Below, piece after piece: positions 1 through 40,392 of a stretch of 40,392 nt of DNA (position 1 is its first letter; each line of letters begins with the position of its first letter). This stretch comes from Vicinamibacterales bacterium (GTDB lineage Bacteria; Acidobacteriota; Vicinamibacteria; Vicinamibacterales; 2-12-FULL-66-21). The DNA is taken from the NCBI GenBank assembly GCA_035699745.1, contig DASSPH010000091.1:1-40392 (forward strand). The letters are read 5' to 3'. A model generated the notes under the pieces. It was not told the origin of the DNA. It saw only the letters and a list, made by a program, of their open reading frames with translations, and did not search any database. Position numbers and translations under genes: made by a program.

Positions 1-1
1 C

Positions 2-1557
<1,556 letters not shown>

Positions 1558-1632
1558 AGCGCCTCCAGCCCCCTGAGCATACGCCCGTCCCTCGCGGTTA
1601 ACAAATCCGCCGGGGCGTCGTCTTACTCGGGC

Positions 1633-2208
1633 ATGAAGACGACATGCCTCGGGCTCGTCACCGCGTTCGTCACCACCGCCTCCCTCTCGGCGCAGGACCC
1701 GCAGTGGCTGCGGCAGTGGGAGACCGCACAGAAACAGAAGCCCGCGCGCATCGCCAGCGTCGCGCGCATCGCGCCGGCATCGGAGCCGGGTATCCCGTTC
1801 GTCGTCCGCGCCGTGGTCCTCGACTCCGCCGGCAAGCCGCTGCCCGGCGTCGAGGTCTTCGCCTATCAGACCGATCAGCACGGCATCTACGCGGCGCCGG
1901 GGGCCGAGGATCCGTGGCGGCTGAAAGGCTGGGCGGTCACCGACGCGCAGGGGCGATTCGAGTTCCGCACCATCCGCCCCGCGGCCTATCCGAGCCGTGA
2001 CATTCCCGGCCACATTCACCTGAGCTTCGCGACGACGTGCTGCGGGCGGCAGATCAGCGAGGTGATGTTCGACGACGATCCGCTGGCGACACGAGAGTAC
2101 CGGCAGCGGCAGGCGGCGGACGTGATGTTCGGAAAGGTGACGAGGCGCGCGGATGGATCGCAGGAGACGAGCTACACCTTCAGACTGAAGGCGCGCGGAG
2201 ACTTCTGA
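1633..2208 (+). CDS. Exported intradiol ring-cleavage dioxygenase-like protein
   Basis: The 191-residue product begins with a Sec signal (MKTTCLGLVTAFVTTASLSA) followed by a fold typical of intradiol catechol/protocatechuate dioxygenases, non-haem Fe(III) enzymes that cleave between two ring hydroxyls. The core has VRAVVLDSAGKPLPGVEVFAY, then HGIY, then the signature IPGHIHLSF. The expected Fe ligands are all visible: Tyr86 (in HGIY), Tyr119 (AAYPS), His127 and His129 (HIH), with Arg112 and Arg115 near the substrate site. It is shorter than cytosolic catabolic enzymes (about 200-240 or more residues) and there are no aromatic-degradation genes nearby. The true substrate is therefore unknown. 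The ATG at 1633 is chosen because the signal peptide starts there; the open frame extends much further upstream without meaning. Confidence 0.75.
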   Translation: MKTTCLGLVTAFVTTASLSAQDPQWLRQWETAQKQKPARIASVARIAPASEPGIPFVVRAVVLDSAGKPLPGVEVFAYQTDQHGIYAAPGAEDPWRLKGWAVTDAQGRFEFRTIRPAAYPSRDIPGHIHLSFATTCCGRQISEVMFDDDPLATREYRQRQAADVMFGKVTRRADGSQETSYTFRLKARGDF

Positions 2209-2223
2209 CGGCCGGGCGGAGCC

Positions 2224-2257
2224 GATGAGCGACGGGCTCGGGCGCCCGTCGTTCATC
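2224..2257. terminator. Bidirectional hairpin between convergent genes
   Basis: The arms 2224-2237 and 2244-2257 can form a 14-bp stem (one G-U pair) with a 6-base loop. It sits in the 66-bp gap between the stop of the dioxygenase-like gene (2208) and the stop of the convergent low-complexity gene (2275). Neither side has a clear T-tract. Position and strength fit a shared terminator. Confidence 0.6.
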
Positions 2258-2274
2258 GTCATTCGAACGACCAG

Positions 2275-2955
2275 CTAGTTGCAGCTGGACGCGATCTGGC
2301 GGACCGACGTCACACGCAGCTGCGGCTGATCGTGCGACATGCCGGACATCGACGCGCCGGTGCCCGACGCCGTCGCGCCCGTCCCGGCCGCGGTGCTGCC
2401 GGTGCCGGTTGCCGTGCTGCCGGTGCCCGTGGCGCCAGCGCCGCTGCCCGAGCTGCGGGCCGCGTTCTCATCGAGGACGCCGCGGATCTCGACCTTCGAG
2501 TTCACGTAGCCCTGCAGTTCGGTCGGCTGCCCGCCGACGAGGCTGTAGGTCTTGCCCGCCTCGCTGGCGGCGCCGGTCGCCGCAGGCGCCGTGCCGCTGG
2601 TCCCCGTCGTCGCGCCTGTGCCCGTTGCCGCGCCCGTCGTTGCCGTGCCCGTCGTTGCCGTGCCCGTGGCGCCCGCCGTGCTGCCCGAGCCGCTGCTCAG
2701 CGAGGCGTCGGTCAGGATGAAGGCGCCGCGCGCCGCCGACGATGCGGTCGAGCCGGTCGTGCCTGCCGTGCCCGTGGTTGCCGTTCCGGCGGTGCCGGTG
2801 GCCATCGACGAGCCGCTCTTCAGGCAGCCGGTCACGACGACCGTCTTGCCTTCACGATCGCTCTGCGACGTGGTGGGGCGATCCTGCGCCCCGACGCTCA
2901 CCGCCGCGGCGAGAGTACAGGCCGTCATCGTTCCGAAAAGGTGGGTTCTTTTCAT
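2275..2955 (-). CDS. Exported low-complexity Gly/Ala/Thr/Ser-rich protein
   Basis: The 226-residue product starts at the ATG at 2955, with AGGAG about nine bases upstream. An N-terminal signal (MKRTHLFGTMTACTLAAAVSVGAQ) is followed by a short conserved-looking segment, VVVTGCLKSG. Next come alternating Gly/Ala/Thr/Ser tracts (TGTATTG, GAGATGTGSTAT types) that interrupt three ordered segments: GAFILTDASL, KTYSLVGGQPTELQGYVNSKVEIRGVLDE, and the C-terminal QPQLRVTSVRQIASSCN. The ordered pieces resemble a small OB-like or beta-barrel domain interrupted by disordered loops. That is inference and I cannot name a family. The DNA contains 15- and 18-bp near-perfect tandem repeats (about 2395-2440 and 2615-2680), so the loops may vary in length by slippage. 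Location is periplasm or outside the cell. Confidence 0.65.
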   Translation of the reverse strand: MKRTHLFGTMTACTLAAAVSVGAQDRPTTSQSDREGKTVVVTGCLKSGSSMATGTAGTATTGTAGTTGSTASSAARGAFILTDASLSSGSGSTAGATGTATTGTATTGAATGTGATTGTSGTAPAATGAASEAGKTYSLVGGQPTELQGYVNSKVEIRGVLDENAARSSGSGAGATGTGSTATGTGSTAAGTGATASGTGASMSGMSHDQPQLRVTSVRQIASSCN

Positions 2956-3062
2956 CAGTGTGATCTCCTGGCGCGATCCCTTCGCAAGAATGCCGCCGAG
3001 GAAACATCGGGCGGCGATCGCGCGGCAGGGCCGCGTCTTTGCCGGTTGAGCTGCGACGCGCG

Positions 3063-3106
3063 GAAGATTCGCGCGTAGCGCGGCCCTACGCGCTGGAAAA
3101 ATCTTC
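3063..3106. other. Two-part hairpin between tsaE and the exported-protein gene
   Basis: An outer 7-bp stem (3063-3069 with 3100-3106) encloses an inner 8-bp stem (3071-3078 with 3086-3093), with an asymmetric internal loop. It lies about 90 bp downstream of the tsaE stop and about 110 bp upstream of the next minus-strand start. It could terminate the nnr-tsaE transcript or fold in the leader of the exported-protein mRNA. No T-tract follows on the minus strand. The rest of 2956-3196 shows nothing else I can support. Confidence 0.4.
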
Positions 3107-3196
3107 GCGGTGCATTGGCGCGGGAGGAGCAGCGGCTCGACCGCAGCGTCGCGCGCCGCCACTCATCATTACCGGAGGGGCGCTCGCTGCCCCGGA

Positions 3197-3637
3197 TCAG
3201 CCCTTCACGTGGATCCGCCGGCGGTCTTCCCCGGCGTCCTCGATCCTGACTTCCGTCACGTCGTCGGGCCGGCCGCGCCAGCGTTCCGCCCACTCGATCG
3301 CGACCACGCCGTCGCCGGCCACCAGATCCTCGAGGCCGAGATCGTCGATCTCGGCCGGCTCGAGGCGATACAGATCGACGTGAAACAGCGTCAGCGACGG
3401 ACCGGCATATTCCTGTACGAGAGTGAATGTCGGGCTCGATACCTCGTCGGCGCTGGCGCCGATGCCGCGGGCGAGCCCGCGGACGAACGCGGTCTTGCCG
3501 GCGCCGAGGTCGCCGTAGAGCAGGACGACATCGCCGGCCGCGAGCGTCTGTCCGAGCGCTTCGCCGACTGCGGCAGTCTCGGACTCGCTGCCGGTGGTGA
3601 AGACGCGCGAGGCCGGGCCTCCTGGTGGAGCGCTCAC
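3197..3637 (-). CDS. tsaE: tRNA threonylcarbamoyladenosine biosynthesis ATPase TsaE
   Basis: TsaE is the small P-loop ATPase that works with TsaB and TsaD to install t6A37 on ANN-decoding tRNAs in the cytosol. The 146-residue product has the family length. The Walker A motif is GDLGAGKT at residues 42-49. The switch-like segment SSPTFTLVQEY, the HVDLYRL strand with its Asp, and the IEWAER motif are all in the expected order. The start at 3637 overlaps the stop of the upstream nnr gene in an ATGA, so the two are translationally coupled. nnr-tsaE adjacency is common in many phyla. tsaB and tsaD are not in the window. Confidence 0.95.
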   Translation of the reverse strand: MSAPPGGPASRVFTTGSESETAAVGEALGQTLAAGDVVLLYGDLGAGKTAFVRGLARGIGASADEVSSPTFTLVQEYAGPSLTLFHVDLYRLEPAEIDDLGLEDLVAGDGVVAIEWAERWRGRPDDVTEVRIEDAGEDRRRIHVKG

Positions 3638-5211
3638 TGCGCTTCGCGCCGCACCTTGCGGCGCGCGGTCAGCTCGAGGACGGCGTCGCCGAGCCGATCC
3701 GCGATATCCGTCGGCAGCAGCGCGACGTCACCTTCGTCCGCCTCGGCGAGATCGCCGGCGGTGCCGTGAAGGTACACGGCGAGCTTGCAGGCCCCTTCCG
3801 CGTCGAGCAGCTGTGCGAACCAGGCGCCGATCATGCCGGTGAGCAGGTCGCCGGTGCCGCCGGTCGCCATCCCGGCGTTCCCCGTGAGATTCACGAACGA
3901 GCGCCCTTCGGGTCCGGCGATCACCGTCCGGTGTCCCTTCAGCACGACGTGCAGGCGCCGGGCCGCGGCGAACTCACGCGCGTGCGCCAGCCGATCGCTC
4001 TGAACCTGCTCGATGCTGACGCCGAGCAGGCGCGCCATCTCGCCGGGATGCGGCGTGACGATCATGTCCACGCCGTCGCGCCCCGTGAGCCGCTCGGGAT
4101 CTCCGGCGAAGGCGTTCAAGCCGTCGGCGTCGATCACCAGCGGAACGCCGGAACGCTCGACGACCGCCTGCACGAAGGCCGCGGTGGACGGATCCTGTCC
4201 GAGCCCCGGACCGATGCAGATGATGTCCGCCTTGATGTCGAGCACGCGCTCCACCGCCGTGAAGTCGATCGCGCCGGCAGAGGTCTCCTCCAGCGGCTCG
4301 GTCATGTACTCCGGCATCATCATCGCGATCGTCGACACGCACGATCGCGGCGTCGCGATCGTCACCAGGCCGGCGCCGGAGCGCAGCGCGCCGAGCGCGG
4401 CGAGATGGGCCGCGCCGGTCCGTCCCACCGACCCGGCGATCACCAGGACGCGGCCGAAGTCCCCCTTGTGCGAGTCGGCCGCGCGAGCCGGGACCAGCTC
4501 GCGCATGCGCTCGCGGGTCAGGATCTCGAGCCACGGGCCGTCCAGTTCCTCGATCACCGCCGCCGGAATGCCGATGTCGGCAATCACCAGATCGCCGCCG
4601 TACGCGTCGGCCGGCGGCAGGATCAGCGGCAGCTTCGGCGCCGCGAGCGTCACGGTCATCGAGGCCTCGATCGCCTCGCCGTCGATCTCGTGCGAGTCCG
4701 CCGAGACCCCGGTGGGCAGATCGATCGCCACGGTCGGCACACCGAGCCCGTTGACGTCCGCGACCACGGTCTCGAGCAGGCCGGTCAGCGGCCCGTGGAA
4801 CCCGGTTCCGACAATGGCGTCGACGATGAGATCGCATTCGGAGATCTCGGTGAAGTGGAGCTCCCACTCCTGCGCGGTGCTGATCTCGACCACGGTGACG
4901 CCGACGCGCCCGAGGATCTCGAGGTTGGTGCGCGCGTCGCCGCGCACCTCGCTGACGCTGCCGAGCAGATACACCACCGCCTCGATGCCGCGCTGCGCCA
5001 GCGTCCGCGCCACCACGAAGCCGTCCCCGCCGTTGCTGCCGCGGCCGCACAGCACGCCGACCTTGCTCGACGCCAGATCGTCGAACGCCGCTTCCATCGC
5101 CGCCACCGCCTGGCGTCCGGCGTTCTCCATCAGCACGATCGACGGCAGCCCCACGTCGTCGATGGTCTGCCGATCGGCGTCGCGCATCTGCTGCGTGTTC
5201 AGAACTCGCAT
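3634..5211 (-). CDS. nnr: Bifunctional NAD(P)HX epimerase / ADP-dependent NAD(P)HX dehydratase
   Basis: This enzyme repairs hydrated, dead NADH and NADPH: the N-terminal half epimerises R- and S-NAD(P)HX and the C-terminal half dehydrates S-NAD(P)HX using ADP. The product is 525 residues, normal for the fused form. The YjeF_N domain spans roughly residues 1-215 with the GRGSNGGDGFVVARTL motif and the IDLPTGVSAD strand. The ribokinase-like domain spans roughly 230-510, with the ICIGPGLGQ segment, KGHRTVIAGP and the NAGMATGGTGD motif holding the catalytic Asp. It begins the nnr-tsaE operon and is divergent from the aminotransferase gene with only 29 bp between the starts. Confidence 0.95.
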   Translation of the reverse strand: MRVLNTQQMRDADRQTIDDVGLPSIVLMENAGRQAVAAMEAAFDDLASSKVGVLCGRGSNGGDGFVVARTLAQRGIEAVVYLLGSVSEVRGDARTNLEILGRVGVTVVEISTAQEWELHFTEISECDLIVDAIVGTGFHGPLTGLLETVVADVNGLGVPTVAIDLPTGVSADSHEIDGEAIEASMTVTLAAPKLPLILPPADAYGGDLVIADIGIPAAVIEELDGPWLEILTRERMRELVPARAADSHKGDFGRVLVIAGSVGRTGAAHLAALGALRSGAGLVTIATPRSCVSTIAMMMPEYMTEPLEETSAGAIDFTAVERVLDIKADIICIGPGLGQDPSTAAFVQAVVERSGVPLVIDADGLNAFAGDPERLTGRDGVDMIVTPHPGEMARLLGVSIEQVQSDRLAHAREFAAARRLHVVLKGHRTVIAGPEGRSFVNLTGNAGMATGGTGDLLTGMIGAWFAQLLDAEGACKLAVYLHGTAGDLAEADEGDVALLPTDIADRLGDAVLELTARRKVRREAQ

Positions 5212-5225
5212 CGGATCGTAGGCAG

Positions 5226-5231
5226 TATAAT
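5226..5231 (+). promoter_or_regulatory. Consensus -10 box, possible near-leaderless start
   Basis: A perfect TATAAT lies in the 29-bp gap between the divergent nnr and aminotransferase starts, ending 9 bp before the aminotransferase ATG. No good -35 box at 16-18 bp is seen and no purine-rich ribosome site precedes the ATG. If used, transcription would begin about at the start codon. The complement offers TATACT for the other direction. Confidence 0.35.
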
Positions 5232-5240
5232 CCGTCGATC

Positions 5241-6140
5241 ATGCGCGGAGCGGTTTACGTCAACGGAAGAATCACCCCCGCCGCTCAGGCGGTGGTGCCG
5301 GTCTACGATCACGGATTCGTCTACGGCGAAGGCGTGTACGAGGTGCTCCGCACCTACAACCGCATCCCCTTCCTCTACGATCGCCACATGCGCCGGCTGC
5401 GGCAGTCCGCCGAGCGGCTGATGCTCGACCTCCCGTTCGACGACGCGACGCTGCTGCAGTGGATCGAGCAGACGATGGCCGCCGCCGGCGAGCTGACGGA
5501 GGCCTACATCCGCGTGCTGGTCACGCGCGGGGTCGGAGAACTGACCTACGACCTGTCCGCGACGCCGACGCCGACCGTGGTCGTCATCGCCAAGCCGTTC
5601 GAGCCGCTGCCCGCGGAGCACTATCAGAACGGCATGCGCCTGGCGCTGGTCGACACGCTCCGCAACCATCCGCGGTCGGTGAACCCGCTGATCAAGGCGA
5701 ACAACCTGCTGAACAACGCCCTGGCGATCCGCGCCGCGCAGCGCGTCGGCGGCGAAGAAGCGCTGATGTGCAACTACCGCGGCGAGATCACCGAGTGCGC
5801 GATGTCGAACTTCTTCCTCGTGCGCGGCGGCGCCGTGCTCACGCCCCCGTCGGACGCCGGAATGCTCGAAGGGGTCACCCGCGCGTTCATCTTCGAGCTC
5901 GCCCGCGAACTCGGCGTCGAGGTCCGCGAAGAGACGCTGCTGCCGATCGATCTGGAAAGCGCCGACGAGATGTTCATCACCTCGACGACGCGCGGCGTCT
6001 CGCCGGTGGTGAACGTGGACGGCCGTCCGGTCGGATCGGGGAAACCGGGCCCGATCACCAGCCGGCTGATCGAGCGCTACGAGCGCCGCGCCCGGGAGAT
6101 GAGCTTCGGCGAGCAGGAGCCGGTGAAGTCTCCCGCCTGA
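5241..6140 (+). CDS. Class IV PLP aminotransferase (branched-chain or D-amino-acid type)
   Basis: This is a 299-residue fold-type IV PLP enzyme, the normal length for IlvE, D-alanine aminotransferase and aminodeoxychorismate lyase. The motif order is: N-terminal YVNGRI, the DHGFVYGEGVYEVLRTYN segment that lines the active site, the PLP lysine Lys152 in NPLIKANNLLNN, the glutamate in EITECAMSNFF that contacts the pyridine nitrogen, GMLEGVTR, and the phosphate-binding FITSTTRGVSPV. The NNLLNNALA stretch after the lysine and the overall pattern fit branched-chain or D-amino-acid transaminases better than PabC. Substrate cannot be settled from sequence. It is a single gene, divergent from nnr and convergent with gcvP. 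Confidence 0.88.
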   Translation: MRGAVYVNGRITPAAQAVVPVYDHGFVYGEGVYEVLRTYNRIPFLYDRHMRRLRQSAERLMLDLPFDDATLLQWIEQTMAAAGELTEAYIRVLVTRGVGELTYDLSATPTPTVVVIAKPFEPLPAEHYQNGMRLALVDTLRNHPRSVNPLIKANNLLNNALAIRAAQRVGGEEALMCNYRGEITECAMSNFFLVRGGAVLTPPSDAGMLEGVTRAFIFELARELGVEVREETLLPIDLESADEMFITSTTRGVSPVVNVDGRPVGSGKPGPITSRLIERYERRAREMSFGEQEPVKSPA

Positions 6141-6152
6141 CAGGAGAATCCG

Positions 6153-6160
<8 letters not shown>
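6133..6160. terminator. Hairpin built over two convergent stop codons
   Basis: A perfect 9-bp inverted repeat (6133-6141 with 6152-6160, 10-base loop) contains the TGA of the aminotransferase gene (6138-6140) in one arm and the stop of gcvP (6153-6155, minus strand) in the other. The genes are only 12 bp apart. It is the obvious candidate for a bidirectional terminator. Confidence 0.6.
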
Positions 6161-9043
<2,883 letters not shown>

Positions 9044-9047
<4 letters not shown>

Positions 9048-9412
9048 TTCGTGAGATCGGTGTAGGCCGCGGCGTCGAGCAGACCCTCCTGGCCTCCCGT
9101 TACCTTCAGGGCAATCATCCACGAGCCGTGCGGATCCTTGTTGACCGCTTCGGGTTTCTGGACGAGCGCGGAATGGACCTCGGTGACTTCGCCGTCGACG
9201 GGACTGTACAGCTCCGACACCGCCTTGACCGACTCGATGGTGCCGAAGACCTCGCCCTTTCGCAGCGTCCGGCCGACCTGGGGCAGCTCGAGGTAGACGA
9301 CGTCGCCGAGCTGCTTCTGCGCGTAATCGGTGATGCCGACGCGGGCGCTGGCGCCGTCGATCTTCACCCACTCATGATCCTTGGTGTACTTCAGGTCTGC
9401 CGGGTAGCTCAT
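9044..9412 (-). CDS. gcvH: Glycine cleavage system H protein
   Basis: GcvH is the lipoylated carrier that shuttles the aminomethyl intermediate between GcvP, GcvT and dihydrolipoyl dehydrogenase. The product is 122 residues, the usual length. It opens with YTKDHEWVK, then [20 protein letters not shown], then the lipoylation site [12 protein letters not shown] with Lys63, and ends with GSWMIALKV. It overlaps gcvT upstream and gcvP downstream by ATGA on both sides, so the three subunits are translationally coupled. No lipoate ligase or lipoyl synthase gene is in the window. Confidence 0.98.
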
Positions 9413-10527
9413 TTGGGCCTCTTGTAAAAGGGCATCGCCACGACGGCGGCCCTGGCGCGGCGTCCGCGGATGTCGATCTCGAATTCCGTTCCCGGGGCGG
9501 TGCGGTCGGCCGGCAGATATGCCATCCCGATCGCTTTCTTCAAAAACGGCGTCTGCGTGCCGCTGGTCACCACACCGGCCTTGTCCCCGCCGATGTAGAT
9601 CTCGTAGCCGTGCCGCCCGATGGCGCGCTCGAGCATCTCGAACCCGACGAGCTTGCGCGGCGCCCCTTCGGCCTTCTGCCGCCTGAGCACGTCGTGGCCG
9701 AGGAACTCCTCTTTCTTCCAGCCGACAATCCAGTTCAGGTCCGCCTCGACGACCGTCGTGGTGTCGTCCATGTCGTTGCCGTAGAGTCGCATCGACGCTT
9801 CGAGACGCAGCGTATCGCGCGCACCCAGTCCCGCCGGGACGACGCCGGCGGGCCTGCCGGCCTGGAGGATCGCGTCCCAGACGCGCTCGGCCGCGCTCGG
9901 CGCCGCGAACACTTCGAAGCCGTCCTCGCCGGTGTAACCGGTGCGGGAGATGGTCACCCGCACCCCCGCCACTTCGCCGGTGCTGAACCAGTAGTACTTG
10001 ATTGCCGACAGGTCGACACCGGTCAGCGACTGGAGCACGCCGGCGGCTGCCGGCCCCTGCAGCGCGACCAGGGCATACCGCGAGCTGGCGTTCACCGCGA
10101 CCGCATCACCGCCCACGTCCTTGATGTGCTCCGCAATCCAGTGAAAGTCCTTGACGATATTGGAGGCGTTGACGACCAGCATGAAGTGGTCGTCGGCAAT
10201 CCGGTACGTCAGGACGTCGTCTACGAAGGTGCCCTGGGGGGTGGTCAGCGCGGAATACTGGATCTGGTTGACGGCGAGCCGGGAGGCGTCGTTCGAGGTG
10301 ATGTGCTGGACGGCGCGGAGCGCGTCCTTGCCGGCAATCTCGATCTCGCCCATGTGGGAGACGTCGAAGAGGCCGGCGCGGGTCCGCACCGCCATGTGCT
10401 CGTCCGCGATGCCGCTGTACTCCACCGGCATGTCCCACCCGCCGAATTCCACCATCCGTGCGCCGAGGGCGCGATGCTTCGCGTGCAGGGGGGTCTTTTT
10501 CAGCGTGCCGGGGACAGGTTGTGTCAT
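9409..10527 (-). CDS. gcvT: Glycine cleavage system T protein (aminomethyltransferase)
   Basis: GcvT moves the one-carbon unit from aminomethyl-GcvH to tetrahydrofolate, releasing ammonia. The start MTQPVPGTLKKTPLH at 10527 gives 372 residues, close to the family norm. The longer open frame upstream carries no conserved sequence. Visible motifs are FGGWDMPVEYSG, RAGLFDVSHMGEI with the folate-site Asp, RTGYTGEDGFEVF, GARDTLRLEAS, and the C-terminal GVVTSGTQTPFLKK. It is first in the gcvTHP operon. No clear Shine-Dalgarno precedes the ATG. Confidence 0.97.
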   Translation of the reverse strand: MTQPVPGTLKKTPLHAKHRALGARMVEFGGWDMPVEYSGIADEHMAVRTRAGLFDVSHMGEIEIAGKDALRAVQHITSNDASRLAVNQIQYSALTTPQGTFVDDVLTYRIADDHFMLVVNASNIVKDFHWIAEHIKDVGGDAVAVNASSRYALVALQGPAAAGVLQSLTGVDLSAIKYYWFSTGEVAGVRVTISRTGYTGEDGFEVFAAPSAAERVWDAILQAGRPAGVVPAGLGARDTLRLEASMRLYGNDMDDTTTVVEADLNWIVGWKKEEFLGHDVLRRQKAEGAPRKLVGFEMLERAIGRHGYEIYIGGDKAGVVTSGTQTPFLKKAIGMAYLPADRTAPGTEFEIDIRGRRARAAVVAMPFYKRPK

Positions 10528-10820
10528 GAGCGATCGCGGGGGCGGATAACCAATAAACGGTACTATGCCGCGGCCATGTCCGGCAAGCGGACGCCGGCCG
10601 GCACCTACCGCCGGATCGCCACCGTCCCCGGCCGCGCCCGCGGGCGGCTCCTGCGGGCGGCGATCATGTCTGGAGGGGACGCGGAGTCGCCGGCCATCCC
10701 GTTCACCGTCCAGCCGTCGCAATCCATCTCCGGCGCCAACGGCACACCGCACGCGTTCACGCTCATCCTCCTGCAGTCAGTCTCGGCCGTCGCGCGATGC
10801 GCCCGGGCCGCCGCTGTACG
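10528..10820 (-). other. Leader region of gcvTHP, no gene supported
   Basis: This 293-bp gap separates the end of the anchored regulatory-fold protein gene from gcvT. I looked for a glycine riboswitch, which often precedes gcvT, and did not find the conserved paired aptamer signatures. Short open frames on the plus strand run antisense into the next gene and look like shadows. The gcvT promoter probably lies here, but I cannot fix it. Confidence 0.4.
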
Positions 10821-12221
10821 TCAACGGACAGTCAGCCGCACTTCCTTTCCCGAATCCGCCGCCGCAATCTGCACGAGCGTCGGGGAGACGGAGAACGCCT
10901 GCTCACGGCAGCTCAGACTGATCTCCCACCAGCCGGGCTCGGGAAACGACAGCGTGAATACCCCGCTGCTCGCCCGCACTGCGGTCACGACCTGGAGCCC
11001 CGTACGCCCCACCGGGCCGGCGGCACGGAGGCCGCACCCCGGATCGCGGTCGAGCACGATGACGAGTTCGATCGCGAGGCCGAGATCAACGTCTCCTGCA
11101 TCGAACACGCCGCGGGGCGAGCGCGGCAGCGCCACACGCTTCACCGGACGTGCTCCGCCGCCAATCCGCAGCTCTCCCCCACCCCCCGGCGCCATCGTCA
11201 CGGCGAAGCGCCCCGCGGCATCCGTCGTGGCGTCGCCGCCCTTCACCTCCGTGATGTCGCTCGCGCCGCTGAACGCGGCCGGGTCCGGCACGTTGATTAC
11301 CGCCACGCCTTCGAGCGGACGCCCGCCGGCGAGCACGCGGCCGCGCGCGATGCCGCTGCTGCGCAAGCGGACCACCGTGTCGATGCTGCCCGGCCGCAAC
11401 GGCTCGGACGCGCGGCCGTGCTGGGCGTGCCAGGCGACGATCTCGTACTCCGCATCCCCTAAGGCCGGCAGCTCGAAGCCGCCGCCCTCATCGCTGCTCG
11501 ATTCGGCGGCCAGGACGCGACGCGGCGGGGACTGATCCCCTGCCGTCGGCGGAGGATCGATCAGTCGGAAAACCGTGATCAGCGCCCCGGCCGCCGGCGC
11601 GCCGCTGGCAGCGACGACGCGGCCATGGATGGAGCGTCCCTCAGTGACTGCGACCTGCACGGGAAGCGATGCAGGACCGGCGACGAGATCCTCCAGCGGC
11701 AGAAAGATCGGCGCTGTGACCGTGCTGGTGACCTCGAGCCAGGATTTCGGCGGCGGCGCATGACCGGCGATCCAGACGGCGTCCGGCGCAACGAAGGCCG
11801 CACGCGCATCGCGGACCGTGGCCGTATCGAGGCGAATGCTGCGGAGCCGCCCCGCCGGCGGCGCGACGGGATATTTGAAGCTGACGCGCAGCTTCGCCGA
11901 ACGCGTCGCCGTCCCGTAGAACTGCAGGAGCCTGCCCCATCGCGCGCGCTGCAGCGCCGGTGCGGCATCCCGCTCGCTGAGCCCCCACCAGATTTCACCG
12001 CCGGCATGGATGACGACAACGCCGCTGCTCTCGGTGCGCGCCATCACGCACGCCCAGGTACGCGCCTCGGTCACCGCACATTCTGGCCCTGGTCCCCCGT
12101 GCGCCTGAGCCCGGATCCACTCGATGCCATCCACTGCACCCGTTGGCGGCAGCGGACCGCCGAGGATCCGGTATCCGCGCAACAGCTGCAGCAGCTCGAG
12201 GATGACGAGCAGGAGGATCAT
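10821..12221 (-). CDS. Membrane-anchored protein with carboxypeptidase-regulatory-like domains
   Basis: The 466-residue product starts at the ATG at 12221, overlapping the stop of the ABC ATPase gene in ATGA. The N-terminus MILLLVILELLQLLRGY is an uncleaved-looking hydrophobic anchor. After a ~170-residue unassigned domain come two or more transthyretin-like repeats: SIHGRVVAASGAPAAGALITVFRL with GGGFELPALG, and GRVLAGGRPLEGVAVINV with TTDAAGRFAVTM. Such repeats are beta-sandwiches common in surface and periplasmic proteins. A Cys pair near the C-terminus (DPGCGLR, LSCREQ) could form a disulfide. No catalytic motif is visible. It is the last gene of the operon that starts with the NtrC-like regulator, so it is probably an outer component of that system. 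Confidence 0.7.
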   Translation of the reverse strand: MILLLVILELLQLLRGYRILGGPLPPTGAVDGIEWIRAQAHGGPGPECAVTEARTWACVMARTESSGVVVIHAGGEIWWGLSERDAAPALQRARWGRLLQFYGTATRSAKLRVSFKYPVAPPAGRLRSIRLDTATVRDARAAFVAPDAVWIAGHAPPPKSWLEVTSTVTAPIFLPLEDLVAGPASLPVQVAVTEGRSIHGRVVAASGAPAAGALITVFRLIDPPPTAGDQSPPRRVLAAESSSDEGGGFELPALGDAEYEIVAWHAQHGRASEPLRPGSIDTVVRLRSSGIARGRVLAGGRPLEGVAVINVPDPAAFSGASDITEVKGGDATTDAAGRFAVTMAPGGGGELRIGGGARPVKRVALPRSPRGVFDAGDVDLGLAIELVIVLDRDPGCGLRAAGPVGRTGLQVVTAVRASSGVFTLSFPEPGWWEISLSCREQAFSVSPTLVQIAAADSGKEVRLTVR

Positions 12222-12841
12222 GCGCGCTCCACGACCCGCACAGCCTGCGCGAGTTGCTCTGCGCGCGGCCGATCGTCGCGATCGGTAATCGCTCTGCACC
12301 GGCCGCCTTCGAGCAGCAGGAAGCGCGAGCAGACCTCCACCAGATCGTGCAGCCGATGCGACGAGACGAGCAGCGCCGCACCCATGTCACGCCGCCGCTG
12401 AAGGGCGTCGGTCAGCCACGCCGCACCCGACGGATCGAGCCCCTCCCACGGCTCGTCGAGAATCAGCAGGTCGGTGTAGGTGGCGAGCGCGATCCGCAGG
12501 CCGTAGAGCTGCCGGCTGCCGCGCGACAGGGCACCGAGCCGCCGCCGCTCCTGACTGCTCACGCCAAACAGCCCCGCCCATCGTCTTCCCCGCACCTCAC
12601 GCGGCAGCGTCGATTCGCCGCCGAAATAGCAGGTGCCCGCGGGAGACTCGAGGGTTCGCACGACGCCGCCGTCGGGGATCACCAGGCCGGCGGCGATCCG
12701 CAGCAGCGTGGTCTTCCCCGCGCCGTTGGCGCCGACCAGTCCGACCGCCTCGCCGGCGCGGACCTGCAGCCACGCCTGCGCGAGCACCGGGAGCGCGCCG
12801 AACCGCTTCGTCACCGCCGCCAGCTCCAGTCGCGTCTTCAT
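12218..12841 (-). CDS. ABC transporter ATPase subunit
   Basis: This is a 207-residue nucleotide-binding subunit, shorter than the usual 230-300. Walker A is GANGAGKT at residues 37-44. The signature region reads LGALSRGSRQ, a degenerate form of LSGGQ. Walker B is LLILDEPWEGLDP and the switch histidine is in LLVSSHRLHD. The A-loop/N-terminal strand LELAAVTKRFGALPVL is typical. Overlaps of 4 bp with the permease gene upstream and the anchored protein gene downstream tie it to one complex. The arrangement (one ATPase, one permease, no solute-binding protein) resembles ABC-2 type exporters rather than importers. Substrate is unknown; the operon's secreted peptide is an obvious candidate. Confidence 0.9.
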   Translation of the reverse strand: MKTRLELAAVTKRFGALPVLAQAWLQVRAGEAVGLVGANGAGKTTLLRIAAGLVIPDGGVVRTLESPAGTCYFGGESTLPREVRGRRWAGLFGVSSQERRRLGALSRGSRQLYGLRIALATYTDLLILDEPWEGLDPSGAAWLTDALQRRRDMGAALLVSSHRLHDLVEVCSRFLLLEGGRCRAITDRDDRPRAEQLAQAVRVVERA

Positions 12842-13539
12842 GATCGATCCAGCAGATACACGTCCAACACCGCTGCGCGCCGCCACACCGCACACATCGC
12901 CGCGATCGACAACACGAGCGACCCCGCCAGCGCGCCTGGCGCGAGAGGCGGATGCTGCCCGAGAAGCAGAAACGGACACGCGGCGAGTGAGACGATGTGA
13001 AGGATGAGCGTCGAAACCGATCCGGCGCCGGTTGGCGCCGCGAGAAGCTCGGGGCGCTGCACGACCAGCCCCATGAGCAGCGCCATCCAGAGCATTCCCG
13101 CGGCGCCGCGCGGCAGCCAGAATCCCGCGGCCCACGACAGCGCCGATACGATCAGCAGCGCGGCTGCGCGAGCGCCGCCAATCGCCGAGAGCGCATCAGG
13201 CGCGCCGGCGGCTGCCCCGATGCCGGCGAGAATCGCCCATGCGATCGCCCCCGGTGCGATGGATGCCGCCCAGTGGGCCGCCGCTATCCGCGCGCGTGTT
13301 GTTCCGCCGGCCAACAGCGGATCGAAATGTCCCCGCCGCGCCCGCGCGACGAAACCCGTCGACGCCAGGAACATCTGCGTGAAGAGCACCATCCCCAACC
13401 CGCCGTCGAGCTCTTTGCGGTCCAGCACGGTGGTGGTGACGCCGATGGCGACGACCGCGGCCAGAACGAGGAGCGCATACGGCGGATGCAAAGACAGTAC
13501 GAGGAAGTAGCGGAGCGGGCCGGGACGAGACCGCTTCAC
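12838..13539 (-). CDS. ABC transporter permease (ABC-2-like)
   Basis: The GTG at 13539 overlaps the stop of the upstream gene in GTGA, giving 233 residues; a GAGG about 12 bases upstream supports it. The longer open frame upstream is a shadow. Six to seven hydrophobic segments are visible, including YALLVLAAVVAIGVTTTVL, GMVLFTQMFLASTGFVA, APGAIAWAILAGIGAAAG, AALLIVSALSWAAGFWL and LAGSLVLSIAAMCAVW. Between the second and third lies a polar stretch, RARRGHFDPLLAGGTTRAR, that resembles the cytoplasmic coupling segment of ABC-2 permeases. No domain can be named with certainty. Position between ATPase and exported protein in a coupled operon supports the assignment. Confidence 0.78.
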   Translation of the reverse strand: MKRSRPGPLRYFLVLSLHPPYALLVLAAVVAIGVTTTVLDRKELDGGLGMVLFTQMFLASTGFVARARRGHFDPLLAGGTTRARIAAAHWAASIAPGAIAWAILAGIGAAAGAPDALSAIGGARAAALLIVSALSWAAGFWLPRGAAGMLWMALLMGLVVQRPELLAAPTGAGSVSTLILHIVSLAACPFLLLGQHPPLAPGALAGSLVLSIAAMCAVWRRAAVLDVYLLDRS

Positions 13540-14483
13540 CACGACGCGACCTCGCTGACATCCCCCGATCCCGCGAGAAGGATCACGCGGCTCCGGTCGA
13601 TCCTGAGAATCAGCCGCGCCGGCTCGGCGAGCCGCGTCTGCCCGTCTGGCATGCCGTCGGGCGCGTAACGCGCCAGGAGCCAGCCGCCAGGCACGTCCGC
13701 CGCCCCGGCGCCAGGCTCGCCGCTGCTCAGCACCCAGATGCGGCGCTCGTCGTCTATGTAGACGTCGCGAATGGGACGTCGAGGGTTCTCGGCGGTGAGC
13801 AGGACCTCTGGCGCAATGGCGTCGAGCCCGGTCAGGGCGACACGCCGCGTGCGCCCATCCGCGTCGACCAGGGCGACGGCAGCCTCGTCCGGGAACCAGC
13901 AGGCGCGCTCCACCGTACGACTGCGGCCGCACGCGACCAGATTCAATGCCGACGCCTGCGCCCGATCGATACCGGGGAACCTCCGCGCCCGCAGGTCGCT
14001 CCACGTCGTCCAATCGCCTCCCGGCGGCGCGGCGCGCAGCACCGGCTCACCCGCCGTGGAGACCGCCTTCTGATAGATCAATCGAGCGCCGGCCGCGAAG
14101 AGACCGGCGTGCGGTTCGCTCAGCTCGATGGCGCGCGATGGCCGGCCGCGGGCGTCGATGCTGACCGCGGAGAACCGGCCCCGCAGCGTCCAGAGAGAGC
14201 CGTCTGCGAGCCGGCCGAGCCCCCAGCACATCTGCCCTGAGTCGAGCCCGATCGGCGTACTCGTCGCGCGGCGTTCGTCGACGTCGACGCGCACGAGCAT
14301 GTTGTCGACGAGCAGCACGATCACCCCGTCGCCTTCTTCGCGGCCCCTGATCGGCTGTTGCCCGATGACGGGACCGAAAAGCCGTGTGAGCGGCGCCGGG
14401 GACGAGGCCGGGTGGGGCGCTGCGGCGCATGCCGGAGCCACGAGCGCCAGAAACGACAACGCAATGACGAGATGCGCTTCCAT
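13536..14483 (-). CDS. Exported probable beta-propeller protein
   Basis: The start is ATG 14483, with GGAG seven bases upstream; an in-frame GTG at 14498 would fall inside the hairpin stem. The product is 315 residues. The N-terminus MEAHLVIALSFLALVAPACA is a signal sequence, possibly a lipoprotein signal (cysteine 19), though the lipobox is imperfect. The body consists of repeated beta-strand units such as VIVLLVDNMLVRVDVDER, GSLWTLRGRFSAVSIDARGR, RPIRDVYIDDERRIWVLSSG and SRVILLAGSGDVSEV, the pattern of NHL or six-bladed propellers. Cysteines in MCWGLG, NLVACGRSRT and RACWFPD could pair. No enzyme residues can be named. It follows the secreted peptide gene and precedes the permease in one operon. 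Confidence 0.68.
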   Translation of the reverse strand: MEAHLVIALSFLALVAPACAAAPHPASSPAPLTRLFGPVIGQQPIRGREEGDGVIVLLVDNMLVRVDVDERRATSTPIGLDSGQMCWGLGRLADGSLWTLRGRFSAVSIDARGRPSRAIELSEPHAGLFAAGARLIYQKAVSTAGEPVLRAAPPGGDWTTWSDLRARRFPGIDRAQASALNLVACGRSRTVERACWFPDEAAVALVDADGRTRRVALTGLDAIAPEVLLTAENPRRPIRDVYIDDERRIWVLSSGEPGAGAADVPGGWLLARYAPDGMPDGQTRLAEPARLILRIDRSRVILLAGSGDVSEVASW

Positions 14484-14495
14484 GGATCGTCTCCA

Positions 14496-14524
14496 CACGG
14501 CCGGACCACCATGGTCCGGCCGTG
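14496..14524. promoter_or_regulatory. Perfect 13-bp stem, 3-base loop, between peptide and propeller genes
   Basis: The arm 14496-14508 is the exact reverse complement of 14512-14524, around loop 14509-14511. It lies 20 bp after the stop of the secreted-peptide gene and about 12 bp before the next ATG, abutting its ribosome site. No T-tract follows. It could be a terminator, an attenuator or an mRNA-stabilising hairpin that sets the peptide level above the transporter genes. Confidence 0.6.
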
Positions 14525-14543
14525 CATCCGAGAGTTGTCTGCG

Positions 14544-14750
14544 CTATGTGCCGATCAGCTTCACGCGCACGCACTCGACGTAATCGAGTTCGCAGTCGAG
14601 GCCCGCCGCCCAGCGGTACCAGAAGCTGTCGATCTTCGCGGCGGCGGTGTAGCAGTCCGCGAGCGTGGTGGTGCACCCGGCCAGGGCGGGCTGCGGTGTG
14701 GCAACCGAGCCGGCCAGCACCAGTGCGGCAAACAGAACCTTCTTCACCAT
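14544..14750 (-). CDS. Small secreted peptide with twin CX6C motif
   Basis: The 68-residue product has a strong AAGGAG ribosome site five bases before the ATG at 14750. Residues 1-24 form a classic Sec signal ending PALA, with cleavage expected before GC. The mature part is about 44 residues, with four cysteines at 26, 33, 53 and 60: C-x6-C, 19 residues, C-x6-C. Between them lies an aromatic stretch, DSFWYRWAAGLD. The symmetry suggests a helical hairpin held by two disulfides. I do not recognise a named family. The gene overlaps the end of the regulator gene by 7 bp and is followed by a strong hairpin and the propeller and transporter genes. It may be the signal or substrate of this operon. 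Confidence 0.75.
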   Translation of the reverse strand: MVKKVLFAALVLAGSVATPQPALAGCTTTLADCYTAAAKIDSFWYRWAAGLDCELDYVECVRVKLIGT

Positions 14751-16237
14751 GGCACTCCTTCCGATCGAGACTCTGGCGCGCACCTCTGCGGAGCACCCGC
14801 CCTGCCTGCGCCGGTCTTTTTTGCCGGAGGCGACCCGGCCCCGAGTTCCGGTGTGAACCGCAGATATGCCTGCAGCGTGTGATACGAGATGCCCAGCTCG
14901 CGGCAGGCCTGACGCTTGTTCTGCTGACAGCGCTCCAGCACCAGCCGCGCGTACCGGCTCCCCCACGCACGCATCGAGTCGTAGCGCTGAAACGAGGGAA
15001 TCAGCGCAGGCACGTAGCCGTCGAGCAGCGCGGGCGGCAGATCGTCGAGCTGCAACTGATCCGAATCGGCCAGCGCCACGGCACGCTCGATCACGCGCTC
15101 CAGCTCGCGAACGTTGCCCGGCCAGCGGTACGCGAGCAGCGCGTCTGACGCGGCTTGAGACAGACGCAGACGGCGGAAGTCGCGGTGCCGCTCGAGGAAG
15201 TAGTCCGCCAGCTCCAGGATGTCTCCCGGACGCTGGCGCAACGGCGGCACGTCGATCTCGACACCGTTCAACCGGTAGAACAGATCCATCCGGAAGCGGC
15301 CGCGGGCGACCAGGTCGGACAGCCCGCTGTTGGTCGCCGCGATGATCCGCGTATCGACCTGGCGGGGCTCCGCCCCGCCCACGCGCTCGACCGACATTTC
15401 CTGGATCGCGCGCAGCAGCTTGGCCTGCGCCGACTGCGAGAGGTCGGCCACTTCGTCCAGGAACAAGGTGCCGCCGTGCGCGGCCTCGAACTTCCCCCGG
15501 CGCCCGCGGACGCCGGTCGCCGTCCGATCCTCGATCCCGAACAGCTCCGCCTCGAGCAGGGTCTCGACGATCGCGGCGCAGTTGACCGGAATGAAGGGAC
15601 CGCCGCGCCGCGGCGAGAGATCGTGGATCTGGCGCGCGACCAGCTCCTTGCCGACGCCGCTCTCGCCCTGAATCAGGATGGTGAATCCGGTCGGCGCCAC
15701 ACGCTCGATGCGAGCGCGCACGGCACGGATGCCGGCGGACGACCCGACGATCGGCGCCGCGCCGTCGGCTCGCGATGCGGAGGTGACGACACCAAGGGTG
15801 CCGGCGCGCTGTACGCGATCGATGATCAGCACCAGCGCGGCGAGCTCGCGCGCCGATTCGATCAGTTCGCGCTCCCACTCGTCGAAGGCGCGCCCAGGCT
15901 CGAATTCGGCGTCGATCGCGCCGAGCGTGAAATCCCCCGCCGTGACGTCGATCGACAGCGTCGAGTCCGGAGGCCGTGCCATCGCGCAGCCGTCGCGCAG
16001 CTCGACCTCCCTGGCCTGCAGCAGATCGCGCAGCTCCCACTCGAATCGCTGGCGCAGGTGGCGCGCTTCGCTGCAGCCCGGCAGCGCGGCGGCCACCGCC
16101 GACAGAATCGTCCAGATTCCGCGCCGCCGCTCGGAAGACCGACACCACCCGCGCACCATGACACCTCCGTTCTGCGTGGAGGCGGCCGGCCGCTCCAAAC
16201 TCGATGCCATCGATCGATTGCGAAATGTCGGAATCAT
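14744..16237 (-). CDS. NtrC-family AAA+ regulator with GAF-like sensor and degenerate GAFTGA
   Basis: The start is ATG 16237 with GAGGAA just upstream, giving 497 residues. An N-terminal region (about 40-145) looks like a GAF sensor (IDVTAGDFTLGAIDAEFEPG, ELAALVLIIDRVQ). The AAA+ domain spans about 163-390: Walker A GESGVGKE at 191-198, Walker B LFLDEV at 258-263, the IIAATN sensor strand, DLFYRLN and WPGNVRELE. The loop after ELFG that normally reads GAFTGA, the sigma-54 contact, reads RTATGV at 238-243. A Fis-type helix-turn-helix follows at about 430-460 (CRELGISYHTLQAYL), then a disordered tail. It overlaps the peptide gene by 7 bp and heads the operon. It probably controls it, but perhaps not through sigma-54. 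Confidence 0.9.
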   Translation of the reverse strand: MIPTFRNRSMASSLERPAASTQNGGVMVRGWCRSSERRRGIWTILSAVAAALPGCSEARHLRQRFEWELRDLLQAREVELRDGCAMARPPDSTLSIDVTAGDFTLGAIDAEFEPGRAFDEWERELIESARELAALVLIIDRVQRAGTLGVVTSASRADGAAPIVGSSAGIRAVRARIERVAPTGFTILIQGESGVGKELVARQIHDLSPRRGGPFIPVNCAAIVETLLEAELFGIEDRTATGVRGRRGKFEAAHGGTLFLDEVADLSQSAQAKLLRAIQEMSVERVGGAEPRQVDTRIIAATNSGLSDLVARGRFRMDLFYRLNGVEIDVPPLRQRPGDILELADYFLERHRDFRRLRLSQAASDALLAYRWPGNVRELERVIERAVALADSDQLQLDDLPPALLDGYVPALIPSFQRYDSMRAWGSRYARLVLERCQQNKRQACRELGISYHTLQAYLRFTPELGAGSPPAKKTGAGRAGAPQRCAPESRSEGVPW

Positions 16238-16324
16238 TTCCTCACCTTGTCTGCTGCCGCTGCTGCCGCGCCGCGCCGGCCGGGTAGGCAGGTCCCGTGG
16301 ATCGGCGGGGCGCGCGGGCAACGA

Positions 16325-16660
16325 CTACCCTTCCCGAGTCAGAGATTCCCGCACCCAGTCGCACCGCTCCGTGAAGCACAGTGCCGCCCGATAAAGAACG
16401 CCTTCGACGGCATCGATCGCCGACACGCTGCAGCGTGAGACCATTGCCGCCACCGTTCGGCGCCCGTCGTCCCGCTCCAGGTGCACGTCGACTCGCGATC
16501 CGGGGCGAAGCTGACAGGCGGCTTCCACCAGGGCGCCGCCGGCGCTGACGTCGACGATCGCGAGGGTGTGTCCGGGCCGAACGCGGGCGCGCAGCCCGTC
16601 GGGCGCGACTCTCGCCTCACGGCGGCGTTCGTGCGGCGTCGTATGGCCGGCTCCACTCAT
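16325..16660 (-). CDS. PilZ domain protein
   Basis: The 111-residue product is a single PilZ domain, the c-di-GMP receptor fold linked to motility, pili and secretion. The N-terminal ERRREAR matches the RxxxR ligand-binding stretch and DVSAGGALVEA matches the D/NxSxxG motif. The remaining beta-barrel strands (SRVDVHLERDDG, LYRAALCF) are in place. The start at 16660 overlaps the prepilin gene stop in ATGA, so it is coupled to a type IV pilin-like gene, which suits a role in pseudopilus control. About 87 bp separate it from the regulator gene downstream. Confidence 0.88.
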   Translation of the reverse strand: MSGAGHTTPHERRREARVAPDGLRARVRPGHTLAIVDVSAGGALVEAACQLRPGSRVDVHLERDDGRRTVAAMVSRCSVSAIDAVEGVLYRAALCFTERCDWVRESLTREG

Positions 16661-17250
16661 ATGGCCACCCAGCGGCTGCGGACGGCATCGAAGCGCAGGA
16701 CCCGGACGCGGCCGGTGACGCCGAGCACGCGCACGGCGTACTGCGAGCGGCTGGGGCCGCGCAGATACAACGTGCCTGACGTGGCGGTGCCGTCGACGTT
16801 CACGATCAGCAGCCGCGCCGTGCCGATGCGCACACCGTCGAGCGTTCCTGCGGGCCCTCCGTCCGCATCCGGCACACCTTCATGAAGGCCGAACGACACG
16901 CCGGGGAAATGCCCGTCGATGCGCTCGGGCTCGCCGAGCACCCGATCGACGCCGCTGGCGAGTTCGGATGTCCGCACGCCGTTGCGATTCCCGTCGGCGA
17001 CGACGGTGATGGTGTAGTCGGCCGCGGACGCCGCGAACCGCAGACCGTGGGCGCACCCGCGGCGGATGGCGTCGACGCGCGCCGCGGCGATCCGCTGCGC
17101 CAGATACCGTGCGGCGCTGCGCGTGTGAAAGTCGTCGAGGGCACGCAGGCTGCGCGGGACGGCGATGGCCGTCAGAGTGCCCGCGATCGCCGCCACGAAC
17201 AGCAGCTCGAGGAGCGTGAAGCCGGGGTGACCGTGAAGCCGGCGTGCCAT
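16657..17250 (-). CDS. GspH/FimT-type minor prepilin
   Basis: The 197-residue product has a type III prepilin leader. The basic leader MARRLHGHPG is followed by FTLLELLFVAAIAGTLTAIAVP: peptidase cleavage falls after Gly, then N-methyl Phe, with Glu5 of the mature pilin present. The body has the RSAARYLAQRIAAARVDAIRRG alpha segment and the beta-rich C-terminal part of GspH/FimT pseudopilins (GLRFAASAADYTITVVADGNRNG). Such minor pilins prime type II secretion or type IV pilus assembly, including DNA-uptake pili. It lies 13 bp after the 3' end of the broken ComEA-like gene, so before the island inserted it was the next gene in that operon. The island now separates it from the original promoter. 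Confidence 0.9.
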   Translation of the reverse strand: MARRLHGHPGFTLLELLFVAAIAGTLTAIAVPRSLRALDDFHTRSAARYLAQRIAAARVDAIRRGCAHGLRFAASAADYTITVVADGNRNGVRTSELASGVDRVLGEPERIDGHFPGVSFGLHEGVPDADGGPAGTLDGVRIGTARLLIVNVDGTATSGTLYLRGPSRSQYAVRVLGVTGRVRVLRFDAVRSRWVAI

Positions 17251-17263
17251 CGACGTGGGCGAT

Positions 17264-17376
17264 TCAGTGGCGGCCGTCGCCGGATGTGTCGGGCTTCGTC
17301 GCGACCGTGAGCAGCGGCTTCAGCTTGAGGAACGCCTTCTCGCCGAACCCCTTCACGTTCATGAGGTCCTCGATCT
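17264..17376 (-). pseudogene. comEA: ComEA-like helix-hairpin-helix gene, 3' fragment
   Basis: This minus-strand fragment encodes IEDLMNVKGFGEKAFLKLKP and a short C-terminal tail ending SGDGRH. It is the second helix-hairpin-helix of a ComEA-type DNA-binding protein. Upstream of the shared core the frame passes into unrelated island sequence. Its missing 5' part lies at 36355-36596. Joining 36596-36355 to 17366-17264 gives exactly 345 bases, 115 codons including stop, with no frame change. The gene was therefore intact before insertion. An in-frame start inside the island (near 17482) could yield a fused 72-residue product, but it would lack the signal and first motif. Confidence 0.85.
17367..17376. 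repeat. Left attachment core (10-bp direct repeat)
   Basis: TCCTCGATCT is found here and at 36355-36364 in the same orientation. Outside the two cores the sequence is the ComEA-like gene; inside it is island DNA. It is the likely crossover segment used by the island recombinase. Confidence 0.8.
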
Positions 17377-17827
17377 GTTTGCAACAGAAACTTGGCGCAA
17401 TCCGGATAGAGCCCTGTACCGGGTGCGCCCACCGAGTGCGCCCACCGTCAGGCGCACCAACCGCATGCGATGTGTTGCGCACCGGATGTACAGCGCGGGA
17501 TTATTAGGGTGCTGAGCGTCTTTCTTGTCGGTATTCGGACGGGGTGTGGTTACTGCGAACCCGGCCACGGACGTGGCCGTGACCCTCGGGGCAAAATCAG
17601 CAGTCCGCAGGGTCGCTCATCACGTTGCCGCAAGCGTCACAGCGACGTCGCAGCGCGAGCAGGGGGGCTTCCACGGAGGCGACGGCGCTACGAGTCGCGG
17701 CGCCGTGGTGGACGAGGCCTCGTGGGGAACGAGCATCTGGCGCGATACGAGAACAACGGCGCTCTCCTGGCAGTAACTGCGAAACTCCGGGGTCGCAAAG
17801 GATCCCGTGACGTCGACACCGTGGAGT
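17377..17827. other. Left island end, no confident gene
   Basis: This 450-bp stretch holds the TGCGCCCACC repeats and further TGCGCACC variants. On the minus strand a 72-codon frame (17838 to 17620) starts 11 bp inside the end of the araC-type gene and has Cys pairs (MECELHG, PPCSRCD). A different frame nearby ends CDACGNVMSDPADC. The two could be pieces of a frameshifted zinc-ribbon gene, but the evidence is thin. Confidence 0.35.
17424..17446. repeat. Left-end pair of TGCGCCCACC repeats
   Basis: Two direct copies (17424-17433 and 17437-17446, 13-bp period) lie about 50-70 bp inside the left core. The second is part of a 13-bp stretch, GAGTGCGCCCACC, found identically at 36212-36224 near the right end. 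They are candidate arm-type sites for the recombinase or AlpA-type protein. Confidence 0.55.
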
Positions 17828-18628
17828 TCACATTCCATCCCTAGCGGAACGATCCATAGGCATGGGTGCGCGTGCGCAGTGCGGACTCACCATCAGCGGC
17901 ACGCATCGCGCGAGCAGGTCCTCGAACGCGGCTTCGTCCAGTTCCTTTACCCGTGACGGCGTGAGACCGGTGTACACCCTTACCCGCGCGTAGAACTTGT
18001 TTTCACTCTGGTAGCCCACCGCCTGCGCCGCCGTTGCGACGCTGTCGCCGCGGTGTCGAAGCCGACGAAGCCCTTCGCGCACCCGCACGCGCGCGAGATA
18101 GTCCGATGGCGTCAGACCGAACGTTCGCGTGAACTGCTGTCCGAGTATCGTTCGACTGGCCCCGGCCGCCTGTCCCAGGGTGTCGATCGTCAGCGGTTCG
18201 GCGAATTGCGCTTCGAGGATCCGCGCAGCGCGCAGCACCGGCGGCAGCGTGTGGTGCCGATCGAACCATGCCGTGTAAACGCTCTGCCACTCATCCAGCA
18301 GCTCATCGATCGATCGCGTATTCACCCACGCGGCTTCCGATTGCGGTGGGGGCGAGGCGACGCAGATCGGACGCGGGAAGTTCGCATGAAACCGTTCGTG
18401 CACCGCGCGTGCGCTGCGCTCCGTGAAAATGGCGAGCGACTGCCGAAGATGGTCCGCCTCCACGCCGTTCGCCGGCGGAGGGAGATTTCTTTTCAGACGT
18501 TGCACCGCCGGATCGACGCGCGTCGGATCGCCGCACGACAACTCCCCGACCACGGCTTGATAGATGTTCCTGACCGAAGAAGCCCAGGCGAGACGGAGCC
18601 CATGCCGGCTATCCACTGAACCTTCCAT
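17828..18628 (-). CDS. AraC-family transcriptional regulator
   Basis: The chosen start is ATG 18628 with AGGA upstream, giving 266 residues; the frame is open further upstream but without recognisable sequence. The C-terminal ~100 residues form the double helix-turn-helix: ARILEAQFAEPLTIDTLGQA, ASRTILGQQFTRTFGLTP, then RRLRHRGDSVATAAQAVGY and ENKFYARVRVYTGLTPSRVK. That is the AraC/XylS DNA-binding region. The N-terminal ~150 residues are unassigned and lack a clear cupin. It is transcribed away from the exported repeat protein and RHS genes across a 271-bp gap, a typical layout for a local regulator, so it probably controls the RHS cargo. It lies just inside the left island end. Confidence 0.88.
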   Translation of the reverse strand: MEGSVDSRHGLRLAWASSVRNIYQAVVGELSCGDPTRVDPAVQRLKRNLPPPANGVEADHLRQSLAIFTERSARAVHERFHANFPRPICVASPPPQSEAAWVNTRSIDELLDEWQSVYTAWFDRHHTLPPVLRAARILEAQFAEPLTIDTLGQAAGASRTILGQQFTRTFGLTPSDYLARVRVREGLRRLRHRGDSVATAAQAVGYQSENKFYARVRVYTGLTPSRVKELDEAAFEDLLARCVPLMVSPHCARAPMPMDRSARDGM

Positions 18629-18679
18629 GACGACGTCCTGTGTGTTCGTGTTCCGGCGCGAAAAACGGGCGTATGGGAA

Positions 18680-18701
18680 TTGCGCGACTCGCGACGCGCA
18701 A
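18680..18701. promoter_or_regulatory. Inverted repeat in the AraC-RHS divergent region
   Basis: TTGCGCG (18680-18686) and CGCGCAA (18695-18701) flank an 8-base spacer, about 50 bp upstream of the araC-type start and 200 bp upstream of the exported-protein start. It may be an operator. I see no strong promoter boxes in the rest of 18629-18899. Confidence 0.35.
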
Positions 18702-18899
18702 CGAGAATGCCGCACGTCCAGTTTACAGCGTACGCCGCTTTCGGCAGACGACGAAACGTTCCGATTGTGCGGCTGAGGTGAGCGTGCCAGTCCTGCGGAC
18801 GACCGACCGCGTGATGGCACGGGGTCGCACATACCCGCGACGCTCCCCTGCCGGCGCCGAACCGCACGGTTCCGCGTTCTTCCGAGAAGGTCCGACATC

Positions 18900-21800
18900 A
18901 TGACGCGACGCTCTTCTCCGTCAGTGACAACGATGATGCAGGCGCGGATCGCTCTCACGCTCGTGCTCGTTCTTGGATGCGCCGCCCACGCTTTCGCCCA
19001 GACGACCTATCACCTGCACAGTGAAGCGTCGTCCACCGCGGGGCACGCGCAATTGAAAACAGCCGACCCCCATGCCCCGACGGTGGCGATTCAGTCGATC
19101 GAGCTGAAGAACCTCTCGCCGACTGCCGTTGTGATCAAGCAGTTCGACACGCAGGCGGGCGTTCCGGGAACCGCCGGATCGCTGGCGTCCGGTTCGATCG
19201 TGACGTTCACCATCTGGATGAAGAAGACCGCCAACCCCGGCGCGATGTACCCGCAGGCCCGTCTGCGCCTGAACAACGACAGCGGCCCGCTGATCTGCAC
19301 CGCCACCGGCACGAGTCCGCTCACCACCACGCTGACGAAGTTCATCTTCTCCTGCGAGGCGAGTGCCGTGCAGCTCACCGCGACGGATCGCTTCTGGGTC
19401 TCGGCCGGCATCGACATGACCGGGGGTCCGGGGAACAAGTCCGTCAAGGCGGAAGTGCACCTCGAGGGCACTCTCAACGGCAACTACGATTCGTACGTCG
19501 CGATTCCCGCGATTACGCCGCCACAGCCCGTGCTGACCGACCTGTCTCCGGTCGTAGGCGTGGCGGCGACGTCAGTGACGCTGACCGGCGAGTTCTTCGG
19601 CGCGACCGGAACGGTGACGTTCAACGGCGTCCCCGGCACGCCATCCAACTGGAACGCGACGAGCATCACCGTGCCCGTTCCTTCCACGGCGACGACAGGG
19701 CTCGTGAGAGTCGCGACCACCGGCGGCACGAGCAACGGCCTGACGTTCACGGTCGTGACGTCCGGTGCGCTGTCGGGCACCGTCACGCGCGCGACGACGG
19801 GCGTGCCGATTGCCGGCGCGACCGTGGACGTGCTGCAGTCGGGTGTCGTGGTGGCGTCACGCACCACGGCCGCCAACGGCACGTATAGTGTGGCGGCCCT
19901 GAGCTCCGGCAGCTACGACGTGCGGGTTGCGGCGGCCGGCCTGCTGACACAGGTCTACACGAACGTGGCTGTGGGTGCCGGCGCGACGGTGCGGAATGCC
20001 GCGCTGGACGCGGCCGGAACGGTGACCGGCCGGATCACGGAGCCGGACGGGCTGACGGGAATCGCGGGCGCGTCGGTGACCGCGACGGGCAGCGGCGGAG
20101 CGGCCATGAGCACGACGGCGGACGGCACCGGCGCCTACACGATCGGCGGGCTGGCGCCCGGCACGTACTCGGTCGAAGCGTCGGCCCCCGCATTTGCCTC
20201 GCAGGCTCAGAGCGGCGTCGCGGTTGCGGACGCCGGGAATGCGACGGTGAACCTGAGTCTCCCGACTGCGGCGCCGCCGACTGTCAGGTACGTTTACGAC
20301 GAGGTCGGCCGCCTCGTCGCGGTCGTGGACACCACCGGCGAGACGGCGCGATACGCCTACGACGCCGTAGGCAACGTCACGTCGATCAGCCGGCACGCCT
20401 CGAGCACTCTGGCGGTGCTGGAGATCTCGCCGAATCGAGGTCCGGTGTCGACGGTCGTGACGATTACCGGGAGCGGGTTCAGTCCGACGCTCTCGCAGAA
20501 CGCGGTGACATTCGCGGGGACCCCGGCCACGGTGACCTCCGCGACGGCGACATCGATCGTGACCACGGTGCCTTCCGGCGCCGTCACCGGGCCGATCGCG
20601 GTCACCGTTGGATCCGGGTCCGATACGAGCGCGACGAACTTCGAAGTGACGGCGAGTTCCGGGGCGCCGACCATCACCTCGTTCACACCGGCGATCGGAA
20701 CCACCAGCACGCTGGTCACGGTGAACGGAACGAACTTCGCGGCGTCGACGGCCAGCAACCTGGTGGATTTCAACATCAGGCGCGGCGGGTTGAACAGCGC
20801 GACGCCGGCGCAGGTGATCGCCTCGGTTCCGCAGCTGGGCACGTCGGGACGCATCCGCGTCACGACCGCCTTCGGCGCCGCCATCAGCGCCGCGGACTTC
20901 TACGTCGCTCCACCGGCGCATTCGCCCGCCAACGTCGACCTCACTGCCCGCGTGTCATTCGGGCAGCCGACGGTGGTCACGAACACGAACACGACGAAGC
21001 TGCAACTGCTGATCTATGACGCACAGGCCGGACAGCCTGTCAGCCTGCAGTTCACGAACATCACGGACGGCACCCGCAGTTTCGCGTGGCGCAGAGCGGA
21101 CGGCACGTATTTCATCAACGGGCAGTCCGGGGGCACGTTCGTGGACGCGACGATCATGCCGGCGGCGGGCACCTACACGGTGGAACTGCTGCCCGGTACC
21201 ACAGGCAATCGGACGGTCATCGTTCACGACGCGACCGAGTTCACCGGCACGATCGCTCCCGGCGGCGACGCCGTCCTGGTCCCGATCGGGGCACCGGGCC
21301 AGAACGCGCGCTTGACGTTTACCGGGGTCGCCGAACGGCAGGTCAGCGCGACGCTGTCCTCCGTCACGATTCCTCAGAGCGATGTGTCGGTGCTCAATCC
21401 CGACGGCACGACACTTGGCCCGGCGCTGGTTCTGAGCCCGTCCGAGGATTTCATGGATGCCAGGACGCTCCCGGTCAACGGCAGCTACACGGTGCTGCTC
21501 AACCCGCGTCAGACCCACATCGGGAACGCCAGCGTCACCCTGCACGACGCCACGGACACCACCGGCCCGATCGCGCCGGATGGGAATGCCGTGGTGGTCG
21601 CGACATCTATTCCCGGGCAGAACGGACGGCGGACGTTCACCGCCGCCGCGGGCGAACGGGTGATCCTGAAGATCTCCGGCAGCACGTACGCGACCGGGTT
21701 CACGTGCGGCGTCGGCGTGTCGATCCGCGATCCGCAGGATGTGGTGCTCGCCGCGGACAATTGCGTCGCGCAGGGCGAGCAGTGGATCGATGCGGTCCTG

Positions 21801-22826
21801 GCGCCGGTCGCAGGCACCTACAGCGTGTACGTGAACCCGATGTCCACCAACATCGGACAACTCACCGTCACCCTCTTCGCCGTCGCGGCGGATCTGACGG
21901 GAACGATCCTCGACGAGACGGCGATCGCCGACAGCCTGAGCAAGGGCCAGAACGCCCGGTACACGTATAGCGGCACCGCGGGGACGAGGATCAGCCTGAA
22001 CGTGCCGGCGACGTCGATCTCGTCCTGCTCGACTCTCGCGATCCTGAATCCGGATTCCAGCGTGCTCTCGTCCGGCCTCATTTGTCCGACCGGGTTCCGC
22101 GAGCCGGTGACCTTGCCCACCACGGGGACCTACACCGTCGTCCTGGATCCGAGCGGCCCGGCGGAAGGCACCTTCACGCTGGTGCTCTACGTCGTGTCTG
22201 CGGATCTGTCCGGCACGATTACACCCGGCACGCCGCTCCCGCTGACCATCGAGGATCCCGGGCAGAATGCCCGTTATACGTTCAGCGGCACGACCGGTCA
22301 GCGTGTCGCGCTGGAGATCGCCAATAGCGCGCTCGGCTGCTCCGCCGTGGCGATTCGGAACCCCGACGAGACCGTCGTCTGGAACACGACGGTGTGTCCC
22401 ACCGGTTTCAGCGACGTGAAGATCCTGGGCGTCAACGGCACGTTCAGCGTGACGTTGAATCCGAACGGTGCGGCGGAGGGCTCGGCAACGCTGAAGTTGA
22501 CCAACGTTCCCGCTGACGACGTGCAGTCCACCACGATTGGCGCGCCTGGCGGCGCCACGGTCAACACCACGGGCCCCGGCCAGAATGCCGCGGTGACGTT
22601 CAGCGCGACGGCCGGGCAGGTGGTCGACATCATCGGCTCGAACAGCAACCTCGGCTGCACGACGTTCAAGCTGCTGCGTCCGGACGGATCGCAGCAGGCC
22701 TCTACCTTCTCGTGCGGCGGCTTCACGTTCAACGATCAGACGCTCGCCACGGCCGGCACCTACAGGGTCAGCATCGATCCGAGCGGCACCACTGTCGGCC
22801 ACGTCACGATCGTGGTGCAGTTCTGA
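18900..22826 (+). CDS. Exported multidomain repeat protein with TIG, carboxypeptidase-regulatory, YD and PPC-like repeats
   Basis: The product is 1308 residues with a signal near residues 12-34 (ARIALTLVLVLGCAAHAFAQ). After an unassigned N-terminal domain come, in order: a TIG/IPT domain (about 208-288), two carboxypeptidase-regulatory folds (about 290-455), two isolated YD repeats (about 460-500: YVYDEVGRLVAVV, YAYDAVGNVTSI), two more TIG domains (about 505-670), and six tandem ~105-residue units to the C-terminus. Each of units 2-6 has a GQNAxxTF core, unit 1 being a divergent copy, and each has GTYTVxLxP. These resemble bacterial pre-peptidase C-terminal domains. GAGAAGG precedes the ATG. 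It is followed at once by the RHS gene, whose first candidate ATG overlaps its TGA. It probably acts as a surface partner or scaffold for the RHS protein. Confidence 0.82.
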   Translation: MTRRSSPSVTTMMQARIALTLVLVLGCAAHAFAQTTYHLHSEASSTAGHAQLKTADPHAPTVAIQSIELKNLSPTAVVIKQFDTQAGVPGTAGSLASGSIVTFTIWMKKTANPGAMYPQARLRLNNDSGPLICTATGTSPLTTTLTKFIFSCEASAVQLTATDRFWVSAGIDMTGGPGNKSVKAEVHLEGTLNGNYDSYVAIPAITPPQPVLTDLSPVVGVAATSVTLTGEFFGATGTVTFNGVPGTPSNWNATSITVPVPSTATTGLVRVATTGGTSNGLTFTVVTSGALSGTVTRATTGVPIAGATVDVLQSGVVVASRTTAANGTYSVAALSSGSYDVRVAAAGLLTQVYTNVAVGAGATVRNAALDAAGTVTGRITEPDGLTGIAGASVTATGSGGAAMSTTADGTGAYTIGGLAPGTYSVEASAPAFASQAQSGVAVADAGNATVNLSLPTAAPPTVRYVYDEVGRLVAVVDTTGETARYAYDAVGNVTSISRHASSTLAVLEISPNRGPVSTVVTITGSGFSPTLSQNAVTFAGTPATVTSATATSIVTTVPSGAVTGPIAVTVGSGSDTSATNFEVTASSGAPTITSFTPAIGTTSTLVTVNGTNFAASTASNLVDFNIRRGGLNSATPAQVIASVPQLGTSGRIRVTTAFGAAISAADFYVAPPAHSPANVDLTARVSFGQPTVVTNTNTTKLQLLIYDAQAGQPVSLQFTNITDGTRSFAWRRADGTYFINGQSGGTFVDATIMPAAGTYTVELLPGTTGNRTVIVHDATEFTGTIAPGGDAVLVPIGAPGQNARLTFTGVAERQVSATLSSVTIPQSDVSVLNPDGTTLGPALVLSPSEDFMDARTLPVNGSYTVLLNPRQTHIGNASVTLHDATDTTGPIAPDGNAVVVATSIPGQNGRRTFTAAAGERVILKISGSTYATGFTCGVGVSIRDPQDVVLAADNCVAQGEQWIDAVLAPVAGTYSVYVNPMSTNIGQLTVTLFAVAADLTGTILDETAIADSLSKGQNARYTYSGTAGTRISLNVPATSISSCSTLAILNPDSSVLSSGLICPTGFREPVTLPTTGTYTVVLDPSGPAEGTFTLVLYVVSADLSGTITPGTPLPLTIEDPGQNARYTFSGTTGQRVALEIANSALGCSAVAIRNPDETVVWNTTVCPTGFSDVKILGVNGTFSVTLNPNGAAEGSATLKLTNVPADDVQSTTIGAPGGATVNTTGPGQNAAVTFSATAGQVVDIIGSNSNLGCTTFKLLRPDGSQQASTFSCGGFTFNDQTLATAGTYRVSIDPSGTTVGHVTIVVQF

Positions 22827-22852
22827 TGTCGGTCAGTCAGCGGAGAACGAGC

Positions 22853-25800
22853 ATGAACACGCGAGTCGATCTGCATCGGCGCCTCCTCATCTGGCTCTGT
22901 GCGACCTGTGCACTGCTCCTGAATCCCGGCGCCGGCCTCCGCAGCGCATCCAGCCAGCAGCCGCCGCCGGCGGTCATTGTGGCGGCGGGGCAAACTGCGA
23001 CGCTCCTGCCCGATGGACGGTGGCTCGTCGTGGGTGGATGGCAGCGGGACGGCTCGCCGATTCCCCCGGCTTTGGTGGACGCCGAGCACAACCTGCGCAC
23101 CGCCGTGCCCGGCAGTCTTCTGCAGCCGCGTGCCGGGCACACGGGTACGGTGCTCGCCGACGGCTCTGTCGTCATCGTCGGCGGGATCAGCCGGAACGGC
23201 CAGGTCATCTCGTTGATCGAACGCTTCGATCCAGCCACCGGCTGGTTCGCTCCGATGGCGGTGTCCCCTGATCCGGCCCTGCACCGGGCGTGGCACAGCG
23301 CGACTCTGTTGACCGACGGTCGCGTGCTGATCACGGGTGGCACGTCGCCGGCCGGCGACGCGCTGAGCGACGCACTGATTTGGGATCCCTCGGGTACGCC
23401 GGATGCGGCGGCCGGCAGCGCGCCGCAGGCCATCGCGCTGCTCGCCCCGCGCGGCCGGCATCACGCGGAGTTGCTGCCCGACGGCCGCGTACGGCTATCC
23501 GGAGGCACTGCCGCATCGGGCGGAGATCGCCGGAGCGACGAGATCATCGATCCGGACACGCGCATCTCGCTGCCTGCAGGTCCACTCGACACCCGGGCCG
23601 GTCTCCACCTGTCCGCATCGGATCCGCACGCCGGCGCGAGCGGCGTTGCCGCGGATGTGCGCGTCAGCCTGCGCTTCTCGACCGCCGTGCAGGTGCGATC
23701 CGTGAACGACGGAACCGTCCGTCTCCAGGACGAGACCGGCGGGATCGTGGCGATCGAACGCGTTGCTGCGGAGGCGGGGATGCTCCTGTTCCTCCGGCCG
23801 TTCGCGCCGCTCGACCGCGGCCGCACCTACACGCTGACGCTGGATGGCCTGACGGCACCCGGCGCGCGCCGGCTGGCGCCGACCGTACTCACGTTCACGA
23901 TCGCGGGCGAGCGCGCCGACAGCGGCGGCACCGTGGACGACGAGCTGTGGACGCCGGACCCGGGCGCGATCCATGGCTGGAGAACAGGCCGGGAACCCTC
24001 GCCGTGGCAGCGCCTGCCACCGCTGAGAGCCGCCGCGGGTGTGACCGCCGTCTCGGGGCAGCTGCTTCGCCTCAATGGACAACCGCTCCCCGGTGCCACG
24101 GTGAGAGTGGGCGAGGCGAGAGGGATATCGGACCGAACGGGGCGGTTCCTGGTCGAGTCCGTCGCAGCCGGACGGCAGGAGCTCGTCATCGACGCCCGCA
24201 CCGCGAGCACGCAGGGACGATCGTATGGCGTCTTCCGTGTCGGCATCGAGGTGAAAGAGGGAGACACGCACGTCCTTCCCTACACGAGCTGGATGCCGCG
24301 CATCGACAAGCAGAACGCCGTCACGATCGCATCGCCGACGACGGCGGATGTCGTCCTGCGGACGCCGAGCATTCCAGGGCTCGAGGTGACGCTGCCGGCC
24401 GGTACCGTGATCAAAGACATCGATCACAAGGCCGCGCGCGAAGTCAGCATCACGCCGATTCCGGTCGACCGGCCGCCGTTCCCGCTGCCCCTCGGCGTGG
24501 ACGTGCCGATCTACTTCACCATCCAGCCCGGCGGCGCGTATCTCGAGTCCGTCAGCTCCGGCTGGCCCGCGGGCGCGCGCATCGTCTATCCGAACTACCG
24601 CTCCCGGCGGCCCGGCACTGACGTCGACTTCTGGCACTACGATCCGGAACATCGCGGATGGTTCGTGTATGGCCTCGGGACCGTCACTCCCGACGCGAAG
24701 CGTATCGAGCCAGGACCCGGCGTCTCAATCTACGAGTTCACCGGGGCCATGGTCGGCGATCCGAACTTCGGGCCCGCCGAAGGTCCGCCGCCCTGCAACG
24801 AGTGCGAGGATGGCGATCCCGTGGATCTCGCCACCGGCCTGTTCGTCTACAGCAAGACCGACCTGGCGCTGCCCGACGTGCTCCCGGTCCAGTTGACCCG
24901 GACCTACCGGCCGCGCGACTTTCGGTCGCGGCCGTTCGGCATGGGATCCACACACCCCTACGAGATGTTCATCGTGGGCGACACCAATCCGTGGACCTAC
25001 GTACAGATCGTCCTGCCGGATGGCGCCAGGATTCATTTCCCGCGCATCTCGGCAGGCACCGGCTTTTCGAACGCCATCTACGAGCACACCGCGACACCGA
25101 GCCGCTTCTATAAGTCGCGCGTCTCATGGAACGGATCGAAGGTGCAATGGGATCTCCGTTTCACCGACGGCACGGTTTACGAGTTCCCCGAAGCGGAGTT
25201 CGCGGCGACCCCGGCCGAGGCGGCGATCGTCGGCATCCGAGACCGATTCGGCAATCAGCTGACGTTCACGCGTGACAGCAGCTCGCGCCTGACTCGGATC
25301 ACGTCGCCGAACGGCCGCTGGATCGAGTTCACCTACGACCCGTCGAGCCGCATCAGCCAGGCCCGTGACAACGTGAACAGAACAGTCGGCTACGAGTACG
25401 ACGCCAGCGGGCGGTTGTGGAAGGTGACGGACGCGGAATCGGGCGTCACTGAATATACCTATGACAGCTCGCACCGGATGAAGACGATCAAAGATCCGCG
25501 GGGAATCGTCTATCTTACGAACGAGTACGACCTGAATAGCCGCGTGATCCGGCAGACGCAGGCCGATGGCTCCGCGTACCAGTTCGCGTACACCACCAAT
25601 GCGTCGGGGGTCGTCACCCAGACCGACGTGACCGATCCGCGCGGGATCCTGCGTCGCGTGACCTTCAACTCGAGCGGTTACTGGCTGGCCGACACGCGTG
25701 CGGTCGGGCGCCCCGAGCAGCAGGCGACCGTAGTGGAGCGGCAGGCCGGTACCAACCTGATCGAGAAGGAGACGGACGGGCTGCTGCGGCGCACGGACTA

Positions 25801-28027
25801 CACCTACGACGACAAGGGCAATCTCACGAGCATCAAGCGGCTCGCACATACGGCCACGCCGATCGAGACGACAGCGACATACGAACCGGATTTCAACCAG
25901 CTCGCCACGTTCACGGATCCGCTCGATCACACGACCACCTACGATTACACGGTCAACGGAACGCTCGAGCGCGTCACCGATCATCTCGGCCACTCGGTGA
26001 CATTCGGTAGCAACGCCGCCGGCCAGATCACGTCCGCCACCGACCCGGCCGGGACGATCACGTTCCTGTACGACAAGGGCGATCTTAGCGGCTTCATCGA
26101 TGGTGCGGGACACACCACCCGGATTCTGACGGACAGCGCCGGGCGTACGCTGACCCGTACGGATCCACTGGGCAACGTGACGCGCTACGACTACACCCTG
26201 CTGAACCAGGTGCGACAGATTGTCGACCCTCAGAACGGCGGCACAACGCTCACCTACGATGGCAATGGAAACCTTCGTATGGTCACGGATGCGCGAAGCA
26301 AGGTGACCGAATACACCTACGACGCGATGGACCGCGTCGAAACGCGCAAGGATCCGCTTCTCAAGATGGAGCGTTTCGTCTACGACCGCTCGGGCAATCT
26401 GTTTCAGCACATCGATCGGCGGGGTCTCGCCAGCACCTACCGCTACGATGGGCTGAACCGTATGACCAGCGCCGCATACGCCGACGGCGCGACGACAGCG
26501 TACACCTATGACGGCGGCAATCGTCTACGGCAAGTCGTGGATTCCGTCAGCGGGACGACGACCCTTGATTACGACGATTTGGACAGGCTGACATCGGAAA
26601 CGACGTCTCGCGGTGTGGTCACGTACGGATACGACGACGCCGGCCGCCGCACGTCCATGACGGTTGCCGGCCAGACGGCAATCAGTTACGGGTACGACGA
26701 TTCGAACCGATTGACAAGCATCACGCAGGGAACCAGCGTCGTCGGCTTCGAGTACGACGACGCGAACCGACGGACCGCTGTCACGCTGCCTAACGGCGTA
26801 CGCGTCGAATACGGGTATGCGGGTACTTCCCAGATTGCCGGCCTGACTTACAAACTCGGCACGACCGTCCTCGGGACAGTGACGTACGGGTACGATGCGG
26901 CGGGCCGCAGGATTGAAATGGGCGGCACGTGGGCGCGGACGACGTTACCGCCGCCGCTCACGTCCGCTGTCTACGATGACGCGAACCGGCTGACTCAGTG
27001 GAACGGAACGACCCTGACCTACGATGATGCCGGAAACGTCCTGAGTGAAGGGAGCCGGACCTACAGCTGGGATGCCCGCAATCGGCTGTCCGCGCTGGGA
27101 GGGCTGCAACCGGCAAGTTTCCAGTACGACGCATTCGGACGCCGGATCGGAAAGTCGACCGGCGCGGGGACCACCGAGTACGTGTATGACGGTCCCCAAG
27201 CGGTGCAGGAGCTCTCCGAGGCCACCCCGAGCGCGAACCTGCTGTACGGACCCGGCATCGACGAGCTGTTGCGGCGCACGAGCGGAGCGACCGCGCGATG
27301 GCTCGTCGCCGACGGCTTGGGATCTGCGCTGGCGCTGACGGATCCTGAAGGGGCGGTTCAGACGCGCTATACCTATGACGCCTTCGGCGCGACGAGCGGA
27401 AGCGGCGAGGCCAGCGGTAACGCATCGCAGTTCACGGGCCGCGAGAACGACGGCACTGGGTTGTACTACTACCGTGCACGGTACTACAGTCCTCGGCTGC
27501 AGCGGTTCCTGAGTGAGGATGCGCTTGGACTGGCGTCGGGAGATCCAAACCTGTACGCCTATGTCAGCAACGCGCCGACAAACTGGACCGATCCATTAGG
27601 CCTCGGCCCGAGGTACCCCAATTCCGGTACCCTGCCAGGCCATCCAAACGTGCCATACAGGGTGGACATGAATCAACAGCCACACCCGAATATGCACGTC
27701 AAGTGGCCGGACGGCTCGGAAACCGTGGTGAATCACAAGGGTGGCTGGGATCCGACGCACGGCGGGCGGCCTTGTGCAAAACCGCCGAAGAAATACCGTA
27801 ACGCGCTTCGGAAGGTCGTCAAACAGTTCGTGAAGAAGGCGGGACGCGCCGTTCCCGTGTTGGGCGCAGTGCTGCTGCTGTCCGACGTGGCCGAAGCGGC
27901 CGAAGTGATCCGGAATCCGAATTCTGGCGTCGGAGACTTGGTGAATATTGTGGTTCCATACAAGGATGTCGGCGACCTATTGCGCGAACTCTGGGCGCCT
28001 GACCTATCTGGTAGAAAGGATCCCTGA
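22853..28027 (+). CDS. RHS/YD-repeat protein with variable C-terminal tip (polymorphic toxin-like)
   Basis: I chose ATG 22853 (GGAG seven bases upstream, signal MNTRVDLHRRLLIWLCATC); an ATG at 22826 overlaps the previous stop and is possible. The product is 1724 residues. Order: kelch-like repeats (about 30-230), a bacterial Ig-like domain (about 240-360), a carboxypeptidase-regulatory fold (about 395-465), an RHS N-terminal DUF6531-like segment (GDPVDLATGLFVY, about 648), then more than 20 YD repeats (about 800-1490) that form the RHS shell. The RHS core ends with GLYYYRARYYSPRLQRFLSE and DPLGLG near 1584. The last ~140 residues are unlike the rest, with HPNMHVKWPDGSETVVNHKG and a hydrophobic segment, VPVLGAVLLLSDVAEAA. 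This tip is probably a toxin, type unrecognised. Confidence 0.9.
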   Translation: MNTRVDLHRRLLIWLCATCALLLNPGAGLRSASSQQPPPAVIVAAGQTATLLPDGRWLVVGGWQRDGSPIPPALVDAEHNLRTAVPGSLLQPRAGHTGTVLADGSVVIVGGISRNGQVISLIERFDPATGWFAPMAVSPDPALHRAWHSATLLTDGRVLITGGTSPAGDALSDALIWDPSGTPDAAAGSAPQAIALLAPRGRHHAELLPDGRVRLSGGTAASGGDRRSDEIIDPDTRISLPAGPLDTRAGLHLSASDPHAGASGVAADVRVSLRFSTAVQVRSVNDGTVRLQDETGGIVAIERVAAEAGMLLFLRPFAPLDRGRTYTLTLDGLTAPGARRLAPTVLTFTIAGERADSGGTVDDELWTPDPGAIHGWRTGREPSPWQRLPPLRAAAGVTAVSGQLLRLNGQPLPGATVRVGEARGISDRTGRFLVESVAAGRQELVIDARTASTQGRSYGVFRVGIEVKEGDTHVLPYTSWMPRIDKQNAVTIASPTTADVVLRTPSIPGLEVTLPAGTVIKDIDHKAAREVSITPIPVDRPPFPLPLGVDVPIYFTIQPGGAYLESVSSGWPAGARIVYPNYRSRRPGTDVDFWHYDPEHRGWFVYGLGTVTPDAKRIEPGPGVSIYEFTGAMVGDPNFGPAEGPPPCNECEDGDPVDLATGLFVYSKTDLALPDVLPVQLTRTYRPRDFRSRPFGMGSTHPYEMFIVGDTNPWTYVQIVLPDGARIHFPRISAGTGFSNAIYEHTATPSRFYKSRVSWNGSKVQWDLRFTDGTVYEFPEAEFAATPAEAAIVGIRDRFGNQLTFTRDSSSRLTRITSPNGRWIEFTYDPSSRISQARDNVNRTVGYEYDASGRLWKVTDAESGVTEYTYDSSHRMKTIKDPRGIVYLTNEYDLNSRVIRQTQADGSAYQFAYTTNASGVVTQTDVTDPRGILRRVTFNSSGYWLADTRAVGRPEQQATVVERQAGTNLIEKETDGLLRRTDYTYDDKGNLTSIKRLAHTATPIETTATYEPDFNQLATFTDPLDHTTTYDYTVNGTLERVTDHLGHSVTFGSNAAGQITSATDPAGTITFLYDKGDLSGFIDGAGHTTRILTDSAGRTLTRTDPLGNVTRYDYTLLNQVRQIVDPQNGGTTLTYDGNGNLRMVTDARSKVTEYTYDAMDRVETRKDPLLKMERFVYDRSGNLFQHIDRRGLASTYRYDGLNRMTSAAYADGATTAYTYDGGNRLRQVVDSVSGTTTLDYDDLDRLTSETTSRGVVTYGYDDAGRRTSMTVAGQTAISYGYDDSNRLTSITQGTSVVGFEYDDANRRTAVTLPNGVRVEYGYAGTSQIAGLTYKLGTTVLGTVTYGYDAAGRRIEMGGTWARTTLPPPLTSAVYDDANRLTQWNGTTLTYDDAGNVLSEGSRTYSWDARNRLSALGGLQPASFQYDAFGRRIGKSTGAGTTEYVYDGPQAVQELSEATPSANLLYGPGIDELLRRTSGATARWLVADGLGSALALTDPEGAVQTRYTYDAFGATSGSGEASGNASQFTGRENDGTGLYYYRARYYSPRLQRFLSEDALGLASGDPNLYAYVSNAPTNWTDPLGLGPRYPNSGTLPGHPNVPYRVDMNQQPHPNMHVKWPDGSETVVNHKGGWDPTHGGRPCAKPPKKYRNALRKVVKQFVKKAGRAVPVLGAVLLLSDVAEAAEVIRNPNSGVGDLVNIVVPYKDVGDLLRELWAPDLSGRKDP

Positions 28028-28061
28028 CGGCAAGGGCGGCACTGAGCCACAATGTAGCGTT

Positions 28062-28436
28062 ATGGGCGAAGACACAGCATCTGAGCTGTACCAGTCGGGC
28101 CGGGACGCGATGGACCGAGGTGACTTCACGACCGCCGTCGGGCACCTGCAGCGCGCGCTGGCATTGCGGCCGCATTACAAAACACTGGAGCTTTTGGGCA
28201 CGGCGCTTCGGGAACTCCAGCGCCCCGAGGAGGCGCTCGTCTACCTTGCCGCGGCGGCGGGACTCGGCAATCGGCAGTTTCGGGCGAGATATCTGCTGGC
28301 GGAGGTTCTCGTGGGCCTCGGACTGACCGACGATGCCATCGTCAAACTGGAAGAGGCGATAGAACTCAACCCCAGCTATCGGACAGCGCGTGAGTTGCTC
28401 GAGCGAATACGCGCCACGCGTCCGGAACCGACGTGA
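28062..28436 (+). CDS. Small TPR protein, possible immunity or partner gene
   Basis: The 124-residue product consists of about three tetratricopeptide repeats: ELYQSGRDAMDRGDFTTAVG followed by RALALRP, KTLELLGTALRELQRPEEAL, and YLLAEVLVGLGLTDDAIVKL ending EEAIELNPSY. It has no signal, so it is cytoplasmic. ATG 28062 lies 34 bp after the RHS stop; a longer frame overlaps the RHS end but has no conserved sequence, and no strong ribosome site is visible. TPR proteins bind other proteins. Position directly behind a polymorphic-toxin tip fits an immunity or chaperone role, but that is inference. Confidence 0.72.
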   Translation: MGEDTASELYQSGRDAMDRGDFTTAVGHLQRALALRPHYKTLELLGTALRELQRPEEALVYLAAAAGLGNRQFRARYLLAEVLVGLGLTDDAIVKLEEAIELNPSYRTARELLERIRATRPEPT

Positions 28437-28523
28437 GCGGCGACACGTGAATGCGATTCGCTGCCGAGTCCTTACACGGCCGTCTCGCCGCGGTGTGCGT
28501 TGATCTCGCCGTCATCTGTCGAG

Positions 28524-29008
28524 ATGCCCTTTCGGCATGAGTGGTATCCCGAGGATGACCAAGTGTGTTTCAGCTGTTCCCTTGTGATCCGACCCGCCGA
28601 CCCAGCTGCCTGGCGCGAATTCAAGCGCCGATTGCCGACAGGACGCGATCTGTACGAAGTGCAGCTGCCTGCGGATCTGCCGTATCAGGGGACGATTGCA
28701 ATTCCCGTTGAATACGTGCCGTCTGATGGCGTGTTACAGGCGTTGCGAGGATGGATGGCGGCGAAGAACCAAACCGAGCTGCTCTACTTCCTGACCGAAG
28801 GAATCACGGGGAGCGAAGCGACTTCGTGGTTTTGCTGTCGAGTCTGACGTACGACGATCTGGCGGCGATAAACGCGGGACGAGAGAACGTGTTCGCCGGC
28901 GTCAATGGCGACTGGGCTGTCTTCATCGATCATGAAGGTACGCTGCACGTGGCGGGACCTTCAGACTTGTGGCTAGTGCTGACTGAAGCGAAAGGGGGCG
29001 GTGGCTAG
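28524..29008 (+). pseudogene. Frameshifted immunity-like gene
   Basis: The first frame (28524-28847) reads MPFRHEWYPEDDQVCFSCSL through ELLYFLTEGITG and then goes out of frame to a stop. A second frame continues the same protein with DFVVLLSSLTYDDLAAINAG and ends in SDLWLVLTEAKGGGG at 29008. The switch lies near 28806-28825, next to a GGGG run, and needs one base lost or two gained. Joined, the product would be about 160 residues, acidic and without a signal. I do not recognise the family. Location behind an RHS toxin suggests an immunity gene. A sequencing error is possible. Confidence 0.6.
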
Positions 29009-29054
29009 ACGATGATTTCGCCGTCAGTATCCAGGTTTAGAGCTTCGTTCGGCA

Positions 29055-29453
29055 ATGCACGCGGTTAAATTGGAGAATTTCGCCCGCGATCATCCGGGTC
29101 GAGCGTTTCCGTGGTTCCGGACGCTTGACGCGGGTGAGGCTCGGCTGGCCGCGAAACTTGGCACCGACGCCGACGGAGAGGGAGTCGTTCGCGTTATTTT
29201 CGATCGTTCCCGGTTACTCGCGAACGTCGACGCGGACGATGACACGTTCGAGCCGAAGTCTGTGTTCGACTCGCTGTCGATTCAGCCGACTTCAAAGGTC
29301 GTGGTCAACTGGTATCACTTCGATCAGATCGACGAGATGCACTTTCGGGACCTGAACGCCTTCTTCGCGGACATCTGGTATCCGGCGGCGGATGACATCG
29401 ATATCCTGGACGAGACGCCCTCATGGGTCGTTTCAATTAGGACACGAAGGTGA
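29055..29453 (+). CDS. Hypothetical acidic protein, immunity-like
   Basis: The 132-residue product begins MHAVKLENFARDHPGRAFPW and includes VVNWYHFDQIDEMHFRDLNA followed by FFADIWYPAADDIDILDE. It is acidic and rich in aromatic residues, with no signal or membrane segment. Size, charge and position (third gene after an RHS toxin tip) resemble small immunity proteins, which differ greatly between families. I do not recognise it. The start has no strong ribosome site. The previous gene ends 46 bp upstream. Confidence 0.6.
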   Translation: MHAVKLENFARDHPGRAFPWFRTLDAGEARLAAKLGTDADGEGVVRVIFDRSRLLANVDADDDTFEPKSVFDSLSIQPTSKVVVNWYHFDQIDEMHFRDLNAFFADIWYPAADDIDILDETPSWVVSIRTRR

Positions 29454-29504
29454 CGTGCGGGCGCTGGTGCTGGTCAGAAATAGACTGATGCGGGGGCATG
29501 CCTC

Positions 29505-30521
29505 GTGCGGTTGACCGTCGCGATCCTCGGCGCGCTGCCTCTGGCAACGGCCATGGTCATTGGTGCGAACGGCCACGTGCGTCAGGAGTCCTCTCCTTCA
29601 CCGGGCGACCGGCTCTTCCACCGCGTGTGGACGCCGGTCGACGGCGCCGGTCCGCTCGCCAATGCCCAGAGCTGCGCCGCGTGTCACTCGAGTCCGCGCG
29701 CCGGCGGTGGGGGCCCCCAGAGCCTGGTCATCGTCTCGCCCGACGCGAGGGATCCGAGCGGCGGGCAACTCTTTCGCCAGTTTCTGTTTCGCCCCGGGAA
29801 GGCCGTCGTGCGGCAGCCTCTGCCCAACCGGGTTTTCCGTCGCCGGCCGCCGTCGCTGCTGGGCCTGGGCCTGCTCGAACGCGTCGACGCCGGATCGATT
29901 TCGGCGCTCGCGGATCCGGATGACCGCGACGGCGACGGCGTCTCCGGCCGCATCGCCGCAGATGGTGGACGGTTTGGCTGGAAGGCGCGGTTCGCGCGTA
30001 TTGAGACGGCGGTAGCGGCGGCGCTCGTGAACGAACTGGGTCTCACCAATCCCATGTTCAGGGAACGCGACACGCCGGCGCCCGAGGTCGCCGACAACGA
30101 TGTGCGGGCGCTCTCGGCGTTCGTTCGGACGCTCGCGCCGCCGTCTCCTTCCCGCGCCGGCTCAGAGGGACGAGCCGAATTCGCCGCGTTCGGGTGCGCC
30201 ACGTGCCACGTTCCGCGCCTCGCGGGGATTGCGGATGCCACCCACGCTCCTGCCGAGCCGTTCACGGATCTCCTCCTGCACGACATGGGACGCGAGGGCG
30301 CGGACCTGCATGAGGGCTCTGCTGCCGCCGCCGAATTCCGCACTCCCCCGCTCTGGGGCATCACGGCGATGGACGGTGCATACATGCACGACGGCGGCGC
30401 GCCAACCCTTGACGCCGCGATCCGCGCTCATGGCGGCGAAGGCTCCTCCGCCCGCCGGCGCTACGAGCAGGCGTCCGTCCCGCGCCGCGCGGCGCTCCTC
30501 CGCTTCCTGGCCTCGCTCTGA
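29505..30521 (+). CDS. Exported di-haem oxidoreductase (DHOR/DUF1111-type)
   Basis: The 338-residue product starts at GTG 29505 with a signal sequence (LTVAILGALPLATAMVIGAN). Two c-type haem sites are visible: CAACH at 57-61 and CATCH at 231-235. The segments between them are typical of di-haem thiol-oxidoreductase-like proteins: PSLLGLGLLERVDAGSISAL, a possible Ca-binding loop DPDDRDGDGVSGR at 138-150, FGWKARFARIE, NELGLTNPMF, then after the second haem FTDLLLHDMG, FRTPPLWGI and the C-terminal MHDGGAPTLDAAIRAHGGE. It is periplasmic and needs cytochrome c maturation. Family members often sit beside an imelysin-type protein; none is here. It lies between the RHS module and the conjugation remnants, so it is island cargo. 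Confidence 0.88.
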   Translation: MRLTVAILGALPLATAMVIGANGHVRQESSPSPGDRLFHRVWTPVDGAGPLANAQSCAACHSSPRAGGGGPQSLVIVSPDARDPSGGQLFRQFLFRPGKAVVRQPLPNRVFRRRPPSLLGLGLLERVDAGSISALADPDDRDGDGVSGRIAADGGRFGWKARFARIETAVAAALVNELGLTNPMFRERDTPAPEVADNDVRALSAFVRTLAPPSPSRAGSEGRAEFAAFGCATCHVPRLAGIADATHAPAEPFTDLLLHDMGREGADLHEGSAAAAEFRTPPLWGITAMDGAYMHDGGAPTLDAAIRAHGGEGSSARRRYEQASVPRRAALLRFLASL

Positions 30522-30647
30522 CGGACTGAGGAGAGACTCCTCCTCCACGCTGAATGCCGGCAACCTGAATGCGGCTCAATCCCGAAACATCGCTGCGGCG
30601 GCTCACGACACCACCGATCCGCGAGGGGGTCTGGTGGGTCGCAGCGG

Positions 30648-31422
30648 GTGCCGGCGCATCGTTTTCCGTGGCGCTTGGTGGAGGTTTCCACGCGCCTGGT
30701 CAAGACCGCCAGTCGACGCTTTTCGGCGTATCACCCCGAAATGTCCTTGCTCGTCTCGTGTATGTGGCGCCTGGAAACGCCGCGTGCCCCGCTGGTCAGC
30801 AGCGATGCCGATGACCGACGGTCGAACCGCGTCCTGCTGCGGGCGCTCATCGGCAAACGCATCCGGGCAATCGAACCTACGGGGCGACACGTCAGACCAC
30901 TGGTCCAACGGTGCGCTACCACGTCCAGAAGCTGCCGATCTTCATCACTCGCGACCCGCTACGAGTGCACTTCGTCTGTCTCGGCACCGACCTCACTGCA
31001 CGCGACATCTCAATCTTCGTCAGAGAACATGCCGCTCTGACGACACAGCTCACGGCTCACACCCTTGTCGTTGTCAGGCCGAGTCACATCTCCACGGATG
31101 CGCAGTGTCGTGCGGTCCATGCACAGGCCATCGGAAGCGTCGCGACTCCCGGGCGTGGTTCTTCGAGGCGCGGCGTCGCATCGACAGCGACGAGATCCAT
31201 GCGCTCTCGGTCGAGGACATCCAGCGATACCGGGAGTGCCGACGGCGCGCCGGATCAACCCTAGAGGGTGCGTACCTCAGCTGGGTCGACCACGGATATC
31301 CGAGCTTCACGAACGTCCGCGATCTCGTTGGATCCAACTCGCGGACCACGCATTCGGATCTCGTGGTTGTGCAGCTGCCGCACCGCTACGAACAATTCGG
31401 CGCCATGCTTGGGACCGCATGA
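30648..31422 (+). pseudogene. Frameshifted conserved gene of the island
   Basis: Protein-like sequence hops through three frames. Frame one has SAYHPEMSLLVSCMWRLETP and NRVLLRALIGKRIRAIEPT. Frame two, from about 30911, has VRYHVQKLPIFITRDPLRVH then FVCLGTDLTARDISIFVREH, and ALTTQLTAHTLVVVRPSHIS. Frame three, from about 31150, has AWFFEARRRIDSDEIHALSV and EDIQRYRECRRRAG to the end at 31422. Together they look like one protein of roughly 250 residues broken by at least two frameshifts. Its position before a coupling-protein gene suggests a replication or transfer gene, but I cannot name it. The interval 30522-30647 holds nothing I can support. Confidence 0.5.
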
Positions 31423-31798
31423 CCGTCGGGCGCGCCTGCTTCGTCACGGCTCTCCCACCAGCGTTGGCTGTCTGGCGCAGACAGGCGTCTTAGTCTAGGG
31501 GCCAGCGTTCCACCGTGACGCCGGCCCCACTGTCGGCCCGCACGCTGGCCCCGTCTCTCAGATTCATCGCGGCTTGCGTCTGCAGACGCAACGCCGAGAT
31601 GTCCCGTCGCCGCCCCCACTTGTGCCCGTACGCCGCTGCCCTCCGCGGTGGCGTCTTCTGCCACCGCTGGACCGCTCAGGGGTCCCGACTGATGGGGGGA
31701 GCGACCCCCCTTTCGGCTGTGCCTGAGGCAAAGCCCCTGCGCGGATCACCGCGTCGGGGGGTCGCTCCCCCATCAGTCGTCCCGTCAAGGAGAGAGCC
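31423..31798. other. Non-coding, repeat-rich stretch before the transfer-gene remnants
   Basis: No frame here looks coding. It contains an 18-bp perfect palindrome (31574-31591, TTGCGTCTGCAGACGCAA) and a long near-perfect inverted repeat (31686-31779). It ends with AAGGAGAGAGCC just before the ATG at 31799. The structure could serve as a transfer origin, a terminator or the ends of a small mobile repeat. Confidence 0.45.
31686..31779. repeat. Long inverted repeat, 24-25-bp arms
   Basis: The left arm 31686-31710 and right arm 31756-31779 are reverse complements except for one extra G in a G-run of the left arm. The loop is 45 bases. It ends about 20 bp before the start of the small gene at 31799. 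It is far stronger than any other intergenic hairpin in the island. Confidence 0.75.
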
Positions 31799-32074
31799 AT
31801 GCCGCTGATCAAGCCCCGCGCGCATCGCGTACGCACCCTTCGCCACATCTGCCGTCTCCAGGAACCCGACCGCGATGTGCTCATCGCGTACGCCGCATTC
31901 ATCGGCGAGTCGGCGGACTACGTGCTCAACCAGTTGATCGACACGACGCTCGCCAAGGACCGCGACTTCGTCGCCGGGCGAGCAAACCGCGAGTCCGCTC
32001 CGGGTACCGCACCTGGCGCCACTTCCGCCGACGCAGAAGCCTCGTCCACGACAAACAATCCGACACGGTCATGA
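31799..32074 (+). CDS. Small hypothetical protein, possible ribbon-helix-helix-type accessory
   Basis: The 91-residue product has a strong AAGGAGAGAG site before ATG 31799. The N-terminal ~60 residues read LIKPRAHRVRTLRHICRLQE followed by DVLIAYAAFIGESADYVLNQ and LIDTTLAKDRDFV: a basic strand-like start and then two helices, a layout seen in short ribbon-helix-helix proteins. The C-terminus (RESAPGTAPGATSADAEASS) looks disordered. The stop overlaps the next start in ATGA, coupling it to the coupling-protein pseudogene. Location just after a long inverted repeat would suit a mobilisation accessory or autoregulator. This is a suggestion; no family is certain. Confidence 0.65.
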   Translation: MPLIKPRAHRVRTLRHICRLQEPDRDVLIAYAAFIGESADYVLNQLIDTTLAKDRDFVAGRANRESAPGTAPGATSADAEASSTTNNPTRS

Positions 32075-32740
32075 ACGGCCTACGGGTCCTGCTCGAGCAT
32101 CGCCTCATGATCAGTCTCGCGCTCAGCCTTGTCACCGGTGTGGTCGGACCGTCGTTCCTCCAGCTCACCGTGGACAGTCCCCTCCTGGCCCTCGTTGCGC
32201 ATCAGCGCCCCACATTGTTCCCGCCCCATCGCACGGCTACGTTGCCGTCTGGTGCAGCACCTCGTTCCTGTTCTTCACCGTGGTCTCCACGATGATCTAC
32301 ATCCTGGCTGGTCGCGCCCACACGGCGCGGGCTCTGCAGCGGCTTCCGCCGTACCCTCCGGCTGCCTCGCGGCTGAATCTCTGTCTCTTCCTTGGCGAGC
32401 TGCACTACCTGACCAACGGCGAGCGCGCACCAATGCCGACGTGGTTGACCATTGCTGAGCGCGGTCTCTACACCGGAATCGCGATCGTAGGTGCGATTGG
32501 GTCCGGCAAGACGTCCGCCTGCATGTATCCCTACGTGCAGCAGCTCCTCGCCCGCGCCGGTGACGTCCTCAAGGCGCATCGGTGGTCTCATTCTGGAGGT
32601 CAAGGGAGACTTCTGTGAGCAGGTGCGAGGCATTCTTGTCGTCTGTGGACGCAGCAGACTACGTCGAGATCAGTCTGACTTCGCCCTTCCGCTACAACCC
32701 TCTTCACAACGGGATGGACGACTGTCGCCTGCTCACGAGG
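32071..32740 (+). pseudogene. VirD4/TraG-type coupling protein, decayed
   Basis: Type IV coupling proteins are membrane ATPases that feed DNA to a conjugation channel. The N-terminal part (ATG 32071) has a membrane segment (MISLALSLVTGVVGPSFL). After a frameshift near 32220 a second segment follows (SFLFFTVVSTMIYILAG), then RLPPYPPAASRLNLCLFLGE, LTIAERGLYTGIAIVGAIGS and the rest of the Walker A, GAIGSGKT. A further shift near 32580 leads to GGLILEVKGDFCEQVRGIL, and another near 32650 to DYVEISLTSPFRYNPLHNGM. Walker B and everything after are missing. At least three frameshifts plus a truncation make it non-functional. An intact gene would be about 500-700 residues. It shows that the island came from a conjugative element. 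Confidence 0.72.
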
Positions 32741-33313
32741 GTGCGAGTTGATCGGCAGCCGCGACCATGGCAAACACCCGCGGGATGTATGCTGCAATAC
32801 CGTTATGGGTGCGGAGTCGGCGCCACTCCATCCGATCCCGAGCCGCAACAAGCGTTACCACCACTCCGATGCAAAGCGACGGTTTTTGGGTGGACGAAGG
32901 ACTGACAAATGACTGGTCCAACGTTCCACCGTTCTCTCGCCGAGCGTTACGACGTCCGCCACGCTTGGATCCAACGAGACGACAAGCGCGGCAACGTTCA
33001 CGCTGAGGCAGTGCCGCTGCAATAGACACTCTCCGCCGGCGACAGCGGCAACCGCTCCGAGAGGTAATTGTGCGGAAGTGCTCGGGCGCGTCAAGGCTTC
33101 GTTCGCTGGCTGCTTCGGTGCGCTCACCGCTTCGCGGCCTTGACCCGCCCTGTGCGCTTCCTCTGTCTCGCCACTATCGGAGCGGTTGCCTTCTATCCGG
33201 TCACGCACCTGACAACGGCCGTTTCCGTTCCTGGCACGCGAGACAGGTCCGCCGCACCATTTTCCCGTACCGACACATTGGCCTGACCTTCGCACGCTGG
33301 CCGCGCGTAATCG
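32741..33313. other. Degenerate stretch, no gene supported
   Basis: Nothing here reads as an intact gene. A 38-codon frame from about 32910 (MTGPTFHRSLAERYDVRHAW) and a 72-codon frame ending at 33286 with one hydrophobic segment (RFLCLATIGAVAFYPVTHL) may be scraps of lost transfer genes. There are no clear ribosome sites or hairpins. Confidence 0.4.
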
Positions 33314-34005
33314 ATGCCTCTGAAGGTTTTCAGGTGCTGCACCTACTCAGCCGCCTTCGGACAGCGTACCGAACCCGAATGGAGTGCGCTGCAATTCGTC
33401 AGGGCGATCAAGGGCAAGCCGCTGAAGGAATACGTCGACGTGCCGCTCCCAAGGGTCGACATATCCGGCGCGATCAGTCGCCCGCAGCCCGGGCGCCGGA
33501 CTGATTTGGAGAGATGATCGCTGCGGGCGTGAGCTGGGTGTCCCGACGCAACTGTCGCCCTCGTGCCGATCCCCGATTCAGGTTGCTCCGTCGCCTCGAA
33601 GGCAGCACCAAAGACGCTGATTCTCGCGGCCGCCCTCCGAGACACGCTCATGCCCGGCCTGGCCGGCGTATTCGATCTCCTTCGATGGTGCGAGGCAATC
33701 CGCCGGCACATCTCATCGGAGGCACGCGGGATCCGCAGGAACTCTACAGTCTGTTCCGGCTCCGAGCTCGTGATCTGCCGCGATTGCCGCTCGTGTTGAT
33801 CGACGACGTGCTCCCGTCAGGCGGTCACCTCAGAGCGGCGGCAGCGTTCCTAGCGCACTGTGGCGCCCAGGTGCATATGGCGATCTGCGCAGGTCGCGCC
33901 GAGCTGACGCCAAGCCCGCTCGAGCGTCCCTTCAGCGTTCGCACGGACGTCTTGCCGGACTTCGTCGCGGATCCCGACTGGCTCCTGCCATTCACTTCCG
34001 GTTGA
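33314..34005 (+). pseudogene. Phosphoribosyltransferase-like gene, decayed
   Basis: The first part (33314-33517) reads WSALQFVRAIKGKPLKEYVD through PLPRVDISGAIS and then hits two stops (33515 and about 33530). The same frame resumes with TVALVPIPDSGCSVASKAAP and LILAAALRDTLMPGLAGVFD. A frameshift near 33700 leads to PPAHLIGGTRDPQELYSLF and the PRPP-binding motif LPLVLIDDVLPSGGHLRAAA. It ends at 34005 with DWLLPFTSG. This is the order of type I phosphoribosyltransferases related to ComFC. With two stops and a shift it should be non-functional. Its last 156 bp overlap the recombinase gene on the other strand. Its original role in the element is unknown. Confidence 0.6.
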
Positions 34006-35787
34006 GCCATCTTCGACCGGGCGCTGCGCCCAGACCTGCGCCGCGATCGCGTAAGGTTCACCTGCGCCCGGTAATCCGCTGGCCATTCGCTCCACCGCGG
34101 CACGGGCGGTTTCGTCATTGGCGCGCACGTACCGCATGAACGTTTGTGGCGAGTGGCCGAGAATCTTCGCTCCAGTTTTGGCGTCACCGCCGATGAGTGG
34201 GGCCAGAGCGGTCGCAAACGAGTGGCGAAAACAGTGCGGGGTGAAATAGATCGACGCACCTGTATAGGGGTCCTTCACACGCCGTGCTGCAACCGTGACT
34301 TGGTAATAGAACTCCTGATACCAGGGGACCAGATTTTCGTCGGGCACACGCGAGCGATCCGCCAGGCGATCGAACAAGTCGTACTCGACGAACGTCCGTA
34401 GCGCGGCGATGCCGAAGTCGTTCAGGGGAATTCGCCGACGACTCAGGACGCGTTCCATTCTCCCTGCGTGGCGGCGGTGCTTTTCTGTCGGCATGAGCAC
34501 CGCGCGTTCTTGCAACCGGACGTCTCCGGGTTCCAGCATGGCCAGCTCGCCAACCCTGGCCCCCGTGTGCGCCAACACGGACGCGCGAATGAACGCCTTC
34601 ATCATCCGGGTCCGGTCGGCGCGCCGCCGGTATGGCACCACGTCACGTCTCATCGCCGCCACAAGCCGTGCGACCTCGGACAGCGAGGGAGCGCGGGCCG
34701 TACCAAAGTCGTATGGGGACACCATACCGTCCAGGCCGGCGCGCTGTGACCCAATGTGAAGGGCTTGCCGGAATGATCCCACGCTGAAATACCCGAACTT
34801 GGTCACCTTTCCGCCGCCGTGGTAGCGGTCGGGATGAGCCAGATATTGCCGGCATGCGTCGACAGCGTCAGCGCTCAGAACAACGACCCGTCGCTCTCGC
34901 TGCTCGGTCGCGACTCTGATTTCCCCATGGCCATCGACGGTGACATATCGTTCGAACACACGCTTTGCGGGAATGTGAAGCACGCCTGCCCGCAGATCAA
35001 ATGCCCGCGCATCGCGAATCGACCATAGTTCCTGAATGGTGAGCCCGGCAAACCCCAGCACTGCCGCTCGGACGGACGCAAACGACGGATGTTTACGCGT
35101 GCCTACGAGTGTCGGGGTGCGCATCGCCTCGAGAAGTTGCAGCACCACCTGCAGGGGCTGCGCCTTCTCGACCTCTGGTGATTTCGGTGGCAGACGGTCC
35201 TTGAGTGCGAGGACCGGATTCGCCCAATCTGGGTAGAGCACGCCGAAGAGGTTCGACAAATGCAGCGCCCGCGTTCGCAGGTAAGAAGAGGCCCATCGCC
35301 GTTGCGGTAGAGCGTTCGGCTTCTTTCGAACGATCGTTTCCTGCTTCCATTCCTCGAGGGCGAGTTCCACGAGCTCGGTCGTGATCTTCGTCGTCTTGAA
35401 TGAAGATCCAAGCTTGCGCGTCAGCCAGCTGCCCCACAATCTGAGGCTGTGCTCGCGTCCGCGATAATCCGACACGCTGGCCCGGCGCGCCAAGTAGACG
35501 CGCACGTCCTCTTCGAAGACTCCTGACGCGGTCCGCGCAGCGTCTCGTCGGAGGTCATGCACGCGCGTCGCTCGTTCCCGCTGCAAGTAGTCGAGTGTTT
35601 CCTGAAGTGTGTCGCGTACTTCCTGCGGATACAGCCGGTCAAATTCTCCCGCCCCTCGTCGTCGTGCGCGGACGCGCCAGACCCAATTGCGGCACGCCGC
35701 AAGTTCTTCCTGGCTGCGCAAGGCCCTACGCGTATGAGGATGGACGCGAGAGATGCCGGCCGGCAACCGGACCGCACTAGGACGCAT
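33850..35787 (-). CDS. Tyrosine recombinase (integrase) with an extra degenerate catalytic-like domain
   Basis: The 645-residue product is much longer than the usual ~300-450. The active catalytic domain is in the second half: Arg411 in AHTGARVGEL, Lys436 in PTEKHRR, His518 and Arg521 in HCFRHSFAT, His545 in LGHSP and the nucleophile Tyr553 in FMRYVR. Residues 85-190 resemble a core-binding domain. Between them, about 205-368, lies a second domain of similar layout (VLGFAGLTIQELWSI, VVVLSADAVDACRQYL, VSPYDFGTARAPS) in which the catalytic Arg is Thr250 and the HxxR motif is absent. The tail after Tyr553 is long (~90 residues) and overlaps the phosphoribosyltransferase remnant. The AlpA-type gene ends 6 bp upstream. 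It is the likely integrase for the island. Confidence 0.9.
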   Translation of the reverse strand: MRPSAVRLPAGISRVHPHTRRALRSQEELAACRNWVWRVRARRRGAGEFDRLYPQEVRDTLQETLDYLQRERATRVHDLRRDAARTASGVFEEDVRVYLARRASVSDYRGREHSLRLWGSWLTRKLGSSFKTTKITTELVELALEEWKQETIVRKKPNALPQRRWASSYLRTRALHLSNLFGVLYPDWANPVLALKDRLPPKSPEVEKAQPLQVVLQLLEAMRTPTLVGTRKHPSFASVRAAVLGFAGLTIQELWSIRDARAFDLRAGVLHIPAKRVFERYVTVDGHGEIRVATEQRERRVVVLSADAVDACRQYLAHPDRYHGGGKVTKFGYFSVGSFRQALHIGSQRAGLDGMVSPYDFGTARAPSLSEVARLVAAMRRDVVPYRRRADRTRMMKAFIRASVLAHTGARVGELAMLEPGDVRLQERAVLMPTEKHRRHAGRMERVLSRRRIPLNDFGIAALRTFVEYDLFDRLADRSRVPDENLVPWYQEFYYQVTVAARRVKDPYTGASIYFTPHCFRHSFATALAPLIGGDAKTGAKILGHSPQTFMRYVRANDETARAAVERMASGLPGAGEPYAIAAQVWAQRPVEDGSTGSEWQEPVGIRDEVRQDVRANAEGTLERAWRQLGATCADRHMHLGATVR

Positions 35788-35793
35788 GCGTGC

Positions 35794-36030
35794 TCAACCT
35801 CGTGTGCGCAATAGGTAGCGCAGCACGTCGATGCCTGCGAACTGCACGCGGCGAGTCGTCGGCGACAGTGGTGGAATCGGGAAGCGGTTGCGCTGTCGAA
35901 GGCGGTAAATCGTCGCTCGGGACATGCTGATCCATCGCGGGAGGTCCTCGATATCGATGATGGCCGGCAGCTCGCGCGCAAGGCGCAACGCGTATTCCCG
36001 CTCGCCTTCGCTCAATGTTGGGTTGGACAT
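35794..36030 (-). CDS. AlpA-type helix-turn-helix protein (probable excisionase/regulator)
   Basis: The 78-residue product starts at ATG 36030 with GAGG upstream. The core is IIDIEDLPRWISMSRATIYR followed by LRQRNRFPIPPL and VQFAGIDVLRYL, a winged MerR-like helix-turn-helix as in AlpA and excisionase-type proteins. These bend DNA at att sites or switch on the integrase gene. It is 6 bp upstream of the recombinase gene, on the same strand, and about 325 bp from the right core, so the two form an integration module. Confidence 0.85.
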   Translation of the reverse strand: MSNPTLSEGEREYALRLARELPAIIDIEDLPRWISMSRATIYRLRQRNRFPIPPLSPTTRRVQFAGIDVLRYLLRTRG

Positions 36031-36354
36031 GGCCTTACCTCGGCTCACGCGTCCGCTCGACGCCCGGGACTGCACGATAGCGCGCGCGATGTGTGGCGTC
36101 TGTCGCCGGACGACAGTGTCTGAAGTGAAATGCCGTTGAGTGGTCCACCTGGCCACACCAACGCCGACCGTGCGCCGCAGGCTCGTCCTTGCCTCCGCCT
36201 GCGAGTTCCGGGAGTGCGCCCACCACTGCGCCCACCACCGTCGAAACAGAGCGATATTTACTGGCCTTTTGGGCGACTTCTGGCGACTCCGCACCGAGGT
36301 TTGGAAACCAAAAACTGCAATAGACACGGGCATGAACGCTGGAACTCTATAATT
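36031..36354. other. Right island end: recombinase-site region
   Basis: No gene is convincing in these 324 bp. They hold the TGCGCCCACC pair, a short inverted repeat (36300-36312, TTTGG and CCAAA) and a plus-strand TATAAT at 36348-36353 next to the core. The promoter of the AlpA-recombinase pair should be here. Confidence 0.5.
36212..36236. repeat. Right-end pair of TGCGCCCACC repeats
   Basis: Direct copies at 36215-36224 and 36227-36236 (12-bp period), in the same orientation as the left-end pair. The 13-bp GAGTGCGCCCACC at 36212-36224 is identical to 17434-17446. They lie about 120-140 bp inside the right core. Confidence 0.55.
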
Positions 36355-36596
36355 TCCTCGATCTTCTTGAAGTTGCCATTCTTCTGCCGGTACTCGAGGA
36401 TCCGCTGCGCGGCCTTCGCGCCGACGCCGGGCAGCGTCTCGAGCTGCGCCTGCGTCGCAGTGTTCAAGTTGACCGGAGATGCCGGTGTGGCTTTCGCGCC
36501 GGCCGCCGCCTTTGCCGGCGGCGCCGCTTTCTGTTCGGCGGCGGTCCCGGTCGCGGCGAACGCGGCGACCGCCAGAATCACGAGCAATGCACGCAT
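36258..36596 (-). pseudogene. comEA: ComEA-like helix-hairpin-helix gene, 5' fragment
   Basis: ATG 36596 has GGAGG five bases upstream. Residues 1-20 are a signal (MRALLVILAVAAFAATGTAA). An Ala/Pro/Lys linker follows, then the helix-hairpin-helix VNLNTATQAQLETLPGVGAK with AQRILEYRQKNGNFKKIEE. ComEA proteins bind incoming double-stranded DNA in the periplasm during uptake. At the core (36355-36364) the gene passes into island DNA. The frame then runs on with unrelated residues to a stop at 36258, giving a 112-residue product that lacks the second motif. The missing end is at 17264-17376. The intact protein would be 114 residues. The family may also include non-competence DNA-binding proteins. 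Confidence 0.85.
36355..36364. repeat. Right attachment core (10-bp direct repeat)
   Basis: TCCTCGATCT, identical to 17367-17376. The right side is the 5' part of the ComEA-like gene; the left side is island DNA. Confidence 0.8.
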
Positions 36597-37060
36597 GTGT
36601 CCTCCAATGCGAGGTGGAATGAGCGGCCCCGGCGGGTGGAGACGCACAAGACACAGAGGTCAGGCACCTTGTGATCGGATCGCCGGAGCCGCTCCGGACA
36701 TCGCAAGCCGGGGGCCGCCGGTGACGTGTGGCGGATGTCCGCGGAAATGCCTGACCGGCGCCGACTTGCTCGTCGATCCGAAGGAGACCGGCCAGGCAGG
36801 GCGCGCGATCGCCGGGAAGTCCTGTCTACTGCCGTAGACGCGCGCGTGCGGGGCGCCGCGTTCCGGGCGCAATTCGGCGGCAGCCGCAGTTGCCGCCGCG
36901 ACGACGGCAGTGGACGGGACGGGTGTGCGGGTTAGCGCCGGCGGGCCCGCGGCGATGGTGCGGCCGTGCGCTCCCTGTCGTCAGCACCGACGCGGTGGAC
37001 CGGCCAGCCGGGCGCGAACGAACACACCGCCGCCTGTGAGAATGATGAGAATCGCGGCTG
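36597..37060. other. Intergenic region without a supported gene
   Basis: These 464 bp lie between the ComEA-like start and the end of the large permease gene. Open frames here look like shadows. A short hairpin (CCGGAG/CTCCGG, 36683-36697) and an inverted repeat GTCTAC-TGCC-GTAGAC (36824-36839) are present; either could be regulatory. The promoter of the ComEA-like operon should lie at the left side. Confidence 0.4.
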
Positions 37061-39727
37061 TCAGTCCTGCCGCAGCGCAGCCGCCAGATCGAGACCCGCC
37101 GCGCGCCTCGCCGGCAGATACGATGCCGCAGCGGCGACGATCGTCAGCAGCGCCAGGACGCTTGCGAACGTGATCGGATCGCGCGCGCGGACACCGAACA
37201 GCAGGCCTTCGATCAGGCGGGCCAGCATGAGGGCGCTGATCGCGCCGCCGGCGGCCCCCAGCAGCACCATGCGCAGCCCGCGTCCCACGATCATCCGGAC
37301 GACGTCTTCGGGGCGCGCGCCGAGAGTCATGCGGACGCCGATCTCGCGGGTGCGCTGAGAGACCGAATAGCTCACGACGCCGTAAATGCCGACCACGCAG
37401 AGGAGGAGCGCGGCGCCGCCGAACACCAGGAGCAGCACCAGGTTGAAGAGGCGCGCGCCCATGGATCGATCGAGGGCTGCCTCGAGGGTGGTGACGTGCG
37501 ACAGCGGCAACTCGGGATCGAACGCGCGAATGGCGGCGCGGATGCCGGACACCACCGCCTCCGCGGCCACTCCGCTTCGCACCGCGATGTCCATTGCCCT
37601 GCCGATCTCCAGCTGCCACGTGGGCTCGGCCTGGTCGAAGGGAATGTAAATCTCGGCGCGCGAGTCCTCCTCGAGACTCGAATGGTGAATGTGGCGGACG
37701 ACACCGACGATCTCCCGCGGCACTTCTCCATCGCCGAGCAGCCGCACGCGCTGGCCGAGAACGGCTGCGAGTTCACGCCCGGGCAGATACCTGCGGGCGA
37801 ACTCGTCGTCTACGATTGCGACCGGCGCCGCGCCGGCGCGATCGGCGGCGGTGAACGTGCGCCCGGCCAGCACACCGATCCCGAGCGTCTGGTGGTAGCC
37901 GGGACCGACCCACTGCGTGAGCGCCAGCGGCGCTCGATCGCGGCGCTCGGCCGGGCGGCCTGGCGGCACGAAGGCCTGATCGCTGCGGCGCCCCAAGGGC
38001 ACGCCGCTCGTGAGAGACACGCTGTCGATTCCCGGGATCGCCGCGATCCGCTTGGTCAGCGCATCGAGCACCGGCAGCACCTGCTCGCGCGTTCGATAGC
38101 GCGCATCCGGCAGCCGCAGGCGCATCGTCACGACGTTCGCAGGGTCGTAGCCCGGATCCTGCTCGACCAGGCGCTGGAAGCTGCGGACCAGCAGTCCGGT
38201 CGCAATCAGCAGCGCCACGCAGAGCGCGACCTGTCCGACGACCAGCGCTTCGCGAAGCCGTTTCCCGCCGCCGCTCACCGCGCGGCCAGAGGCTCGCATC
38301 ACCTGCTGCAGCTCGACGCCGCTCGTCTGCAGGGCCGGCGCGATCCCGAACGCCAGCCCGGTGATCGTGGTCGTCGCCGCGCCGAACAGCACCACGCGCC
38401 AGTCGAGCACGACCTCTTCCATGCGCGACAGCGCAATGGGTGCCGACTGCGCCAGCCATCCCGCGGCGATCCAGGCGAGGAACAAGCCAAGTGCGCCGCC
38501 GATCGACGACAGCAGCAGGCTCTCGGTGAGAAGTTGCCGCACGATGCGTCCGCGCCGGGCTCCGAGAGCGAGGCGCACGGCGATCTCCTGGCGCCGGCTC
38601 GACGCGCGCGCCAGCAGCAGGTTGGCGACGTTCACGCAGGCAATCGTCAGCAGCAGCCAGGACGCGCCGAGCAGCACGGAGAGCGCCAGCCGCATGTCGC
38701 CGACGTAGTCCTCGAGCAGCGGCGTCACCGTGGCGCCCACGCCGCCGTTCGTCGCCGGGTGTTCCTGCGCGAGTGACGCGGCAAGCGCCGACAGGTCGGC
38801 GCGCGCCCGCTCGAGCGTGACCCCCGCCTTCATGCGCGCCAGGACCAGCACCGGACTGCTGTCGCGCCGCTGCATGTACGACTGCGTCTTCAGCTGGCCG
38901 AGCGGCACGAAGATATCGTTGTTCGCGTTCGTCCGGCCGTAATAGTCGAATGTCTCCGGCAGAACGCCGACGATGGTGTGGCTCTCGCCGTTGTAGCTGG
39001 TGGCGCGGCCGACCGCGCGCCTGTCGCCGCCGTAGCGGCGCAGCCAGACGGCGTGGCTGATGACCATCACGCGCGCACCGCCCGGCTGGTCTTCGTCCGC
39101 GGTGAACGTTCGCCCGAGCGCGAGCGCCGCGCCCAGCGTGGCAAAGAACTCCCGCGTCACCGCACGGCCGAACACCCGCTCCGCGTCGACGCCGTCGCCC
39201 GACAGCACGCCCCCGACGATGAGCGCCGCCGCCATGTCCTCGAATGCCGACGTCCGCGCGCGCCAGTCGAGGAAATCGGGGAACGCCACCGCGCGGTTCG
39301 GACGCGAGGCCGTCTGCTCCTTCAGAATCACCAGCCGGTCCGAATCGGGGAACGGCAGCGGCTTCAACAACACCGCGTCGACGACGCTGAAGAGCGCGGT
39401 GTTGGCGCCGATGCCCACGCCGAGCGTCGTCATGACGACGAGGGTGAGGCCGAAGTCGCGGCGGAGCATCCGCCCGGCGTAGCGCAGGTCCTGCGGCAGT
39501 TCGCGCAGGACGGCGAGGCCGCGGGCGTCGCGGCAGGCTTCCCTCGCCTGTTCGAGGCCGCCGAACTCGCGGAGCGCGGCCGCGCGTGCCTCCGCCGGCG
39601 TCATCCCGGCGCGGAGGAACTGTTCCGTCTGCAGGTCGAGATGGAGCTGCAGTTCGTCGCGCAGGTCGCGCTCGGCTCGCGTGGAGGTCAGCGCCGCACG
39701 GACGCGGCGAAGCAGGCGGCGAAGCAC
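37061..39727 (-). CDS. ADOP-type ABC permease (duplicated MacB/FtsX domains)
   Basis: Acidobacterial duplicated orphan permeases are large MacB-like membrane proteins without a partner ATPase gene, usually next to a PadR regulator. GTG 39727, 1 bp after the padR-type stop, gives 888 residues. The N-terminal ~75 residues (LRDELQLHLDLQTEQFLRAG, AEARAAALREFGGLEQAREA) are the typical prefix domain. The first FtsX/MacB unit begins with LRRDFGLTLVVMTTLGVGIG and ANTALFSVVDAVLLKPLPFP. It has a periplasmic loop and membrane segments (LLGASWLLLTIACVNVANLL). The second unit repeats the pattern and ends with RAAGLDLAAALRQD. No Walker motifs are present. Substrate is unknown; such proteins are thought to act in efflux or lipoprotein traffic. 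It is coupled to the PadR gene. Confidence 0.9.
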   Translation of the reverse strand: MLRRLLRRVRAALTSTRAERDLRDELQLHLDLQTEQFLRAGMTPAEARAAALREFGGLEQAREACRDARGLAVLRELPQDLRYAGRMLRRDFGLTLVVMTTLGVGIGANTALFSVVDAVLLKPLPFPDSDRLVILKEQTASRPNRAVAFPDFLDWRARTSAFEDMAAALIVGGVLSGDGVDAERVFGRAVTREFFATLGAALALGRTFTADEDQPGGARVMVISHAVWLRRYGGDRRAVGRATSYNGESHTIVGVLPETFDYYGRTNANNDIFVPLGQLKTQSYMQRRDSSPVLVLARMKAGVTLERARADLSALAASLAQEHPATNGGVGATVTPLLEDYVGDMRLALSVLLGASWLLLTIACVNVANLLLARASSRRQEIAVRLALGARRGRIVRQLLTESLLLSSIGGALGLFLAWIAAGWLAQSAPIALSRMEEVVLDWRVVLFGAATTTITGLAFGIAPALQTSGVELQQVMRASGRAVSGGGKRLREALVVGQVALCVALLIATGLLVRSFQRLVEQDPGYDPANVVTMRLRLPDARYRTREQVLPVLDALTKRIAAIPGIDSVSLTSGVPLGRRSDQAFVPPGRPAERRDRAPLALTQWVGPGYHQTLGIGVLAGRTFTAADRAGAAPVAIVDDEFARRYLPGRELAAVLGQRVRLLGDGEVPREIVGVVRHIHHSSLEEDSRAEIYIPFDQAEPTWQLEIGRAMDIAVRSGVAAEAVVSGIRAAIRAFDPELPLSHVTTLEAALDRSMGARLFNLVLLLVFGGAALLLCVVGIYGVVSYSVSQRTREIGVRMTLGARPEDVVRMIVGRGLRMVLLGAAGGAISALMLARLIEGLLFGVRARDPITFASVLALLTIVAAAASYLPARRAAGLDLAAALRQD

Positions 39728-39728
39728 G

Positions 39729-40064
39729 TCAGGCGTCCCGCAGCAGCGCCTCGACGGCGCCGGTGAATCGGGCCCATGTCTGCCGCTCGGCCTGGAGCTG
39801 CTTCCGGCCCGCGGCGGTGAGGCTGTAGAACTTCGCCCGCCGGTTGTTGTCGGACGCGCCCCAGCCCGCGGCGACCAGGCCGCGTTCTTCGAGGCGGTGC
39901 AGCGCCGGGTACAGGGCCCCGGGCGTGACGCTGAGCACATCCCCGGACACCAGCCGGATGCGCTGCATGATGTCCCACCCGTTCAGCGCCCCCGACTGCA
40001 GCAGGCGGAGGACGAGGAGCTCCAGGGTGCCTTGCAGAAGATCCGCTTTCTGTTTGCGGGCCAC
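39729..40064 (-). CDS. PadR-family transcriptional regulator
   Basis: The 111-residue product begins ARKQKADLLQGTLELLVLRL with the winged helix SGALNGWDIMQRIR and SVTPGALYPALHRLEERGLV. The wing and the DNNRRAKFYSLTAAGRKQL strand are typical of PadR-s1 regulators. A C-terminal helix (LQAERQTWARFTGAVEALL) is for dimerisation. AGGAGA sits a few bases before ATG 40064. The stop is 1 bp before the GTG of the permease, the standard PadR-ADOP pair, so it probably represses the permease gene and itself. Two inverted repeats lie directly upstream. Confidence 0.93.
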   Translation of the reverse strand: MARKQKADLLQGTLELLVLRLLQSGALNGWDIMQRIRLVSGDVLSVTPGALYPALHRLEERGLVAAGWGASDNNRRAKFYSLTAAGRKQLQAERQTWARFTGAVEALLRDA

Positions 40065-40071
40065 GGTCTCT

Positions 40072-40128
40072 CCTATCGACGCGCGATAGGTCGAGTATCG
40101 CCGGACTCCTATCGCATGTCAATAGGAG
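40072..40128. promoter_or_regulatory. Candidate PadR operator, two inverted repeats
   Basis: Repeat one is CCTATCG (40072-40078) and CGATAGG (40084-40090) with a 5-base spacer; its near arm overlaps the padR ribosome site. Repeat two is CTCCTAT (40106-40112) and ATAGGAG (40122-40128) with a 9-base spacer. Both share CTAT/ATAG half-sites. Dyads of this kind upstream of padR genes are common autoregulatory sites. Confidence 0.5.
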
Positions 40129-40158
40129 CCCCCGGCGCGCGCCCTGCGCGTCAAGAGG

Positions 40159-40392
40159 CTACTTGACCCCACCGGCGGCGCTTCCCTCCCGCAGCGTGTG
40201 CACCTCACCGGCCGCGCGAGCCGGCCAGCGCTCTTCGAGGCCGTTCGGCCACCGCACGTCGACGCGGTCCACCTGCGCTGCCGTCCCCAGCCCGAAATGG
40301 ACGCGCAGATCGTTCTGCGACAGGTAACTGCCGCCGCCGCGCACCTCCTGCCACTGCTCGACTCCGCCGGCGACGATGTGCACGCGGGCGCC
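40159..40392 (-). CDS. CRTAC1-like ASPIC/UnbV-domain protein, C-terminal end only
   Basis: The gene enters from the right edge of the window; only the last ~77 residues are visible. They form an ASPIC/UnbV domain: GARVHIVAGGVEQWQEVRGG, SYLSQNDLRVHFGLG, and VDRVDVRWPNGLEERWP. Full proteins usually have FG-GAP/VCBS repeats upstream and are exported. They are frequent in Acidobacteriota and Planctomycetes, often with TPR domains. The stop is at 40159, and the gene lies on the same strand upstream of the PadR gene with about 95 bp between. Confidence 0.88.
   Translation of the reverse strand, partial: GARVHIVAGGVEQWQEVRGGGSYLSQNDLRVHFGLGTAAQVDRVDVRWPNGLEERWPARAAGEVHTLREGSAAGGVK

Follow-up and report, generated by a model that had tools for sequence, protein, structure and literature searches.

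A mobile island with broken transfer genes interrupts comEA in a Vicinamibacterales bacterium

The window analysed here, a stretch of 40,392 bases from a Vicinamibacterales bacterium, carries a mobile island of about 19,000 bases (approximately 17.37-36.37 kb) that interrupts comEA, a gene with a presumed role in DNA uptake. The 3' part of comEA (residues 74-99; 17303-17380, minus strand; tblastn, 81% identity to the intact comEA of the relative G010) is severed from the 5' part (residues 1-80; 36348-36596, minus strand; 64% identity to the same gene). In G010 comEA is whole and adjoins the same pilin gene; it is unsplit in all 12 other loci fetched, and the bacterium's own genome gives a single comEA match at a threshold of E 1e-8. 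The tblastx overview is noisy; the comEA and pilin rows for locus L060, among the matches listed, were used and the comEA part was rechecked. The left end of the island (17359-17446, plus strand), located by pattern searches and by a match of 52.7 bits (E 1.4e-14) to a profile that includes the window itself, has an att core at 17367-17383 and a paired TGCGCCCACC repeat at 17424-17446. The right end (36214-36371, plus strand) has a paired repeat at 36214-36237 and a core at 36355-36371, and 70% identical stretches occur in the genomes G066 and G001. A tRNA gene as the integration target is ruled out, the window containing none. Rfam gave no match at gathering scores.

Within these borders lie an open AraC-type regulator gene (17828-18955, minus strand; HTH_18, 4.8e-16) and, on the plus strand, three open cargo genes encoding a 1308-residue protein with CarboxypepD_reg and TIG domains identified by domain search (18900-22826), a 1771-residue RHS-repeat protein (22712-28027; RHS_repeat, 2.4e-71) and a di-haem oxidoreductase (29505-30521; DHOR, 3.4e-25). 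The stretch 27948-29453 on the same strand encodes a TPR protein, recognised by its TPR matches, and small ORFs (28500-28847, 28751-29008 and 29055-29453) for which no domain match was found. Cargo, recombinase and AlpA-type genes had initially been described as open, and across the island their ORFs are indeed open.

The stretch that follows the cargo is decayed. An unnamed transfer-cluster gene (30851-31419, plus strand) is broken across two frames: tblastn with a 333-residue relative places residues 146-225 at 30851-31108 and residues 243-333 at 31138-31419 in different frames, amounting to one frame change, and finds nothing of residues 1-145. Searches with its family gave nothing significant in Pfam (8 members; best E 0.24), NCBIfam (2 members), PHROGs (1 member) or solved structures. 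Further along, a small transfer-cluster gene (31799-32074, plus strand; 51-70% identity to relatives) is intact and joins the coupling gene through an ATGA overlap. The initial annotation had missed this small gene, as it had the borders of the island.

The coupling protein, of the TraD/VirD4 type, is a remnant covering residues 2-216 of 664 (32071-32719, plus strand). Aligned to an intact relative, it spans four segments in three frames: residues 2-48 in frame 2 (32080-32220), residues 45-164 in frame 1 (32208-32564), residues 166-194 in frame 2 (32569-32655) and residues 194-216 in frame 3 (32651-32719). There are no in-frame stops within the aligned segments, and the Walker A motif, GAIGSGKTS, is retained. 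Homology is gone past residue 216; DNA matches from seven loci stop at or before 32711, and none in the wider match list extends beyond 32723. When the gene was translated in 14 relatives, some of them cut by contig ends, 13 were without an internal stop and the remaining one (G011) had a single in-frame stop near the N-terminus. Among the 15, the window alone has frame changes.

The bases from 32720 to 33510 hold no recognisable gene, although 33071-33185 shows similarity to a stretch of the genome's own contig C108, with inverted repeat arms at 33047-33063 and 33174-33190. A probable phosphoribosyltransferase (PRTase)-like pseudogene then occupies two frames at 33533-34005 on the plus strand. 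Its stretch 33505-34002 scores 21.1 bits against PF00156, below the cut-off of 26.3, and its N-terminal half seems, by eye, to lie in another frame; this reading makes one frame break likely. No relatives of it were found in 148 other genomes at E 1e-5, and the piece has no match among solved structures. The initial annotation had given all three genes multiple frameshifts or stops. That they are truly broken is borne out by alignment to relatives for the coupling and unnamed genes and is likely for the PRTase-like gene, but multiple breaks are found in the coupling gene alone, with one in the unnamed gene and probably one in the PRTase-like gene.

Could these breaks be errors of assembly or sequencing? 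The assembly is in 110 contigs. However, five breaks fall within 1,649 bp, whereas the contig's other ORFs used for comparison, 28,975 bp in all, have none. The probability of this under even placement is about 5e-7, a figure that is rough because the comparison ORFs were hand-picked for being open. Moreover, base errors cannot explain a coupling gene that lacks two thirds of its length and a secretion channel that is missing entirely. Given the density of breaks and the lost gene parts, assembly error is rejected as highly improbable.

Next comes an open tyrosine recombinase gene encoding 645 residues (33850-35787, minus strand; PF00589, 1.3e-11). Enzymes of this type have a catalytic motif of R, HxxR, H and Y residues, and R411, H518, R521, H545 and Y553 are common to the window and G066 enzymes. 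The last 67 or so residues of the integrase differ from those of its relative, giving a replaced C-terminus that lies antisense to the PRTase-like ORF. An open gene for a small AlpA/excisionase-type protein follows (35794-36030, minus strand; PHROG excisionase, E 0.003); it is 79.5% identical to a G066 protein whose own AlpA match is below cut-off. The nearest relative of the integrase, at 75% identity, is in G066 within a 41-kb element that carries type IV secretion genes. At a threshold of E 1e-30 the family is found in two of 193 genomes of the class, the bacterium's own included, and in both the integrase is near a coupling gene of the window's clade. No integrase relatives were found in viral contigs, and among plasmids there was a single record, with 28.7% identity across 28% of the query.

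Genes related to the broken ones are found in gene sets of the conjugation type, with coupling protein, VirB4, VirB6, VirB8, VirB9/CagX, VirB10/TrbI and VirB11 types. In the island, by contrast, no remnants of VirB4, VirB6, VirB8, VirB9, VirB10 or VirB11 were found, and thus no type IV secretion channel genes. When 496 ORFs from the relatives' regions were compared with the island, the main matches were to the three transfer-cluster genes only; the others were a weak antisense match (a 68-residue ORF, E 2.6e-4) and ORFs that overlap the AlpA-type gene. Among the scanned proteins of the island and its relatives, none was recognised as a canonical relaxase, and conjugation by this element family is therefore itself presumed. 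With the channel lost and the coupling protein broken, self-transfer of the island looks impossible from its gene content.

Because the broken genes have relatives in conjugation-type sets, which in G066 adjoin an integrase 75% identical to the window's, the sequence supports the island being a former conjugative element that has lost transfer. In the account considered very probable, a conjugative element of a family found in the order entered comEA, then lost its transfer genes and kept or gained cargo. Its tyrosine recombinase, which would act on the island ends, would have integrated it into the comEA codon stretch FKKIEE/D, splitting the gene and presumably blocking DNA uptake. The element would then have lost the secretion channel genes, the greater part of the coupling protein and a portion of the gene next to it, while about 13 kb of cargo was kept or acquired, leaving an island no longer able to transfer itself.

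Two features of G066 count against this account. The flank at its matching island end is not recognisable as comEA, and its transfer genes lie on the opposite side of the integrase and share the integrase's direction, whereas in the window they are on the left and inverted; thus, the remnant and the integrase may have come together separately. An old conjugative remnant would then have become the chance neighbour of an integrase/AlpA island with its own ends, a history that would also suit the antisense course of the integrase tail into the PRTase-like ORF and the unequal identity to G066 (75% for the integrase, 52% for the coupling protein). In a tree of the coupling and small proteins the window clades with G066 (C9), G102, G011 and G087 with support of 1.0; G066 is not its sister, the grouping apart from G066 having support of 0.66. 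However, remnant and integrase are inside one insertion with matched ends, and the integrase family, although rare, lies near this coupling clade both times; two separate events are judged improbable.

A conserved hairpin (31686-31779, plus strand), which precedes the coupling gene and is kept amid broken genes, is a candidate oriT or operator. Its arms form 16 perfect base pairs (31695-31710 with 31756-31771), with the outer 8 bp paired beyond one bulge, and the DNA fold is -44.4 kcal/mol (z -8.2). In relatives both sides have changed in 11 of 11 variable pairs, and the covariation score was matched by none of 500 shuffles. On C108 of the same genome, a similar hairpin adjoins a second tyrosine recombinase. 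Since this candidate oriT has been preserved apart from one bulge, a helper might rescue the island, and the word 'dying', applied initially to this conjugative element, may be wrong. The island would instead be a mobilizable element (IME) that has given up its own transfer proteins and would depend on a conjugative helper for movement; it retains the integrase and AlpA-type genes, the two ends, the small gene and the hairpin. Yet recent decay alone could explain the hairpin's survival, some shuffles equalled two of the five covariation measures (6/500 and 32/500), and no relaxase was recognised among the scanned proteins. In addition, no second coupling gene was found in the genome and its only TrbI match is below cut-off, indicating that it holds no helper of this family. 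The left att site has the lowest score among 30 sites and, with the replaced integrase tail, counts against mobility having been kept, as initially claimed, notwithstanding the open integrase and AlpA-type genes. Conversion to a mobilizable element is, on balance, unlikely.

Pairwise dN/dS is low for the integrase (0.10) and the AlpA-type gene (0.09), but dS is near saturation, and these values describe a long history rather than the present host. For the broken coupling gene dN/dS is 0.17-0.42, against 0.14-0.44 for intact pairs; the rate test gives no clear signal of relaxed selection, and the overlap suggests that too little time has passed since the decay for rates to tell broken from intact. 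At first and second positions that are otherwise invariant, the window gene does carry more private changes than any relative (15 of 174; the runner-up value, 7 of 181, occurs in two relatives). The proposal that selection keeps cargo and mobility but not transfer was too strong.

That integrated elements can lose conjugation is already well known; the landing place and the family are less ordinary. Decayed ICEs, IMEs and CIMEs, together with tandem accretion, are treated in a review (PMC5704250), in passages that cite work on ICESt1, and share with the window a site-specific island with lost transfer genes and tandem elements with common att sites. The window has the open integrase and flanking att sites in split comEA of an ICE, with a broken, truncated coupling protein; its open integrase and AlpA-type ORFs would provide the integration and excision genes of an IME. 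A CIME has lost integration as well as transfer genes and keeps its att sites, whereas here the integrase is still open. The island differs further in its target, comEA, and in an order-specific att site whose intervals in relatives are mostly single-permease. Site-specific disruption of natural transformation genes is likewise familiar: Croucher et al. 2016 (PMC4774983) describe comK, comYC, comFA and comM as element targets, with prophages in the first three, and comEA, which is not among the targets named in those passages, would join them as a landing gene. The dusA-targeting integrase family (PMC4482086, PMC8409611) is similarly specialised on one conserved protein gene, although a different one. 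No comEA-targeting integrase was found in the literature searched.

The att site, of about 85 bp, is found in 14 genomes of the order, the bacterium's own included, partly in same-direction arrays, and a MacB/FtsX permease is present in 8 of 11 intervals between sites. Tentatively, members of the order may share a recombination system centred on comEA as the gene of the DNA-uptake receptor, in which the site, with a core formed by the comEA codon stretch, gathers tandem same-direction short cassettes, mostly of one such permease each. G066-like conjugative elements would supply integrase and transfer, the window island would be a decayed autonomous member, and integration would abolish competence and so shield the array from being removed through transformation. 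If the permease-rich intervals excise as cassettes, they would offer a route for the spread of such permease genes, for the transfer of which nothing useful was found in the literature searched, and would allow a test, in another phylum, of how mobile elements and DNA uptake conflict. Integron cassette arrays also run in the same direction, often with one main gene per interval, and the order's arrays resemble them in both respects. They differ in that the order's site lacks a strong conserved fold and the recombinase falls far below the cut-offs of integron integrase models; with a consensus fold of only -4.7 kcal/mol, the att site is rejected as an attC. The Dehalococcoides ssrA islands (PMC3146451) are likewise described as tandem, with conserved att regions of about 85 bp between them and many without integration genes, although they employ a serine recombinase and a tmRNA target, whereas the window has a tyrosine recombinase and a protein gene target.

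In this 6.30-Mb genome of 110 contigs, the window represents an entire contig, and comEA is found there in two pieces, one encoding residues 1-80 (36596-36348) and the other residues 74-99 (17380-17303). The genome contains a single comEA match (E 1e-8). A relative (G010) has a whole comEA beside the same pilin-type neighbour, and the gene is unsplit in all 12 other fetched loci. Both island ends carry a common core, TCCTCGATCT, and, in the same orientation, a paired TGCGCCCACC repeat. Thus, the split gene and the matched ends define an island of 19.0 kb. It contains an AraC regulator, two very long domain-repeat proteins, a di-haem oxidoreductase, the broken genes, an integrase and an AlpA-type gene. 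At 22712-29453 an RHS-repeat protein is followed by small unknown ORFs with lower third-position GC; polymorphic toxin and immunity genes typically show this layout.

The insertion in comEA and the common att site are more notable than the decayed transfer module. Mobile elements in competence genes are already known, with comK, comYC, comFA and comM named as targets (PMC4774983); disruption of competence genes by many elements is covered in parts of PMC11472951, and pneumococcal prophages are treated in PMC12637031. Among the top matches in the open-licence literature, no comEA-targeting integrase was found. The right island end is 70% identical in two relatives, G066 and G001. A cut comEA lies next to it in G001, while in the flank of the matching end in G066 comEA is not recognisable. 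A left site in a third genome (G090) also adjoins comEA; here (L119, 17471-17648) the cut gene's 3' part runs straight into the att site, giving a second example of a left-side joint. G115 shows a poor comEA trace near a site (E 6e-4), G081 has a whole comEA with a site ~0.8 kb off, and no comEA was found on the other array contigs examined. In G001 a tRNA-Pro gene, which may be a further landing site, is found ~47 bp from a paired-repeat copy (L059, 9094-9239).

The exact repeat pattern occurs at 31 places in 12 of 193 class genomes, this one included (two overlap in G090), whereas the reversed pattern, used as a control, has no match. An ~85-bp site starting with the comEA-like core accounts for 24 of the 31. 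Under stricter filters, a sequence model of the site identified six of 396 phylum-wide genomes, again including this one, all in the same order; the total stands at 30 sites of at least 52 bits in 14 genomes, likewise counting this one. Five contigs have at least two sites (5, 3, 3, 2 and 3), and on each of them all sites point the same way. Same-direction arrays in which most intervals hold a MacB/FtsX permease lie at L107 1393-7821 (G122), L111 10801-17357 (G091), L135 8283-16500 (G051) and L105 3089-19626 (G066). The permease is present in 8 of 11 intervals, once as two ORF pieces; 10 of these intervals join neighbouring sites and one runs from a site as far as a right end, with the 41-kb element left out. 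By comparison, 223 kb of other loci contain two such ORFs. Pfam agrees on the permease for all 10 hand-picked ORFs, two of which lie past the final site on their contig. The loci used for comparison were not random, and the local model was made from seven of those permeases. Outside G066, no relative of the island integrase was found in the array stretches, nor in a search of whole class genomes. Dehalococcoides is a known case of tandem islands that have conserved att regions and include non-autonomous members (PMC3146451), and GInts represent a further kind of island, carrying several integrases (PMC5385486). Genes with very similar first residues, judged by eye, adjoin the att site on opposite sides in G081 (L138, 11640-12371) and G130 (L114, 1313-2011).

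The integrase has one close relative, in G066, among the 193 class genomes, its own included (E 1e-30; also searched at E 1e-20). There, on contig C9, the integrase and AlpA-type gene are followed by VirB11, coupling, VirB8, VirB6, VirB10, VirB9/CagX and VirB4 types, VirB11 being assigned by 61% identity to a G098 gene that matches T2SSE. With both ends, this element spans ~41 kb; its cargo includes an ABC-three-component (ABC-3C) gene set with CTD7, MC3 and DUF3732 matches (L028, 6124-9848).

The initial annotation described a dying conjugative element with three multiply broken genes. Breaks were located by matching the window with intact relatives, and the decayed module is real: the coupling and unnamed genes are broken relative to these, and no channel genes were seen in the island (496 query ORFs from relatives, with VirB11 rechecked), the sole extra match being a 68-aa antisense ORF (E 2.6e-4). 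Multiple breakage holds for the coupling protein, which runs in four segments in three frames up to residue ~216 of 664, but not for the unnamed gene, with one frame change and its first 145 residues not recognisable, nor for the PRTase-like gene, probably broken once. The latter has no relative in 148 other genomes (E 1e-5) and a Pfam score below the cut-off. The 91-aa gene between the unnamed and coupling genes is unbroken and overlaps the start of the coupling gene. Coupling-region DNA has matches, many short, in 31 of 148 other genomes (E 0.001); those to the coupling gene stop at or before 32711 in seven loci, and none in the wider list extends beyond 32723. This genome has no second coupling gene and one TrbI match, below the cut-off. 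The density of the breaks argues against random error as their source: five fall within 1,649 bp, whereas 28,975 bp of other ORFs on this contig contain none, a rough figure as these ORFs were chosen because they are open. A review covers how ICEs decay into cis-mobilizable elements, with accretion (PMC5704250).

The plain reading is that the decay is recent. In the tree the window's tip is the longest (0.63), and at first and second positions that are otherwise fixed the window shows more private changes than any other sequence. Coding-rate ratios, suggested as a check, were low against G066 for the integrase (dN/dS 0.10) and AlpA (0.09), with dS near saturation; the broken coupling gene (0.17-0.42 against relatives) falls inside the range of intact pairs (0.14-0.44). 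The further claim that selection keeps mobility is too strong. Although the integrase retains its catalytic residues, its last ~67 residues, antisense over the PRTase-like ORF, are unlike those of G066, and the left end scores lowest of the 30 att sites (52.7 bits versus 54.5-92.6, on a profile built from 22 of them, window included); both weaken the case.

Upstream of the coupling gene, 13 relatives carry an inverted repeat whose arms match perfectly over 13-25 bp, separated from the coupling gene by the small gene in 12 of the 13; these were found by a pattern fixing the inner seven pairs. No hairpin was found in L021, L019, L022, L025 or L026 (L019 has a bare pattern match inside the unnamed gene), L017 has a G/C-run repeat only, and the L032 contig stops short of the position. 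When 12 of the 13 relatives were aligned with the window, 11 of 22 pairs were variable, all 11 changed on both sides, and 90.7% of cells paired versus 41-50% when slid. Among 500 shuffles, the real value was reached by none for the covariation score, six for pairs changed on both sides and 32 for pair types. A single bulge interrupts the outer part of the window hairpin, whose folding energy is -44.4 kcal/mol (z -8.2). No other perfect 16-bp repeat with a loop of 25-75 bases occurs in the 40 kb. The hairpin may serve as an oriT, as an operator or as a transcription signal, with oriT favoured at roughly even odds. A similar hairpin (z -2.4) lies on contig C108 of the same genome beside a gene for a 478-aa tyrosine recombinase (PF00589, 2.5e-17); outside the window this genome yielded no coupling gene. 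The C108 locus is possibly a satellite element borrowing a transfer signal. On C108 (L031, 8278-8570), the hairpin and a second inverted repeat lie close together, matching 31664-31774 and 33071-33185 of the window, which are 1.3 kb apart.
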